Assembly: GCA_009777835.1 (NCBI GenBank)
Contig: WRKZ01000003.1
Location: 1 to 62,129, forward strand
DNA length: 62,129 nt
From: Oscillospiraceae bacterium
GTDB taxonomy: Bacteria; Bacillota; Clostridia; Oscillospirales; Ruminococcaceae
Direction: 5' to 3'
The notes under the pieces: model-generated
Seen by the model: the letters and a program-made list of their open reading frames with translations, nothing else
Told to the model about the DNA's origin: nothing
The model's database searches: none
Program-made: the position numbers and the translations under genes
Shown here: positions 1-62,129 of the stretch, in pieces
How the letters are laid out: each line of letters starts with the position of its first letter
Numbering within the stretch: the stretch's first letter is position 1

Positions 1-284
1 CGCCGCTATCTGATTCATGTACAGAAGCGGGCTTTTCCGGTTCGGAAGCAGGTTCGGTTTCAAGCTCGGAAGCCGCACCCGCTAATAATGCCGCGATTGC
101 TTCGGGCGAAAGATTCCCTCCGCCGCTGTCTGATTCGGGTGCAGGAGTGGGCTTTTCCGGTTCGGGAGCAGGTTCGGTTTCAGACTCAGAAGCCGCGCCC
201 GCTAATAATGCCGCGATTGCTTCAGGTGAAAGATTCCCTCCGCCACTGTCTGATTCGGGTGCAGAAGCAGGCTTTTCCGGTTCG
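1..284 (-). repeat. 120-bp in-frame tandem repeat
   Basis: Units begin at 1, 121 and 241 (the last is partial, to about 284). The period is exactly 120 bp, or 40 codons, and the two complete units differ at only about a dozen positions. Each unit encodes one Pro/Glu spacer plus one NLSPEAIAALLAGA motif. The array continues past the left edge, so the copy number is unknown. Confidence 0.95.
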
Positions 285-988
285 GGCTCGAGATTTATCG
301 AAGGCTGTGCAGGGGCGAACGCCGATTCGATAATAGGCGAATCGTCTATATGCGCCGCAAGAGACTCAACATCCAACTTACCCTCACTGAGAATACTGTT
401 GACATCGTTCAAACTCGTGTATTCGTGTGACTTTTGAGCCATAATACTATCGAATGAATGTACCAACTCCGGTTCGAGTTCTTCAAATGTTTCTGATGTC
501 TCGGATATTTCGGAAGACCCAAGTGTTCCGGGTGTTTCCGGCGGTTCGGGTACTTTGAAATACTCGGCAAATTCCGCCGCCGCTTTTTTATAGGTGAGTT
601 CCCCGTCTTCTCCGCCGCCTGAAAACTTGAACCAGTAACGGTCTATCGGCATAATGCCGTGCGTTTTCCGAATAATCTCATACGGATTATACTCATCCAG
701 TCCAAGCCGTTCGAGCTCTCCAACGGTAAAAGGAGTCTTATCCGGGAAGACCCTGCTTCCAAACAAGAAATAGATGTCATTTAGTTCAAGGGGGCGATTC
801 GTGCTGGTGAGAACCGGTTTTTTTGACCCGGCATTGAAACTGTAATCCACCCGTCCGCTTTCATGAATCTGATACGACGCAAGAAGGGAATTCCCGTTCA
901 TGAGTTTAAACTCAAGCGGTAAAGGCATATCAAACGGTTCGGTACTGATTACGTTATAAGTATAAGACTTAATAATTTTCGTTTTCAT
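1..988 (-). CDS. Repeat-containing protein with FliN-like LSPEAIAALLAG motifs (3' end beyond window)
   Basis: The gene starts at ATG 988 (AGGAG 13 nt upstream) and stays open to position 1, so only about 329 codons are present. Residues 1-135 form a compact domain ending in the segments NPYEIIRKTHGIMPI and DRYWFKF. This faintly recalls the short domain found near HipA-like proteins in Bacillota, but I cannot confirm that. An acidic Pro/Glu/Ser linker follows. Then come exact 40-residue repeats, each holding SGGGNLSPEAIAALLAGA next to a Pro/Glu-rich spacer. The core LSPEAIAALLAG resembles the LSQxEIDALLxG start of flagellar FliM and FliN/FliY, but no flagellar gene is nearby. The function is unknown. 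It is divergent from gltA and has its own promoter. Confidence 0.8.
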   Translation of the reverse strand, partial: MKTKIIKSYTYNVISTEPFDMPLPLEFKLMNGNSLLASYQIHESGRVDYSFNAGSKKPVLTSTNRPLELNDIYFLFGSRVFPDKTPFTVGELERLGLDEYNPYEIIRKTHGIMPIDRYWFKFSGGGEDGELTYKKAAAEFAEYFKVPEPPETPGTLGSSEISETSETFEELEPELVHSFDSIMAQKSHEYTSLNDVNSILSEGKLDVESLAAHIDDSPIIESAFAPAQPSINLEPEPEKPASAPESDSGGGNLSPEAIAALLAGAASESETEPAPEPEKPTPAPESDSGGGNLSPEAIAALLAGAASELETEPASEPEKPASVHESDSG

Positions 989-1035
989 ACTTAATCAAAA
1001 ACTCCTAACAACACGATTATTTCCGATTTCATAAC

Positions 1036-1064
1036 AGTATACCACAGTTCGGAGAGATTTTCAA
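1036..1064 (-). promoter_or_regulatory. Promoter of the minus-strand repeat protein gene
   Basis: On the minus strand TTGAAA (1064-1059) and TATACT (1041-1036) are separated by exactly 17 nt. They lie about 48 nt upstream of the ATG at 988. This is a good sigma-A type promoter by sequence. Confidence 0.7.
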
Positions 1065-1098
1065 GTCTATCGACATAATATTTTTGAATTAGCAGTTT

Positions 1099-1118
1099 TT
1101 TCTCAAACTTTTGAGAAA
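1099..1118. promoter_or_regulatory. Palindrome between divergent promoters
   Basis: TTTCTCAAA and TTTGAGAAA form a perfect 9-bp inverted repeat around 2 bases. It sits between the divergent promoters of the repeat protein gene and gltA. It may be an operator, or a short hairpin. No regulator gene is adjacent, so the role is inferred only. Confidence 0.35.
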
Positions 1119-1144
1119 GTTTTGACAAAAACACAAAGAAATGC

Positions 1145-1173
1145 TTGCAATAATCCGCAAATTATGTTAAGAT
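1145..1173 (+). promoter_or_regulatory. Promoter of citrate synthase gene
   Basis: TTGCAA (1145-1150) and TAAGAT (1168-1173) are 17 nt apart, about 45 nt upstream of the gltA start. Confidence 0.65.
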
Positions 1174-1217
1174 AGTCTGTGTATACCGAAATCAGAGAAA
1201 GGAATTCATAAAAGAAG

Positions 1218-2576
1218 ATGAGAAATGAAACTACACGAGAAATAAACGAGTATACCGAGATTTGCAGGGCTAACATGACGATTGACGGTTCGCTTTACGC
1301 GAAATACGATGTAAAAAGAGGACTCCGCGATGTAAGCGGAAGAGGGGTTCTCGCCGGATTGACCAGAATCGCCGAGGTTAAATCATACACGATTGACGAC
1401 GGAGAGATGATTCCCTGCGAAGGCAAACTCTACTACCACGGATACGATATAGAGCAACTTGTAGAAGGATTCTCCGGGGAAGACCGCATGGGATTCGAAG
1501 AGACTACTTATCTGTTGCTTTTCGGCGCACTCCCCACGAAAGCGCAACTTGCGCAATTCAATGAACAGCTTATTCTTCATCGGGAATTACCGTCGAGCTT
1601 CACGCGGGACGTGATTTTGAAAGCCCCCAGCAAAGACATGATGAACTCCATCGCGCGGAGTATACTCACGCTTTACTCTTACGACGACCGTGCAGAAGAC
1701 GTTTCAATCGAGAACGTAATGAGACAATCACTGCAAATGATTTCGAGGCTTCCGCGGCTTGCGATTTACGGATACCAAGCATTTCGGCATTATCACGAGA
1801 AGCAGAGCCTGTTTATTCACTCACCTTTGCCCGAACTTTCGACCGCTGAAAATATCCTGTATATGCTCCGACCGGATTGCACCTTCACCAAGATGGAGGC
1901 TAAAATTCTTGACATAGCCCTCGTCCTTCATGCCGACCATGGTGGCGGAAACAATTCAACCTTTACGACACGTGTGGTGACTTCGTCGGGTTCGGACACG
2001 TATTCGACTGTAGCGGCAGCATTAGGTTCACTCAAAGGGCCGAAACACGGCGGCGCAAACATCAAGGTCTCCATGATGTTTGACGACCTCAAGGAAAAAG
2101 TAAAAAACTGGAACGACGAAAAAGCAATTGAGCAATATCTGTCAGATTGTCTTGACAAAAAAGGATTCGACGGTTCAGGTCTGATTTACGGAATGGGTCA
2201 CGCGGTGTATTCCCTGTCCGACCCGCGGGCAACCCTGTTTAAACAGTACGTAGAACGTCTCTCCAAAGACAAAGGCATGGAAGAAGAGTTCGCGCTGTAT
2301 TCTACGGTGGAACGTCTCGCCCCGCAAATCATCAGCGAAAAGAAAAAGATGTACAAGGGAGTCAGCGCGAACGTGGACTTCTACAGCGGATTGGTTTATA
2401 AAATGCTTCAACTCCCGGACGAGCTGTTCACACCCATATTCGCAATCGCGAGAATCTCCGGGTGGTGCGCCCATAGACTTGAAGAGTTAATCGGCGGCGG
2501 GAAAATCGTGAGACCCGCATATAAGAACGTGAGCAAACATCGGGAATATCTCCCCATGTCTAATCGGGGTTTATGA
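1218..2576 (+). CDS. gltA: Citrate synthase
   Basis: Condenses acetyl-CoA and oxaloacetate to citrate, the entry step of the TCA cycle and of glutamate synthesis in anaerobes. The 452-residue length fits the Clostridia type, which carries an N-terminal extension of about 40 residues. The catalytic positions are visible: the His motif LHADHGGGNNSTF, the second His in GMGHAVYSLSDPRA, and the Asp in NVDFYSG near the C-terminus. AGAAAGG lies 12-18 nt upstream and the ATG at 1218 is the first in the frame. Its stop overlaps the start of the radical-SAM gene by 4 nt (ATGA), so the two are probably co-transcribed and translationally coupled. Confidence 0.95.
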   Translation: MRNETTREINEYTEICRANMTIDGSLYAKYDVKRGLRDVSGRGVLAGLTRIAEVKSYTIDDGEMIPCEGKLYYHGYDIEQLVEGFSGEDRMGFEETTYLLLFGALPTKAQLAQFNEQLILHRELPSSFTRDVILKAPSKDMMNSIARSILTLYSYDDRAEDVSIENVMRQSLQMISRLPRLAIYGYQAFRHYHEKQSLFIHSPLPELSTAENILYMLRPDCTFTKMEAKILDIALVLHADHGGGNNSTFTTRVVTSSGSDTYSTVAAALGSLKGPKHGGANIKVSMMFDDLKEKVKNWNDEKAIEQYLSDCLDKKGFDGSGLIYGMGHAVYSLSDPRATLFKQYVERLSKDKGMEEEFALYSTVERLAPQIISEKKKMYKGVSANVDFYSGLVYKMLQLPDELFTPIFAIARISGWCAHRLEELIGGGKIVRPAYKNVSKHREYLPMSNRGL

Positions 2577-3169
2577 TTATGACGATTTTCTATAGGTTGG
2601 GCGATAAACTGTACGTTAACATCACGAACCGTTGCTCTTGTGATTGTGTGTTTTGTATTCGCAAAATCGGCGACTCAGTCGGGGATGCCGATTCATTGTG
2701 GCTGGAACATGAACCGACAATCGGCGAAATCAAAGAAGCTTTCGGGAAAGTTGATTTAACCGGCATAAGCGAAATCGTGTTTTGCGGTTACGGCGAACCC
2801 CTCGAACGTGCCGACGATGTAATTCGTGTCGGCGAATTTTTGAAATCTGAAACCGACCTTCCGTTAAGATTAAATACCAACGGACTCGTTGAGTTAATCC
2901 AACCCGAATTCGATGTAACCCGACTAAATATTTTCGATTCAATTTCAATCAGTCTCAATGCGGGGAACGCCGCCAACTATCAAGCATTGACCCGCCCAAA
3001 ATTCGGTGAAGTATCATTTGAGACCATGCTGAACTTCGCAAAAAAAGCAAAATCGTTCGCGGATATTGCTTTTTCAGTGGTGGAGGTTGACGGATTCAAC
3101 CTTGGCGAATGTCGCGAAATCGCAGACAAGACCGAAATTCCGTTGAGGGTGCGCACTTATGGAATGTAA
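2573..3169 (+). CDS. Small radical-SAM protein (TatD-associated type)
   Basis: This 198-residue protein has the radical-SAM cluster motif CxxxCxxC in the segment NRCSCDCVFC near residue 20, and the following CGYGEPL is the usual glycine-rich SAM-binding stretch. Size and layout match the family called TatD-associated radical SAM protein; its substrate is not known to me. Two starts are possible, at 2573 and at the ATG 6 nt later. The first overlaps the gltA stop as ATGA. No terminator follows directly. The next gene has its own promoter. Confidence 0.8.
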   Translation: MIMTIFYRLGDKLYVNITNRCSCDCVFCIRKIGDSVGDADSLWLEHEPTIGEIKEAFGKVDLTGISEIVFCGYGEPLERADDVIRVGEFLKSETDLPLRLNTNGLVELIQPEFDVTRLNIFDSISISLNAGNAANYQALTRPKFGEVSFETMLNFAKKAKSFADIAFSVVEVDGFNLGECREIADKTEIPLRVRTYGM

Positions 3170-3182
3170 CGGAATGTAAATG

Positions 3183-3249
3183 CATTTTACGGGTTGCTCG
3201 GAAACATTTTACAAAAATGCTTGACATTGTTGAGATTATACGATATTAT
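3183..3249 (+). promoter_or_regulatory. Strong promoter with upstream direct repeats
   Basis: TTGACA (3221-3226) and TATTAT (3244-3249) are 17 nt apart. Two copies of CATTTTAC lie upstream at 3183-3190 and 3205-3212, spaced 22 bp (about two helical turns). The second is part of a CATTTT-ACA-AAAATG palindrome. This arrangement would suit a regulator binding one DNA face. The promoter serves the gene at 3292. Confidence 0.65.
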
Positions 3250-3291
3250 ATAATAAGTAGTGACTTATTCAACCGAAAGGAGGCTATTAAA

Positions 3292-3918
3292 ATGGCCGAT
3301 ACTAAGAAGACTGCTCCTCAAGCGGAGGAAGCGAAGAAAAAGAACGTAGAAGTAGTGACACCTGCACAAGCGGGGGCTCCCGCAGTAGATGTGACTCCCG
3401 CGAGGGCAGGGGCTCCTGCGGTAGACAAGGCAACCCCTGCGAAAGCAGGCGCGCCCGCTGTAGTGAAGCCGGTTGCTAAAAAAGCAGCTCCTCCGGCGAA
3501 AAAAGCTGAAGCAAAACCGGCAGCGAAAGCCGAAGCACCTGCACCCGAAGCGAAGCCGGCAACAAAACCTTCTCCGAAAAAGAAGAAGGAAGTTGTCGAG
3601 CAGCTTGACAGAACCGACATAGTCAAAAAAGCACTGTGGGAAGCACTCAGCAAATCTAAAGCGAAGAAACTCAAAGGCTATAATGCGATTCAAGTTTATG
3701 CGGAAGGTCTTGACTCTTTCTTCATAGCAATCCATGAAGGTGAGCCCGCAATTGAACGACACTTCTACCAGGGACACAGCGGTGACCTGCAAGCAAGCGA
3801 AACCGCACTCCTGAAGATTGCTGCAGGGAATTACGATTTCATCAAAGCAGTGAAAGCCGAAGAAATCAATTTCAGCGGAAGACTCTCGGTTTTACTGAAG
3901 ATTCTGGATTTATTCTAA
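3292..3918 (+). CDS. Ala/Pro/Lys-rich protein with small C-terminal domain
   Basis: The start is ATG 3292, because AAAGGAGG lies 8 nt upstream; an upstream in-frame ATG at 3109 has no such site and overlaps the radical-SAM gene. The 208-residue product begins with a highly charged Lys/Ala region. It contains three decapeptide-like repeats of the form TPAxAGAPAV and a lysine-rich, histone-tail-like segment (residues about 60-100). A folded domain of roughly 100 residues ends the protein. The end of this domain (LLKIAAGNYDFIKAV through FSGRLSVLLKIL) recalls SCP2-type lipid-binding domains, but the match is weak. It is monocistronic, with a strong promoter and a terminator. The function is unknown. 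Confidence 0.8.
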   Translation: MADTKKTAPQAEEAKKKNVEVVTPAQAGAPAVDVTPARAGAPAVDKATPAKAGAPAVVKPVAKKAAPPAKKAEAKPAAKAEAPAPEAKPATKPSPKKKKEVVEQLDRTDIVKKALWEALSKSKAKKLKGYNAIQVYAEGLDSFFIAIHEGEPAIERHFYQGHSGDLQASETALLKIAAGNYDFIKAVKAEEINFSGRLSVLLKILDLF

Positions 3919-3929
3919 ACACAACGAAC

Positions 3930-3966
3930 ATATACTGCTTGAGCTTGATACGCTTAAGCAGTATAT
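3930..3966 (+). terminator. Intrinsic terminator-like hairpin
   Basis: A 15-bp stem (one G-T pair) formed by ATATACTGCTTGAGC and GCTTAAGCAGTATAT around a 7-nt loop, followed by ATTTATT. It lies 12 nt after the stop of the gene at 3292. Confidence 0.7.
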
Positions 3967-3998
3967 ATTTATTGGAAGTAAGGGGCATGGATTGAAAA

Positions 3999-4853
3999 AT
4001 GGAATTTATAATTATTACAGGGGTATCGGGGTCGGGAAAATCGACCGCTGTTAACGCTATGGAAGACGTGGGTTTCTTCTGTATCGACAATATCCCCCCG
4101 CAATTAATCCCGAAGTTTGCGCAGGTCAGCACCGGAAACGATAAGATAAGCAAAGCCGCCTTCGTAACCGATATAAGAGGCGGCGAGATGTTTTTGGAAC
4201 TCTACGATATAATTGCGGAGCTGAAAAGCTCCGGAATTGACGTGAAAGTGTTGTTTCTGGACGCTTCTGACGAAGTCATAAAACGCCGCTATAAAGAAAC
4301 CCGCCGACTTCACCCGCTTTTCAACGATTGCAACGGTGACATGAACCAAGCGATTGAGCGTGAACGAAGAATCCTCTCCCCTATCATGGAAATCGCCGAC
4401 TATAGAATAGATACGGGAATGTTAACGACCGCTACACTGAAAGAATCCGTCTTGGACATCTTCATGGAGAAGACCAGCGATTCTATGTTGGTGAAATGCT
4501 GTTCGTTCGGATTTAAGTTCGGGATTCCCGGTGATGCCGACTTAGTTTTCGATGTGAGATTTCTCCCGAATCCGTTTTATGTAAGCGAGTTAAAACTCAA
4601 AACCGGACTCGACAGTGAAGTCCGCGACTTCGTCATGAAAGAAGACGTAGCCCGTGAGTTAGAACAAAAACTCCTCGATTTGCTGGGTTTTCTCATCCCC
4701 CGATACATCGCCGAGGGGAAAAGTCAACTTGTAATCGCTTTCGGTTGCACCGGCGGCAAACACAGGAGCGTTACCTTCGCCGAACGAACAGCAGGGCATA
4801 TGCGTGACTCCGGCTATCGTGTGGCGGTGCTTCATCGCGATATCAAGAGTTGA
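3999..4853 (+). CDS. rapZ: RNase adapter / nucleotide-binding protein RapZ (YvcJ)
   Basis: This 284-residue protein has a P-loop GVSGSGKST at residues 7-15 and the family's conserved C-terminal stretch AFGCTGGKHRSV. In Enterobacteria RapZ directs decay of a glmS-controlling small RNA. In Bacillota the homologue YvcJ binds and hydrolyses nucleotides and affects competence and envelope functions. It often lies with yvcK and whiA, which are not present here. It converges on murB with an 11-bp overlap of the coding ends. Confidence 0.93.
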   Translation: MEFIIITGVSGSGKSTAVNAMEDVGFFCIDNIPPQLIPKFAQVSTGNDKISKAAFVTDIRGGEMFLELYDIIAELKSSGIDVKVLFLDASDEVIKRRYKETRRLHPLFNDCNGDMNQAIERERRILSPIMEIADYRIDTGMLTTATLKESVLDIFMEKTSDSMLVKCCSFGFKFGIPGDADLVFDVRFLPNPFYVSELKLKTGLDSEVRDFVMKEDVARELEQKLLDLLGFLIPRYIAEGKSQLVIAFGCTGGKHRSVTFAERTAGHMRDSGYRVAVLHRDIKS

Positions 4854-5760
4854 GAATCTTGACTTCACACTCAAGCGTAACCCCGGTCTGCTTGAAGACT
4901 TCTTCTTTTATAAAGTCAATCAGTCCGACCACGTCATCGAAAGTCGCGTCGCCGCGATTGATTACAAAACCTGAATGTTTGTCGCTGACCTGCGCCCCAC
5001 CGAAAGTTTTGCCTTTCAGTCCGCAGTCCTCGATTAGCTTTGCGGCAAAATATCCATCCGGCCTCTTGAACGTACTCCCCGCACTGGGGAAGTCAAGGGG
5101 CTGTTTTTCGCGGCGTGCGGCAGAAATTTCATCCATGCGCTTTTTAATTTCCGCCCGGTCGGAATACTTCAGCCGAATCTTCACGCCGGTTATAATCAGG
5201 TTTTCTTTAGCGAATATACTGTTCCGATACGACAAATCCATATCGGCTACAGCGATTTTCTTGGGTTCACGAGTGAGTTCATCGTCTAAGTACGAACAAG
5301 ACTCAACCACCTGCGACATTTCGCCGCCATACGCCCCTGCATTCATGTAAAGTGCGCCGCCCGCCGTCCCGGGAATCCCGTATGCAAACTCCATTCCCGT
5401 CAACGAACGCAAAAGGGCAATTTTACATATATCGCTCAGCTTCGCACCTGAACGGCACTTAATAACTTCGCCGTCAACGTCAATCCCCGCAAAATCGCCG
5501 CCGATTAACAGCACCACCCCATCGAGCCCTTTATCACTGATTAAGACGTTGCTGCCCCTTCCTAAAACGTGAAACGGCACCGACTCATTCTTACAATGTT
5601 TCAAAACCGCACGAAGCAACTCGAACCGATTGACCTTCACGATGTTGCATTTCCCGCCGATTTTAAATGACGTGTAAGGCGCAATACGAGTGTTCTCCAG
5701 GAAAGTAGCCCCACGGTCATCGCATATGCTTCTTATTGATTTAATAGAAGAAAGATTCAT
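4843..5760 (-). CDS. murB: UDP-N-acetylenolpyruvoylglucosamine reductase MurB
   Basis: Reduces UDP-GlcNAc-enolpyruvate to UDP-MurNAc with NADPH and FAD, an early cytoplasmic step of peptidoglycan synthesis. The 305 residues include the FAD-binding GRGSNVLI, the YGIPGTAGGALYMNAGAYG signature, the catalytic Ser in SAGSTFKRP and the Glu in TLECEVKIL at the C-terminus. These fit the shorter type II MurB of Gram-positive bacteria. It lies 42 nt after hprK on the same strand. Confidence 0.95.
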   Translation of the reverse strand: MNLSSIKSIRSICDDRGATFLENTRIAPYTSFKIGGKCNIVKVNRFELLRAVLKHCKNESVPFHVLGRGSNVLISDKGLDGVVLLIGGDFAGIDVDGEVIKCRSGAKLSDICKIALLRSLTGMEFAYGIPGTAGGALYMNAGAYGGEMSQVVESCSYLDDELTREPKKIAVADMDLSYRNSIFAKENLIITGVKIRLKYSDRAEIKKRMDEISAARREKQPLDFPSAGSTFKRPDGYFAAKLIEDCGLKGKTFGGAQVSDKHSGFVINRGDATFDDVVGLIDFIKEEVFKQTGVTLECEVKILNS

Positions 5761-5802
5761 AAATCATTAACCCACTATTTATATAGAAATCAAAGGATTA
5801 GA

Positions 5803-6774
5803 TTAATCCCATTCAGTGACCGTCGTTGAACTTTCCATGTTTAGACCAAGTTGACTCATCAAATCTTGTGCGGCATTGTAGCCCATCTTCTTCTGGCGAT
5901 TATACATTGCCGCAACTTCGAGAATTACGGCTAAATTTCTTCCCGGTTTCACCGGAATCGTCAAATGCGGAACTTTCACACCGAGAATCGCCATGTAATG
6001 ATTATCAATCCCCATTCGGTCGTAGGTTTTTTCGGGATTCCACACTTCCAACTCGATTACCATGTTTATTTTCTCGGTGAGTTTCACCGCACCCACCCCG
6101 AAAAGGTAGCGCGCATTAACAATCCCGATTCCGCGTAACTCCATAAAGTGACGGATATTATCGGGAGAACTTCCCACTAACGTAATGTTGGAAGTCTTAC
6201 GGATTTCAACGGCATCATCTGCGATTAACCTGTGACCGCGTTTCACAAGCTCGATTGCAGTCTCGCTCTTTCCCACACCGGAATCCCCGAGAATCAGCAT
6301 ACCTTCACCGTAGACTTCGACGAGAACACCGTGCCGCGTGATTCGCGGTGCCATCCTCAAATTAAGGAACGCAATAACCTTCGAAACTAAAACCGACGTA
6401 TTTTCGGGGGTACCTAAAATCGGTACCGCATGAAGCTTCGCCATTTCGATGAGTTCAGGTTCAGCCACGATTTCCCGCGCAAGTATAACTACAGGCGGTT
6501 TAGTCCCCAACAGTTTGCCGAAAATTTCCCTACGCTCTTCCACCGTGCGATTGTCAAGGAACGCCATTTCCGCTTTCCCTACTATCTGTATGCGGGTATT
6601 GTCGAAGTATTCGTAAAACCCTGCAAATTGCAATCCCGGTCGGTTGATATCGTTGCTGTTAACATGAATTTCCGATAACTCGGCAGGGGTATAAATTACC
6701 TCCAAATCAAACTCGAAATCGTCAACGAGCTCATTCAAGGTTAAATTGAATTCCCCCGGTTTAGTCTCTAACAT
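5803..6774 (-). CDS. hprK: HPr kinase/phosphorylase
   Basis: Phosphorylates and dephosphorylates HPr on Ser46, controlling carbon catabolite repression in Bacillota. The start is the ATG at 6774 (MLETKPGEF), because GAGGAG lies 6 nt upstream of it; an ATG 5 codons earlier would put this site inside the gene. This gives 323 residues. The Walker A loop GDSGVGKSE, LIADDAVEI and the HprK signature ELRGIGIVNARYLFG are all present. It is followed by murB, suggesting a two-gene unit. Confidence 0.95.
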   Translation of the reverse strand: MLETKPGEFNLTLNELVDDFEFDLEVIYTPAELSEIHVNSNDINRPGLQFAGFYEYFDNTRIQIVGKAEMAFLDNRTVEERREIFGKLLGTKPPVVILAREIVAEPELIEMAKLHAVPILGTPENTSVLVSKVIAFLNLRMAPRITRHGVLVEVYGEGMLILGDSGVGKSETAIELVKRGHRLIADDAVEIRKTSNITLVGSSPDNIRHFMELRGIGIVNARYLFGVGAVKLTEKINMVIELEVWNPEKTYDRMGIDNHYMAILGVKVPHLTIPVKPGRNLAVILEVAAMYNRQKKMGYNAAQDLMSQLGLNMESSTTVTEWD

Positions 6775-6820
6775 AACTTCTCTCCTCACGAACTTATATT
6801 TATTTAATGGAATGGGGATG

Positions 6821-6855
6821 TGATTTTGTCACGTCCATAATCGTTTTCAACGACT
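6821..6855 (-). repeat. Dispersed 35-bp repeat, copy 1 (gene-end palindrome)
   Basis: Matches 31 of 35 bases with positions 31881-31915. The core is the palindrome TCGTT-TTC-AACGA. This copy includes the stop codon of the receiver-GGDEF gene; the other lies 7 nt after the stop of a CIS baseplate gene. It could form a weak terminator hairpin on the minus strand. Confidence 0.7.
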
Positions 6856-7873
6856 ATACTAAATCGATATATCTCACGCACTTGTTTCTGCCTGAATCCT
6901 TCGCCGCATAGAGTGCCTTGTCCGCTCTGTCGAAAAACTCATCGATTGCCATATCATCTTCATGCGTTCGGGTGTTTGTCCCCACGCTCACGGTGATTTT
7001 AGCCGCCGATTTCGATTTCTCTTTCGACCCCGGCGGTGAAGCCTTTGCTTCATTCGCCCTATCCGTTGCCCGCGGCTCTTGTCTTACTTTTCCGTAACGA
7101 GTGATTACCAGGTCTTCTATCTTCTTGCGGATTGTCTCGGCAACAACTAACGAACCATCGGAATCGGTGTTAGGCAAAAGTGCCACGAACTTCCCGCGTT
7201 CCCATCTCACGGCAAAGTCGGCGGGCCGCCGCAACGAATCGGCGAAAACCTGCGAGAACGCTTTCAACGCTTCATCCCCTTGTCTTCCGCCGTGAACTTC
7301 ATTGTACTGACTAAACCCATCTATATCAAGAACCAACAGACTGAGCGGCGTTTTCTCGCGTTGCGCCCGCGCCCATTCGGTCTTGAACTGCGGTTCGAAA
7401 TATCGTCTGCTCGGAAGGCCGGTAAGCTTATCCGTCATGCCGAGCTGCTCAACTATTCGCAACTGATTAACAATCAACACCTGATTCTTAACCCGCAGCT
7501 TGACAATATCGGGAACAAACGGCTTGGTGATATAATCCGCCGCCCCCATAATCAGACCCTTCGTCTCGTTATCCGCCTCACTGACCCCCGTTATGAAAAT
7601 AATCGGGATGTTCTTGGTCGATTCCACTGCCTTCAGCTCAAGCAAAACCTCATAGCTGTCCATTTCGGGCATGGCTATGTTGAGCAGTATAACATCGGGT
7701 ACGACTTTCCGCGCGAACCGCACCCCCTCCTGACCGTTACGTTTGGAATAAACGGTATACTCCCCTTTAAGCATTGCCGCCATAGCCAAAACATCTTCCG
7801 CATCGTCGTCAATGATGAGTATGCTGTTTTTTTCTTTCGGTTCATTCGTGCTGACTTTTTGAATAGCTCTCAT
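6854..7873 (-). CDS. Degenerate response regulator with receiver and GGDEF-type domains
   Basis: The 339-residue protein has an N-terminal receiver fold (residues about 15-130: ILIIDDDAED acidic pocket, FITG, KPF lysine) and a GGDEF-type domain (about 145-335). Two key sites are changed. The position of the phospho-acceptor Asp reads VILLNIAMPEMD, with Asn for Asp. The GGDEF loop reads RWERGKFVALL, so the diguanylate cyclase signature is lost. It probably neither takes a phosphate in the usual way nor makes c-di-GMP, and may act as a binding or scaffold protein. RBS AAAGGGG lies 7 nt before the ATG. No sensor kinase is adjacent. Confidence 0.85.
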   Translation of the reverse strand: MRAIQKVSTNEPKEKNSILIIDDDAEDVLAMAAMLKGEYTVYSKRNGQEGVRFARKVVPDVILLNIAMPEMDSYEVLLELKAVESTKNIPIIFITGVSEADNETKGLIMGAADYITKPFVPDIVKLRVKNQVLIVNQLRIVEQLGMTDKLTGLPSRRYFEPQFKTEWARAQREKTPLSLLVLDIDGFSQYNEVHGGRQGDEALKAFSQVFADSLRRPADFAVRWERGKFVALLPNTDSDGSLVVAETIRKKIEDLVITRYGKVRQEPRATDRANEAKASPPGSKEKSKSAAKITVSVGTNTRTHEDDMAIDEFFDRADKALYAAKDSGRNKCVRYIDLV

Positions 7874-7912
7874 ATAGATTCCCCTTTGATTTTCTTCCTC
7901 ATGATTCGCCCG

Positions 7913-8494
7913 CTAATAGGGGCATAATTCTTTTATTTGCTTTTCTGTTTTGTGAGATTCCCTCAAGGTAATAATGAGTTCCCTTGTGGGGTCAATGATT
8001 GTCACTTTCTTGCCTTTTTCTTTTGCGTAATTAATCGTCTGCATCGTTCCGCCGATTTGCCCATCGTAAATTGCCATCAGCTCATCGCAGTTATCCGCTA
8101 AGTAACGATTCCGTTTCGCCATACAGCCCTTGAAGTACGGGTATTCACTCACCATCACCACTTCATCGGCTTGACCGGCAATTTCACGGCAGAGCCTCCG
8201 CTCGGATTCCACCCACTTCCGGTCGTGTTCCAAACAAGGGAACACCGCCACAAACCGAACCAACGCCTCCGAATACCTCTGCTTAAGTTGAAGTACCGCC
8301 CGGGCGAACATCAAATCCGAGCCGAGTGCCATCCCACATTGAAACGTCAGGAATCCCCGGTCTAACATTTGGGTCAACTGAAGTTCAAGGCATTTCATTA
8401 TGATTTCAGTGGTTATATTGCTCTTTGAAAAGCAGGCGTTAAGTTTCTGGGTTCTGTACCCCGTGAAGGAACAGATTTTCTTGGCATAATTCAT
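7913..8494 (-). CDS. SLOG-family protein (YpsA/DUF1273-like)
   Basis: The start is taken as ATG 8494 (MNYAKKICSFTGYR), since family members begin just before the FTGYR motif, giving 193 residues. The Rossmann-like SLOG fold is supported by FTGYR, the glycine segment CGMALGSD, the central ERRLCREIA region and the late YDGQIGGT motif. SLOG proteins bind nucleotides or related ligands; YpsA in Bacillus is linked to cell division and stress. A perfect promoter ends so close to this start that the mRNA would be leaderless. An in-frame upstream ATG at 8536 overlaps that promoter and is less likely. Confidence 0.82.
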   Translation of the reverse strand: MNYAKKICSFTGYRTQKLNACFSKSNITTEIIMKCLELQLTQMLDRGFLTFQCGMALGSDLMFARAVLQLKQRYSEALVRFVAVFPCLEHDRKWVESERRLCREIAGQADEVVMVSEYPYFKGCMAKRNRYLADNCDELMAIYDGQIGGTMQTINYAKEKGKKVTIIDPTRELIITLRESHKTEKQIKELCPY

Positions 8495-8501
8495 AAAACT
8501 A

Positions 8502-8530
8502 ATTTTAGCATAAAATGAAAAATCTGTCAA
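8502..8530 (-). promoter_or_regulatory. Promoter giving a leaderless SLOG mRNA
   Basis: TTGACA (8530-8525) and TAAAAT (8507-8502) are 17 nt apart. The expected transcription start (about 7 nt after the -10 box) falls at about 8495-8494, on the ATG itself. Confidence 0.65.
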
Positions 8531-8537
8531 CAGCATA

Positions 8538-8566
8538 TTGATTTTTTACAAATATTGAGGTATAAT
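8538..8566 (+). promoter_or_regulatory. Promoter of dprA region
   Basis: TTGATT (8538-8543) and TATAAT (8561-8566) are 17 nt apart. Only 7 bp separate this -35 box from the divergent SLOG promoter, so the two may compete. A leader of about 145 nt precedes the chosen dprA start. It contains small inverted repeats such as CACGC-ATT-GCGTG. Confidence 0.65.
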
Positions 8567-8717
8567 TAATTAGTAGAAACAGAAGGGGACGCAGTTTGAA
8601 AATGAATCAAGAAAGGGCGCGTGTGAAAGGCGGCGTTTTCACCGTTTGGCTTCGTCAAGCAAGCAAAGCTTGTTCTTGTAAGCATTGGTGCGCGGCAAAC
8701 CACGCATTGCGTGTTAC

Positions 8718-10007
8718 ATGGAAAATCTGAAACCGTATTACATCTGGTTACTTTCGGTGATGGGGACGGCGAATCCTAGGAGTATGCGGTTAATTTCGCA
8801 TTTCGGGGGAATCAAACAAGTGCATGAAGCCCTCACATCCGGCGAGACTAACTTCCTTAAACCGTGGGAAGCAAAGGCACTGAACAGTCCTAAATCCACC
8901 CTCGAAAAATCGCACGAACTCATAAACTGGTGTGAAAAGCACGGCTACGGAATCGTGACTTTTGATGAGCCTGATTACCCCGACTCATTAAAGCATATTC
9001 ATAATCCGCCGCCGGTACTCTTCACCGAGGGCGATATAAAAGGAATCAGCGACGAAATTCGCATAAACGTCATCGGAACAAGAACCCCATGTGAATACAG
9101 CTACAAGGTCGCTTCCGCCGTATGTGCGGGATTAGCGAGAACCGGCATCGTCATAGTAAGCGGAATGGCGGTAGGTCTGGATAAATGCGCAATGACCGCC
9201 GCACTCGAAAATTCGGGAAGGGTAGCCGGTGTACTTGCTTGCGGAATCGATGTGGAATATCCGCGGGGAAGCAAATCTTTCCGAAAAAGCGTTGCCGAAT
9301 CGGGGGGAGTCTGCATTTCAGAACTCATGCCGCGTGATTCTACCCGCCCTGCCTACTTTCAGTACCGCAACCGAATTATGTCGGGTCTGTCGGCGGGAAC
9401 GCTGATTATCGAAGCGGGCGAACGTTCGGGATGTCATATCACGGCACTCCACGCAATCAGCCAGAATCGGGACTTGTTTTGCGTTCCGCCGCACGATATT
9501 CTCGACCCGCGCTATTCGGGAGTTATTCGATACTTACGTGACGGAGCGATTCCCGTGTTCAGCCACATTGATATAATCAATGAGTATCTGAGCGATGTCT
9601 GCGAACGCCTGTCGGACAACAGCGAATACGAATCCGCTTCACCGAAAAACCTGGAGAAAAAAGAAACCGCGCCCGCTAATCCGGGCAAAGCGGCTAAATC
9701 GAGCAAATCAAGTAAAACGAGTAATAAATCCGGGGTTTCCGCAAAAAGTGAATCCGCCGAAAATAATGAAATCTCATTCAAAAAGAAAAGCCCGGTTACA
9801 CAAGCCGCCCCGAAAGTCGATTATGAGCAACTGCCTGAAGAGCAGGTGAAAATCATCGTCGCACTGAAAAAGAAAAAGCTGACCTTCGACGAAATCGTCA
9901 AGAAGAAGCTGTGCGAACCCGACAAGGCATACGAAATCCTGCTTGACATGGAACTCGACGGATTAATTGAACGCGTCGCAGGGGATACATATGCCGTAAT
10001 CCGATGA
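8718..10007 (+). CDS. dprA: DNA-processing protein DprA
   Basis: Loads RecA on incoming single-stranded DNA during natural transformation. Residues 1-70 are the helical SAM-like domain. About 75-290 form the Rossmann core, with GTRTP, VSGMAVGLDKCA, GCGIDVEYPRG-like and RNRIMSGLS motifs. A Lys/Ser/Pro-rich linker of about 70 residues (320-370) leads to a C-terminal winged-helix domain. The start is uncertain: 8718 ATG matches the usual N-terminus, while a TTG at 8685 extends the frame; neither has a clear Shine-Dalgarno sequence. The linker is longer than usual. Confidence 0.9.
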   Translation: MENLKPYYIWLLSVMGTANPRSMRLISHFGGIKQVHEALTSGETNFLKPWEAKALNSPKSTLEKSHELINWCEKHGYGIVTFDEPDYPDSLKHIHNPPPVLFTEGDIKGISDEIRINVIGTRTPCEYSYKVASAVCAGLARTGIVIVSGMAVGLDKCAMTAALENSGRVAGVLACGIDVEYPRGSKSFRKSVAESGGVCISELMPRDSTRPAYFQYRNRIMSGLSAGTLIIEAGERSGCHITALHAISQNRDLFCVPPHDILDPRYSGVIRYLRDGAIPVFSHIDIINEYLSDVCERLSDNSEYESASPKNLEKKETAPANPGKAAKSSKSSKTSNKSGVSAKSESAENNEISFKKKSPVTQAAPKVDYEQLPEEQVKIIVALKKKKLTFDEIVKKKLCEPDKAYEILLDMELDGLIERVAGDTYAVIR

Positions 10008-10027
10008 CGAGTAGCGAGCGAAAATTT

Positions 10028-10048
10028 AGATTGGATTCATTCCAATCT
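10028..10048 (+). terminator. Short hairpin after dprA
   Basis: AGATTGGA and TCCAATCT form an 8-bp stem with a 5-nt loop, followed by TTTAAAA. It is a weak terminator, or an operator for the downstream alcohol dehydrogenase gene. Confidence 0.4.
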
Positions 10049-10091
10049 TTAAAATAACTATAATAAAAGATATATAATAAGGAGAAAACCC

Positions 10092-11237
10092 ATGCAAAAC
10101 TTTAACTTCTGCTCCCCAACCTATTTTGAATTCGGGAAGAATTCGGAAGCCCAAGCCGGCGAACTCGTGAGGAAATACGGCGGCAAAAAAGTCCTGCTGC
10201 ATTACGGCGGCGGCTCAATCAAAAAGTCCGGACTGTATGACCGAGTGGTTAAATCGTTGAGCGACAAGGACATCGACTTCGTGGAACTCGGCGGAGCGCA
10301 ACCCAATCCGATTGATACGCTCGTATACGAAGGAATCGAACTCTGCCGAAACGAAAAGGTTGACTTTATCCTGGCAGTCGGTGGAGGAAGCGCGATTGAT
10401 TCGGCAAAGGCAATCGCGGCGGGGGTTCCGTACGACGGGGATTTCTGGGACTTCTTTTCCGGCACCTACATCGAGGAAGCCCTGCCGGTCGGAACAGTTC
10501 TTACAATTGCTGCGGCGGGAAGCGAAGGCAGTTGCAACTCGGTCATTACCAAAGTTGACGGAAAACTCAAGCGCGGTGCGTGCGGTGAGGTGATTCGCCC
10601 GGTCTTCTCGATTCTCAACCCGGAACTGACCCAAACCCTTCCGCCGTATCACACTGCGGCAGGTTCGACCGATATTCTAGTGCATATATTCGAGCGATAT
10701 TTTTCCAACACCGAAGAAGTCGAAGTCACCGACCGACTCTGCGAAGCTCTCGCAAAGACAGTTATAAATCAAACACCGCGAGTAATCGCCGACCCGAACA
10801 ACTATGCCGCCCGCGCAAACATTATGTGGGCGGGAATGATTGCGCACAACAACCTGTGTGGAGTCGGCAGAGACCAAGACTGGGCAAGTCATGCTATGGA
10901 ACATGAATTGTCGGCTGCCTATGACGCAATCCATGGGGCGGGACTTGCGGTAATAAATCCCGCATGGATGAAGTTTGTCTCAAAGAAGAACCCTCATAAA
11001 TTCGAACAATTCGCTAAACAAATCTGGGAAGTTGATGATATTGATACAGCAATCGCACGATACCGAGAATTCCTCAAAAATATAGGTATGCCGTCATCGA
11101 TTAAAGAGTTCGGTGGGGTTGAAGAAGACATTCCGAAACTGGCAAAAAACATCGGGTTGACAGAAGAACGTGACTTCGGCGGCTATGTTGAGCTGAACAT
11201 TCACGACGTTGAAGAGATTTATAAACTTGCGTTTTAG
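10092..11237 (+). CDS. Iron-containing alcohol dehydrogenase
   Basis: The 381-residue protein belongs to the group III alcohol dehydrogenases, closest in layout to the NAD(P)H-dependent butanol/aldehyde reductases (YugJ/YugK, BDH). The nucleotide site shows YGGGS and VGGGSAIDSAKAIA. The metal ligands are the Asp and His of STDILVH, a His in the SHAMEHEL segment and the His of HGAGLAV. It probably reduces fermentation aldehydes to alcohols; the substrate cannot be read. AAGGAG lies 7 nt before the ATG. Its end overlaps the next gene by 29 nt. Confidence 0.92.
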   Translation: MQNFNFCSPTYFEFGKNSEAQAGELVRKYGGKKVLLHYGGGSIKKSGLYDRVVKSLSDKDIDFVELGGAQPNPIDTLVYEGIELCRNEKVDFILAVGGGSAIDSAKAIAAGVPYDGDFWDFFSGTYIEEALPVGTVLTIAAAGSEGSCNSVITKVDGKLKRGACGEVIRPVFSILNPELTQTLPPYHTAAGSTDILVHIFERYFSNTEEVEVTDRLCEALAKTVINQTPRVIADPNNYAARANIMWAGMIAHNNLCGVGRDQDWASHAMEHELSAAYDAIHGAGLAVINPAWMKFVSKKNPHKFEQFAKQIWEVDDIDTAIARYREFLKNIGMPSSIKEFGGVEEDIPKLAKNIGLTEERDFGGYVELNIHDVEEIYKLAF

Positions 11238-11955
11238 AGTAGAAGTAGCGACTGTGAATCAGCTTGTCGAGGCAGCTTCGCTAGGTCAACCCGAATATGT
11301 TTACACGTCTTCGAGCCTGCTTACGCCCGAAGTTTCAAACAAAATCGAAGACAAAGCGAGAATCATAGTTCTGCCACCGATATTCACATGCGGGAAATTG
11401 TGCGGCTTACGCAACCTCGGATTTTCGAGAGTGCTGGCACACACAATCGGACACATTCCGGTTATTCATGAAGCGGGAATGACCGGTCATGGAGGGTTCC
11501 GATTAAACATCACGAATTCGGCGGCATTAAAAGAATACGCTTCCCTTGGATTAGCCGATACAATTATGTCAATCGAAGTAAGTTTACAGCGGTTAGGCTC
11601 GCTTTCGCGCTCATTTCCGCCGTTTCCGATAGGGGTATACGCTTATGGGCGATTACCCATGATGTTGTTGAAGCGTTCACCAAACGTGGGGGATTCCGAT
11701 GGATTCACCGACCGAAAAGGTAAATTCATTCGGATTGTCAACCACGGCAATAACCAAAACGAGTACGAGTTGCTTAATCCCGATGTGCTGTGCTTAAGCG
11801 ACAGAGTGTCCGACTTAGAGCAAGCGAAACTTGATTTCGTTGTCTTGAAACTTTCGCCGGGTGAATCGGTAAAGCAGATTCTTGAGATGTTTGAGAATGG
11901 AATTAAACCCGAAAACAACTCAAAACTACGGCACACGAAGGGATTGTATTATTAA
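11209..11955 (+). CDS. U32-peptidase-like protein, cysteine-poor
   Basis: The 248-residue protein matches the second half of peptidase family U32: NITNSAALKEYASLG, the YGRLPMM segment, then FTDRKG and ELLNPDVLCLSDR. Full members have a Cys-rich stretch after the YGR motif (typically NCP). Here the equivalent reads KRSPN, and the later cysteines are also missing. The start at 11209 overlaps the dehydrogenase. A TTG at 11227 in frame is an alternative. It ends 1 nt before dut. It may be a divergent binding protein rather than an active enzyme. Confidence 0.7.
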   Translation: MKRFINLRFRVEVATVNQLVEAASLGQPEYVYTSSSLLTPEVSNKIEDKARIIVLPPIFTCGKLCGLRNLGFSRVLAHTIGHIPVIHEAGMTGHGGFRLNITNSAALKEYASLGLADTIMSIEVSLQRLGSLSRSFPPFPIGVYAYGRLPMMLLKRSPNVGDSDGFTDRKGKFIRIVNHGNNQNEYELLNPDVLCLSDRVSDLEQAKLDFVVLKLSPGESVKQILEMFENGIKPENNSKLRHTKGLYY

Positions 11956-11956
11956 A

Positions 11957-12397
11957 ATGACTGTAAACTTCATCAAATTGAATTCCGGGGCGAAGCCGCC
12001 TTTTCGTGCAACCGAAGACAGTGCGGGTTCGGATTTGTTCGCGTGTCTCGAAAACGTTGAAGAGGAAGTAATCGAAAGCGGAGAACGTCGGTTGATTCCA
12101 ACCGGGCTTGCACTGGAAATCCCAAGGGGTTACGGGGGGTTCGTTTTCCCGCGGAGTTCACTTTCAAGTAAGTATGGGATTTCGCTGTCTAATTGCGTTG
12201 GGGTTATAGATGCTGATTATCGCGGCGAAGTCTCGATTGCTTTAATAAATCATTCGGATATGCGGTATACCGTCAAAAACGGTGAGCGAATCGCTCAGTT
12301 AGTGTTGTTGCCGGTCGAAATGCCTGTTTTCATTGAATGTGAGCAGCTTTCAGAGACAGAACGCGGTTCGGGCGGCTTTGGTTCGACAGGAAACTGA
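11957..12397 (+). CDS. dut: dUTP diphosphatase
   Basis: Hydrolyses dUTP to dUMP, keeping uracil out of DNA. The start is ATG 11957, which gives the usual N-terminus and 146 residues. All five trimeric-dUTPase motifs are present: AGSDLFA, PRSSLSSKYGI, GVIDADYRGEV, NGERIAQLV and the C-terminal RGSGGFGSTG arm. It follows the U32-like gene after one base, so translation is likely coupled. Confidence 0.95.
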   Translation: MTVNFIKLNSGAKPPFRATEDSAGSDLFACLENVEEEVIESGERRLIPTGLALEIPRGYGGFVFPRSSLSSKYGISLSNCVGVIDADYRGEVSIALINHSDMRYTVKNGERIAQLVLLPVEMPVFIECEQLSETERGSGGFGSTGN

Positions 12398-12427
12398 CAG
12401 AATCTTCATAAAATTTGAAATAAATAG

Positions 12428-12456
12428 TTGTAACATAATCATAATCGTGTTATAAT
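12428..12456 (+). promoter_or_regulatory. Promoter of the mre operon
   Basis: TTGTAA (12428-12433) and TATAAT (12451-12456) are 17 nt apart. The implied leader to mreB is about 135 nt. Confidence 0.7.
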
Positions 12457-12519
12457 AAAGAGTAGAGTGTAAAATCTGGAAATCCGGAACTGTGATAAGA
12501 GAGAAAGCGAGAAGGTCTG

Positions 12520-12551
12520 CCGCATTGAGCTTTGCGGCTCTCTGAATGCGG
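12520..12551 (+). promoter_or_regulatory. Stem-loop in the mreB leader
   Basis: CCGCATT pairs with AATGCGG, with an inner GAGC-GCTC stem and a 4-nt bulge. No T-tract follows, so it is not a terminator. No known riboswitch was recognised. Confidence 0.4.
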
Positions 12552-12598
12552 GAACGTAGATTAAAACAGGGAAATCTTTAAAGGGAAGGTATTAAAAA

Positions 12599-13624
12599 AT
12601 GTTTGCAAAAGATATAGGAATCGACTTAGGAACGGCTAATACGCTTGTTTATATGCGGGGAAAAGGGATTATCATTCGCGAACCCAGCGTAGTTGCGGTC
12701 GAGATTAAAACCGACAGGGTCAGATATGTCGGACAGGAGGCGAAGGACGTTATCGGTCGTACTCCCGGTTCGATTGCGGCGGTCAGGCCGTTGAAAGACG
12801 GTGTAATCGCCGACTTCGATATGACCACAAGTATGTTGGAGGCTTTCATCAAGAAAGCGGTCAAGAACAGGGCATTCGCTAAGTTGCGAGTAATTATCTG
12901 TATTCCGTCGGGGATTACTGCGGTTGAACGCAGGGCGGTAAAGGAGTCAGCACAACGCGCAGGGGCGAAACGCGTCTTCATAATTGAAGAACCTATGGCG
13001 GCGGCAATCGGTGCGGGGCTTCCCGTAGAAGAACCGGCGGGTTCCATGATAGTCGATATCGGCGGCGGAACAACCGAAGTCGCTGTGATTTCGTTAGGCG
13101 GGATTGTTACGTCCAAATCTGTAAGGGTCGCAGGGGATGAGTTCGACTCATCAATCGCCAATTATATAAAGAAGAAATACAACCTCCTCATAGGTGAACG
13201 CACGGCAGAAAACATCAAAATGAACATCGGTTCGGCGTACCCATTCGAGAGCGAAGAACTGCAAATGGATATAAAAGGGCGAAATTTGCTAAACGGTTTG
13301 CCGGAAAACATTCTGATTACCAGTGTTGAAATTCGCGAGGCACTCGCCGACCCGCTAAGCCACGTGATTGAGGCGATAAAAGCAACTTTGGAAAAGACTC
13401 CGCCGGAATTAGCCGCAGACATCATCGACCAAGGGATTATGTTGGCGGGGGGCGGCGCATTATTGAAGGGTCTCGACAAACTGATTCACAGCGAGACAGG
13501 TATGCCGGTAAAAATCGCCGAACGCCCGATAGACTGTGTTGCCGACGGCACGGGAAAAGTCCTCGAAAATATCGATAAACTCGGCGAGGTCCTCAACGAC
13601 GACGATTCGGTCAGGTATTATTGA
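12599..13624 (+). CDS. mreB: Rod-shape actin homologue MreB
   Basis: A membrane-associated actin-like ATPase that guides the elongation machinery. The 341 residues include the phosphate-1 loop [14 protein letters not shown], the phosphate-2 stretch [13 protein letters not shown] and the adenosine motif [22 protein letters not shown] lies 9 nt before the ATG. It is first in an mreB-mreC-mreD-PBP2 operon, so the organism probably elongates as a rod. Confidence 0.97.
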
Positions 13625-13661
13625 AAGTAATATAAGTAAGATTTAAGGGCGGGGGGTTGCA

Positions 13662-14522
13662 TTGAAAGAATTCATACACAGCCGCAGATTTAAAGTCATA
13701 GTCTGTATCTTTGCATTGCTATTGGGATTCATGATTTATGCGGCGGCGGCAGGCGGGGCAGCCTCTTTACCCGAAAGAGTTTTCAAGACCGTCACCTCAC
13801 CCTTCGTGCGATTTTCAACCGGGATTTCCAACTTCGTGGTGGATAACGTCGATAAGGTCGTGAATGCCGACCGATATAAACGCGAAAACGATGAATACAG
13901 AAAGATTATTTCGGAACTGAATCAACAAATTGTAAATATCGATGAACTCAAAAACGAGAATCGACTTCTACAGGAATTACTCGAAATGTCCAACGAAAAC
14001 CCCGACTTTTCTTTTCCCGACGGAATCTGCACAATCATTGCACGAAACGGGAATGACCCTTTCGCCGGATTTACAATCGACCGCGGCGGGAATCACGGAA
14101 TCAGTTTAAACGACCTGGTGTTGACTCATGTAGGTGTGGTGGGAATAATCAGCCAGGTTGCACCGGGGTATTCGCAGGTAACGACTCTGCTCTCTCCGGA
14201 GGTAGGTATAGGGGTTATAACCACCCGCAGTAACATTGAGGGCGTTCTGCAAAACGACATAGTCTTCACACGGGACGGGTTGGTTCGGGTAAGTTTTATT
14301 CACAGTAACGCCGATATAGAAGTCGGCGATATGTTCGTAACAATCGGAAAATCAGGGGTCTATCCTCCGGGACAAATCGTGGGTAAAGTGGTGGAAGTTT
14401 ACGACGATTCTAACGGTATGTCGAAACACGCTTTAATCGAACCGGCAGAAGATGTCACACGGTTGAACAGCGTAATAGTTATAACCGACTTTGAAGGTCG
14501 GGAAGAAAACGAAGATAAATAA
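13662..14522 (+). CDS. mreC: Cell-shape protein MreC
   Basis: The 286-residue protein has a short cytoplasmic start, one membrane segment (about 9-29), a coiled coil (about 65-110) and the two-part beta domain of MreC (about 120-275). It links MreB to the periplasmic/external PBP complex. The start is TTG 13662, after a G-rich site GGGCGGGGGG. The stop TAA shares its last base with the mreD ATG. Confidence 0.93.
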   Translation: MKEFIHSRRFKVIVCIFALLLGFMIYAAAAGGAASLPERVFKTVTSPFVRFSTGISNFVVDNVDKVVNADRYKRENDEYRKIISELNQQIVNIDELKNENRLLQELLEMSNENPDFSFPDGICTIIARNGNDPFAGFTIDRGGNHGISLNDLVLTHVGVVGIISQVAPGYSQVTTLLSPEVGIGVITTRSNIEGVLQNDIVFTRDGLVRVSFIHSNADIEVGDMFVTIGKSGVYPPGQIVGKVVEVYDDSNGMSKHALIEPAEDVTRLNSVIVITDFEGREENEDK

Positions 14523-15163
14523 TGAAAAAGAATCGTAAACACAGGTCGTTTCGGGGAGGATTCCGCGGGAATGAGCGTAGTCAAGCGCAAGCAAAATGGC
14601 TGAAGTGGCTTTTCTACTCGTTGATGTTGCTTTTTCTGTACATGGTCATGGCAGGCGGATTCTTCCGCAATTGGCAGCCGATTCTGCTTATTCCGTTAGC
14701 GACCGCCGTCGCAATGCGTGAAAGTGAGCTTTCGGCATCGATTTTCGGTGGACTATGCGGGCTGTTCATTGACTTATCCGGCGGGAAACTTTTCGGGTTT
14801 ACAGGAACGGGACTAATGCTCGGCTGTCTTGGCGCGGCATTGCTTTCGACAAACCTGATTAAAGTCAACCTCATTAACTTTTTATGGGTGAACGGGGTGG
14901 TCTGTTTTTTCATGGCAATGAACGACTATTTATTCAGATACGTTTTATTCGGTGTGAGTAATTCTCGTTTTATTCTGAGGGATTTCATAATCCCCTCTCA
15001 TCTATCGGCAGTGATTTTGTCTCCGCTGTTCTATTTTACGGTGCGACTCATTGCAGAACGCTTTTCACCGCATGAAAACCTACGGATTTCCCATAATCGG
15101 CATAATCGCCGAACCACCGCCGACAAAACCAAATCAGACTCAAAACAGGAGGATTCAGCATGA
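14522..15163 (+). CDS. mreD: Cell-shape membrane protein MreD
   Basis: The 213-residue protein has about five membrane segments (residues 20-180), flanked by a basic N-terminus and a charged tail. Size, hydrophobicity and position between mreC and PBP2 identify it. It overlaps mreC by one base (TAATG) and PBP2 by four (ATGA). Confidence 0.9.
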   Translation: MKKNRKHRSFRGGFRGNERSQAQAKWLKWLFYSLMLLFLYMVMAGGFFRNWQPILLIPLATAVAMRESELSASIFGGLCGLFIDLSGGKLFGFTGTGLMLGCLGAALLSTNLIKVNLINFLWVNGVVCFFMAMNDYLFRYVLFGVSNSRFILRDFIIPSHLSAVILSPLFYFTVRLIAERFSPHENLRISHNRHNRRTTADKTKSDSKQEDSA

Positions 15164-17331
15164 CTAAAATACGGGATTTCTTTTCGGGTGCAACCAACTT
15201 CATCGGTCGGATTTCACACATAATAAGGATTTCCGCACTAATAGCCGTCATGCTTGCGCTTGCGTTTATGTGCGTAATTCGGCTTTTACAGATTCAAGTC
15301 GTAGATGCCGGGAAATACACCCACCACCGAACACAAACCTTCACGGCTGAACAGATGGTTCCGGCAGTTCGCGGACAAATTTTCGACAGCCACGGCAGGA
15401 AACTCAACACCAATCAAATCGTCTATAAGGCGATTGTTCAGCGGGCGTTTCTGCCTTTCGACGAAGAAAACGATGTCATTGCGGGGGTTCTTCACATTTT
15501 AATGAAGCACGACCACGAATGGCTCGACGAGATTCCGATTACCATAAACCCCAATCACGAAACCGGGCTGTTCCAGTTTAAGAACGCCCCTGACGTTTCG
15601 GAAGATGAGCTGGCGCATTTCAAATCCAAACTGGGACTGAACTATGATGCAACAGTCGAGAACTGTATCAAGGCACTCGCCGATAATTACCGCATCGATA
15701 CCGACAAATACGATGAACAGATGATTCGTTATATCGGAGGGGTTCGATACGAAATGGAGTTGAAAGACTTCTCTTTCAAGAATCGTTACGTATTTGCGGA
15801 AGACATTTCAATGGACGTTATTATCGAACTGAAAGAAAAAGCACTTCTCCTAAAAGGGGTTGACGTGGTTGAAGAACCCATTCGACTTTACAACGACCCA
15901 ACAGTTATGCCGTATCTTCGAGGGAGAATCAACGCAATCAACGAACAGCAGTATGCCGAATTAAAGGACTCGGGATACAGCCTTAATGACTCAATCGGAT
16001 TTTTCGGACTGGAAGAGAGTTTTGAACCGGTACTGAAAGGCGAACACGGAATTATCGAAATGACGCGGGACGCTTCATGGGAGACGATTTCGGTTAAAGT
16101 AACCCAAGAAGTCAAGGCGGGGAATTCCATCAAGTTGACAATTGACAGTGATTTTCAGCGGACGTTGGACGAGATACTCGCAAATCACATTAACTGGCAT
16201 AATTACACCAACGGAACAAGGTTAAGAAAGGTTCATACCAAAGCTACCGCCGGCTCGATTGTGGTTCTGGAAGTCAAAACCGGGAGAATCCTGGGAATGT
16301 CCAACTACCCGTCCTATAATCTCGACGATTATGTTGATTTAATGATTGCCGATGCGGCGGGGGATTCGCCTTTTGAGTATAAGCCGTTACTCAACCGAAG
16401 CACAGGTCACGGCTATCGACCGGGTTCGTCATTTAAGACGGTTACGGGAACCGCCGGGCTTATTCATGGGGTAGTAGAGCGGGGTTCGGCAGTTTCATGC
16501 GGGGGACAATACAGGATTTATTCGGACTTTCAGCCGTATTGTTGGAACAGAGGCGGTCATGGGGCGATGAATTCGCTGACCGCGTTGCTGCATTCCTGCA
16601 ACGTATATTATTACGACGTAGGAAGACGGCTCGGAATTGAACGGTTATCGGGGACAGCAATTGATTTATTCGGCGTTGGGACTGACTTAAATTGCGACAT
16701 TAAGATGTACCCCGGCAGAATGACCACACCCGAAATCATGGAAGAACTCATGAGTAGACCATTGTGGGAAGGTGACACGATTCAGGCGGCAATCGGTCAA
16801 TCGGAGAATCAGCTTACCCCACTCCACATGGCGACGGTTGCCATGACAATCGCAAACGGGGGAATTCGTTACCGACCTTACCTGGTGGATTCGGTATGGG
16901 ATTACGAGATGAATACACTCATCAATGAAACACAGCCGCAAATAATCGCTGATATGAGCGAAGGCAACGAAGCTGCATTTCAGGCAGTCCAAGACGGAAT
17001 GCGTATGCTCGGCAATCGTGATATAGGTGCAGGAATGTTGCGCGGTCTCCCCGGTCTGTTCGCATATAAGACGGGAACACCGGAAATAATCAAAGACCAA
17101 CTGTACGACTCGACCGTGTTAGGGTACTACCCTTATGATGACCCGCAGATTGCTTACGCGGTCGTGCTGGAAGGCGGTGAGTATTCGAGTTGGGTAATCC
17201 GCAATATTATAGATGCGTACTTCTACGATTGCTACGAACCGGCAATGAATGCCGACGGAAACGTCACGACCCATTGGCTCAGTTGGAGCAGCCCTGCACG
17301 AACACGTCAACCGAAAGCAATCGAACGATAA
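15160..17331 (+). CDS. mrdA: Class B penicillin-binding protein 2
   Basis: A transpeptidase of the elongasome that cross-links new peptidoglycan. The 723 residues have one membrane anchor (about 24-46), a pedestal/dimerisation region and the transpeptidase domain. The catalytic motifs are SSFK (in RPGSSFKTV), SCN (in LLHSCNVYYYD) and KTG (in YKTGTPE). It is the last gene of the mre operon, overlapping mreD by ATGA. The name mrdA is by function; Bacillota have several paralogues. Confidence 0.93.
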   Translation: MTKIRDFFSGATNFIGRISHIIRISALIAVMLALAFMCVIRLLQIQVVDAGKYTHHRTQTFTAEQMVPAVRGQIFDSHGRKLNTNQIVYKAIVQRAFLPFDEENDVIAGVLHILMKHDHEWLDEIPITINPNHETGLFQFKNAPDVSEDELAHFKSKLGLNYDATVENCIKALADNYRIDTDKYDEQMIRYIGGVRYEMELKDFSFKNRYVFAEDISMDVIIELKEKALLLKGVDVVEEPIRLYNDPTVMPYLRGRINAINEQQYAELKDSGYSLNDSIGFFGLEESFEPVLKGEHGIIEMTRDASWETISVKVTQEVKAGNSIKLTIDSDFQRTLDEILANHINWHNYTNGTRLRKVHTKATAGSIVVLEVKTGRILGMSNYPSYNLDDYVDLMIADAAGDSPFEYKPLLNRSTGHGYRPGSSFKTVTGTAGLIHGVVERGSAVSCGGQYRIYSDFQPYCWNRGGHGAMNSLTALLHSCNVYYYDVGRRLGIERLSGTAIDLFGVGTDLNCDIKMYPGRMTTPEIMEELMSRPLWEGDTIQAAIGQSENQLTPLHMATVAMTIANGGIRYRPYLVDSVWDYEMNTLINETQPQIIADMSEGNEAAFQAVQDGMRMLGNRDIGAGMLRGLPGLFAYKTGTPEIIKDQLYDSTVLGYYPYDDPQIAYAVVLEGGEYSSWVIRNIIDAYFYDCYEPAMNADGNVTTHWLSWSSPARTRQPKAIER

Positions 17332-17336
17332 TCCAC

Positions 17337-17365
17337 TTGACTAAAAGGGTTCGTTGTGGTATAAT
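17337..17365 (+). promoter_or_regulatory. Promoter of the methylglyoxal-synthase-like gene
   Basis: TTGACT (17337-17342) and TATAAT (17360-17365) are 17 nt apart, 30 nt upstream of the start codon. Confidence 0.75.
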
Positions 17366-17395
17366 GTAAAAAAATAAGGAAAGGGAATCTGTGTT

Positions 17396-17803
17396 ATGAC
17401 TATTGCGCTTATTGCCCATGAAACAAAGAAAGAGCTGTTGGCACAATTCTGTATAGCGTATCGGGCGATTTTTGCCGCCAACAAAATATGCGCCACGGAA
17501 GGTACCGCACGTGTGGTGAGTGAGGCTACAGGACTCAAAGTCGAGAGATATTTGAGCGGTACTCAAGGCGGGATTCAGCAAATTATTTCGAGGATTTCCT
17601 GCAATCAAATCGATATACTGTTCTTTTTCAGAGACCCGCGAAGTCTTCACGAAAACAATCGTGAAGACGACATAGCAGTCCTGCGTATGTGCGACGTTCA
17701 TACGATTCCGATGGCGACGAATCTCGCCACGGCAGAAGCATTGATTAACGCATTGGGGCGCGGCGACTTCGACTGGATGAAATCAGGTAGAGTTAATCTT
17801 TAG
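17396..17803 (+). CDS. Methylglyoxal-synthase-like protein lacking the catalytic Asp
   Basis: The 135-residue protein aligns along its whole length with MgsA, which turns dihydroxyacetone phosphate into methylglyoxal. The usual GGDQQ motif, holding the catalytic base (Asp71 in E. coli), reads GGIQQ. The TGTTG phosphate loop reads TEGTA, and the HDxxK start reads HETKK. The fold is clearly MGS-like, but standard catalysis is unlikely. It may instead bind a phosphorylated ligand, as the MGS domain of carbamoyl-phosphate synthetase does. It has its own strong promoter and lies 29 nt before hisS. I give no gene symbol for this reason. Confidence 0.85.
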   Translation: MTIALIAHETKKELLAQFCIAYRAIFAANKICATEGTARVVSEATGLKVERYLSGTQGGIQQIISRISCNQIDILFFFRDPRSLHENNREDDIAVLRMCDVHTIPMATNLATAEALINALGRGDFDWMKSGRVNL

Positions 17804-17832
17804 TAGAGTAGAAATCAAGAAAGGGTGCGTAA

Positions 17833-19095
17833 ATGGGATTAATCACGAAAGCACCGCGCGGAACGCTCGACAAACTGCCCGGTGAAATCCATAAATATCA
17901 ACACATCGAAGGTCTCGCTCGTGAAATCAGCGGGCGGTACGGTTACAGAGAAATCCGTACACCGGTCTTTGAGCATACCGAGTTGTTTAAGCGAAGTGTC
18001 GGCGATACCACCGATATAGTTCAAAAGGAAATGTACACGTTCGATGACAAAAAAGGCAGAAGTCTCACCCTTAAACCGGAGGGAACGGCATCGGCTGCAC
18101 GTGCGGCAATCGAAAGCGGACTGATTAACGATGCGCTTCCGCTTAAACTCTGCTACATCACGAATTGCTATCGATACGAAGCTCCGCAAAGCGGTCGATA
18201 CAGAGAATTCACGCAGTTCGGGGCGGAAGTCTACGGGGCAAACACCCCCACTTGCGATGTTGAGTTGATTGCGCTTGCGTATGATTTATTCACCCGATTG
18301 AGAATCCCGGATGAACGGTACAAAATCGAAATCAACAGCATAGGTTGCCCGGAATGTCGTGCGGAATACCAGAAAGCATTGCGGGAATATTACGTCGGCT
18401 TCGCCGATAAACTTTGCGGTGACTGTCACGAACGTCTCAACCGAAATCCCATGCGCTTACTCGACTGTAAAGTCCCGAATTGCGGGCAGTTCAAGGAAAA
18501 CGCACCCACTATTCTCGATTACAACTGTGACCCCTGCCGTGAATTTTTCGCCGGGTTCAAATCCGGGCTGGACTCCCTTGACATTCCTTATACGGTAAAT
18601 GCACGAATCGTTCGCGGGCTTGACTATTACACCAACACCGTGTTCGAATTTGTTGCAAAAGACAACGGTTTAGTCTTCGGTGCGGGAGGAAGATACAACG
18701 GTTTAATCAAAGAATTAGGCGGAAACGCCACGGCGGCATCGGGATTTGCATTGGGAATCGAGCGGATTATTTCGTTGCCGGAAGCTGTTTTCCCACCACC
18801 GGAAACCCCCGACATCTACATCGCCGGGTTGGGTGAGGCGGCGGGTTCGCTCGCATTGAAACTGGTTCAAGGATTGCGCGGTGCAGGAGTGTGGGCAGAA
18901 TGTGACATAGTCGGCAGAAGCGTTAAGGCGCAAATGCGCTACGCCGATAAAATCGGGGCGCGGTTCAGCGTTGTAATCGGCGACAACGAAGTTGAGAGCA
19001 AGACGGCAGTGGTCAAAAATATGCAGACGAAAGAAACCCGTGAAGTCGCACTTGACTCTTTTAATTTAATGAAAGCGATTCTCCCGTTCGAATGA
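17833..19095 (+). CDS. hisS: Histidyl-tRNA synthetase
   Basis: Charges tRNA-His. The 420-residue class II enzyme shows motif 2 (CYRYEAPQSGRYREFTQFG), the histidine-binding motifs RGLDYYTNTVFE and GAGGRYNGLI, and motif 3 (GFALGIERI). The C-terminal anticodon-binding domain spans about 325-420. A CxxC pair plus further cysteines in the insertion (residues 175-240) could bind metal, as in some bacterial HisRS. AAAGGGTG lies 7 nt before the ATG. An intrinsic terminator overlaps the stop region. Confidence 0.96.
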   Translation: MGLITKAPRGTLDKLPGEIHKYQHIEGLAREISGRYGYREIRTPVFEHTELFKRSVGDTTDIVQKEMYTFDDKKGRSLTLKPEGTASAARAAIESGLINDALPLKLCYITNCYRYEAPQSGRYREFTQFGAEVYGANTPTCDVELIALAYDLFTRLRIPDERYKIEINSIGCPECRAEYQKALREYYVGFADKLCGDCHERLNRNPMRLLDCKVPNCGQFKENAPTILDYNCDPCREFFAGFKSGLDSLDIPYTVNARIVRGLDYYTNTVFEFVAKDNGLVFGAGGRYNGLIKELGGNATAASGFALGIERIISLPEAVFPPPETPDIYIAGLGEAAGSLALKLVQGLRGAGVWAECDIVGRSVKAQMRYADKIGARFSVVIGDNEVESKTAVVKNMQTKETREVALDSFNLMKAILPFE

Positions 19096-19109
19096 ACGGG
19101 AGAATTTTT
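19081..19109 (+). terminator. Intrinsic terminator of hisS
   Basis: CTCCCGTTC and GAACGGGAG form a 9-bp stem around GAAT (19081-19102), followed by AATTTTTG. The 5' arm includes the last hisS codons. Confidence 0.85.
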
Positions 19110-19113
19110 GATT

Positions 19114-22100
19114 TCAAAGCCAACCTATTTCAAGGGGTTTTTGCTCGGGTTTTTGCTCGGGTTCTTGTTCGGGTTTTGCTACCGGTCCCCCAACTGTTCC
19201 GAGTTGAGTTGTCTTGAACTTATCTATATTATACCATATCCTTTGTTCTTCGTCGATTAAAACTTTGTACGCATTTGAGACTAATTTAAACACGTCTTGT
19301 ATCTTTTCAACATACGCACCCCGATCTACATCTGCGGGTATTGCAATCCTTTCAACTTGATCGGGATGAAGTTTAAAAACAATTTTCTTATAATTTTTTC
19401 TTATATCCTCCAATATCGTTTCCGTTACGTCCCCGGGAGACCCTTTTTCATTCACGGGAAGTCCCAAAAGCTGATAATAATTCTTGCTTTCAAGATTATC
19501 ATACCCAATGCTTCTCAAATACTCTTCCGCTTCTTGATTCGCTTTTTCCACTTTCCTTTCATCTTCCAGTCTAACCTTTAGCTTTGGTTCTTCATAACCA
19601 AACTTTTCGAAGAGAACCAGGACATCTCCATCTTTTACACTCTCACTCAACTCACTTTCGTCTCTTTCTGTCGAATCAGCGTTTTTAAGGTTGGGCTTAA
19701 AGAAATAATTTGCAAACCGTTTCAATTGATTTAGTTCACCTTCCCCCCCCCCATCCAGTCTATATCGATATTCTTTTACAACCCTGATTACTTCATCAAT
19801 TATACGATTCAACATATCCTTATATTTCACGGCGATTTCGGCAGACTCCGGATGTTTGTCAAGATTAACATAATCTCTCACGAAATTGACCACATTGTTA
19901 ACATGCGTCGCACTAATAAAGCCCCGAAGGCCCGCCGCTTCGGCTATAACTTTCACTTGTTCCATGTTGTAAGGGGTCTCTTGCTTTTTCACTTCATCGC
20001 GGACGCGTTCTTCTTCTTCACGACGAAGGCGTTCTTTTTCTTCTTCTTCCTGTTTAAAGCTGAAGCTTGACGTTACATAACCAAACTTTTCGAAGAGAAC
20101 CTCGTGATCTCTACCTTCTTCACTCAAATTACCTTCGTCTCTCATTGTAAAATCAACAGCGCTATAGTTGGGCTTAAAGAAATACGCTGCAAACCGTCTC
20201 AATTGATTTAATTCACCAACCTTCCCCTTCAACGTAGGGTCATCCTCATATTTTTTTAAAACCGCCATGAATTCGTCAATTATACGATTCAACATACCCT
20301 TATATTTCTCGGCGACTTCGGCAGAACCTTTGTCAAGATTAACATACCTGTCCATGAAGAGTCTGATAGAAGTCACAGATTTCTGACTAAGCCCAAGCGT
20401 TCTAGCCTTTTCTTGCGCTTGCTCAGAGGTGTAAAGGGTCTGTTGCATATTCTCTTGTTGAACCGGGACTTCTTGAACCGGGACTTCTTGTTTTTGTTCT
20501 TGAACAGGGACTTCTTGTTTTTGCTTCTCTTCTTGAACAGGAACTTCTTGTTTTTGTTCTTGAACAGGGACTTCTTGTTTCACTTCTTGAACAGGGACTT
20601 CTTGTTTTTGTTCTTGAATCGGGGTTTTGCTTAACCGTTCTTCCAGTTCAAGCATTTGCTTAATTGCTGTATCTCTTGATAACTCAAACTTCTCTTTCGT
20701 TTTTCTGACGTTTTCAATCGTTTCAGCATCGTCTTCTTCTCCGACGAACTTACGATACCTCGTTTTAAAACCGAAGTCTTGTTCAAGTATCAAGTGCTCT
20801 TCTTTAGTTCGGAGTTTATCAGTGTCTTCATCAAACTCATCTACCTTTACGTCATGTTTTTCAAACATAAGATATGATAATGCGTTTTCAAGCAGGAGCA
20901 TACGCTCGGAAGTATTCGCCGGGGACATACGCTTTGCCCTATAAGCAGCACTTAGCCAAACACCGTTGTGTCTTTCATCTCCGTCTATAACTCCGCTGAT
21001 ATTTTTTTGCTTATTTTGTATATTGATTAAATCAATATACTCTGAGACTATTTTATCGGCTATATCCTTATATTTTTCGAAATTCTCAGATTGGCGTTCT
21101 GCCGCTTTACCGGTGAAGTTTTTATCGCCGTATATATTTTTCAAGAATTTGTTAAGCCGACCGATATTCGCCACATCTAACTTTACGCCTTTCAACTTGT
21201 CATAAACCGCAGCGTATTCTGATTCGGTGTCGGTTTCAGCATACTTCGCAAACTTCGACTTTAAGCGTTGCTCATACTCATCAAACTCTTTGTCAATATT
21301 CGGGTCTTTGAGCCTTTCTTTAGTAAGCTTATCGTTTAGTTCTCTAAGCTCTTGACTCAACACCGCCTTTTCTTTCAGATTTGCCACCTTATGTTTGTCA
21401 AGCAATGCCTTCAAATCCATTTCAAGGACTTGCCTTTCAGGACTCCACTGCGGATTCACCCAATCCGGGATTTTCTTTTCTTCTTGCTTTTTCTCTTCTT
21501 CTTGAACCGGGACTTGCGTTTCTACAGCCTTCTCTATTGTGAAAGTTGTAGTTGTTTCAAGTGCGGATAACTCGAATTCTTGGACTCCATCGTTCTCCAA
21601 AGCGTCTTTCGTCATATGTTGAGAGTCGCGCATAATGATTTTATACCCGCTTTCGGTTTGACCGACAGCAATAACAGCCACATTATGTTGGTTTTCATTA
21701 CCATAAGTGACTGCGCGACCTGATGACAAAGCCTCATGAATTCTATCACACAAAGCCTTTTCATCATTTTCACCATTTCTATAGTCAGCCAAATACACTG
21801 TATCGGCAGGCTTTCCGGTTAAGAGCATCATTGCAAGCTCGCTCGTTGCGCCAACATCAAGGTGCTCATATATGTTCGGTTTTAAGACTTTCGTGTTCCG
21901 ATAAAGCATGTACGCTTTTTCGAACATAACCACCCAGGGCGCACCTTGAGAAAACAGGGAATGATTTCGATTGGTTTTATCGTTTATAGGCAACGACTTA
22001 TCAACTGTTATAAAAACAGGCTTGTCATCATCGAAGAACCTGACCGTAACAGTATCCCCATTATCTGTTATAGCATCGGTGATTACACTTCTTGCCTTAT

Positions 22101-23250
22101 CTCTGCTATTTGCAAACGAAGCTAGCGTAGACAACAAGAAACAGTCCCCACATTTTGAGTGTGAACCCTGTTTAACATCCGATATGTTGACACCGTTTTC
22201 ACCGAAGAGAGGGGTGTCTTCCCCCATTTTAACCCAATTTATTTCTCCATGATGAAGGGTAATATCGTTTCCGCGAATTTCTTGCCCATGGTTTGCGTGT
22301 TTGAAATCCAGTCTCTCTCTTTCAACGAGTCTGGTTGCTTGTATTTTAGTAAGCTTGTCATCGGTTTTCATTTTTGCGATGACGGCATCGTTGAATTCTT
22401 TAAGCGTCTCATCTTTTTTAGAATATTTATATTTAGGGTTATCGAGCAGGTTTTCTTCCTCCGGCAACCCGAGCTTTTCTTTAATATCGCCTTCGATTTT
22501 ATCGAGAAGTTTAACCATCTGCGGCCGAATGTTCTCCTGAATTTCAATTGCTTCATTGAACACTTTATTTCTAACCAATCTTTTCACCGCTGCGGGAACA
22601 TTAGGGTCTAAACTAATATCCGCCTTTCGATTTTCGCGAATTTTCATCATGAAAATTTTTTCGTCAAACAACTTTGCATGATGCTGATATTCCGTAAGTT
22701 GGTCTAAGAGTTTAGCGGCATCGCCTTTATCTGTAATGTCATTAAGAATGATAGCCCTGTAAAAATCCAACTCTTTAACTACAGGTTGGTACACATAAGC
22801 CTTCATCAATCCTTCACGGTTTGCTGCTTTACCTTTCTTTATTTCGCCGTCAATAAAAGCCTCTGCTCTGGTATCTATTTCCTTGTCGGCAACCGCTTGG
22901 AGCATTTCCATTTGTCTTTGTCTTTCTCTTTCGACCTTCTCTTGATTTTGCTGCTCTTGCGCCCGCCTTTTTTCGAGTTTCTTGCGTTCCTTCTGTCCGA
23001 GTTCTTGCTCCTGCGGCTGCTGCTCAACCTGAACAGGCGGCGCATTCCCCTCAACCGGAACGTTCCCCAGGTTCTGAAGCTGTTCTGTCACAACCTGAGC
23101 AGTTTCATTCAGGGGAGTCCCTTCACCCAACACCTTAAAAGCATTTTCACTGTTGACTGTTCTGAGTACTTCGCGTTCTCGGATTTCTTTCTGCTCTTGT
23201 TCTGTCATGATTTCAATTTTTTTATTAAAATATGATTCTTGCGTTGTCAT
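19114..23250 (-). CDS. Calpain-like protease with duplicated helical domain and C-terminal J-domain
   Basis: The 1,378-residue protein starts at ATG 23250 (AAGGAG 9 nt upstream). Residues 1-330 are charged and largely helical. About 335-560 resemble peptidase family C2 (calpain): DVKQG with Gln361, GDC with Cys370 followed by FLLSTLASFA, APWVVMFEKAYM, His522 in QHNVAVI, and Asp542 in MRDSQ where calpains have Asn. Residues about 875-935 carry repeats of QEVPVQEQK. Two copies of a domain of about 130 residues follow (roughly 940-1065 and 1085-1215). The end is a J-domain with LLGLP and HPD (1295-1297), which would call on DnaK. No signal peptide is seen. It is the last gene of the CIS block, so a CIS cargo role is plausible but inferred. 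Confidence 0.8.
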   Translation of the reverse strand: MTTQESYFNKKIEIMTEQEQKEIREREVLRTVNSENAFKVLGEGTPLNETAQVVTEQLQNLGNVPVEGNAPPVQVEQQPQEQELGQKERKKLEKRRAQEQQNQEKVERERQRQMEMLQAVADKEIDTRAEAFIDGEIKKGKAANREGLMKAYVYQPVVKELDFYRAIILNDITDKGDAAKLLDQLTEYQHHAKLFDEKIFMMKIRENRKADISLDPNVPAAVKRLVRNKVFNEAIEIQENIRPQMVKLLDKIEGDIKEKLGLPEEENLLDNPKYKYSKKDETLKEFNDAVIAKMKTDDKLTKIQATRLVERERLDFKHANHGQEIRGNDITLHHGEINWVKMGEDTPLFGENGVNISDVKQGSHSKCGDCFLLSTLASFANSRDKARSVITDAITDNGDTVTVRFFDDDKPVFITVDKSLPINDKTNRNHSLFSQGAPWVVMFEKAYMLYRNTKVLKPNIYEHLDVGATSELAMMLLTGKPADTVYLADYRNGENDEKALCDRIHEALSSGRAVTYGNENQHNVAVIAVGQTESGYKIIMRDSQHMTKDALENDGVQEFELSALETTTTFTIEKAVETQVPVQEEEKKQEEKKIPDWVNPQWSPERQVLEMDLKALLDKHKVANLKEKAVLSQELRELNDKLTKERLKDPNIDKEFDEYEQRLKSKFAKYAETDTESEYAAVYDKLKGVKLDVANIGRLNKFLKNIYGDKNFTGKAAERQSENFEKYKDIADKIVSEYIDLINIQNKQKNISGVIDGDERHNGVWLSAAYRAKRMSPANTSERMLLLENALSYLMFEKHDVKVDEFDEDTDKLRTKEEHLILEQDFGFKTRYRKFVGEEDDAETIENVRKTKEKFELSRDTAIKQMLELEERLSKTPIQEQKQEVPVQEVKQEVPVQEQKQEVPVQEEKQKQEVPVQEQKQEVPVQEVPVQQENMQQTLYTSEQAQEKARTLGLSQKSVTSIRLFMDRYVNLDKGSAEVAEKYKGMLNRIIDEFMAVLKKYEDDPTLKGKVGELNQLRRFAAYFFKPNYSAVDFTMRDEGNLSEEGRDHEVLFEKFGYVTSSFSFKQEEEEKERLRREEEERVRDEVKKQETPYNMEQVKVIAEAAGLRGFISATHVNNVVNFVRDYVNLDKHPESAEIAVKYKDMLNRIIDEVIRVVKEYRYRLDGGGEGELNQLKRFANYFFKPNLKNADSTERDESELSESVKDGDVLVLFEKFGYEEPKLKVRLEDERKVEKANQEAEEYLRSIGYDNLESKNYYQLLGLPVNEKGSPGDVTETILEDIRKNYKKIVFKLHPDQVERIAIPADVDRGAYVEKIQDVFKLVSNAYKVLIDEEQRIWYNIDKFKTTQLGTVGGPVAKPEQEPEQKPEQKPLEIGWL

Positions 23251-23293
23251 AACGATTCTCCTTATTTACTCTAATTTTAAGTCTGTATCTGCC

Positions 23294-23322
23294 ATTGTAA
23301 CACGATTTCCCTTAAATGTCTT
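23294..23322 (-). promoter_or_regulatory. Possible promoter of the calpain-like gene
   Basis: AAGACA (23322-23317) and TACAAT (23299-23294) are 17 nt apart, about 44 nt upstream of the start. The -35 box is imperfect. It would let the effector candidate be transcribed apart from the CIS genes. Confidence 0.45.
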
Positions 23323-23354
23323 TTAAATAACCCTCAAATCTTTTTAAAAATTCC

Positions 23355-24221
23355 CTAAAGAACCCCTAAAACACAGGAATAAACACGCGAATTCGCACCC
23401 GCAACAGCAGAATCACCTATGATTTTCTTCAACAGCTTCAACGAAGCCGAGTTAACCGCAGCGATATGCACCCGGCTTTCGTCCGAGTACTCCGCACTCA
23501 CCGCATTAAACGACCTATTCAGCATCGGCATAACATCGCCGGGGGTGGAGGTGTAAAGCCAACTCAACGAAACCGAGTCTGATTCAAGCGGTTTAATCAG
23601 AACGCATCCGCTAATTTCGCCATCTTTAAGCTTAAGCGTACTGCAACGCGGGCAAAACTCTGAAAAATCAATTTTAGAGTGAATGAAGTCATGCGGACGG
23701 CTTAAGTACGCATTAAACTTTTTTGTAAGGATTTCCGGTACTTCACCCAAGGAGACGATTCCCTCCATCGGAAGTTTCGGTAGCTTCTGCCGAGTGAAAA
23801 ACTCATTGTTTTTCAAATCCGACACTTTGACCGAATAAGACGAGTTTTTTTCGTTTGTAACAAACCCATTCGAACCGAAGAAGCTGTCAAGCACCTCAAG
23901 TTCACCCTCATCCGAACAACTGACCACATGAATCTCGCCTATATCGGCAGGAGCAAGGACTTGCTTCAGCGTTTTAATCAAGAGTGAACCTACACCCTTT
24001 CTTCTAAACGGCTCCGACACTGCCAGCCATTCAATCACCGAGCTGAACGGCGTATACCAAGCGAACATCGCACCGACTGCGATATTGCCCTCTTCGCTCT
24101 CATCGACACACCCCAAGGTCAAGGAATCCAAAACGTCCGAATCGACAACCCCCTCTTCATTTCGCGGAAGGAATCCTGCAAACATTTCTGCGTTTTCGCG
24201 GTTTACGGGAATAATTTTCAT
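23355..24221 (-). CDS. GNAT-family acetyltransferase (two-lobed)
   Basis: The 288-residue protein has an N-terminal GNAT domain whose acetyl-CoA loop reads EPFRRKGVGSLLIKTL (residues about 70-88). The second half (165-285) looks like a degenerate GNAT repeat. It contains CPRC, a possible metal or disulfide pair. GGAG lies 9 nt before the ATG. It lies 26 nt after the phosphatase gene, so it is probably in the same transcript. The substrate is unknown; modification of a CIS or regulatory protein is only a guess from position. Confidence 0.78.
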   Translation of the reverse strand: MKIIPVNRENAEMFAGFLPRNEEGVVDSDVLDSLTLGCVDESEEGNIAVGAMFAWYTPFSSVIEWLAVSEPFRRKGVGSLLIKTLKQVLAPADIGEIHVVSCSDEGELEVLDSFFGSNGFVTNEKNSSYSVKVSDLKNNEFFTRQKLPKLPMEGIVSLGEVPEILTKKFNAYLSRPHDFIHSKIDFSEFCPRCSTLKLKDGEISGCVLIKPLESDSVSLSWLYTSTPGDVMPMLNRSFNAVSAEYSDESRVHIAAVNSASLKLLKKIIGDSAVAGANSRVYSCVLGVL

Positions 24222-24247
24222 AGTTGGTATCTCCTACTATTACGTAT

Positions 24248-26899
24248 TTAAATCTTTTTCATAATCGTGAATATATTTTTGCCGTTTTTATACTCATATT
24301 CGGTCTTGTTCATCATGTCTCTCACAAGGAACAAGCCCAGTCCGCCTATTTCCCTTTCCTCAAGCGGTAGGTTAACGTCCGGCGGCGATTTCTCAAGCGG
24401 ATTATACGGTATACCCGAATCCTCGAATTCAATCACGAAGCCGCCGTCTACCCTGGTTCGTATAGTTACATCGCCGACCTTGTTCAATTCCGACTCTTGC
24501 TTTGCGTAGGCATAACTCGCAATATTCACGAAGATTTCTTCCACCGCTAACGCTATACTGAACTTATCCTCCTCCGAACAATCGGGGTTATGACTCTGCG
24601 CTTCCGTTAAGACGAACTCGGTCACTTTTTGAAGTTGTTGAATATCAGCTGCAACGTTCAAAACAGAGTCATACAACGATTCCTCCCCTTCGGAACTCTC
24701 TGTTTTATCCCCCCCTGATTTAATCAGAAGTGAAAGCATAGTTATATCATCGGCTTTTTCAGCACCGTTAGCGAAATCATCAATTTTCTTCTTGACTTTC
24801 ATAAGAAACTCTTTCGGGGGCAGACTACCGAACTTCTCGCAAACCTTAAGCAGCCTCTCGGTCGAAAACAGCTCCATCTTACGATTCACAGCTTCGGTCA
24901 CGCCATCTGTATAGAAATAAATCATGTCGCCCGAAGAAAGGTCAATTTCGCCCTGTTCATACTTCATACCGTTCATCACCGCAAGGACGAATCCCGGCTC
25001 AGTATGAAGATGCTCGCATTTTCCGTCTTTACTCTTGATAATTGGGGGTTCGTGCCCAGCATTCACATAAACGAACTTCCCTGTCTTAATGTTCAAATAC
25101 CCCATGAACGCCGTCACGAACATATTCTCGTCGTTGTTCTCGCACAGAATGTCATTCACTGTCTCAAACACTTCTTTGGGCGACTTAAGTCGATGTTTTC
25201 TGCGTTCTTTTTCAGTTTGGTCATTCACCGCCTCAAGCACTTCTTTAGATGACTTACCGTACTGCGCATTATTTTTAATCAGCGTTTTCGCAATCACCAT
25301 GAACAAAGCCGCAGGAACGCCTTTTCCCGAAACATCCGCCATGACAACCGCCAGATGAGACTCATCCACCAAAAAGAAGTCATAGAAATCCCCGCCGACC
25401 TCCTTCGCGGGCTCCATCATAGCATAAATATCGAATTCATTCATATCAGGGAAAGCCGGGAAAATGCAGGGCAACATCGATGACTGGATTTTGCGGGCAA
25501 CGTCCAATTCCGCGCCAAGCCGTTCTTTCTCCCCCGTTATCTTTGTAAGGTTATCGATGTGGTTTTTGAGTTCAAGAGACATTTTATTAATCTCCGAACC
25601 CAAGTTCTCGACCTCATCGCCGGACCTTATATCAATAACGTGATTAAGATTACCACTGGCAATCTGGCGAATACCTTCCCATAACGATATAATAGGTGCT
25701 GTCAGATGTGCCGAAAACCGACGCGACAAATAATCAACCAACAGAACAATCAGGATAACGCTCACAGCAAAAACGCCCCCGATGATAATAACCATGAAGT
25801 CAACATCGCCTTTTGCGTTATTCTTCATATCAGACATACGATTTTCTATTTCAATGGCGGGCGCATTAGCTTCCTCAACCTCTATAACGGTTGCAAGACT
25901 CCACGGTGTCGTCTTCAATGCAGCATACGCAATAAAATATTCCTTACCGTCTATATGTATGCGTTCGAAACCGCTTTTACCCGCAATCATGTTTAGCGCA
26001 ACGGCAGCCAAATCAGCGTTATCGCCATTAAGTAAATCCTTACGCACAATACTTCCGTCCGCACTGAACTCCATCTCATCGGATATGATAATCTGTCCAA
26101 GTTCATCCAACATGAACGAATATCCGGTTTCTCCGACTTTTGTCCCGATAACAAGTTGGGTCAGCTCATCCAAAAGCGTACCCACCCCGACCACACCGGC
26201 AATTTGACCGTTTTCATCGTAATACGGCTTGGCGCATGTAATAGAAAGCCCGCGGCCATATAAATCCAAAAACACATCCGACCAAATCAGACCATTGTTT
26301 TGGACTGCCCGGGTATACCACGGGCGTTCACGCGGGTCAGAATACTCAGGTTTTTTATCGGAAGATTCATCAACAATGATGGTATAACCCTGCTCCGAAC
26401 CGACATAGTTAGATGTAGCATTCACATTATTTCGAATGATGTTCAAAAGCAGACCCTGTATATTCCCCATCCGTGCCGCATCATCCGCTATCGAAAGCAA
26501 ATCCACCCCTTCCGCCACTAAAAACTGTGCCGTCATTATATCTTTATCGGCGGCATTCGGCGGTGCTACCGGGTTTGGCATGAATGCCCCCGGATTTCGC
26601 AGAATATCCCCTGCGGCATCAGAAATCATTTCGACAGAGTTTTGAACTGAAAGTAACTCCGCATCACTGAGGGCTGCCATGTTTTCCGCCAGTGTCATCA
26701 GTGATGTGCGCATTCTATCTTCCAACGCCATCTTGCTTTCCGCGGATGCCATATTGCTCATATCGTCAACAATATTAACGATGTTATCGCGCAGAACATA
26801 AAGCCCTGCCATTACAACCACAACAAAGACAACGACCGCAATCAGCGATACCCTGACGATAATGGCGAATACTTTTTTTCGCATGGGAGATTTATTCAT
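24248..26899 (-). CDS. Membrane sensor with PP2C/SpoIIE phosphatase and RsbW-like kinase domains
   Basis: The start is taken as ATG 26899 (MNKSPMRKK); an ATG 4 codons earlier is in frame, but homologous leader motifs show that this first ATG is not used in other genes. This gives 883 residues. Order: membrane helix (8-32), an extracellular dCache-like sensor (35-360), a second helix (365-388), HAMP (390-445), SpoIIE/PP2C phosphatase (480-690; VGGDFYDF, ADVSGKGVPAALF, YTDGVTEAVN) and a GHKL ATPase (730-880; EEIFVNIASYAY, GGLGLFLVRDMM). One polypeptide thus holds both the phosphatase and the anti-sigma-type kinase of a partner switch. The STAS protein encoded nearby is the natural substrate. 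A 69-bp in-frame duplication lies within the phosphatase. Confidence 0.88.
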   Translation of the reverse strand: MNKSPMRKKVFAIIVRVSLIAVVVFVVVVMAGLYVLRDNIVNIVDDMSNMASAESKMALEDRMRTSLMTLAENMAALSDAELLSVQNSVEMISDAAGDILRNPGAFMPNPVAPPNAADKDIMTAQFLVAEGVDLLSIADDAARMGNIQGLLLNIIRNNVNATSNYVGSEQGYTIIVDESSDKKPEYSDPRERPWYTRAVQNNGLIWSDVFLDLYGRGLSITCAKPYYDENGQIAGVVGVGTLLDELTQLVIGTKVGETGYSFMLDELGQIIISDEMEFSADGSIVRKDLLNGDNADLAAVALNMIAGKSGFERIHIDGKEYFIAYAALKTTPWSLATVIEVEEANAPAIEIENRMSDMKNNAKGDVDFMVIIIGGVFAVSVILIVLLVDYLSRRFSAHLTAPIISLWEGIRQIASGNLNHVIDIRSGDEVENLGSEINKMSLELKNHIDNLTKITGEKERLGAELDVARKIQSSMLPCIFPAFPDMNEFDIYAMMEPAKEVGGDFYDFFLVDESHLAVVMADVSGKGVPAALFMVIAKTLIKNNAQYGKSSKEVLEAVNDQTEKERRKHRLKSPKEVFETVNDILCENNDENMFVTAFMGYLNIKTGKFVYVNAGHEPPIIKSKDGKCEHLHTEPGFVLAVMNGMKYEQGEIDLSSGDMIYFYTDGVTEAVNRKMELFSTERLLKVCEKFGSLPPKEFLMKVKKKIDDFANGAEKADDITMLSLLIKSGGDKTESSEGEESLYDSVLNVAADIQQLQKVTEFVLTEAQSHNPDCSEEDKFSIALAVEEIFVNIASYAYAKQESELNKVGDVTIRTRVDGGFVIEFEDSGIPYNPLEKSPPDVNLPLEEREIGGLGLFLVRDMMNKTEYEYKNGKNIFTIMKKI
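25151..25255 (-). repeat. In-frame 69-bp internal duplication in the phosphatase gene
   Basis: Two copies of a segment encoding S(S/P)KEVxExVND begin 69 bp apart on the plus strand, at 25151 and 25220. The duplication adds 23 residues just before the ENMFVTAF strand of the phosphatase core. Confidence 0.7.
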
Positions 26900-26902
26900 T
26901 CT

Positions 26903-26985
26903 TATGACCATGCCTTTCTACAACTAAAATGTGGCATGAATCAAGCTTGTCAAGCCCACCTGCCCGATGACTTCGTCACCGACCG
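26903..26985 (-). repeat. Intergenic repeat module, copy near the phosphatase gene
   Basis: The gap holds GGCATGAATCAAGC, a CACCTGCCCG core and a start-site motif GAAAGGCATGGTCATAAGA. The same parts recur at 28001-28060 and 35402-35475. ATGCC upstream can pair with GGCAT overlapping the Shine-Dalgarno sequence. Confidence 0.6.
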
Positions 26986-26997
26986 GTAAACCCTTAT

Positions 26998-27996
26998 TCA
27001 AACTTCACTCACCCTTTCAAACAGACGTTGGGCAGGAACCGTTAATTGAAATTCCGCACTGTCAATCAACACACGGTTGATTTTAGACATGATTATGGTT
27101 TCCCGCTCTCCGGCAAGCGGATTCAACCCGAAGAACCTATACCCGGCAGCCCTCATCACTTCATATCCGTACACTGCACCGGGCTCACTGATGTTAAGGA
27201 GCACCATGCTTGTCTGAAGTTCGTCGGTATATTCTTTTTCAAGCATTTCCAACCGTTCGCGCAAATCCCGACCGCTGGCTATGATGTCTATGTTCAAGGT
27301 CTTATGATAATCGTCCTGTTTGTATTCAATATGACTGGTCTCGTTCAGTTTGCCGGATTCATCTGCGAATTGTACATCAGCACCCAACGATGTGTATATT
27401 TCCCGCACGAAGCCTTTCAGGTGAGAAGGGACGTATACCGTACCGCCGTTACTGCCGTCATTTTTCACATAAACAGCCCATGATATCTTTTGTGATGCTA
27501 AATTCAATTGAGCCAAATGCTTTTTTGAATCGACCGCACCAAACAGAAAGCCTGTCGGAATAAACCCCAACTTTTCATAGGCTCTGCCGCTTTGCGCATG
27601 GTACATCACCATATGCGCATAAAGCAACGAAACATCCTTTTTTTTACATTCGCTTAATACGTGTTCTGTTATAATTTGCCCAAGATTAAACCCTCTAAAT
27701 TCCGGATTAACGACAAGCGCGCCGATTTCACCACCTCTCATCCCATGATGTTTCTTGTAGGAGAGTGTGGCGGCAGGGATGCCGTCATCGGTAATTGCCG
27801 CGAACGGGACTAATTTTCCTTGCCGTATCTTTTCTCTTATAACTTCAACATCAAACATGAACGAATTTGCATAGTTGGAGGGAATCCCGTATACCGAAGC
27901 CATACAGTCAATCAAACCCCGAACCGACTGTTCGCCTTTATGAAACGTCAAATCAATCCGACGCCCGCTTTTATTAATCAATGATACCTTTTCCAT
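26998..27996 (-). CDS. GNAT-family acetyltransferase
   Basis: The 332-residue protein has a GNAT core at about 25-165: GGEIGALVVNPEFRGFNLGQ is the strand and acetyl-CoA loop, and HSQxGRAYEKLGF-like SGRAYEKLGFIPTGF is the C-terminal strand. The second half (170-332) has no clear match. It may be a second degenerate lobe. ATG 27996 is the true start, since the preceding ATGGTCATA motif is out of frame with it. It sits between the STAS gene and the phosphatase-kinase gene, suggesting a link to the regulatory switch. Confidence 0.78.
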   Translation of the reverse strand: MEKVSLINKSGRRIDLTFHKGEQSVRGLIDCMASVYGIPSNYANSFMFDVEVIREKIRQGKLVPFAAITDDGIPAATLSYKKHHGMRGGEIGALVVNPEFRGFNLGQIITEHVLSECKKKDVSLLYAHMVMYHAQSGRAYEKLGFIPTGFLFGAVDSKKHLAQLNLASQKISWAVYVKNDGSNGGTVYVPSHLKGFVREIYTSLGADVQFADESGKLNETSHIEYKQDDYHKTLNIDIIASGRDLRERLEMLEKEYTDELQTSMVLLNISEPGAVYGYEVMRAAGYRFFGLNPLAGERETIIMSKINRVLIDSAEFQLTVPAQRLFERVSEV

Positions 27997-28000
27997 TGCC

Positions 28001-28092
28001 TATGACCATTTCCTTCCCGCACACAAAAATACAATGAATATGCCTGCCCGGCTCACCTGCCCGGCGGCAACACCAACAAGCAGGTGAGCTTA
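28001..28092 (-). repeat. Intergenic repeat module, copy upstream of GNAT gene
   Basis: This gap contains the motif ATGGTCATA after GGAAGGA, then CTCACCTGCCCGGCGGCAA on the plus strand. The same core (with one change) is at 35453-35470. A pair of CAGGTGAGC elements in inverted orientation surrounds it and may form a hairpin. Confidence 0.55.
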
Positions 28093-28109
28093 TGTTCAAA
28101 CTTCCCCTG

Positions 28110-28409
28110 CTATTTAATATTCAACATCTTCGAAAAGCCAACCGTGTTCAAAACCGACATAACCGACGGATTGACGTTTCGCAATTCCATCACGCCGCCT
28201 TTGGAAACAGCGGTCTTATGCCCAATTATAAGCGAACGCAATCCTGCGCTGCTTATATACTGAACCTTTTCAAAATCGAGAATCAGCGACTTGCATTTCT
28301 TAAAACTTTGCAGAATTTTGTCGCTTAATTGCGTATGCGTAATGGTATCAATTCTCCCCGATATGAGAAATATATCGGTATCGCCTTCTTTTACAATCGT
28401 AATTTCCAT
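28110..28409 (-). CDS. STAS-domain anti-sigma factor antagonist
   Basis: The start is ATG 28409 (MEITIVKEGD), the normal STAS N-terminus, giving 99 residues; an upstream in-frame ATG would add 23 unlike residues. The motif YISSAGLRSLI carries the serine normally phosphorylated by RsbW/SpoIIAB-type kinases. AGGAG lies 14 nt upstream. Together with the phosphatase-kinase protein encoded two genes downstream it makes a complete partner switch, except that no sigma factor is seen in the window. It follows the last baseplate gene by 88 nt. Confidence 0.9.
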   Translation of the reverse strand: MEITIVKEGDTDIFLISGRIDTITHTQLSDKILQSFKKCKSLILDFEKVQYISSAGLRSLIIGHKTAVSKGGVMELRNVNPSVMSVLNTVGFSKMLNIK

Positions 28410-28497
28410 AATAAGTAAATATACTCCTATTTTTTCGGATTCGCAGATTATTATATCATATTTCGAAAGTAAAATCAAGCCTATATAGTCTTAAAAA

Positions 28498-29571
28498 TTA
28501 TAATATTATTTTCGTATCGAGGGAACAGTGATTATCAAGCCGTCCGCTGTTCCTTTTTACAATCACCGAATTTATATCGGAATAACATCCCGAATCAAGC
28601 GTACCGAAATCCCCCATGAACACGATTTTCGCCCGTGTCCGCATAGGCTTGAACTGTTCAATCAAAAAAGTCAGTAACGCATGGAGTTTTTCGTCGGCTT
28701 TTCGGTTAATGAAAACCGTGAACCCATAATCATCACCGTTCTTGCTGTCGTTATTGATATAAAACGACTCCTTCACGAAGGCGGATACAATCATCTCAAT
28801 CGAACGTCGGGTACCTTTGATTTTAATCAGCGAAAAAGCCGATTTAACCAGTTCTCTCAGTTGTTCGGTCTCCATAAAAACGCCATCGAGTTCAAGTCCC
28901 ATCCATTTGGCATAAATCGGTAATATTTCAGGCGGGGCGACGGAAACGTCCAACAAACCGCCTATGTTATCGATTTTTTCCTGCAAATCATTGTAAAGGG
29001 ACGAAAAAATCGATATATACCGCCGAAAAAAATCACCGTCTTTACGAAAAACCTCCGGAAAAGTCTTAAAAAAGTTATCGCCCGGCGCGTACACGCAAAA
29101 GTCCGAAAACTCAGCTTCCCCGCCGTGGATTTCCACGAAAATCCAGAGATATCGACCACTTTGCTCATACAGTAGGATATCATTGTTGTTCGTGAATACC
29201 CCCGCACCTTGTTCCGCTAAAAACTGCTTTTTCTCGTGGGAAGAAACTGCCGGTTCACACAGATAATCGTCGATTCTCACAAGTTCGCCTTTATAAACAA
29301 ATTCCCGATTGTCCGATGCCGATACCATAACCGAATAAGCAGAATCTTCGCTGACCTTCGCGTTGAAGGTCAATCGACCCCACCCGTTAGCGGGTTGTCC
29401 GCTCTCTATCGGCCCTTTATCGAGGGATTTCAAGAACATCAAGCACGTCCCGCTTCCGGCAGTCGTCACAATTTTATCCCCATCAACGGAACCGGCTTCC
29501 CCGGCGATTTCCAATCCCTCTTTAAACCCGCGGAACAACCGATTATATCCTATTTTATATTTACGAATCAC
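28498..29571 (-). CDS. CIS baseplate protein, phage tail protein I (gpI) type
   Basis: The 357-residue protein starts at GTG 29571 with AGGTAG 5 nt upstream. Residues 1-165 are beta-rich. From about 168 it matches the phage tail protein I family: the PEVFRKDGDFFRRYISIF segment, EKIDNIGGLLDV, PIYAKWMGLEL and the KGTRRSIEMIV helix. In contractile particles this protein takes part in the baseplate wedge beside gpJ-type proteins. It is the final structural gene of the particle cluster. Confidence 0.85.
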   Translation of the reverse strand: MIRKYKIGYNRLFRGFKEGLEIAGEAGSVDGDKIVTTAGSGTCLMFLKSLDKGPIESGQPANGWGRLTFNAKVSEDSAYSVMVSASDNREFVYKGELVRIDDYLCEPAVSSHEKKQFLAEQGAGVFTNNNDILLYEQSGRYLWIFVEIHGGEAEFSDFCVYAPGDNFFKTFPEVFRKDGDFFRRYISIFSSLYNDLQEKIDNIGGLLDVSVAPPEILPIYAKWMGLELDGVFMETEQLRELVKSAFSLIKIKGTRRSIEMIVSAFVKESFYINNDSKNGDDYGFTVFINRKADEKLHALLTFLIEQFKPMRTRAKIVFMGDFGTLDSGCYSDINSVIVKRNSGRLDNHCSLDTKIIL

Positions 29572-29589
29572 TGCTACCTACCTTTCAAA

Positions 29590-31719
29590 TCAAACCCTGA
29601 CAATTTCAACATTGATTTTGCCTGCGTAATACAGCGCATCATCTGCCAGTCTGATATCCGAACCCTCTACCTTCGCGCTTCTGCGTTCCCGTGCGAATAT
29701 GTTCAGCTCATACACCGATTCACTGCAAGACAGCGACTCTAACCCCTTGAACAGTTCATAATACGACAGGCAAGCCCCGAAAGGCACATCGGTGGTGACA
29801 CCATCTAACTCTTGCATGATAAAGTTTTCAATCTCGCCTTTTGCATCGCCGGAATAGTTCTTCACCAAGACCTTCGTCTGCACGTCGATAGGAACATACA
29901 CCGGTTGGCGAATTTCCAGCTTCGTGGTAATCATACGGCGGGCGTTCAGCCAGTCGAAGATACGCTTATACTGAATCGGTGACATGGTCGGAAAAGTTTC
30001 GCTCGTGAAAGGCTTCACCGCCACGCTCACGACATTTCGCCCGCGCTCATACACGGCTTTGACCTTGTGGATACAGTATCCCGGTGTTTTGAGGGTGAGG
30101 GTCTCATAATCCTCTGCCGTTACAGCGGTAAACGGAGTCTTAATTTCGCGCAAGAACCGCATCCGAAGCTCTTCATTGCTTTCGGCAGACGAACCGCCCG
30201 AACCCGGTGACGGATTGTTAAAGACAAACAAGTCACCCCCATCCGGTTTAACGAATTTGTTCCCGGCAATAACATTTCCGCCCTCACCCGCAGTCACGAC
30301 ACAGTCACTCAAATAGAGACGGCAATCATCCGCCAAACCCGGTTCAACGATTTTGATTTTCCCCTCACCCGACAACACCGAATAGCAAAGATTCCCCGGT
30401 TCATTCTGACCGGGCTTCATGAAATAATAAGCTTTCTCACCATCTTCATCAAGGTTTTCGACTAAAAGACGAAATTCATCCGGCAATACATTTTCGAGCT
30501 GTTCTAAGTCAATGATTTGATTCTCATACCCGGCGACCCTGCCGATTTTATAATGGTGAATAGTCTCATCGTTATAACAAATGATTCGTACCGCCGAATT
30601 ACAGCGTTTCGGGGCGAATCCGAATCGTTCTTCATCGAAATCAAAGCGAAACCCTCCACCCTCTTCCTGCGGAATTCGAGAAATGAGGTAATATCGCCCG
30701 TTCTCGGATTTACTGTAGGGAGTGTACGGGGTATATGCACGATATGCCCCCTTTTTCTTTTCGCGGGCATAGACGGTAAAATATCCGTAATCCGCCATTC
30801 GATGCTTCAATTCGACCTTCTGCGGGTCACTGAAGACAAAACTCTTAGATTTAGTGTCTCTCTGGCTGACTCCAAACAGATTAACCGAGACTCGGCTTAT
30901 TCCCGGAGGGATATCATAACAATTACTCGCAAGAACGCATCTCACTGCAAACCCCGAACGCGGCAAATCGGTGAAATTGCACTGTGCCGTATCCCACGCA
31001 TGAGAAGGCAGCTTCAAACGGATATTCCCACTCAACAGGAATCCCCTTGTTTCGTCCTCAGATTCTAAATCAATCCAACCACGGTCGGTATAACACTGCC
31101 AACCGACCTCCGCCAAAGAGAAATCTGAATCGTCAAAACAATTTCGACGAATGTCGTTTTTTACGTCCACCGACATAACGAATTCTTTTTTATTCCCCCA
31201 AAAAGGAAACCTATCGAATATAAAATACAACGATGAGCCGTTCACGACAGGATTCCCGAACACGGGGACGTTCGTCCCGGTGTTCTTGTCAAGAAGATAG
31301 GTTACATCCCTGAATCCCGACTTAACCCCGCCATTATAACAGTACACAGCTTTAATCCCCCAGGAAGACAGCTCAATCGGTGAATCAGTCTCAAAGCAAA
31401 GACTCCCCACCAGGAGTTTCTCGCCCGCTTTAAGGCTTACCGGCATATTCTTCGCCTGTTGAAGAAGCACCTTCGCCGATTTGTACTCACCGGGTTTAAA
31501 GCCCAGCATTTCAAGCAGGCGCAGACGGATTTCGTCGGTGACTTCATTAATGCGGTTTTGCTGAATCATCGTAAAAGCAGAAAGGTTCTGCAGGATTGTA
31601 ATTCCCGGGTCGGATGGGTTAAAGTTAGTCCACTCATCGGTATAAAGCGGAATTTTCTCAACCGCTTCCCCAATTAACTCTTCATAGCTTTTATCAGCAA
31701 GATTAATATTTCCAAGCAT
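29590..31719 (-). CDS. CIS baseplate wedge protein, gpJ/gp6 type (second copy)
   Basis: This 709-residue protein has the N-terminal signature of putative baseplate assembly proteins (DEWTNFNPSDPGITILQ near residue 30, then RLLEMLGFKPGE). A gpJ-like region follows in the second half (FVFNNPSPGSGGSSAESNEELRMRF, TAVTAEDYETL, IFDWLNARRMITTKLEI). This corresponds to Afp12-type proteins of extracellular injection systems. It ends 18 nt before the gpI-like gene. Confidence 0.88.
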   Translation of the reverse strand: MLGNINLADKSYEELIGEAVEKIPLYTDEWTNFNPSDPGITILQNLSAFTMIQQNRINEVTDEIRLRLLEMLGFKPGEYKSAKVLLQQAKNMPVSLKAGEKLLVGSLCFETDSPIELSSWGIKAVYCYNGGVKSGFRDVTYLLDKNTGTNVPVFGNPVVNGSSLYFIFDRFPFWGNKKEFVMSVDVKNDIRRNCFDDSDFSLAEVGWQCYTDRGWIDLESEDETRGFLLSGNIRLKLPSHAWDTAQCNFTDLPRSGFAVRCVLASNCYDIPPGISRVSVNLFGVSQRDTKSKSFVFSDPQKVELKHRMADYGYFTVYAREKKKGAYRAYTPYTPYSKSENGRYYLISRIPQEEGGGFRFDFDEERFGFAPKRCNSAVRIICYNDETIHHYKIGRVAGYENQIIDLEQLENVLPDEFRLLVENLDEDGEKAYYFMKPGQNEPGNLCYSVLSGEGKIKIVEPGLADDCRLYLSDCVVTAGEGGNVIAGNKFVKPDGGDLFVFNNPSPGSGGSSAESNEELRMRFLREIKTPFTAVTAEDYETLTLKTPGYCIHKVKAVYERGRNVVSVAVKPFTSETFPTMSPIQYKRIFDWLNARRMITTKLEIRQPVYVPIDVQTKVLVKNYSGDAKGEIENFIMQELDGVTTDVPFGACLSYYELFKGLESLSCSESVYELNIFARERRSAKVEGSDIRLADDALYYAGKINVEIVRV

Positions 31720-31738
31720 ATCGGCACTCTCTTTATTA

Positions 31739-31838
31739 TTTTATTGAAAATAAGGGTGTAATACCCCGCCCCTTAGAGCGACTCTCTCGCCCGCAGGGCG
31801 AGGGGTGCAGGGCTTGCCCTACGGTGTTACCTTACATT
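31739..31838 (-). repeat. 100-bp intergenic repeat, copy A
   Basis: Near-identical over exactly 100 bp to 35489-35588. It contains the hairpin CTCGCCC-GCA-GGGCGAG and the smaller AGGGC-TT-GCCCT. It lies in the gap between two baseplate genes. Confidence 0.92.
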
Positions 31839-31880
31839 ACTCCGCAACGAAAGTCTTGATACTCACGGCAGAGCCGCTCA

Positions 31881-31915
31881 TGACTTTGCCGCGTCCATAG
31901 TCGTTTTCAACGACT
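31881..31915 (-). repeat. Dispersed 35-bp repeat, copy 2 (gene-end palindrome)
   Basis: Second copy of the element at 6821-6855, starting 7 nt after the stop of the baseplate gene. AGTCGTT and AACGACT make a 7-bp stem with a 3-nt loop, a possible weak terminator or processing site. The gap 31720-31921 thus consists of this element plus the 100-bp repeat, and no gene. Confidence 0.7.
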
Positions 31916-31921
31916 TTAAAA

Positions 31922-34900
31922 TCACACATGAACCTTATGTTCGCCATTTACCGCAAACATGAACGGCGTGATTTGCAATTCCGACAGTTCACGCTCATGA
32001 ACACCGGACGAATCCGCATACTTCGCCGTCACGGAAAAATGACGAATCATCGCATCACACCGCACCGAATTAAGCGCGGTATTCAACTGCCGAATACTCG
32101 GCAATTCGCCTATCCGGCGGCTTTTCACAGGCTCGATAAATTTCTTGATTTGCTCGATGAGCAATCCGCCCATCTCAAAACCGGTAAGATGATTATTCGG
32201 TTGAATCCACACATCCACGCTCAACGTCACCGGAACAGGCTGACAAATATACAACTCTTCTTCGGTGAGGGTTGCTTCGCTCTTCTCAAGAAGTCGTGCC
32301 TTCAGTCGTTCACGCACCCCCTCAAACGAATAAGAATTTCCGACGTAATCACCCATCATAATCGCTAATGAAACCGCACCGTTTTTGCGATTCCCGTCGG
32401 CATCCCTGCCGATTACACACTTCGCCTGAACAATCATTCCCGAAAACGACAAGGCTTCCCTCATGAAGTCGATTTCGCTGACCAGTCTGTTTTTACCGTT
32501 GATGATATTCGCGCCGCGTTCAATCGCTCCCGAAACGGTTTCAAGGTCGCTTCCCGCATAGGTCGCTATGGGGTTGTATACGTCATCGATATACAAGATG
32601 TTCCCCATTACCGAATTAATCGCACCCGCAGGCAGGTTTGCCGCCGAACCGTCACAACACTTCACCGTTGCGGTAAAAGCCACCCTGCCGACCACCAACG
32701 GGATTTTCACGTTCACACCATCACCGAATTGAATCGAATTACTCATACGGTCGAGCACGTAATGACGCTCCCCCGCTTTTGAGCCGTCGAAATTCTGTAC
32801 TTCCTCCCATTTCACGAAGAAATCACTGATTCGTCCCAATCCGTCATATTCCACACGGATTTTTTCCGGACAGAGACTCTGCAGTTCCTGCATGGATTCC
32901 CGCGAGAGATTACGTTCATTCACGTAGACTTCCGCCGACAGAATGTTATTCGCAGGGAGAGGGAACGACATATTCGCCGTCACCGCTTCCATGTAGAACG
33001 ATTCTTCTTCCAGCGTTCGCACATTATGAACCTGGACAGCGTTAGTGAGAATCCTTCGAACAAGCGGGGTGTTTTTACCGGGATTCTCATCGAAAGTCAT
33101 TCTTTCATCGGTGATTCTCAACCAGTAGCGGCTTTTCCCTTCGATTTCAATTCGTGCAAAATCGTCCGCAACCTGAAACATGACTATTCCCGAATTAGAA
33201 AGTCGGTTAGTATTATCGTACACCTTCAACGGTGCGAAACCTTTCAAGGTCGAGTACTGGAACTTGATTGACGGGTGAGAAAATCCCATACTTTCGTCAA
33301 CCTCAAAGAAAAGACTCGCCGGGGAACCCTCCAACCTCCGTTCGAAACCCAAGTACAAGGCATCCTTATCATACGGAATAGGTGAAAACGCCGTAAAAGT
33401 CTCCCGCATGAGGAGCGGTCGGGTCAAATCGGTTTCACGTGTTCCCGATATAACACGCAATCTTTGCGGTGACTTCCAGTCCCCCTCATACGAATAAGAC
33501 AAGAGCAGATTCTTAAGGACAGGCATATTATGAAGGCAGGGCTGAAGGTAACAGTTATCCGCCTGACTCACCCGTATGCGAATTGCACGCTCGGAACTCC
33601 CCGCAATAGTAATAGGTTCCCAATCATCGGGACATATAAACGACATCTCGATTTCACCATAGGCTTTTCCGTTGAACAGCGAAGACCAGTCACCGCTGAA
33701 AAGTTCCAACTTCTTGAATCCTGTTCCGTTAAAATATTCAAAAGCGATTCTCTCGGCGCAAGTCCGTGCTGTATCAAATGAAATTTGCCGCGGTCTGCGT
33801 TTGATTATTTTTAGTTGTTCGTCTAGTTGCTCGGGTGTGAACGTAACTAGTTTTTCACGATAATTCATCTCGAACCGTAATGTGATTTTCGCACCTTTTT
33901 GTTTGAAAATCCTGTCATGGCCGATATAACACTCATCGAAAATCGAAATCTGCTCACCAAACGGCATGAACTCTACACTGTCAAGCTCACTCTCGTTATG
34001 GCTTACGAAGGTAGGCGGCGCATCCTCACAAGTGGATGCGATTTGCAACGTTTTCACCCCAATGCTCTCGGTGACTGCTCCCACCGCTTCGACACAAACA
34101 AGCGAAAACTCACCCGATTCACCCGGTTTGGAACTCATGCGGATTTTTCCGAGCGTTCCGTCTCTCCGTAACACCACCGCCCCGTTTTCAAGCGTAACCG
34201 CATCGAATGAAGACATATCTTCTCCATCGTAATAGCTCCACCTAAATCGACCCTCATCGGCTAATTTATGCGATAAATCCCCGCCGTCTTCCCCTTGAAT
34301 ACGTATTAATAAATCAACCTTGTCCTCGGTATCGAAAACATCGGTATGATACATCAACAGGGCGTTTTGCTGAACCCCTTCCCCTTTGTAATCGAACATC
34401 TTAAACCGCGGAAACGCCGGAATACCATCCGCGTAATCTTCCAATAATGAATCGAAATCGTCAGAAGGTAACTCTTCAACCGGGAAAAATTTCGGTTGTT
34501 CGATTTCTCCCAAAATCGGGATAATTTTCCCGCGTGACGGCGATATAGCCAGCAAGTCCGACAAACGCGAGTTGGTGACGTGAATGTCGGCGGTTGTTTC
34601 AAACACCATTACCGAACCGTCATCGCCCGAACCCAGCAGTTTCGTCCCGCAGGGAACATTCACCCCCGGGACGGTGTCGCGGATTAAATCCATCACCACC
34701 ATTCCCTGTGCAGGGTACGCCGACTGCAGCCCGATGTTCAGCATATTAACGAACTCAATACGATATTTTTCGGGGAGTTGATTAAGCCGCTCTATGCTTC
34801 CTTCAAGTTGTTCGGCAAATATCAGCGCAATGACCGAACCTATATCGGGGTTATCGGCATCGAACAGCCATTCCGGTGTGTACGATGATGCTAACCGCGC

Positions 34901-34978
34901 GATTTGCGCCCATATATCTTCCTTCATGCGTAAATCTATTTTGTAACCGTTATTCGGCTCTTTATAACTCATCTTCAT
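31922..34978 (-). CDS. CIS baseplate wedge protein, gpJ/gp6 type (large, first copy)
   Basis: This 1,018-residue protein opens with the baseplate signature SYTPEWLFDADNPDIGSVIA (residues about 30-50). It ends with a gpJ-like part containing RHYVLDRMSNSIQFGDGVN, VSGAIERGANIINGKNRLV and EIDFMREA. It corresponds to Afp11-like proteins and would form the wedge dimer with the 709-residue paralogue. The start at 34978 overlaps the gp25 gene by 17 nt; MSY two codons later is an alternative. Confidence 0.88.
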   Translation of the reverse strand: MKMSYKEPNNGYKIDLRMKEDIWAQIARLASSYTPEWLFDADNPDIGSVIALIFAEQLEGSIERLNQLPEKYRIEFVNMLNIGLQSAYPAQGMVVMDLIRDTVPGVNVPCGTKLLGSGDDGSVMVFETTADIHVTNSRLSDLLAISPSRGKIIPILGEIEQPKFFPVEELPSDDFDSLLEDYADGIPAFPRFKMFDYKGEGVQQNALLMYHTDVFDTEDKVDLLIRIQGEDGGDLSHKLADEGRFRWSYYDGEDMSSFDAVTLENGAVVLRRDGTLGKIRMSSKPGESGEFSLVCVEAVGAVTESIGVKTLQIASTCEDAPPTFVSHNESELDSVEFMPFGEQISIFDECYIGHDRIFKQKGAKITLRFEMNYREKLVTFTPEQLDEQLKIIKRRPRQISFDTARTCAERIAFEYFNGTGFKKLELFSGDWSSLFNGKAYGEIEMSFICPDDWEPITIAGSSERAIRIRVSQADNCYLQPCLHNMPVLKNLLLSYSYEGDWKSPQRLRVISGTRETDLTRPLLMRETFTAFSPIPYDKDALYLGFERRLEGSPASLFFEVDESMGFSHPSIKFQYSTLKGFAPLKVYDNTNRLSNSGIVMFQVADDFARIEIEGKSRYWLRITDERMTFDENPGKNTPLVRRILTNAVQVHNVRTLEEESFYMEAVTANMSFPLPANNILSAEVYVNERNLSRESMQELQSLCPEKIRVEYDGLGRISDFFVKWEEVQNFDGSKAGERHYVLDRMSNSIQFGDGVNVKIPLVVGRVAFTATVKCCDGSAANLPAGAINSVMGNILYIDDVYNPIATYAGSDLETVSGAIERGANIINGKNRLVSEIDFMREALSFSGMIVQAKCVIGRDADGNRKNGAVSLAIMMGDYVGNSYSFEGVRERLKARLLEKSEATLTEEELYICQPVPVTLSVDVWIQPNNHLTGFEMGGLLIEQIKKFIEPVKSRRIGELPSIRQLNTALNSVRCDAMIRHFSVTAKYADSSGVHERELSELQITPFMFAVNGEHKVHV

Positions 34979-35396
34979 CGTCCATCACCACCTCTGAATT
35001 ATTTAGATAAAAGGGGAAAACCAGGTTCTCGGGGGTGTTAGTCTCACGAACCATGTACCGTATATTCACCACCAGGCAGTCCGCTCTCTCATCCGACCTG
35101 TCGATTTCAACATCTATATCACCGATTCGCGGTTCTTGCTCGGCTAATACCCGCCTAATCTCGTTCGACATAATCGTGAGCATGGTAAGGCTCGTATCCA
35201 TGAACGCATAACGAACCAAAGTCCCCCCAAAATCAGGGAGAAGCCAGCGTTCACCGCGATTAGTCATAAGAATCAGATACACCGATTCTTTTACGCTTTG
35301 TTCGCCCGACGAGACCGCGAAACGCCCCGTAGACGGATTCACCTGTATCGGGAATTTCATGGAACTCCCTAAAAAATTATTGTTTTCGTTGTTCAT
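34962..35396 (-). CDS. CIS baseplate protein, gp25 (GPW) family
   Basis: Starting at ATG 35396 the protein has 144 residues, the usual gp25 size; the upstream extension is repeat DNA. The family marks are SVKESVYLILMTNRGERWLLPDFGG and the C-terminal DxLVVNIRY-type strand. In T4 and Afp (Afp9) it sits where the sheath's first ring meets the baseplate. Its Shine-Dalgarno GAAAGG is 15 nt from the ATG with a 3-codon mini-ORF (ATG ACC ATA TAA) in between. Confidence 0.9.
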   Translation of the reverse strand: MNNENNNFLGSSMKFPIQVNPSTGRFAVSSGEQSVKESVYLILMTNRGERWLLPDFGGTLVRYAFMDTSLTMLTIMSNEIRRVLAEQEPRIGDIDVEIDRSDERADCLVVNIRYMVRETNTPENLVFPFYLNNSEVVMDDEDEL

Positions 35397-35401
35397 ACTT
35401 A

Positions 35402-35488
35402 TATGGTCATGCCTTTCTACCACAAACGTGGCATGAATCAAGCCTGTCTGTCTCACCTGCTCGGCGGCAAATCCACCGACCTATGAGC
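35402..35488 (-). repeat. Intergenic repeat module, copy upstream of gp25 gene
   Basis: Shares GGCATGAATCAAGCYTGTC with 26934-26951, and CTCACCTGCYCGGCGGCAA with 28042-28060. It is directly joined to repeat B, so the whole gap 35397-35593 is repeat modules, with no gene. Confidence 0.65.
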
Positions 35489-35588
35489 TTTTATTGAAAG
35501 TAAGGGGGTAATACCCTGCCCCTTGGGTCGGCTCTCTCGCCCGCAGGGCGAGGGGTGCAGAGCTTGCCCTGCAGTGTTACCTTACATT
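35489..35588 (-). repeat. 100-bp intergenic repeat, copy B
   Basis: Second copy of the element at 31739-31838, same length and orientation, with the CTCGCCC-GCA-GGGCGAG hairpin conserved. It lies just after the stop of the spike gene. Confidence 0.92.
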
Positions 35589-35593
35589 CAAAT

Positions 35594-36406
35594 TTACCCT
35601 ACTTTAATCGGACTACCCGCGATTTTCACCATTCCGCCGCTTTCGATTTTGTGCATGGAAGAAGCGTTTTCTGAAATCTGGGCACCCTCAATTTTTATCA
35701 TCTGGTCACACTTGACTTTGTACTGTCGGGATGCGGCTATACTAACCTCATTCGCTTCGATTTTCACTGCGCCGGACTCACCATTCATAATCACCTTGAT
35801 ACTGTCCCCCACCTCGATTGTAAGTCTGCTCTTCGCCTTGATTTTCATGTCACCATCCTGCGTCTTCATCTCGATAAAGTTCTCTTTCTCCTTATCGGTG
35901 ATTCTAATAATGTTATTCTCGTTATCCATAATCAGCGTATGGAGTTTCTGTGCCGTTTGAAGCGTGATTTTGTCCTTCTCGCCCTCACCCTCCTTGTTAT
36001 CCTCGAAAGTCAGCGTATTACCGTTCTTCGTAACAATTCGCTTAAATTGATTATCCTCATCAACCGAACCCTGTAAGAACGCGCTGTTATCGGTCGGAAG
36101 ACAACCCACAATATACGGCTTTTCGATATTCCCTCCCTCGAACGCCAGTATCACCTGGTCGCCGACTTCCGGCAGGAAATAATGCCCCCATTTCGCGCCG
36201 CCGCTCGGCTGAATCAATCGCGCCCATTGGAGTTCGTTCGCGTCTTTATCACGGGTCGGAACGGTTATACAGACCCTTCCCGGCATATCCTTATCGTAGT
36301 TTTTGGCAACTATTCCAATGACCAGTCCGTTAATGCGAGTATCGCCGGTCTCACTCTTTACAACCTTTTTTGCCGCAATTTCATCTATAATATCGTAAAG
36401 TGCCAT
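35594..36406 (-). CDS. CIS central spike protein, gpV/VgrG-like
   Basis: Start ATG 36406 (MALYD) gives 270 residues. Residues about 25-110 form the OB-fold domain of gp5/VgrG spikes (LVIGIVAKNYDKDMPGRVCI, WARLIQPSGG, PEVGDQVILAFEGG, KPYIVGCL). The rest is a repetitive beta-helix-like needle rich in K/E/I strands ending in GGMVKIAGSPIKVG. With the gpD-like gene upstream it makes the split form of VgrG (Afp8-like). A PAAR-like protein that could cap the tip is encoded at 45791. Confidence 0.9.
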   Translation of the reverse strand: MALYDIIDEIAAKKVVKSETGDTRINGLVIGIVAKNYDKDMPGRVCITVPTRDKDANELQWARLIQPSGGAKWGHYFLPEVGDQVILAFEGGNIEKPYIVGCLPTDNSAFLQGSVDEDNQFKRIVTKNGNTLTFEDNKEGEGEKDKITLQTAQKLHTLIMDNENNIIRITDKEKENFIEMKTQDGDMKIKAKSRLTIEVGDSIKVIMNGESGAVKIEANEVSIAASRQYKVKCDQMIKIEGAQISENASSMHKIESGGMVKIAGSPIKVG

Positions 36407-36454
36407 TTTTATGACCATTCCCTTTCTCCGGGCTTCTCTAAAAGCCCTACTTAA

Positions 36455-37633
36455 TCAGAACGGTATCGCTTTCTTGATTGAATCAATCTTGCCGATAATC
36501 TTCGTTCTGTAACCTGTGTCATCGCTGATTCTGTGAACTACATTAGTTATATAGAAGCGATTATCCGCCGGCGAACCAACCTCAATCTCGATAAAATTCC
36601 CCGGCAGGATTTCCGGGATTCCGATACACTCACACTCCAACCTGCCCAATCGGTAGGACATTTCTTCCATAAGTGACTCCACCCTGGCTTTCGCCTGCTC
36701 TTCCGAGTGTATCGACGGGTCGATGTACACCTTCCTGCTCTTATCGATTAATGCCTTTGCTTTGCTTTCGGTTGACATATCCTTGCTATAGGTGTCCCCC
36801 GCTTGAATAACCTCGCCTTTTCCCGCGTCGAGACTGCGCACCTCAATTTTCTGCACCATTCCGGTGAGACTGTACTCCAAATCGAAGGTAAGTACCCCCT
36901 GCCCGATTGCAAGACACATAATCGACTTTGTAGCCGATTTCGCTTTACGGAAGACAACCGTACCTCTATCGACAAAAAAGTCATAATTAAACTTCTTCGC
37001 AGCTTTGAGTATGAAATCATAATCGCTCTCCGACACCATCTCGATTGTTTCGGCACTCGCTTTGTCATCCCCGCCACCTCGCTTCTTGTCGGGGGTATCG
37101 GTCACTGCAATATCCTCTATGATTTTCGCCGACTTCATCTTCTCATAAGCCGTCCGCTGAAGAATCTCGCTTACCGCCTCCCCATACGACTTCGCTGTTA
37201 AGCTGTTCGCATAGCAAGAAGCCATCATAACGCCTTTCGCATCCATGCCCGTGATTTCGATGTACGGCGGGTCGATTCCGTCATAACCGAAGCTGACCCC
37301 CGCTACAAACCCCACGAACACCGGTTCGAGCGTACCCAAATACCCCAGATAGATTTTGAGGGACACCCCCAAAACCGCCTGCTTCTCGACGTCGCTGAAG
37401 TTAAATTCCCCGTTGGATTGATTATATGCCCCGTAAATCCGAAAGTTTGCTACCGACGCTTCAAATCCGGCAGTAAGCTCAACCGTGATTTCCCCAATGA
37501 AAGTATTCTTCTTTTTTCCGCTGACGGGTTTTCCGTTAACTTCCACGTGAGTCTGCGGGAACTCAAACCCTTGATACTTACCCTTGAACTTCTTGTAAGA
37601 ACCGTCGCCGCGCTTTTTCGGTATATTGAGCAT
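36455..37633 (-). CDS. CIS hub protein, gpD/gp27-like
   Basis: The start is ATG 37633: AAGGAG lies 7 nt before it, while the TTG two codons earlier is too close. The 392-residue protein matches phage late control protein D, the trimeric hub (gp27-like) that carries the spike. Marks include KIYLGYLGTLEPVFVGFV, the YGEAVSEILQ helix, and ESDYDFILKAAKKFNYDFFVDRG followed by a C-terminal GNFIEIEV-YITNVVHRI strand pair. It is followed by the spike gene, as usual. Confidence 0.88.
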   Translation of the reverse strand: MLNIPKKRGDGSYKKFKGKYQGFEFPQTHVEVNGKPVSGKKKNTFIGEITVELTAGFEASVANFRIYGAYNQSNGEFNFSDVEKQAVLGVSLKIYLGYLGTLEPVFVGFVAGVSFGYDGIDPPYIEITGMDAKGVMMASCYANSLTAKSYGEAVSEILQRTAYEKMKSAKIIEDIAVTDTPDKKRGGGDDKASAETIEMVSESDYDFILKAAKKFNYDFFVDRGTVVFRKAKSATKSIMCLAIGQGVLTFDLEYSLTGMVQKIEVRSLDAGKGEVIQAGDTYSKDMSTESKAKALIDKSRKVYIDPSIHSEEQAKARVESLMEEMSYRLGRLECECIGIPEILPGNFIEIEVGSPADNRFYITNVVHRISDDTGYRTKIIGKIDSIKKAIPF

Positions 37634-37695
37634 ATACAATCTCCTTGTTTAGAATGAAAGTCTCACAGGAAATCCCCTGCTTCTCTCCCTAAAAC

Positions 37696-38445
37696 TTAAA
37701 ACCCTATATTGATAAACTTCTGGATATCCTGCAACATACTCTTGCCGGAAATCATATCGGTATCCATACCGGGCGCACCGAAGAAGTCCGAGAATGCCTT
37801 ATCCCACGTCTTATTTTCGCCGGCGGTCATCACCTGTTGAAGGCTGAGTGTCACCACACTGCGAATCGGCTTCCCCGAAATGCTGAACATGGTGTATTTC
37901 GCCTGGACTTCATGCAAAATCCCGGTAAATTTCATCTTTGCCCAGACGAATGAAATCACACGGGTACTTTCACGCATGATTGCCGCAATCAACCCGTTAG
38001 TCTGCTTCTGGACACTGTACCCCCCCATTAATTCCTTCGTAAGTGTCCCTGCCGCCGCAAGAACATCGGATGCCGAAATCCTGAACTTGTCACCGTGGAA
38101 CGCATCTTTATTGCTCACATCATCGAAAATCAAGTCAACCGTCATAAAAATCGACTCTTTCCTTTTCTGGGAGTTGGGAATCGACGCATCAAATCGGTCT
38201 TGAAGATATTTTGCTTGAACAGGTACCGAGTTCGCCTCAAACTTAATACTCGCCGGATTAAACTGCACCTGTAAAGAGTGGAAATCCCCGCCGGGAATAG
38301 CACTGCCCGCCGATTCCAACGCCGCCGAGGCAGCATCGGCAATCGCACTCGACCCCATCGTGCTGCCGGTATCTGTATAAATGACGAGTTTGGCCTTCTG
38401 ATTAAATCCAAGCACACCCGCCGCATTAGCCGCTAATACATTCAT
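37696..38445 (-). CDS. CIS tube/hub-adaptor family protein (Afp7-like), copy 2
   Basis: The 249-residue protein has the VQFNPASIKFEANS motif and a C-terminal VQAKYTMFSISGKPIRSVVTLSL strand set. These are typical of the CIS tube domain of Afp7/Pvc7-type proteins, which join tube and hub. The usual LysM domain at the C-terminus is absent. A paralogue lies immediately upstream, 15 nt away. GGGAGGA lies 7 nt before the ATG, with an overlapping ATGACATGA triplet string. Confidence 0.82.
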   Translation of the reverse strand: MNVLAANAAGVLGFNQKAKLVIYTDTGSTMGSSAIADAASAALESAGSAIPGGDFHSLQVQFNPASIKFEANSVPVQAKYLQDRFDASIPNSQKRKESIFMTVDLIFDDVSNKDAFHGDKFRISASDVLAAAGTLTKELMGGYSVQKQTNGLIAAIMRESTRVISFVWAKMKFTGILHEVQAKYTMFSISGKPIRSVVTLSLQQVMTAGENKTWDKAFSDFFGAPGMDTDMISGKSMLQDIQKFINIGF

Positions 38446-38460
38446 GTCATATCCTCCCGA

Positions 38461-39243
38461 TTATAAACCGAACGCGCCCATGTTCAGCACGTTTCCAACG
38501 TATCCGTCGGCAGATGTGTAATTACTCATTCCCGCACCGCCGAACGCCTTGTCAAAATCTTTAATCCAACGGTCACTTTCGTTGTCGTTCTTTTCATTGA
38601 CCAACCTCAACCGCAGATTCGCACGGACCGGATGTCCTTCAATCGAAAACATGGTATATTCCGCCGACAGATTCGTAATGTTCCCCTCGAAAGAAAACTC
38701 CCCCCAAGTAAACTCCACCATACGGGTATACGGATTCCGCAATGCGGCGATAAAAGCCTCCACCTGCGGACGAACCGACCATACCTTTCCGAGTGCTTTA
38801 GCCCCCATAGTCGCAACATTCTTGATTAAATTTGCCGCACCGGGACTAAACTTTTCGCTGGTGAAGCAATCAAACAGATTGACTTCATCAAAAACCAGGT
38901 TCATTGTCAAGGTGACTTTTGCCGGCTCATGAGCTATTTTTCTGGAAGAGGGTGAATCTTTATCCGAACCCTCCAAATTCGACTTAACATCCATCGGTTG
39001 CTGTCCGTTCAACAGCAGTTCCTTTGGGTTAAACTGAACCTTATACCGCCGGTCATTCGAAAGCATAGGCAACGGAACAGCATCCATCAGTTCGCTTTCG
39101 GGGAGAGACGGCATTACCGTACTGCTCCCGCCGGTCTCGCCGAGATTCATTTCGGCGGCCTTCTCGCGAAAGTCACGAATTGTTATAATAGCAGTCGTAG
39201 TACTGCCGAGTATGAAATTCTTGGCTGAATTCGCAAGGCTCAT
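38461..39243 (-). CDS. CIS tube/hub-adaptor family protein (Afp7-like), copy 1
   Basis: Paralogue of the next gene: YKVQFNPKELLLNG near residue 68, TLTMNLVFDEVNLFD, and LSAEYTMFSIEGHPVRANLRLRL near the C-terminus. It has 260 residues and also lacks LysM. Most extracellular injection systems have one such protein; here two may stack as successive rings between tube and hub. That is an inference from the duplication. Confidence 0.82.
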   Translation of the reverse strand: MSLANSAKNFILGSTTTAIITIRDFREKAAEMNLGETGGSSTVMPSLPESELMDAVPLPMLSNDRRYKVQFNPKELLLNGQQPMDVKSNLEGSDKDSPSSRKIAHEPAKVTLTMNLVFDEVNLFDCFTSEKFSPGAANLIKNVATMGAKALGKVWSVRPQVEAFIAALRNPYTRMVEFTWGEFSFEGNITNLSAEYTMFSIEGHPVRANLRLRLVNEKNDNESDRWIKDFDKAFGGAGMSNYTSADGYVGNVLNMGAFGL

Positions 39244-39267
39244 ATCATCTCACTCCCTGATTTTTTC

Positions 39268-42102
39268 CTAGATTCGACCTCTCCTCGCCTTTTCGAGAGA
39301 AAGCCGCCGCTCCATATTATTGTACACCTTCTCGGAAATCACGTTCATTTGCTTTGCGATTTGATTGGCAATAGTGCTGTTCACCAGGTTCGTGATATCC
39401 TCAGTGCTTTTCGCTGTCTGCTCTTGAATCATTTTATTCACCCGGGTTTCACTCAAGGTCTGATTCACGATGGTTTCGGTTTTGCTCGTCTCACCTTGAT
39501 TGGACTCACCGCTGTTACTTCGAGAAGCCAGTTTCTCAATCAACTCCTCCGAAAATCCTTGATTATCCGGCAATTTGTGTACGGTTTGGGCAGCCCCCTG
39601 AAACATTCCCGACCTCGCTTGCGTCAAAGGGGTTGCCGCACGCAGTTTCTCGGTGACTGTGTTGGTGCGTTCATACAAGGTCTGCGTTTCGGTATTAAGC
39701 CGCTCGGTCTTGTGGAATAATTCCGTTTGCGCCGTTTTCTCGAACTCCCGCATTTCGGTATTGAACAGGAGTACTTTTCTCTCCATTTCCGATTGTGATT
39801 GCGGTAAATCGCTACCCTGCCGTTGACGAACAAGGCTTTCATAAACCAACTTTGTAGCGTCATCCGCCACCGCCATTGCAATAGCTTCTTCGGGCAACAA
39901 CCGACCCAATCCCTCCAACTTATGCGACAATTTCGGCATTTGAGGGATTTTCTCCTCTTGTTCTTCTCTGCCCTGCCCTCCGCGACCGAACGCTTTTCCT
40001 GTAATCTCACCCTGCGACCGACCCATCGGCTTTTGCCCCGAAAGTATTTCCTCAACTAATCGCGTGGCTTCGTCAACCGAAGACGGTTCAATCACATCAC
40101 CGAAATCTCTCCCCGCCGCCATTTCGGTTTTATGGGTTAATTCAGTTCGATTAATCTGTTCGCCTACGTTAATCTCTTCACCGCGGGATGGTGTTTTACC
40201 ACTTTTCTGCAACGGAATCTGCGACGGCAATGTACCGGGCTTCTGCCCCAAAAGGCTCTGATAAATCAAGCGAGTAGTTTCATCCATTTTAGAGAGTTCG
40301 TCTTGGTTAAACGGCTGAAGTGTCAAGTGGGTGGTCTCGGCTTCCCCGAAAACATCCTGCAGTACATTCCTGGGAAGGGTGTCATCTGTTTCAGACTTAT
40401 CACGCAGGCTCTTCGGCAACGATTCTTCCGACCTATCACCGGGGAGTTTCAACTCACTTGCGCTTTCGATAAGTCTCTGCGCCGTCTCCCGATTGCGCCG
40501 ATCATATTCGTCTAAATATTGCTTCAATTCGTGGGTGGTTTGCGATTCCGGCTCTTCCTCCTGCAACGGCTCCCCCCCAGAAAAGTCTTCAATCCGCGAA
40601 ATATGTTCGGTGACTATATCACCGAAATTCGTGACATTTCCGTCCTGTGAATAATCTTCAACCGACTCATACAAGCTGATATTCTGCGTAATTTTCTTCG
40701 CTAAAGTGTGAGTGAAGGTATTTATATCCACCCCGCCGTCAACCGAAGAATGCGATACTTCAGTGCGGGTGTAAGGGGTTATCAAAGCCGCTTTCTCCCG
40801 ATTCAATTCTATAAGCGACCTACTGTACTCTTTATATAAATCCAATCTGCGGGGTTTTTCTACCGCTGAAACATCATCGCCGTCGTTTTTGCCCGAAAAA
40901 TCCCCCACTCCCGAATATGAATCGCTTTCTCTGTCCTCGGTAACAGCGAGAATAGTTTCGGCAGGCGAAAGCGGGTGTCCCGTGCTTATTTCCACTAAAA
41001 GAAATTCTTCGGTTTGAGAAAGTTTGCGTATTTTATCGCTGATATCACGGTCTTGTTCGCTCAAAACAGTCTTGTAAGTCCTGAACATCTGAAACCGCTG
41101 AAGTGATTTCTCTGCCGAATTGTATATAACGTTGGATATATCCAACCAGAGGTTTTCTCCGCCGATTTTCTTTTCGAGCCTTGTCGTGAACAGATTATCC
41201 ACCAGCGTAAGCAACACCCCTGCCGCACTCTGTTGAATTACTTGACTTTCGTCGGACGGCAATGGGATTTCTTCGCCGGTTTCATACCGATTTATATGAA
41301 TATGCGCAAGTTCCGCAGCCGAATCTTCGCCGATTAAATCCCGCTTGATTTCGGTAAGACTAATCAAGTCACCGGCACGAGACTGCTCTGCCGTGTGAAA
41401 TTCCGCCGCACGAACCCGATTACTGATTTCGGCTTTGTTTGAGGTGTAATTGCGCATGATTTGATAAATGTCCGACGTTTGGAGACGATTGTAAACGTCA
41501 TTATGAAGCGTGTACCGAGTTTCCGATTCATGTGTGACGTTTTGCCCGGCAGATTCGCCCCGTTTCGCTGTAAGCGTTTCCCGCACGAATTCGCCATCCC
41601 CGACGTTCGTAACGCTCTGCCGATACAAGTTCAAAAGGTTGTGTACGTTTCGACTGTCTTGACGAAGTTCCCGTACCTGTCTCATAAACAACGAAACGTC
41701 TTCAACCCCGATTTTACGCAAAAATGACGAAATATACACTTCGTCTTGATAGGTGTAGCTTGAATCGTCACTGAACAAAATCCTATTCACAACATTATTG
41801 AGTACGTTAAGCGAAAAACTCCGCGAATTACTCACATTGCTCTGAATATTGATTCCGCCCGATTCAATCGGGAATTCCGGGATTTCCGGCGGTGTATTAA
41901 TGAGGAAAAACAAATCCTCAGCCGTGAACTTCGAGTTGATTATGGAATAATTCCCGCTGATTCTGCTGTAGAACGGGTCACTTTGAATTTGCGTTTCGAC
42001 CTTTTCGGGAGATGAATCCCTTAAATTAGACGAATCCGGCGGCGAAAACAACGTTATCCGCCGCAACGAACGAAGTTCAAGCGGTTGTTTGAGTACAATC
42101 AT
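39268..42102 (-). CDS. Probable tape-measure protein
   Basis: The 944-residue protein is hydrophilic and mostly predicted helical, with no enzyme motif. It lies between the tube proteins and the hub adaptors, where contractile systems often carry their ruler. Three degenerate copies of D(E/D)(T/A)T(R/K)L(I/V)xxxLxxQ(K/R) occur about 70-80 residues apart in the second half. At about 1.5 Angstrom per helical residue the length suits a tube somewhat over 100 nm. The N-terminal 100 residues are beta/Ser-rich. The call rests on size, position and repeats, not on a family match. Confidence 0.6.
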   Translation of the reverse strand: MIVLKQPLELRSLRRITLFSPPDSSNLRDSSPEKVETQIQSDPFYSRISGNYSIINSKFTAEDLFFLINTPPEIPEFPIESGGINIQSNVSNSRSFSLNVLNNVVNRILFSDDSSYTYQDEVYISSFLRKIGVEDVSLFMRQVRELRQDSRNVHNLLNLYRQSVTNVGDGEFVRETLTAKRGESAGQNVTHESETRYTLHNDVYNRLQTSDIYQIMRNYTSNKAEISNRVRAAEFHTAEQSRAGDLISLTEIKRDLIGEDSAAELAHIHINRYETGEEIPLPSDESQVIQQSAAGVLLTLVDNLFTTRLEKKIGGENLWLDISNVIYNSAEKSLQRFQMFRTYKTVLSEQDRDISDKIRKLSQTEEFLLVEISTGHPLSPAETILAVTEDRESDSYSGVGDFSGKNDGDDVSAVEKPRRLDLYKEYSRSLIELNREKAALITPYTRTEVSHSSVDGGVDINTFTHTLAKKITQNISLYESVEDYSQDGNVTNFGDIVTEHISRIEDFSGGEPLQEEEPESQTTHELKQYLDEYDRRNRETAQRLIESASELKLPGDRSEESLPKSLRDKSETDDTLPRNVLQDVFGEAETTHLTLQPFNQDELSKMDETTRLIYQSLLGQKPGTLPSQIPLQKSGKTPSRGEEINVGEQINRTELTHKTEMAAGRDFGDVIEPSSVDEATRLVEEILSGQKPMGRSQGEITGKAFGRGGQGREEQEEKIPQMPKLSHKLEGLGRLLPEEAIAMAVADDATKLVYESLVRQRQGSDLPQSQSEMERKVLLFNTEMREFEKTAQTELFHKTERLNTETQTLYERTNTVTEKLRAATPLTQARSGMFQGAAQTVHKLPDNQGFSEELIEKLASRSNSGESNQGETSKTETIVNQTLSETRVNKMIQEQTAKSTEDITNLVNSTIANQIAKQMNVISEKVYNNMERRLSLEKARRGRI

Positions 42103-42133
42103 ATCGCCACCCCCTCTAACCTTTTTTAGCTTT

Positions 42134-42667
42134 TTAACCTTTTGCCTTACCCTCGAAAGTCTTATCCTCGTTCAGCGCATCCACCCACGGAAGGTCAAGC
42201 AGAATCATCTCACGATATGCGATTGTGGTGGTGTCAGTGATTAAAGATGACTTATCGGCGACTAACTCCCCATAGGTTTTCTTCATAACAGTGCAACCGG
42301 TGAATCCGTATACCCGTGTCCACATCTGGGGATTGAAATTATGCGTCGGATACCGCGCTATGATTAAAAGTACCGGTAATGCCAGTTCCGCGCCGTTCGG
42401 AAGCGGGTCGATGTAATCCACCCCGATATACCGCTCGACTTCCAGCGTAAACGGCTTACTTATGGGCTTACGTTTCATGTGAACATAATCGTTAAGCCCG
42501 CCTTCTTGTATAAGTTCATACTCGTTCTCTTTTGTGAACGCCCGAACACTCTTGCACGGAAGGTCGAACGCCAACTCCACCCGAAGCATAAAATTAAAAC
42601 CGACAACCGGGTTGACACCTTTATTCCATACAAGATTATTATCATCTTTCATCGAACGATTCGCCAT
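42134..42667 (-). CDS. CIS inner tube protein, gp19-type paralogue
   Basis: From ATG 42667 (MANRSMKDDN) the protein has 177 residues. It resembles the phage T4 gp19 tail-tube family as found in injection systems (Afp5-like): NPVVGFNFMLRVELAF, the KPFTLEVERYIGVDY strand and a C-terminal REMILLDLPWV. It is quite different from the major tube protein at 43396, so it probably forms a special first ring or tip segment. The leader carries the GGAAAGG-ATGGTCACAAGA-ATG motif and a GAGAC-GTCTC hairpin. Confidence 0.82.
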   Translation of the reverse strand: MANRSMKDDNNLVWNKGVNPVVGFNFMLRVELAFDLPCKSVRAFTKENEYELIQEGGLNDYVHMKRKPISKPFTLEVERYIGVDYIDPLPNGAELALPVLLIIARYPTHNFNPQMWTRVYGFTGCTVMKKTYGELVADKSSLITDTTTIAYREMILLDLPWVDALNEDKTFEGKAKG

Positions 42668-42709
42668 TCTTGTGACCATACCTTTCCGAGACACAAAGTC
42701 TCTATCATA

Positions 42710-42937
42710 TCACATTCGGGGACTGAAATTAATATCACGCAGACTTTTTTCTTTTTTGTTTTGCTTTTCCGAGGGAGTTAAAGCGGTATTGATTGAGGAA
42801 ATTTCCGAGCACCATCGCCGTCTCGCGCTGTGTTCCAATGCGGCGACTTCGCTGTTACTCCAGTGGAAATAATACGATATGAATGCCATTTCTTTGTACA
42901 GTTCCTCTTCCGGATATAACGCTATCCCTCCGCGGTA
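42710..42937 (-). CDS. DUF6760-like extension, reached by -1 frameshift from the chaperone gene
   Basis: The frame codes for 75 residues: YRGGIALYPEEELYKEMAF, then ISYYFHWSNSEVAALEH, SARRRWCSEI and a lysine-rich tail. These match my memory of the small DUF6760 proteins that follow the chaperone in injection-system clusters. The frame has no ATG, GTG or TTG before the conserved part; a TGA blocks it just upstream at 42955-42953. It lies -1 relative to the chaperone. The heptamer A AAT TTT at 42943-42937 is in phase with the chaperone codons. Translation through it would give a fusion of 191 residues. An alternative is initiation at a rare ATA or at the inner ATG. Confidence 0.75.
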   Translation of the reverse strand, partial: YRGGIALYPEEELYKEMAFISYYFHWSNSEVAALEHSARRRWCSEISSINTALTPSEKQNKKEKSLRDINFSPRM

Positions 42938-43284
42938 AAATTTACGGGTACCTCATGCTGATGTCCACACTCGGGACAGACCGACTTGATTACCGGCGGT
43001 TCTATATTATTGATTCGCTGATACATATCCTGCAAAAACGCCAAATCCGCCGTGAATAAATTTTCGATAATCGTAGGAACTATAGTAGGGACTCCCTCCA
43101 GTTCTGTAATCACCCGTGCGAGAATCACCACTGTCAAATACGACGGATTCCCCAATACGCGCGGGTCACGGGTTGCGCCGATTTCATCTCCCGCCGTTGC
43201 AAGCCGCATTTTTCCGCGTTTGCGAACATTTCCGTCGCTATCTACAAACCCCCTCGGCAGTTCGAATTCATAAACCGTTGTCAT
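42922..43284 (-). CDS. CIS tail assembly chaperone-like protein (Mu gp41 type)
   Basis: The 120-residue protein opens with YEFELPRGFVDSDGNV and has the GDEI, DPRVLGNPSYLTVVIL and FTADLAFLQDMY segments of the tail-assembly family placed between tube genes. Its end has CPECGHQH, a possible zinc site. AAGGAGG lies 10 nt before the ATG. In phages these genes make a second, longer product by frameshifting, and the needed signal is present here: slip site at 42943-42937, a GAGGT element 6 nt upstream and a small GGATA-TATCC hairpin downstream. Confidence 0.85.
   Translation of the reverse strand: MTTVYEFELPRGFVDSDGNVRKRGKMRLATAGDEIGATRDPRVLGNPSYLTVVILARVITELEGVPTIVPTIIENLFTADLAFLQDMYQRINNIEPPVIKSVCPECGHQHEVPVNFTAEG
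42937..42943 (-). promoter_or_regulatory. Programmed -1 frameshift site A AAT TTT
   Basis: The heptamer has the form X XXY YYZ in the reading frame of the chaperone (GTA AAT TTT). It is 12 nt before the TAG stop at 42924. An internal GAGGT lies 6 nt upstream, which could act as a Shine-Dalgarno-like stimulator as in dnaX. Confidence 0.7.
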
Positions 43285-43345
43285 TAATACTCTCCTCCTT
43301 ACTTTTTATACAAATTATGCAAAATCACGCTTATTTTACTATGTA

Positions 43346-43382
43346 AAGACAGTCACGGAACGTCCGGTCCCGCAACTGTCTT
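43346..43382 (-). terminator. Attenuator-like hairpin between tube and chaperone genes
   Basis: AAGACAGT and ACTGTCTT form an 8-bp outer stem with an inner CGGGA-TTCCG stem, followed by TTACATAG on the minus strand. It lacks a long T-tract. It could partly stop or process the transcript after the major tube gene, lowering expression of the baseplate genes downstream. Confidence 0.45.
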
Positions 43383-43395
43383 GAGATTGAAAGGC

Positions 43396-43929
43396 TTATT
43401 CGGCATCTCCGCCGCCGCCGCCGCCACCGCCTGTATTTGCACCATATTCCATAGGAATCAATATTTCCTCATAAGCGATTTCAACTGTTTCGATTGCAAC
43501 TTCACTCGTGGTGGAGTTCAAGTCCGCGCCGGTATACTTCGCCACCCATGCGTTTTTGAACACCCATACCATATGAGTAGCCCCCGCAGCGGAACTTACA
43601 ACCGATTGCGGCGAACCTTCGGTTATATCGATTAATTCAACCGTAACGTCCTGTCGATCGATTTTTCCCCGTCTTTCGTTCACGCAAGAAATCACCCATT
43701 CCTTGAATGCGCCGCCTTTAGTAAGACCGTACTTCAGCGTGATGTTTCCGTGTTTCACAAGTCCCGGGATTTTAATCGGTGCAAGGCTTCCTGCGTTTCC
43801 CTGCCTAAACTCGATTACATCTACGGTGGAATCGATTCCCGTTACTTCCGAGAACGCCGCGCTTCCAACGTCGCTCCCTACGGTGACCAGAAAATTCATT
43901 TTGGTCATCGGATAAAAATGTGTTCCCAT
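43396..43929 (-). CDS. CIS major inner tube protein (gp19/Afp1 type)
   Basis: Start ATG 43929 (MGTHFYPMTK), with AAGGAG 12 nt upstream; a GTG 4 codons earlier touches that site. The 177-residue protein matches the phage T4 gp19-like tube family: FSEVTGIDSTVDVIEFRQGN, the LKYGLTKGGAFKEWV segment and a C-terminal IETVEIAYEEI strand. It would stack in hexamers inside the sheath. The tail ends in eight glycines followed by DAE, encoded by a GCC-rich stretch. It lies 64 nt after the sheath gene. Confidence 0.9.
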   Translation of the reverse strand: MGTHFYPMTKMNFLVTVGSDVGSAAFSEVTGIDSTVDVIEFRQGNAGSLAPIKIPGLVKHGNITLKYGLTKGGAFKEWVISCVNERRGKIDRQDVTVELIDITEGSPQSVVSSAAGATHMVWVFKNAWVAKYTGADLNSTTSEVAIETVEIAYEEILIPMEYGANTGGGGGGGGDAE

Positions 43930-43993
43930 TTGAAAATACACTCCTTTTTTAATTAAAGTTTATTTAGTTTAGCTTTGTTTGGCTATTGTTTGA

Positions 43994-45697
43994 TTATTCT
44001 CCACCACCGGCTTCCGACGTGAACTGAGTCACACGGAATATAACAAATTCGGCAGGGCGAGAAGGTGCGATTCCTATGTTGCAGATGAGTCTGCCGTTCA
44101 TGATATCGTCCTGGCTCATCGTACCGGTTCCTATATCCACGAAATAACTTTCGCCGGGAGTTTCCCCTGCAAACATTCCCCCTCTGAACAAAGTTTCGAG
44201 GAACGACGAAATCGTCATCTGAACACGCGCCCACAGCGAAGAATTGTTCGGCTCGAAAACGACCCAATTGGTGTTGTTCTTGATGGATTCTTCCACGAAG
44301 ATGAAGAGTCTGCGGATATTCACGTACTTGAAGTTAGAGTCGGAACTTGCGGTTCTCGCTCCCCACACGCGGATTCCCTGTCCGGGCAACGCACGAATCA
44401 AGTTTACCCCAATCGGATTGAGAATGTCTTGTTCGCCCGTCGTGTAGTTGACCGACAATCCCGTACAAGCGACGGTTTCGTTAGCGGGTGCTTTGTGAAC
44501 TCCGCGCGAAATATCGGTACGCGAATACACTCCCGCTACAGAGCCTGACGGTGGGATGAACAACGGCTTCTTGGATAATCTGTCAAATACCCGAACCCAC
44601 GGATGATACATCGCCGCATAGGTAGAGTCAATCATGTTACGATACTCGGCGATTTCATCGACCTTCGTGTAAGCCGCCGGAATGTCAATCACCGCAAAAC
44701 GATTCTTTTCTCTCTCGCAGTGGGCAACCAACGAAACCACAACTTCGGGAATGGTAACACCCGGCACCGCGATTATACTGACTACGTTGTTTTCGACAAA
44801 AGCTTCGATTCCGGTACGTTTTCCCGGCCCTTTGTTTTCACCGATGAACACGCCTGCATCAACGTTAGCGGTATTTCCGTCTGTTCCCCCTGCGAATGAA
44901 ACCGTACCCTTCAAGATTCCCGTTCCGAACACCAGCGATACTGGGTTATCGATTTCGTTGGTATCTTTGATTGTAAAATTGACGGTATCACTCGAACCCA
45001 GGCGTTTTACAATGTAATTCGGTGACGATACGTTAAGCGAAACGTCATTGTACACTTCGGCAATATCATCGCAACGGACGATTATGTCCATTTCTGCCGA
45101 ATAAACGAACACTTTCGGGACTATAGCCTCGTCAACCGGGCTGGAAGCGAACGCCTTTTCAAACGTCACCGTTCTGTCGAATATAGTGGAAATTCGGTTG
45201 TACTCCCCTGCGAACTCCACGATGTCCCCTTCAGCGAATCCCGATGTAGTTTTCGCAGTGAAAACTTTGTCGTTGCCGTCATCTGCGGCAACCAACTGCA
45301 TTTTCCTCTTATTGCTCGCTATAAACGAGATGTTGATTCTGTTACCCCATTTACCTTCGTTCGTGGCGGTAAAGGTCAGAATTCCTTGCTTTGCTTTCGC
45401 GGCTTTAGCATCTGCCGGGACTACCCTGCTGATAAAGCAACGTGTTCCGCCATTTGCGAAGAACTGTTCGACACTGTAGGGCAAAAAGCGGAAATCCCCG
45501 TGGGTATATTCGCTCAAATAGCCCCCGAACTTGCGTTGGTAATCGGCGAAATTAGTTACAAGAACCGGTGCGCCGACCGACTGCCCCCTCTCGGTTAATC
45601 CGATGAATCCGGCTGTGCTTGTACCCACACCCTCGATTGAACGGGGTGATGAGTCATACTCCTCGACGTATACGCCCGGTGATAAATATTCAGCCAT
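43994..45697 (-). CDS. CIS contractile sheath protein
   Basis: The 567-residue protein begins with the sheath signature YLSPGVYVEEYDSSPRSIEG and GVGTSTAGFIGLTERG. It ends with the conserved C-terminal domain (VNIRRLFIFVEESIKNNTNWVVFEPN, SSLWARV, FFVDIG-like YFVDIGTGTMSQDDI). Contraction of this sheath drives the tube. Only one sheath gene is present, whereas Afp and PVC have several. The Shine-Dalgarno AAAGGAGG lies 40 nt before the ATG, with a hairpin in between that would shorten the effective distance to about 11 nt. Confidence 0.95.
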   Translation of the reverse strand: MAEYLSPGVYVEEYDSSPRSIEGVGTSTAGFIGLTERGQSVGAPVLVTNFADYQRKFGGYLSEYTHGDFRFLPYSVEQFFANGGTRCFISRVVPADAKAAKAKQGILTFTATNEGKWGNRINISFIASNKRKMQLVAADDGNDKVFTAKTTSGFAEGDIVEFAGEYNRISTIFDRTVTFEKAFASSPVDEAIVPKVFVYSAEMDIIVRCDDIAEVYNDVSLNVSSPNYIVKRLGSSDTVNFTIKDTNEIDNPVSLVFGTGILKGTVSFAGGTDGNTANVDAGVFIGENKGPGKRTGIEAFVENNVVSIIAVPGVTIPEVVVSLVAHCEREKNRFAVIDIPAAYTKVDEIAEYRNMIDSTYAAMYHPWVRVFDRLSKKPLFIPPSGSVAGVYSRTDISRGVHKAPANETVACTGLSVNYTTGEQDILNPIGVNLIRALPGQGIRVWGARTASSDSNFKYVNIRRLFIFVEESIKNNTNWVVFEPNNSSLWARVQMTISSFLETLFRGGMFAGETPGESYFVDIGTGTMSQDDIMNGRLICNIGIAPSRPAEFVIFRVTQFTSEAGGGE

Positions 45698-45706
45698 ACT
45701 TGTTTC

Positions 45707-45745
45707 GGTTTCGGATTAAAATATTTTCCGAAACCATCCTCCTTT
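45707..45745 (-). promoter_or_regulatory. Shine-Dalgarno bridged by a hairpin ahead of the sheath start
   Basis: AAAGGAGG (45745-45738) is followed by GGTTTCGG and CCGAAACC forming an 8-bp stem with a 13-nt AT-rich loop (45735-45707). The remaining spacer is AT plus 9 nt before the ATG at 45697. An ATG touching the Shine-Dalgarno sequence also opens a 15-codon frame whose TGA overlaps the sheath start. Confidence 0.6.
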
Positions 45746-45771
45746 CGGTTGTAAAAAAATTTTTTTATTTA

Positions 45772-45789
45772 TTTCCGCCCCGGCGGAAA
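45772..45789 (-). terminator. GC hairpin after the PAAR-like gene
   Basis: TTTCCGCC and GGCGGAAA form a stem with almost no loop, one base after the PAAR-like stop codon. An A-rich stretch and then seven T residues follow about 14 nt later on the minus strand. It is not a classic terminator and may be a processing or stabilising element for the sheath-tube mRNA. Confidence 0.45.
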
Positions 45790-45790
45790 A

Positions 45791-46171
45791 TCAACATAAC
45801 ACGCTCCCTTGTCCCGGGGAAACGATACTAATCGAACCCCCGAAAGCGCAGAGCAAAGTCGAATCGGGCTTAAGTGCGGGCTTCCCGCCGATTAAGACCG
45901 AAGCACCCCCCAGCCAGATTCCTACAGGTGAAGGAATACACGGCATCGGTGTCAAAACTCCCAACGCTGCGGCGGTTGCCGCCGCTACCTGCGGATTCGC
46001 CATCGAATTACACATTCCGCATGGGGTGATATTGGACATTGCAACCGAATCCTGAACCGTTGCGATTGGCTTGTTCTCTGCCAACGTCATCGTTTGAGAA
46101 GTGACCATCAATGTCCCCGGCGAAGTTCCCATCGTGCAAACATAACTCGCCCCTGTAACTACTACCGGCAT
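45791..46171 (-). CDS. PAAR-like DUF4280 protein
   Basis: The 126-residue protein matches the DUF4280 family closely: VVTGASYVCTMGTSP at the start, NITPCGMCNSMANP in the middle, TAAALGVLTPMPCIP and the C-terminal CAFGGSISIVSPGQ. Such proteins resemble PAAR tips, which sharpen VgrG spikes and can carry effectors. The spaced cysteines (about 12, 51, 54, 78, 108, 126) could hold a metal at the tip. AAGGAG lies 8 nt before the ATG. Confidence 0.88.
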   Translation of the reverse strand: MPVVVTGASYVCTMGTSPGTLMVTSQTMTLAENKPIATVQDSVAMSNITPCGMCNSMANPQVAAATAAALGVLTPMPCIPSPVGIWLGGASVLIGGKPALKPDSTLLCAFGGSISIVSPGQGSVLC

Positions 46172-46175
46172 ATGT

Positions 46176-46982
46176 CTACTCCTTCCTGTCTGTTTTGGAT
46201 TTCGCGGTTGATATAATCAGCCCACCCGAATCAAGCGAATTGAAATCCACGGTCTGAAAAAACTCTCCCTTTTTAGTAACGAACCGCACAATCCATTTTT
46301 CAGGCTTGGATTTATCCGAAACCCCTTTTCGAACCCGTAGGGTGTAGCTGTTTTTCTCGGCTTTTCCGATTACCCGCGCCGAAACGGTACAGTTTTCCGG
46401 CGGACTCTCAAACCCTGTTTTCACCTTAATGACAGTGTCCGAAACGCTCTTCTCGATTATAAACGGCTGATAGGACTCTTCCTCGGCATTCACCGCCGCA
46501 TAATACACACTGTCCAGTCGAAGTTTATAAGGATTGAACACAGTCAAGAGCAGTTTACGTGACTCATACCCCTTTATAAGGCAGGGACTCGCGCTGATTT
46601 TAACCGCATCAATCTCGCTGATTCCCGAAAGCTTCCCCTGCAGTGTATGACACGGAAATTGCGGGAGATACTTTTCATCGGGAAGCATATGCGTTTCGAT
46701 ATACGGCAGATTCTCGTCTAATTCGTCATATTTGACATCGACCGTTTTAGACTCATACCCCTTCGCCGAAACTTCCACCGTAAAGTCAAGGCGTTGACCG
46801 GTTTCTTTGTCGCACTCGGCAGCTTTAATAAAAACCATGTTCGCATCGTTATCAATTTTCGGAAAAAAATCCGCACCGTTGACCTTAACCTTTATATCCC
46901 GCGAAATAGTCATTCCCGTTATTGTGTCAATGAGACGCAACGCTAAATCCAGCCGATAGCTTATAGTAGAAACCCTTACCAT
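46176..46982 (-). CDS. CIS-cluster protein of unknown function
   Basis: The 268-residue protein is beta-rich, with no signal peptide, and I do not recognise a family. The N-terminal 100 residues (RLIDTITGMTISRDIKVKVNG to FTVEVSAKGYESKTVDV) look like a carboxypeptidase-regulatory or Ig-like fold that reads as a surface or adaptor domain. It sits between the cap gene and the PAAR-like gene, with 3-4 nt gaps on both sides, so it is translated with them. A role in tail capping or tip assembly is possible from position only. Confidence 0.7.
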   Translation of the reverse strand: MVRVSTISYRLDLALRLIDTITGMTISRDIKVKVNGADFFPKIDNDANMVFIKAAECDKETGQRLDFTVEVSAKGYESKTVDVKYDELDENLPYIETHMLPDEKYLPQFPCHTLQGKLSGISEIDAVKISASPCLIKGYESRKLLLTVFNPYKLRLDSVYYAAVNAEEESYQPFIIEKSVSDTVIKVKTGFESPPENCTVSARVIGKAEKNSYTLRVRKGVSDKSKPEKWIVRFVTKKGEFFQTVDFNSLDSGGLIISTAKSKTDRKE

Positions 46983-46985
46983 TTA

Positions 46986-47582
46986 CTAGCCACCCCCCTC
47001 CCTTCCGTGACGATCGTTAATATTAAACTCTGCTCTCGTCACGCGCGGAGTATCGATTATGATTTCACTCGACAACAAAACCGGTGCCGCCCGATAAAAC
47101 AGGCTGATTTGATATGGTTTGTTAATCGCCGACCAAACCCGGACTTTATCCTCCAGTGACAACCGCGCCGGGGAAATCACAACCGGGGGTTCGTTTGTTT
47201 CCAACCACGGCTGAAGCGTTCGCGGGTTGATGACATTTCCGTCGTTGACGATTTGCGCCGCCCTGCCTATGATTTTCTGTATATCGTGCGCTTTCAGCCC
47301 CATCTGTGAAGAACCGTTAATGAACAACATATAATACAACGCATATGGTCGCGGCATTTTCTGCAACCGGGTCTTTCCTGCGTTCAAGAACGGCGTAGTC
47401 GAGATATCGCCTTCCTCCCGAACATCGTAAAGGTACAACCCCAGGATATAATCTACGTCCTGTTCTGCGGGGGAAGACACGTCTATGTTGTTCGGTGACG
47501 GAATAGGCTCGGGGCACATCTTCTGCCGCAACGTCTTGACCAAGTGACTGCTTATGTCTGAAATAATCGGATAGTCTGCCAT
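46986..47582 (-). CDS. Pvc16/DUF4255 tail terminator (cap) protein
   Basis: The 198-residue protein matches the DUF4255 domain found in Afp16/Pvc16: YPIISDISSHLVKTLRQ at the start, the LGLYLYDVREEGD strand, RPYALYYMLFINGS and YQISLFYRAAPVLLSSE at the end. Afp16 ends tube and sheath growth and sets particle length. It is the first core structural gene in the transcript. Confidence 0.9.
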   Translation of the reverse strand: MADYPIISDISSHLVKTLRQKMCPEPIPSPNNIDVSSPAEQDVDYILGLYLYDVREEGDISTTPFLNAGKTRLQKMPRPYALYYMLFINGSSQMGLKAHDIQKIIGRAAQIVNDGNVINPRTLQPWLETNEPPVVISPARLSLEDKVRVWSAINKPYQISLFYRAAPVLLSSEIIIDTPRVTRAEFNINDRHGREGGG

Positions 47583-47589
47583 AATTTAA

Positions 47590-50361
47590 TCAGTACCCCC
47601 TCAAAAAGATTCCCAGAAGCTCATCTGCCGTTGCCCTGAACCCATCATGGGTCAACACACCATAATCGGTACCCGGAACGTACATTCCGTCACAACCGAA
47701 GTTTTGAAGCGTATACACATTCGGAATATAAACGTCTGCGCGGAACTTTGCGGTAAGCGGCATTTCTTCCGATTCAGAGCCATCTTTACTCCTGATTACC
47801 ATTTCCGAATAAGCGGTGAATCCGTAGTACGCTGTTCCTCGTGTCAATACAGTTTGATTGCGATTGCGATTCCACACGTACCCCATTTTCGAGAACTTTG
47901 CAACCGTTTTCGACGGGAGATAAACGCCGAGCGGTTCGTTGCATTTGAGCCAAACGTATACATTACCCGAGTTAAACTCATTCGTTGTTTTAAAGCGGGC
48001 AAGATTATACGCTTCATCGCTTCCTGTCTGGTCGTAATAATCCACCAATGCCATTATGAAGATGATTGCGTTATCTCCGTCAAGGTTTCCCAGAAAACCC
48101 CTTCCCAATAAATCGAAATCTACATCCCCCCGCATGGAATCATCATAAGCCGCACGATTATCGAGAATAGCCCCCTCAACCTTATCGATTAACCCATCAA
48201 ATTTGTCGGTTCCGTCCCGTTCGGATTTGCGGAGCATGGCATCGTACACATCCTTCAAAGCCGGGAATGCGATTTTATAATTCGGGTCGAGTAATCCTAT
48301 CAATGCATCTATTCCGTCATCTAAACCATTGCCGTCCCCGTCAATTGCATCAAGCAAGTTCCCGCGGAGTCCCGCAACGAGATTTCCGACTGAATTATCC
48401 GAAAGTCCGTTGTTCAAAAGACTTAACTGCGCTTCTAAATCTCGAATCGCGCCGTCGTTGATTCCGCCGTTACCCCGATTCAAATCGTCAAGGTCGGATT
48501 CTAAACCGGAAATCCGATTGTTCAGGTCACTCAAATCCCCTTCGAGTCCGGCTATAGCCTCCCCGTTAGAACCGTCGCCGTTGTTAGCGTTCAAATCGTC
48601 TAAGTCCGACAACAAACCCGAACGCTGTCCGTATAAATCATCCAACAATCCCGTTAAATCACGAATAGCATCATCATTTTGACCACCGCCGCTGTTACCG
48701 TTACGCAAGTCATCGAGTTGGGTCTGTAAATCGGCAATTTGAGAGTATAAGTCGTTTTCTTCCTCTGCGATTTTAGCGTCAACCTCTGCAATCAACCCCT
48801 CGATTCGTTTTGCGCCATCTAAATCATTATTGTCGAGTGCAGACATATAATCACGTTGAAGTTCGGCTTTCTCGGCTTGGAGTTTATCTAAATCGCTCCC
48901 CCCCAACTTCCGCTGAAGTGCCCGCATAAGCCGCGACAAAAACTCGATATGGTCTTCTACGCTGTTATCGGAATACCATTTATAATTATCCCTCTTGACG
49001 AGTGCGTACCAACCGGTCGTAAGCTCAAGGCGTACGCTGATATAATCAATCCCGTCAGCCGGATTCATTCGGTCGGTCTTCACTTGAATGAAGAACTCTA
49101 ACTCACTTCTAATTCCGTTGAGGTTTCCCGCGCTCTTCCCTGCAATTGAATTAAGAATCGCCCCGGCAGCCCCCTGTGAGACCGCTTCACGGTACTCACC
49201 GCTTTCTCCCGCCGAAAGTGCTGCAGTATATCTCGTAGTCGCAAGTGGAATCAACACATCACGCAAAACGACAAATTCACTTTCCCGATTGATGATTTGG
49301 TCGCTGAGGATTCTGTCTAAATCAACCAGATTCTGCACCGCCGTATCACAATCGGTATAATTGTTCGCATTCGCGGCACGGATTAAATTGGTGGCAAATC
49401 TGAAGTATACTGTTGAAGAAACGCTTTCCCCCTCACTCATCATTCGCCCCTGATGAAGAATCAACGTTGATTGCACATTAGCAAGACTTTCGTTCACCGC
49501 TGCAACAAGCGCCATATCGGGAGATGAAGCGGATTCACCCTCCGACTCTTCGGTTGCTTCGGTGTCCTGCATGGTTTGCAATTCTTCGGCGAAATCCAAC
49601 AACTCCTGCTCTAAAATCGAAAACACCTGCTCCCGCCGCGTAGCATCTACCGAATCCATCACCGATTGAACCGCATTCTTCTCGGGATTCTCCGAACGAG
49701 GTGCCATCGCCGAATAATACGCCTGGAGTGAACTCAACTCATTATCGCATCGGTCGGTGATTCCGTTAGTCACATCGGTCTGAAAAAACTCTTCCAACCG
49801 CTCAATTTTCTTCTTCCCCTCATCCGACTCGCTCTGATTCTCCAGATATAAGTCGAACTGCGTTTTAAGCGGGAAAAGCTCCTCCAACAACTCAAGCTCA
49901 TACGGGTCACGTATATCGAAGATGTTTACCGGTCGATTCGTACGGAGGTCGTAGGTAATTCCGTCCGACTTGGTGTGGTGGGTGAAGAACAACCCTTCAA
50001 TCACCGAATCCATTACCGGCATACTCTCCCCTTCGAACGCCTCGGCAATCGCCGAAATGGTTGTCGCTGTTGTGATGTCACACCACACGCCACCCATAAG
50101 CTCCGACTTATAATAGATTCTGTCCTGACCGGATTCCATTGCCGAATCATATGCAATATCGTACAAATTCTCCGACAGTCCACTCAAGTGAATTAAATGC
50201 GAACCGATTGCAAGGGTGGAATTCTCGATATCAGCCGCCTTGATATGAACCGCCCTTCTTTCATCCCAGAGAGCATTCACAAACGTCACTGTCAAAATTA
50301 CCACGGCGGTCAAAACGGCAACTGTCGGAATAATGATTTTTTTTCGTAAAAGTTTTTTCAT
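47590..50361 (-). CDS. Membrane-anchored coiled-coil protein
   Basis: Start ATG 50361, since AAAGG lies 7 nt upstream; the upstream extension is Arg/Lys-rich and lacks a site. The 923-residue protein has one N-terminal membrane helix (about 9-29). A long external helical region follows. A coiled-coil/Asn-Gly-Asp-rich part lies at about 490-660, where short LxDLxxL helices alternate with GGNGGG-type turns. A C-terminal domain of about 100 residues ends in VPGTDYGVLTHDGF, vaguely like copper-amine-oxidase N-terminal (stalk) domains. It has no known family. Its position before the cap gene suggests a link between envelope and particle. Confidence 0.75.
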   Translation of the reverse strand: MKKLLRKKIIIPTVAVLTAVVILTVTFVNALWDERRAVHIKAADIENSTLAIGSHLIHLSGLSENLYDIAYDSAMESGQDRIYYKSELMGGVWCDITTATTISAIAEAFEGESMPVMDSVIEGLFFTHHTKSDGITYDLRTNRPVNIFDIRDPYELELLEELFPLKTQFDLYLENQSESDEGKKKIERLEEFFQTDVTNGITDRCDNELSSLQAYYSAMAPRSENPEKNAVQSVMDSVDATRREQVFSILEQELLDFAEELQTMQDTEATEESEGESASSPDMALVAAVNESLANVQSTLILHQGRMMSEGESVSSTVYFRFATNLIRAANANNYTDCDTAVQNLVDLDRILSDQIINRESEFVVLRDVLIPLATTRYTAALSAGESGEYREAVSQGAAGAILNSIAGKSAGNLNGIRSELEFFIQVKTDRMNPADGIDYISVRLELTTGWYALVKRDNYKWYSDNSVEDHIEFLSRLMRALQRKLGGSDLDKLQAEKAELQRDYMSALDNNDLDGAKRIEGLIAEVDAKIAEEENDLYSQIADLQTQLDDLRNGNSGGGQNDDAIRDLTGLLDDLYGQRSGLLSDLDDLNANNGDGSNGEAIAGLEGDLSDLNNRISGLESDLDDLNRGNGGINDGAIRDLEAQLSLLNNGLSDNSVGNLVAGLRGNLLDAIDGDGNGLDDGIDALIGLLDPNYKIAFPALKDVYDAMLRKSERDGTDKFDGLIDKVEGAILDNRAAYDDSMRGDVDFDLLGRGFLGNLDGDNAIIFIMALVDYYDQTGSDEAYNLARFKTTNEFNSGNVYVWLKCNEPLGVYLPSKTVAKFSKMGYVWNRNRNQTVLTRGTAYYGFTAYSEMVIRSKDGSESEEMPLTAKFRADVYIPNVYTLQNFGCDGMYVPGTDYGVLTHDGFRATADELLGIFLRGY

Positions 50362-50420
50362 CTTTTTGCCTTTCGTTCGCCTTTTTCGCAAACGCACCCT
50401 TTCTTCAGATTCTTCAAAAT

Positions 50421-52463
50421 TTAACCCGGAGATTCAGTCTTGAGCATAATGGTCTGATTTTCCGTGTTAAACCGCGCTTCCCCCACGAAACCCTCATCTT
50501 TGTCGTACACCATTATCTTAACATCGTCCAACCCGGTAATCAACAGCGACAAATAGGTGAAGCTGTCCGCCGCGGGAATAAGCGCGCTGCTGTAAACGTC
50601 ATTCTCGCCATATACGATTTTGTAAAATCCCGCATTAGCCGAAACGTCAAACTCCAGCATGATTTTCGATATACTTACCTCGCCCGTTACATCGGTGGAA
50701 ATTTTATACGTACCGACCTTCCGCTCAACTTCCTCGTCACCCGACAATTCTGCTTTGGGAATCGGCAGAACATCCCGCGGAGTCGTTGTGTCAATCACAC
50801 ATTCGGCTACGAACGTATCCCCATCGAAAACCCGTACCGTCAAATCATCACTGTCCCCATTCACAAGAGTGAGGTGACGGATTCTCTTATCCGCCTCGGT
50901 TCTCTCCCCGATTTGCACCCCCTCATACCATATTTCATAATGGGTGATGTTGGGTTCAAACCCGACAGGAACATCAATTCCAAAAACGAAGGTCAAATCC
51001 GAGATGTCATTGTAAATGTAGTAATACACATCTTTTCCCGGGAGACTCAGCCCGTCGCCCATAGCATCGGTCGTAAGGGAGGTTCCTTTCAGCAGGGAAG
51101 TAATTGCACCGCAGGTCAATCGGTCGAAATTCATCAACAGTTCATTATACGAACCCATGGCATCCATAGCTTCAATCTGAATCGCCTGATAATCGTCCTG
51201 CTTCTCCTTGACTTCATCGTATTCCGCTTTGCCGATTTTATTGAGACTCAACACCCTCTCAAGCTGAACGCGGGTATCTTCTTGCGTTTTAATCATCGAA
51301 AAGGCTGCGTTCTTCGCAGTAACCAACGCTTCATAATCCGACTTGACTTGATTCGTCAAGTCCTTTTCAGCGGATTCCCGCTCTTTTCTCGCCGTATCTA
51401 ATTCCATACAAGCGGTATAGAGTGCATAAATCTCATCTTCAATGTATCGAGTTCCGCTGATTTGCCCTTTCAAAAACTCTTTTGAGAAAGTGATAAACAA
51501 AATCCGATACTTTTTATCCCACGGCTCATCAAACGTCTTTGTCATCTCATCGTACTTCAATTGAAACGCCGCAAAATCTATACTCATGCCGTTTTTTGCT
51601 GCGTTCACAAAAGGCCCGATTGGGTTCATTTTAGAACCGTACTGTTCCTTCATCAAGACTTCATACTGGTCGAGGTTCATTCGCGCCATAGACTCGGCAA
51701 TCCGCGCTTCATAAACCGTCTGATCATTGTTCAAAGTGAATTCTATAATATCCTCTAAATGTTCACGGCTGATTTCCGCCGTCTGCAAAGGGGGCAAGAA
51801 CCGATACCCGGTGGTCAAATCCAACGAAACGATATCGCCGAGTGCTTCTTTTTCACTTTGGAAATTCCGTTTCAACTGTGCGATTTCTTCTGCCAGTTTG
51901 TCAACCGACTTCTCCATTGTATCTATATCATTTTGATTTGCCAGTCCTACCGCGAACCTGGCAACGTTGCGTTCAAGTTCGAGCCGTGACAACTCCAAAA
52001 CTTCCTCTTTGAAACTGACTTTCTCCTGCAAGATGTATACCTTAAAGAAGGAGTTACTTACATCGTTCAAAACATCGAACCGTTGGTCGCTCATCTTACG
52101 CTGAAGCGTTGTGATTTCACTTGTCAAAGCGAGCGGTTTCATAACAAGTTCAAACTCTTCAATTAAATTCAGTTTTTCGGGGAGTTTAAACGATAAAAGC
52201 GGAGTCCACCGCAATGTGCGTTTGTTTTTTGCTTTCGCCTGAATCCCCTTCACTGATTCTGTATACTTCATCTTCTTGAGCAAAATCTGATTGTAGGTTT
52301 TCTGGATTTCATCGCTGTTCGCCAAAGCCAGCGACTGTGCTTGCGCTAACGAAAAGGTCTTTTCCGGGAGAGAATAATTGTTTTGCACGGTAATCGTCAA
52401 AAGCGAACCGGCGAACACCATGCACATAACGAGACTAAACAGTCTGAGTATTCGTTTTTTCAT
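50421..52463 (-). CDS. TolC-like secreted coiled-coil protein
   Basis: Start ATG 52463, with GGGGGGAG 3 nt upstream. The 680-residue protein has a signal peptide (about 1-28). Two TolC-type helical hairpins follow (SLAQAQSLALANSDEIQK near 40; VSFKEEVLELSRLELERNVARFAVGLANQNDI near 145; a second set near 340-450). A C-terminal beta region (480-680) carries two Ig-like or FN3-like repeats. TolC normally forms an outer-membrane channel, but the other genes suggest a one-membrane cell. Here it may form a coiled-coil tube or spacer in the wall. Confidence 0.75.
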   Translation of the reverse strand: MKKRILRLFSLVMCMVFAGSLLTITVQNNYSLPEKTFSLAQAQSLALANSDEIQKTYNQILLKKMKYTESVKGIQAKAKNKRTLRWTPLLSFKLPEKLNLIEEFELVMKPLALTSEITTLQRKMSDQRFDVLNDVSNSFFKVYILQEKVSFKEEVLELSRLELERNVARFAVGLANQNDIDTMEKSVDKLAEEIAQLKRNFQSEKEALGDIVSLDLTTGYRFLPPLQTAEISREHLEDIIEFTLNNDQTVYEARIAESMARMNLDQYEVLMKEQYGSKMNPIGPFVNAAKNGMSIDFAAFQLKYDEMTKTFDEPWDKKYRILFITFSKEFLKGQISGTRYIEDEIYALYTACMELDTARKERESAEKDLTNQVKSDYEALVTAKNAAFSMIKTQEDTRVQLERVLSLNKIGKAEYDEVKEKQDDYQAIQIEAMDAMGSYNELLMNFDRLTCGAITSLLKGTSLTTDAMGDGLSLPGKDVYYYIYNDISDLTFVFGIDVPVGFEPNITHYEIWYEGVQIGERTEADKRIRHLTLVNGDSDDLTVRVFDGDTFVAECVIDTTTPRDVLPIPKAELSGDEEVERKVGTYKISTDVTGEVSISKIMLEFDVSANAGFYKIVYGENDVYSSALIPAADSFTYLSLLITGLDDVKIMVYDKDEGFVGEARFNTENQTIMLKTESPG

Positions 52464-52486
52464 GCTCTCCCCCCTTTTTTCAAGAA

Positions 52487-53704
52487 TTAATCGCTTGTAA
52501 TAGCATACATAAAGAAGTTCTGTGAAGCCGAACCGGTGCAATAAAAAGTATAAAGCAATCCATCAAGCTTATATGCGAAGATGTACACGCTGAAATCCCT
52601 GTCGTAGTCGCTTACGTTGAAGACGTTATCGAAAATCGCCGTCATGGTCATATCAACGTCACCTATAATATTATCGCCGATTAGATTAATCGCCGCCGCC
52701 TCACCGAGTGTTACCCACGTTTCGCCAAAATAATCCGGTGCCCCGAAAAAATCCGTAAGCTGACTTATCGTAGCGAGATTATGACTGCCAAGCCAAATCG
52801 AACCCTCAAGAACCATCACTTTTTTAACGCTCCAGTCGGCTTCCAACGCATCCTGACCGCCATCGACTTCATACACCGCATTAATTTCCGGCATTTCGAC
52901 ACAATAATCGTCCGCCTCGGAATAAACGTTCTGTCTGCCGGTATACATTATTGAAATTTCCGATGTGGTTTTTCCGATTAACTCACTGTACAGAATGTTT
53001 CCTCGTTGAAAAGTCCCGCTGTAAATCAGCGTTGCCGCCGGATTGTACAACATTCCCTGACCGTTCCATTCCCCTCGGTGAAACTCACCGTTGTATTCGA
53101 GTGAACCCGCTAATCGGTACTGTTTTCCGTTGCCGTGATACAGATTGTCAACGAAATCTCCTTCATACCTCAGTTCGCCTGTGCTGTAGTAGAATTTTCC
53201 CTGCCCGTTATACATATTCCGGGCGAACTCGCCCTCGTACACAATTCCGCCGTTGTGGTCGAACAGTTTCCCCTGACCCTTAACCTGCCCCTTGCTGACT
53301 TCACCTACATAGGCTACATACCCGCTTCTCGCCACAATTCGTACTTCGCCTTTCGCAAACCTCAGCGGTATCGAATTATATTTATAAGTAGGAATCCCTC
53401 CCCCGCCGAACCAATCGCCCCGCGGCGCAATCGGCGATAAAACGAAAATGTAAAAGATACTCAAAATCCCTACAATTACCGTCAATGCGAACGCCAGTCG
53501 CTTGCTGACCAACCAACCGAGTATGCCGTAATAATCCTTCTTGTCGCGCGGTTTTACATCGAACAGCTTCGCAAAGAACGTCCTTATAGAGACAAGCCCT
53601 CTTGTTCTCCACCAGAGCGGACTTGTCAATAAGCGCAACTTAGTCCACAGCGAAATAAACCTTACCCTTATCGCTCCGAACATAGAATTCAAGAACCTAC
53701 CCAT
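52487..53704 (-). CDS. Membrane protein with MORN repeats
   Basis: The 405-residue protein has a basic cytoplasmic N-terminus, one membrane helix (about 70-92) and five to six MORN repeats (about 125-260; units of the form YxGEFxxGxxxGQGKxxYxxG). A C-terminal domain of about 140 residues looks like a small alpha/beta fold. MORN repeats in bacteria often bind partner proteins or lipids. GAAGGA lies 11 nt before the ATG. It follows the pseudo-cyclase gene and precedes the TolC-like gene by 23 nt. Confidence 0.85.
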   Translation of the reverse strand: MGRFLNSMFGAIRVRFISLWTKLRLLTSPLWWRTRGLVSIRTFFAKLFDVKPRDKKDYYGILGWLVSKRLAFALTVIVGILSIFYIFVLSPIAPRGDWFGGGGIPTYKYNSIPLRFAKGEVRIVARSGYVAYVGEVSKGQVKGQGKLFDHNGGIVYEGEFARNMYNGQGKFYYSTGELRYEGDFVDNLYHGNGKQYRLAGSLEYNGEFHRGEWNGQGMLYNPAATLIYSGTFQRGNILYSELIGKTTSEISIMYTGRQNVYSEADDYCVEMPEINAVYEVDGGQDALEADWSVKKVMVLEGSIWLGSHNLATISQLTDFFGAPDYFGETWVTLGEAAAINLIGDNIIGDVDMTMTAIFDNVFNVSDYDRDFSVYIFAYKLDGLLYTFYCTGSASQNFFMYAITSD

Positions 53705-53777
53705 TACTCACTTATTCCTTCATTCACTATTTATAATCTAAAATTTGTCAAATCCCTTGAAAACTTGATGCACAACC

Positions 53778-56513
53778 CTACTCGTCATCTATTTCGAAGA
53801 GATTGTAAGACACCTTCGACAAATCGCCCATGTTAAAGAAATACTCACAAGCGAAGATATACCACTTTGCCACTCCATCGTTCGGATTCGAACGGAGAAT
53901 CGCCGAAAACTCACTCCTCGCAAGGTAGAAATCATTCTTGAAGAACAATCGAATCGCCTTTTGAAACTTTTCGTCGTATCGAACCCGCATAATTCGCTCA
54001 TTATCGGGATAGCAATCGAGCAGTTCGTAAATGTTATAGCTGTACCGCTTATCGTTCGATGACAGGAATCCTATGAACCGCGCCGAAAAATTAATCGGTG
54101 TGCTGGACTCCTTCAAACTGTTGCAATACTGTTCAGTCATCACGATTCGGCTACCCAACGCACGCAATCGGCTTGAATAGGAGTTCAGGAAGTTCAACTC
54201 ACACGATGACAGGAACGGGAACGCCTTCTCGTCACTCCCCGCTATTCCGTACAGGAATTTGGTGTTATGCAAAATCATGAAGAAATCCGGGTCGAGCGAC
54301 TTTTCGTTGCCTTTATTGCTTTCTACCGTAAGCGGAATCACCCGACTCTGTCCGGTCCTCTGCCCGAATCCGCTCTCACCGATGCCGGCACCGATTAAAT
54401 CCAAACCAAACCGGATTCCCGATGCTGCACCCATCGCCGCCGGAAACAAAATCGGTAATGCCGAAAGATTGAAATCCCCCGAAAGCATCATGCCGTTCTG
54501 TTTTTGAACCTGTTCATGCACCTGAGCAAAACAGTCACTCACAAAAGTCATAAACCCGTTATCGCCGACAACCGCTTGAGCATCCACCGCATTATCGACC
54601 GACAGCATACACAGATTATCCCGAACAGATGCCATGTCTCCGTTGGTTATTTCGGTGATGTTTGCACGGTCCAGCAGATTTTCGATTCCACGCGGCACAA
54701 ATCGGTAAAATGAATTCACCATGGCTTTGGTCTCATACTCGTTAATCGCCAACGACATTCCCATTTCCGACAACGCACGCTCGATTACCCCTGCATCCCC
54801 GTAAGAACTCGATTTGTTATCCGTCTCAAAATCACCGTGCGCATATCTGCCCATTTTATTAATGATTTTTCTGAGCGGTTTAGTCAGACGATTATTCAGC
54901 AGATACATCAAGAGTACCAAAGAGAGTACTAACACAAGACCGTTACGGAGATAATCGTCATACACCTGCGAAACAAGAGGATGAATATCGGTAATCGGGA
55001 CAGAAGTCACTATCAAAGCCGAAACTCTCCCTCCGTAGAAACACGGAACCACACTCACTGCGTAACCGTTATGAATCAGCGTTCGCGAATCCTGCGTTTC
55101 AATTACGGTTTGAATTGCACCCATCACCTTGCCGGAATAGATGTTCGCCGCAGGAAGCCCGTAAGCGTATTCTTCCGACATTACCGACCGCGGGACGTTA
55201 TCGGCATCTACGAAGACAAGAACACTATCAACACTATCGCCTACCCTACTCGACAATTCGCTGAATTCAGCCGTATCGTAGAAATCCGGTTCTTGCAAAT
55301 AAGGATATACGAACCCGTCGAGGAAAGTGCTTACGTATCCCCCCCTTACTGCAGAATCCGCTATGCGCGAACTTGTCAAAACACTCGAAATGTTCTGCGA
55401 ACCCGCCGCCGTCGCAATCGTAAGCAACACTGACAATGCGAAAGCGAAACACGCAGTCGCGCGGTTGGCAATCTGATGCGAAAACAGCAGAAATCCTAAT
55501 GAAATAATCAAGAGTAATGCCAGAACAAGTTGTAAAGCTACTGTTGAAAACGCCGGGAATCTCAACAAACTCACCTGCAAATTAAACGGAATTTTCAACC
55601 GTTCGAACATCACGCCCAATTCACCCGAATTAAACAATAATATGGTGCTACCGGTCTCTGCCGTTGCCAAAACATACGCCCCACGCTCAACCGGAAGAGT
55701 TGCCTGTACGCCTTTGAGTGCGCCGAAAACCTCACTGCTGACATTCCCGCCTTGACCGCACCAAAGCCGATTCTCACTGCTGTCATAAAAAGCAAACCCA
55801 TAATCACTCGCCGAGAGTGCCGTCGTCATTCCCGAAGTCGGCGACAAAAGCGTAATATCACCCTGTCTTTTTGCGAGGGCGGTTCTGCCACTCTTGAAAG
55901 TCACATAAAAATCATTCCCTGCCGAAGATGCCGAAACGATATAATCCTGCGCCGATTGTTCAGATTCGTCCGATTTAATCGGTGCGTTCACCGTGAAATC
56001 TATTTCCGGCGGTGCAAACTCTTTATCCTGCGGGAAGTCGCTCCACTTAAGCGAATACGCAGACAATCCGTCGGCTGAAACCCCCGAAATGTACAGCCCG
56101 CTCCCGGTTGATGTAAGGGAAGTCACCCGCGACAAGAGAGAATAATCCCCAACACAGACTTCACGCAGACTCGACGAAGACAAATCCCCCGATATTTCGA
56201 AGAGTTTCCATTTACCGTTATACGACACGTCTTCTTTCAAGAGGTACACATTTTCGCCGTGTGCCGCAACGAACGTGATTCTTTCACTGCTTTTATGGGC
56301 AGCTGTCACCGTACCTTTGGAATTCACCCGATACACAAACGGAATCCCGCCGTTATATTCGAGGAGATAAATCCCGCCGGTCGGTTCCGGACTTGCGGCA
56401 ATCATCGGTTCAATGTTCCGCAAATCGCCCAATTCGGGATAAGATACCGCATAAGAAACCGCAAATCCGGCAACCACGGCGATTATTGCTATAATGAATA
56501 CTAACTTTTTCAA
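53778..56513 (-). CDS. Membrane HAMP protein with degenerate class III cyclase domain and TPR-like tail
   Basis: The start is TTG 56513; AAAGGAG lies 11 nt before it, inside the codons of a TTG seven codons earlier. The 911-residue protein has a membrane helix (2-24), an outside beta-propeller-like region (35-325), two helices (328-378), a second outside sensor region (380-520), another helix near 525-545, HAMP (545-600), then a domain laid out like class III adenylate cyclases (FYRFVPRGIENLLDR lead-in, 610-850). A short helical-repeat tail closes it (RLFFKNDFYLARSEFSAILRSNPND). The metal-binding Asp of the FxDIRxFT motif is lost (CMLSVDNAVDA), so it is probably an inactive cyclase used as a signal relay. 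Confidence 0.75.
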   Translation of the reverse strand: MKKLVFIIAIIAVVAGFAVSYAVSYPELGDLRNIEPMIAASPEPTGGIYLLEYNGGIPFVYRVNSKGTVTAAHKSSERITFVAAHGENVYLLKEDVSYNGKWKLFEISGDLSSSSLREVCVGDYSLLSRVTSLTSTGSGLYISGVSADGLSAYSLKWSDFPQDKEFAPPEIDFTVNAPIKSDESEQSAQDYIVSASSAGNDFYVTFKSGRTALAKRQGDITLLSPTSGMTTALSASDYGFAFYDSSENRLWCGQGGNVSSEVFGALKGVQATLPVERGAYVLATAETGSTILLFNSGELGVMFERLKIPFNLQVSLLRFPAFSTVALQLVLALLLIISLGFLLFSHQIANRATACFAFALSVLLTIATAAGSQNISSVLTSSRIADSAVRGGYVSTFLDGFVYPYLQEPDFYDTAEFSELSSRVGDSVDSVLVFVDADNVPRSVMSEEYAYGLPAANIYSGKVMGAIQTVIETQDSRTLIHNGYAVSVVPCFYGGRVSALIVTSVPITDIHPLVSQVYDDYLRNGLVLVLSLVLLMYLLNNRLTKPLRKIINKMGRYAHGDFETDNKSSSYGDAGVIERALSEMGMSLAINEYETKAMVNSFYRFVPRGIENLLDRANITEITNGDMASVRDNLCMLSVDNAVDAQAVVGDNGFMTFVSDCFAQVHEQVQKQNGMMLSGDFNLSALPILFPAAMGAASGIRFGLDLIGAGIGESGFGQRTGQSRVIPLTVESNKGNEKSLDPDFFMILHNTKFLYGIAGSDEKAFPFLSSCELNFLNSYSSRLRALGSRIVMTEQYCNSLKESSTPINFSARFIGFLSSNDKRYSYNIYELLDCYPDNERIMRVRYDEKFQKAIRLFFKNDFYLARSEFSAILRSNPNDGVAKWYIFACEYFFNMGDLSKVSYNLFEIDDE

Positions 56514-56539
56514 AACGCCGCGCGCTCCTTTCAAATTGC

Positions 56540-57400
56540 TTACGACTTAGTAAGATTAATCTGTTCGGTTCCTATTTTATCAATCGAACCCCTGAACAAT
56601 CTAAACAAGGAAAAATCCCCGAAAATCAGGTAACTTGCCAACATCAAAAGTGCGAGAATCGCCGCAAGCACGCTTATTACCAGAATAATTTTGAAAAATC
56701 TGTCCTTGTTCCACGACCAGAAGTTACGAAACCGCTGAAACAGTTTCGGCTTTGTGTGCGGTAAAGCGGTAATTTTTATATCGCGGTACAATTCTGCGAA
56801 ATGTTTGTAGGAATGTCGGTCGATTTTCTTCCGCAAGAGGTTGTAACTCTTGAGCGGCTTCTTACTCCCTTTTTGGAGAATTTCGAGCAGAATCCGCACA
56901 CATTCAAAGGTGCATTGTGCTTCGTCATTTTTCGGGTCGAGTTCGCTTAAATCGAAATAATGCGTAAAATAAATCGCATTGTCTTTCTCGATGTGAACCT
57001 GCCGCCGACTCAAAATCAAATGTAAGAGCGGATACGGCAACGGAGATGCGAAACACGCAAGCACTATATTAATGCAGATGTTTTCCTTGTCGTTAGGGGT
57101 GATGAGCTGACCTTCGCAAAACTGTTCCAGATTACGTTCGATATGATAATCAAACAAATAACACAACTCTTCCCCATGGGAGAAACATTTTACGAACGGT
57201 GACTCTTCAGTGGATTTAGGGTTCTCTTCAAAAATCGAGAGCAGTTTTTTCGCGGTTTCCCGCTTTTTCACGACCACCAACGTGTAATACGGTTTCGCAG
57301 GGGAAGCACGGTCCTGACAGACCACCACATCGTTGATTTCGCTTTTAAACACGCTCCTAACGCTGTAAAGCGTCATGTCATCGGTATGATATATCATCAT
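56540..57400 (-). CDS. Membrane-anchored protein, possible pseudokinase
   Basis: The 286-residue protein has a cytoplasmic part (1-230), then one membrane helix (about 236-262) and a short external tail. The cytoplasmic part reads like a shrunken protein-kinase fold: YYTLVVVKKRETAKKLL resembles the ATP-lysine strand, ELCYLFDYHIERNLEQF the hinge, and RRQVHIEKDNAIYFTHYFDLSEL the catalytic/DFG region, but HRD and DFG are missing. This is my structural reading without a search. It starts with ATG overlapping the previous stop (TGATG). Confidence 0.65.
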   Translation of the reverse strand: MMIYHTDDMTLYSVRSVFKSEINDVVVCQDRASPAKPYYTLVVVKKRETAKKLLSIFEENPKSTEESPFVKCFSHGEELCYLFDYHIERNLEQFCEGQLITPNDKENICINIVLACFASPLPYPLLHLILSRRQVHIEKDNAIYFTHYFDLSELDPKNDEAQCTFECVRILLEILQKGSKKPLKSYNLLRKKIDRHSYKHFAELYRDIKITALPHTKPKLFQRFRNFWSWNKDRFFKIILVISVLAAILALLMLASYLIFGDFSLFRLFRGSIDKIGTEQINLTKS

Positions 57401-59223
57401 CAGGGATTCTCTAAGCCTTTCTTTTTAACAACCGCATAGGCATAGGTTCTGACCATCGGCATATCCGAACAGGAAATAAGGATTTCGTAAACCCCTTCCT
57501 TGTTCGGGGCGGTGTAAATACCGTCTGCGGTAATCGTGCCGGAATCGTTTTCGGTAAGCATATAATTAAGCGTCACCGGTTCCATGTTTTTGAACAGAAC
57601 GTTGAAGAAATGGCTCTCTCTCGTTCCTAACACAACGGTGGGCTGCGCCGCCGAAATGCTCTTATTCGTGATGTGTTTCAGCATGGTTTGTTCTTCGCCG
57701 GTAGGAAGCTTGACCGCCACCCACCTCAATACGATTACGACGTAGCTGGTATCTTTGGTGAGTTTCGCCGCAATCGTGAAACTCCCCCTATCGTTCATAA
57801 CCTTGACCGCTGTATCGGCATATGCTATAGGCAGGTCTTTCTCCCCGAAGAGCGAGGCATCGCCGTAAATGGTATTTTTGGCAGTATTCTGCAACTTCTT
57901 ATCTTCCGAAAGGTATTCAAACCCCACACTGACATGAACGTTTCCTTTGCCGAGACCATGCATGATTTCGTCCGAAAGCACAACGGTACCCTTTCTGCTG
58001 TTAACCCCCAATGCGATTTCACATATTCCCGTTGCATAGGTAGGTTCGGCGAACTTCGCACTCGAAGTCTGCTTGTGGGTCTCTGCCGTGTTTTGTGAAA
58101 CCCGATTGCTCTCCTTTTCGTCAAACCAACCCGAATATTCCCGTCTGAGATGTTCACCCGATGCGGTCTTGACGTAACGTTTTGCGGTATACTCATCGAT
58201 TCTGTCTATGATGTATGCACTTTTCGTGCGTTGGATTCCTATATCTGCCAACCGAATGTAATCGCCGCCTTCCCCCGACACGCGCGACTCAAGACTCGTT
58301 TTAGCGACTTCACGTTCAATCAACTCTTCGGGGGTGGCATCCGACAATCGCGTGTTAAGTATAAAGTTATCCGGCAACCCGGCGGCTTTTCCGCCGACGG
58401 TGATTTTCGCAAAGTTGGACTTAACGATGACCATTGTATCGGAATTTTCCTGCCCTTGTGCTTTCAACCAGTGAGTCAACACCACGGGAACTCCCTTTTC
58501 CGGAAGGATTTCTTCGGCTTTGATTACCAATTCATGCTCCCCATCGGCGGCAACTAAAGCAGGGGTCTGCAACACGCAATCCATGCTGAACGTCTTGTCT
58601 GAATCGGAATTTCTTATAATTTCAATTGTCAGACGAACTTTTAGATTGCTCGAATTTCCCGAATCGCCTTTCCCGCCTACGGGGATAATAGCGGGAATAG
58701 CTATATTAACGGTATAATATTCGTCGGAGTACAAACAGGCCTTGTTCAAAAACTCCGACTCAATAACGGCAGCGTTTCCGAATTTATGCTTATCCAACAG
58801 GAATAACGTAGCGTTCTCTCTGATTCGATTCGGCTGATACTCACTCTCGCCTTCGGCGATACTCGCACCGATTGAATAAACCGGTTGAGTCTCTTCTTCG
58901 CTGTACTTTATACAGAGACTGATTTCCTCGCTCTCAAGAGATTCAAACCCTTCAATCGCCGACAGTTTACGCACGCTCGCGTTTTCAAGAACGATTTCCC
59001 TGCCGGTACCGTCAATCGCAACCCCGGATTCAATCATCAGCGACAAATCATCGAGATTGTACACCGCCAGTCCGCAAACGATTCCCGCACCGAACAAAAG
59101 CGAGTTATTGAATCGGCGTTTGTTGTTAAAATAGGTTTGCTCCGCCAAGAAATCGGCGGTTGTAAGCAGTTTCCCCGGATAGTATCGATTACGCTCAAAC
59201 GGCATAAGTTGCAGATTCTTCAT
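57400..59223 (-). CDS. CIS-associated protein with GKLLT-type N-terminal domain
   Basis: Start ATG 59223 gives the conserved N-terminus and 607 residues; the upstream in-frame extension (to 59289) is unlike the family. Residues 5-60 contain RNRYYPGKLLTTADFLAEQ and a following FNNKRRFNNSLLFGAGIVCGL, a signature I recall from proteins encoded in extracellular CIS clusters of several phyla. The remaining residues are beta-rich with no enzyme motif. A short Ig-like domain at the end (about 510-600) suggests surface exposure or a baseplate-side adaptor. It is the first gene of the CIS transcript. Confidence 0.8.
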   Translation of the reverse strand: MKNLQLMPFERNRYYPGKLLTTADFLAEQTYFNNKRRFNNSLLFGAGIVCGLAVYNLDDLSLMIESGVAIDGTGREIVLENASVRKLSAIEGFESLESEEISLCIKYSEEETQPVYSIGASIAEGESEYQPNRIRENATLFLLDKHKFGNAAVIESEFLNKACLYSDEYYTVNIAIPAIIPVGGKGDSGNSSNLKVRLTIEIIRNSDSDKTFSMDCVLQTPALVAADGEHELVIKAEEILPEKGVPVVLTHWLKAQGQENSDTMVIVKSNFAKITVGGKAAGLPDNFILNTRLSDATPEELIEREVAKTSLESRVSGEGGDYIRLADIGIQRTKSAYIIDRIDEYTAKRYVKTASGEHLRREYSGWFDEKESNRVSQNTAETHKQTSSAKFAEPTYATGICEIALGVNSRKGTVVLSDEIMHGLGKGNVHVSVGFEYLSEDKKLQNTAKNTIYGDASLFGEKDLPIAYADTAVKVMNDRGSFTIAAKLTKDTSYVVIVLRWVAVKLPTGEEQTMLKHITNKSISAAQPTVVLGTRESHFFNVLFKNMEPVTLNYMLTENDSGTITADGIYTAPNKEGVYEILISCSDMPMVRTYAYAVVKKKGLENP

Positions 59224-59324
59224 TAGTATAAAAACCCCCGTATATATTCGTTCGCCTACGGCTTTTCGGCGTATTCCCGCCTTATTCACCCTATTCGGCT
59301 AATTTTCACTGTTTTATATAATAT

Positions 59325-59343
59325 CACATTTTCGCAGAATGTG
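59325..59343 (-). promoter_or_regulatory. Probable control region at the head of the CIS operon
   Basis: CACATT and AATGTG form an inverted repeat around 7 bases. On the minus strand it is followed directly by GATATTATATAAAA, a -10-like stretch, about 95 nt before the first CIS gene. No good -35 box is seen 17 nt upstream, which would fit activator or alternative sigma control. The gap 59224-59438 holds nothing else recognised. Confidence 0.4.
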
Positions 59344-59438
59344 GCTAAACGTTTATTTAAACAATTCTAAAGATTTGTTAAAGCAAGCCCGGAACCTGCC
59401 AAAAACGCGTGAGTAACGGCTTGACGAGATAGAAAGAA

Positions 59439-59469
59439 AAAATCAGAGCCGTTTTACGGCCCTGATTTT
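59439..59469 (-). terminator. Strong intrinsic terminator between envelope genes and CIS operon
   Basis: A 13-bp stem (one wobble pair) of AAAATCAGGGCCG and CGGCTCTGATTTT with a 6-nt loop, followed by a T-rich tract on the minus strand. It ends the transcript of the gene at 59519 and isolates the CIS operon. Confidence 0.85.
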
Positions 59470-59518
59470 AATTATATGGTGAATCCCATTTTTTATAGGG
59501 GTTCGACTAAATCAGATG

Positions 59519-60019
59519 TTACCAAACATCAACCGTTCCGATTACGACTTCTTTCTCAAAATCATAAACAGGTATGCTTCTCGGACCTCTTTTTTGACGC
59601 TCTTCTGATATTCTTACTGCTTCTTCGGGGGAAGTCGGACGGAAATCTATGTCATCTGCATAAAAATCCTTTGCAACAACAAAACCACTTATCCAACCTT
59701 CGGGTGTACGACCATGTATCGAACCGGTTTGACCTTCGATAACAAGTACTGCGATAAGGTCGGGAAGTTCTGCAAGAGTGGCGGCATCCGAACAACTGCC
59801 CACCGTCATTCCTTTTGAATTTACATAAAAATTGCCAGCTCTTCCGGCACTTTCAGGATAGACATCAAAAGTAGCATATTGAGACAAATCCGCTCTATCT
59901 GCCACTGTTTTTGAAGACATTCCTTGGTATAATAAAACCATTCCTCCTGCTGCAAATATAATGAGGGTTACGAGTATTGGTCTAAGAATCTCTCTTAGAA
60001 TGTTCTCTGTTTTTTTCAT
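59519..60019 (-). CDS. Small membrane-anchored protein of unknown function
   Basis: The 166-residue protein has one N-terminal membrane helix (about 14-32) and an external domain with no known family. Its leader AAGGAGAATTAAGCAATG is identical over 17 nt to that of the metalloprotease gene at 62115. It lies 181 nt after the lipoprotein gene; that gap (60020-60200) holds no gene or signal I recognise. Confidence 0.7.
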   Translation of the reverse strand: MKKTENILREILRPILVTLIIFAAGGMVLLYQGMSSKTVADRADLSQYATFDVYPESAGRAGNFYVNSKGMTVGSCSDAATLAELPDLIAVLVIEGQTGSIHGRTPEGWISGFVVAKDFYADDIDFRPTSPEEAVRISEERQKRGPRSIPVYDFEKEVVIGTVDVW

Positions 60020-60200
60020 TGCTTAATTCTCCTTCTTAAAATTTTATTTGCCAGAATATCCGTCCCCGCTCAAACTGTCCGATTTATTCTTGCGCCGAAT
60101 CTCACCCCTTTCTTACGCTGTCCCGTTTTGTGTCGAGTCAGCTGTTTTACCGTAGAATCCACGTGAAAGGCGCAAGGTGATTCTCCACTGCTTTTCTTGT

Positions 60201-61322
60201 CTATTGTTGCTTCGCTAATTCAATCAGTTTCGCATCGAAGTCACGCCCGGGATTAGTCCAGTCTTGTGCTTCGATTTTGAAATGGTCGAGGATTACAGAA
60301 TATAAAGCAAAATTAAACTTCTCGCGATTGTATACTCCAAGAAATGAGGTATCAATGCCGTCTGCGATTTTACGTTCATTAAATTCTGTCCAAATTTTTT
60401 GTTCCTCTTCCAAATCAACTTTGGAAAGGTAGAATACATCGTTTGAATCAAACCCAAAAACAGTAGAACCATCTTGATAATATCCACCGTTTTCATCGGT
60501 GCGACCGATAACACCTTTTTCAATTGCTTCCAAATAAGTCATGTCTGTCTTTTTATCTTTCATCCAATCCGAGAAAGTTTTTAATTGGTAGATGTACTCA
60601 TCAGTAACCCCCTCTATTTTCTCGTTAGGAATAGGATACCTTCCGTTGTAATCCCCGGCACTTTCATATTTCCCTGATTGTGTGTTATACGTTAAAAAGT
60701 AAATCCAACGGTCTCCTTTATTCATGGGAGTCATCTCGCCGAAATTTAACAACACATCTCGACCTTCTTCAAAAGCATAATTTTGTTGCATCTCAACCAC
60801 TTCACCGACGGTAATATCGCCAATTAAAACTTCAAGTATTCTCAACTTGTTATTGGCGATTCCACCTATTACGACTTGGTCTTTGTAAAAATCATCGTAT
60901 TCGTAAAGCAATTCCATTTCAGCATCTTCGATAAACTCACCAATTACTGCAAAACCCGGTTTCCATTCTTTTGAACGTGCGACAAATTCCTCATAATCCT
61001 CCTTGCTCCACCCTGCATTTTTAAAGGTGGATTCTTCGTAAGATAAAGAGAGTTCTTCGGGCGAATAACCCGCAAAAGTGGATATTTCACCTAATAACGC
61101 TTCTAATACCGAAAGTTCAACCTTAAACGAATGTCCGCTCGTAACAACACCTTTGACTTCTATCCCATTTATAAATACAGGAGTAGATTCAATCGGCAAA
61201 TCTTCAGAATTAGTTGATGCTGATTCGGTATTTTCATCGGGTATTTTTGTTTTTGAACAGGCTGTCAAAAGTGTTAGTAAAAGTGCTGCAATTAAAGCAC
61301 TGCTGATTATTAATTTTTTCAT
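60201..61322 (-). CDS. Secreted lipoprotein of unknown function
   Basis: The 373-residue protein has a lipoprotein signal peptide with lipobox LLTAC (Cys22), then a Ser/Thr/Glu-rich linker and a domain of about 320 residues. The first part carries a short beta-strand set (VFINGIEVKGVVTSG) resembling the substrate-binding region of stalk domains. The rest has no known match. It starts 7 nt after the metalloprotease stop, so the two are probably co-expressed. RBS GGGGG lies 10 nt before the ATG. Confidence 0.8.
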   Translation of the reverse strand: MKKLIISSALIAALLLTLLTACSKTKIPDENTESASTNSEDLPIESTPVFINGIEVKGVVTSGHSFKVELSVLEALLGEISTFAGYSPEELSLSYEESTFKNAGWSKEDYEEFVARSKEWKPGFAVIGEFIEDAEMELLYEYDDFYKDQVVIGGIANNKLRILEVLIGDITVGEVVEMQQNYAFEEGRDVLLNFGEMTPMNKGDRWIYFLTYNTQSGKYESAGDYNGRYPIPNEKIEGVTDEYIYQLKTFSDWMKDKKTDMTYLEAIEKGVIGRTDENGGYYQDGSTVFGFDSNDVFYLSKVDLEEEQKIWTEFNERKIADGIDTSFLGVYNREKFNFALYSVILDHFKIEAQDWTNPGRDFDAKLIELAKQQ

Positions 61323-61329
61323 AGAATTA

Positions 61330-62115
61330 TTACCCCCATCTGGCTCTTAAATTTTGTGTATCGTGTTCCTGCCTTGAAGCACGAATATCTTCGTATTGGT
61401 CCGGATACCCCCCTGTATTCATTACCGAATAAGGATAATAAACAGGTCCGGTATAAGTTGTCCTCCTAATGTTATGCCCTGCCGTAGATGTCGGAGTAGA
61501 ACCGGTCACCGGATGACATAATTTCAAAGCATGACCTACCTCGTGCATGAATACAGTTCGTGCCCTATCTTTTATTTGTGCATCGGTTGGACTGGGGTCT
61601 GAAGGTCCTCCGGACCCGGGTTTACCAACTTTAATTTTCTTCTGCCAAAAATCCATGCTCGTAGTCATATGGATTTCCGCCCTATACCAGTTAGAATCGC
61701 GGTTGGTTTCATCAATTGTAATTAAATTACCGCTCATATTGCGATGATAAATCCTTCCGCCGACCCCACTTTCAAGTTGCGCTCCCCTAACTAAAACCCA
61801 GTCATACGATGTTGGAGAACCGGTATTTTTAATTTCGGAAATGTTCACCTGACAATTAGAAACAGCATTCCAACCTAACACAGGAATCATAGGGCGATAG
61901 TAAATATCCATAATCAACGGACCGGTAATTGAACTACTATTAATATAAATTTTGATGTCTGTTATTGTATGCCCATTTGAACCCCGCCAGTTGTTTCCCG
62001 GAAACGCAGGCGATTCGCTCTCGATATGCGCCTCCGATTGAATCGTAACCGTACTCACTGCAATCACGCAGACAAGTAAAACCGATATAAGCCTTTTTAA
62101 AACCTTTTTTCGCAT
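61330..62115 (-). CDS. Secreted metzincin-like metalloprotease
   Basis: The 261-residue protein has a signal peptide (about 1-29). The zinc motif HEVGHALKLCH fits the metzincin pattern HExxHxxxxxH, with Leu where Gly is usual. YPYSVMNTG supplies a possible Met-turn about 40 residues later. The protein is short: the catalytic domain fills most of it. It may cleave wall or host proteins, but the substrate cannot be read. AGGAG lies 9 nt before the ATG. It is at the right edge, and its promoter is outside the window. Confidence 0.85.
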   Translation of the reverse strand: MRKKVLKRLISVLLVCVIAVSTVTIQSEAHIESESPAFPGNNWRGSNGHTITDIKIYINSSSITGPLIMDIYYRPMIPVLGWNAVSNCQVNISEIKNTGSPTSYDWVLVRGAQLESGVGGRIYHRNMSGNLITIDETNRDSNWYRAEIHMTTSMDFWQKKIKVGKPGSGGPSDPSPTDAQIKDRARTVFMHEVGHALKLCHPVTGSTPTSTAGHNIRRTTYTGPVYYPYSVMNTGGYPDQYEDIRASRQEHDTQNLRARWG

Positions 62116-62129
62116 TGCTTAATTCTCCT

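Follow-up and report, generated by a model that had tools for sequence, protein, structure and literature searches.

A putative -1 ribosomal frameshift joins a tail assembly chaperone to DUF6760 in a contractile injection system

How can a protein be made from a reading frame that has no start codon of its own? The question is raised by the end of one gene in the 62,129-nucleotide stretch of Oscillospiraceae DNA analysed here (the window), where a frame for a tail assembly chaperone closes at a TAG stop and a second frame, displaced by -1 and encoding a DUF6760 protein, already runs across that stop (Table 1). The preliminary description of this DNA proposed that the two frames are joined by programmed -1 frameshifting, as in the tails of phages, and this interpretation is supported by the comparisons reported below. 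Judged on sequence comparison, the chaperone gene very probably undergoes programmed -1 ribosomal frameshifting, a legacy of phage tails that yields a minor chaperone-DUF6760 fusion.

Table 1. Positions in the window of the chaperone gene, the overlapping frame, the candidate recoding signals and the neighbouring tail genes
Feature	Position	Strand	Remarks
-1 frame with DUF6760 (E'-like extension)	42710..42952	minus	80 codons stop to stop; stop 42710-42712
Hairpin, 5 bp, GGATA-6 nt-TATCC	42912..42927 (42927-42923 / 42916-42912)	minus	9 nt downstream of heptamer
0-frame stop TAG	42922..42924	minus	overlapping -1 codon is ATA; no ATG/GTG/TTG start
Tail assembly chaperone (G/E-like) gene	42922..43284	minus	ORF; 120 aa, TAG stop
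Slippery heptamer A AAT TTT	42937..42943	minus	12 nt before stop, in 0-frame X XXY YYZ phase
SD-like GAGGT, possible stimulator	42950..42954	minus	6 nt upstream of heptamer
Tail tube protein	43396..43941	minus	PF06841, E=5.1e-30
Tail sheath protein	43994..45697	minus	PF04984, E=1.6e-20

By its sequence context the chaperone ORF is part of a contractile injection system (CIS), as it is surrounded by matches to the sheath, tube, CIS_tube, spike, gp25, baseplate J and Pvc16 families, that to baseplate J being just at its cut-off. Head, portal and terminase genes are absent among the 27 window ORFs and the -1 frame that were searched with Pfam, a set of the larger ORFs from position 17833 rightwards. 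Several other genes on the minus strand accompany the cluster. Beside it, at 19114-23250, a 1378-aa protein combines a calpain-like protease domain (PF00648) with a DnaJ domain close to its C-terminus. Two GNAT acetyltransferases (23355-27996) enclose a large protein (24248-26911) whose matches to SiaA-like phosphatase and RsbW-like anti-sigma models both fall below cut-off. At 50421-53704 the cluster genes are adjoined by a MORN-repeat protein and by one that matches the outer-membrane efflux family PF02321. Directly after the gene that follows DUF6760 stands a 944-aa protein without a Pfam match (39268-42102), and plasmid clusters of Streptomyces and Nostoc have a long uncharacterised protein at a similar place near DUF6760.

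The chaperone gene and its TAG stop are as first described, and its 120-aa product is tail-assembly-chaperone-like by sequence and by predicted fold. It matches the tail assembly chaperone family phrog_508 (E=6.7e-8), as do 17 of 17 aligned relatives; the window's own copy has no match in Pfam and NCBIfam scans, and Phage_TAC_7 is matched by just 2 of the 17 rows (best E 3.2e-4). A tblastn search for phage homologues with one chaperone (L011) as query found none at E 1e-3. In a Foldseek search of a viral library with the AlphaFold2 model (mean pLDDT 82), T4-like baseplate-hub assembly proteins stand among the first rows, the first seven of which have an rmsd of 6-9 Å, and FS-gp41 of phage Mu comes at rank 17 (prob 1.00, E 6.4e-3). 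The best solved structure is YqbN (3klu; prob 0.90), a match that is weak because its E is 0.12.

In the -1 frame, 75 codons follow the slip site, and a Pfam scan assigns the frame to DUF6760 (PF20546, E=1e-16, 61.2 bits against a cut-off of 27). No ATG, GTG or TTG precedes the conserved domain in the window; the sole ATG of the frame lies within it, at a position where the residue is methionine at 82 of 131 loci and another at 42, with 7 unmatched by the pattern. The early reading of this frame as DUF6760-like and lacking a usable start is thus borne out. The predicted structure of DUF6760 has three helices (mean pLDDT 79) and retrieves nothing in Foldseek at E < 0.001, and a tblastn search for phage homologues with one DUF6760 query at E 1 found none. 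A link to phages emerges at the level of profiles, by which alone the window genes are connected with P2. The DUF6760 profile aligns with that of the P2 E' family in hhalign at 90.8% with a score of 34.1, the best of 100 column shuffles reaching 17.7; weaker comparisons give 70.7% with P2 E' alone and 65.7% with another DUF6760 alignment. The window's own DUF6760 has no PHROG match, and phrog_10636, a family of unknown function, is matched by P2 E' and by 12 of 19 DUF6760 rows, the window's row being outside these. We therefore regard DUF6760 as probably homologous to the C-terminal half of P2 gpE+E'.

The arrangement was followed through related loci from several sources. Genomes of the window's own phylum contain DUF6760 in 13 of 398 cases and the chaperone in 13 of 99 relatives, all of one genus, the window's genome being counted in both; the genome scan listed 80 of at least 575 confirmed relatives, which weights the sample towards close relatives of the window. 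To these were added plasmid records and viral contigs from two scans, the loci of a third viral-contig scan being left out of the counts. Both parts lie within 800 nt of each other at 139 of 142 loci (L100, L105 and L120 were dropped as lacking the pair), and 133 loci remain after removal of identical copies (L028, L059, L122, L124, L125 and L129, identical to others over 320 nt); L009, which is the same place as L001, was also dropped. DUF6760 is in the -1 frame at 131 of the 133 distinct loci, and counts are given on these 131, outside which stand L014, with an indel in the chaperone, and L137, with a truncated chaperone and DUF6760 about 0.4 kb on.

The end of the chaperone gene in the window reads GTA AAT TTT ACC GCG GAG GGA TAG, so that A AAT TTT is placed before the stop exactly as claimed. 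At all 131 loci the final 40 nt of the chaperone frame contain an in-phase slippery heptamer, defined as X XXY YYZ or a GGGGG heptamer. The same test in the two wrong phases finds one at 8 of 131 and 8 of 131 loci, and control windows 60, 100, 140, 180 and 220 nt upstream find one at 1, 16, 5, 4 and 4 of 131. The slip-site observation is correct and lies far beyond chance. Slip site, frame and overlap are kept in homologous clusters of the window's phylum, and the same arrangement recurs in plasmid records from Actinomycetota, Cyanobacteriota, Pseudomonadota, Bacillota and one haloarchaeon as well as in viral-collection contigs. The proposed comparison of homologous clusters thus returns a conserved site and a conserved frame, and among the 131 loci none combines a start of its own for the second frame with the lack of a slip site.

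The codons at the site bear a constraint of their own. Asn-Phe stands there at 90 of the 100 loci L001-L106, whose record titles are almost all Bacillota, and 90 of these 90 read xxA AAT TTT; the 90 had first been picked by their site, and the count was then repeated on all 100. The codon ahead of AAT specifies Val, Ile or Leu and ends in A in every one of the 90 (CTA 31, GTA 26, ATA 24, TTA 9), against a background elsewhere in these genes of 18% A-ending among Val/Ile/Leu codons, 49% AAT among Asn codons and 74% TTT among Phe codons. Five loci have Asp-Phe instead, with T TTT TTA or T TTT TTG as the site and a G at the end of the codon before it; the constraint therefore follows the slip site. 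The remaining five have GGGGG-type sites (4) or T TTT TTA (1). Another 31 loci, 17 on plasmids and 14 on viral contigs, include 25 with GGGGG sites; the other six have T TTT TTC (2), G GGA AAG (2, both at the far edge of the 40 nt), C CCG GGG and G GGA AAC. Loci with a GGGGG site number 29 in total, 18 of them GGGGGAA, and GGGGGAA is the commonest site among plasmid and viral-contig loci. On the best tree of the two proteins, from which the last 8 chaperone residues were omitted, the slip type has to change 7 times, and the well-supported branches require 3 or more changes for each type; several branches of this tree are long and some forks uncertain.

Loss of the extension goes together with loss of the site. 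Four chaperones have no adjacent DUF6760, and none of the four has an in-phase heptamer. Two of them, L100 and L105, are informative on this point because the chaperone is of full length with its usual Cys pair and DUF6760 is missing; in L100 (Faecalicatena), CTA TAT TCC stands where CTA AAT TTT is usual. On two cyanobacterial plasmids (L120 and L137) the chaperone ends early, before the part with the Cys pair, and has no in-phase heptamer.

How the two products would arise can be sketched as follows. Ribosomes would for the most part terminate at TAG, so that the 120-aa chaperone is released. A minority, perhaps a few percent, would instead move back by one base at A AAT TTT, where the tRNAs paired with AAU and UUU would re-pair on AAA and UUU, and would read on through DUF6760 to give a fusion of about 191 aa (116 + 75). 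If the division of labour is that of lambda G/GT and P2 E/E', the tape measure protein would be coated by the short form, tube subunits would be recruited by the DUF6760 part of the scarce long form, and the finished particle would retain neither; the frameshift may also have a part in particle length. What the sequences display is the slip site, the frame, the missing start in the window, the conservation, the co-loss and a probably homologous extension; the shift itself, its rate and its role in assembly are what we infer.

Two candidate stimulators, an SD-like GAGGT before the slip site and a small hairpin after it, had been named in the preliminary description; both are present in the window, and their role as stimulators did not find the same support as the slip site. 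GAGGT is found at 42 of the 90 A AAT TTT loci and, not being generally conserved, is weakly supported in that role; the Glu codon at its column shows a moderate preference for GAG (54 GAG to 7 GAA, against 363 to 167 elsewhere in the gene). For the hairpin, the consensus of 70 loci folds better than column shuffles (z from -1.6 to -25.8 across five segments containing the stem), at a consensus energy of -0.9 kcal/mol with an unfavourable covariance term of +0.4. Single 60-nt sequences fold about as mononucleotide shuffles do, with z +0.54 in the window, a mean of -0.61 over the 70 loci and values below -1 at 19 of 70. Stem pairs 1-5 are formed in 70, 66, 38, 70 and 69 of 70 loci and all five in 34; the third is broken in 32 of 70, and the pairs are nearly without changes on both sides, that is, they do not covary. 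The coding demands of the two frames, Glu-Gly-stop in one and (R/G)-G-I in its partner, may suffice to explain GAGGGATAA, and the hairpin is a weak candidate for a downstream stimulator.

Could the second protein be made without any shift? Start codons near the stop do exist: the -1 codon that overlaps the 0-frame stop is ATG at 9, GTG at 10 and TTG at 6 of the 131 loci (ATA at 77), and at 35 an ATG, GTG or TTG occurs somewhere from the slip site to just beyond the stop, so that separate initiation of DUF6760 is possible at these. A GGGGG run could moreover serve as Shine-Dalgarno sequence for a start at the stop, and in nine plasmid records DUF6760 is annotated separately, eight times as its own gene and once as a hypothetical protein, with starts at GTG (4), ATG (1), TTG (1, past the stop), ATA, CTG and ATT. 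If coupling were all that happens here, ribosomes would restart at the overlapping codon and make DUF6760 separately, the -1 frame being the usual short overlap of genes. We regard this as improbable, because 96 of the 131 loci, the window among them, have no such start codon near the stop, and because it leaves unexplained the heptamer at every locus, the A-ending Val/Ile/Leu codon and the loss of the heptamer where DUF6760 is lost. At 74 of the 131 the stretch between 60 nt upstream and 20 nt downstream of the stop has no start codon, and at 22 there is one solely further upstream (10-60 nt). The annotated ATA, CTG and ATT starts belong to plasmids of Nostoc (L114), Streptomyces cadmiisoli (L134) and Pseudanabaena (L136), where a frameshift would explain a frame without a start.

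A refinement compatible with the frameshift is that shifting is general and that free DUF6760 is made in addition where a lineage has an overlapping start, some such lineages being perhaps in transition from shifting to coupling. We hold it tentatively and somewhat doubt it. All 35 loci with a start codon near the stop keep the in-phase heptamer, and reinitiation may there add to shifting or replace it; the refinement has no application to the window, which lacks such a start. One of the 35 is the Haloferax larsenii plasmid locus (L117, 2986-3782), whose archaeal chaperone has a long C-terminal extension and overlaps DUF6760 at ATGA, with an in-phase G GGA AAC. This heptamer may be a chance match, since each wrong phase yields one at 8 of the 131 loci, and the lineage may have switched from shifting to coupling. 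Stuttering of RNA polymerase at a run of bases, giving a frame-shifted mRNA, is suggested by the richness of the window's site in A and T and appears to us very unlikely: the runs are A3T4 here and G5-G7 or T6 elsewhere, shorter than the runs of over 7 A or over 8 T named for transcriptional slippage in the accessible text of PMC3711429, and heptamers of mixed composition that keep strictly to the codon phase suggest an event on the ribosome. Gene decay or an error of sequencing as the source of the second frame is scarcely credible, given the same frame relation at 131 of 133 loci and a conserved protein in the -1 frame, even with the upstream indel at one locus (L014).

Programmed -1 frameshifting of the chaperone gene thus remains the reading that we prefer, and the finding is broader than was first seen: sequence comparison indicates that a phage-style chaperone frameshift has been kept in apparently phage-free injection machines. 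Going further, the chances seem to us about equal that the chaperone-DUF6760 frameshift is ancestral in a broad class of CIS in bacteria and archaea, that DUF6760 is the phage E' module, that the slip sequence (GGGGGAA, A AAT TTT, T TTT TTN) has been swapped repeatedly with its phase kept, and that the ratio of short to long form sets or licenses particle length. If the frameshift is real, injection machines took from phages not just parts but also the translational control of a ratio that helps to build the tail. DUF6760 would gain a likely role, and the odd annotated starts of DUF6760 (ATA, CTG and ATT in 3 of 9 plasmid records), or its missed annotation, would be explained. Assembly and length control of such machines would become testable by synonymous changes, and clusters re-coded for expression would lose the fusion.

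Among the matches listed in the open-access papers searched, we found no report of a frameshift in the chaperone of an extracellular CIS (eCIS) or other phage-free injection system. The word "frameshift" does not occur in the accessible main text of PMC8894136, PMC8894135, PMC10066040, PMC11566945 and PMC12210884, and the accessible parts of PMC8718954, PMC10269795, PMC9022992, PMC9024508 and PMC3711429 do not describe an eCIS chaperone frameshift; where the word occurs in what is accessible of PMC8528098 and PMC13222765, it denotes an unrelated mutation and forms part of a reference title, respectively.

Several known systems invite comparison. Related machines have a small essential protein, the spike plug Cis6/Alg6/Afp6, described as a strand plus a helix in the accessible text of PMC8894135. 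As a candidate for this plug DUF6760 was set aside, because its three-helix model is unlike that description and because a comparison with solved chains, a set that may lack plug chains, gave no convincing match (12 at E up to 10, with antibodies, ribosomal proteins and others; best 0.057, an antibody). The chaperone model finds its best Foldseek matches, though with a large rmsd, in baseplate-hub assembly proteins of T4-like phages. Such phages reportedly use a mechanism other than frameshifting, as a title of Vladimirov 2022 has it. The chaperone model also resembles FS-gp41 of Mu, whose annotated frameshift is -2. Of the three phage systems named at the outset as classic cases of frameshifting in this gene, Mu is therefore no -1 case by annotation, and P2, which is annotated as -1, and lambda (PMC5009743, in its accessible part) stand.

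Lambda G/GT and the annotated chaperones of actinophages likewise consist of a chaperone with a minor -1 frameshift extension, according to the accessible parts of PMC5009743, which state for lambda that the short form binds the tape measure protein, that a low share of the long form is needed and that neither chaperone product is present in the virion. Annotated phage frameshifts further share with the relatives studied here the GGGGGAA site, which is given as a common slip motif in the accessible text of PMC10885494 and as the putative slip site of phage phi16 in that of PMC5506516.

A near parallel is P2 E/E'. It differs in that P2 slips on T TTT TTG and the window on A AAT TTT, in that P2 builds a phage, and in that the short chaperones have no profile similarity (P2 gpE against the short chaperone gives 0.1% in hhalign, no match). 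In P2 the annotated order is sheath, tube, E, E+E' and tape measure, with E+E' annotated as a -1 frameshift product and its heptamer in phase, and in all six further P2-like phages compared E' likewise lies in -1, with an in-phase heptamer no more than 60 nt from the stop. What P2 has in common with the window is the order of sheath, tube, chaperone and extension, the -1 frame, an in-phase heptamer near the 0-frame stop and an extension whose profile is probably homologous to DUF6760.
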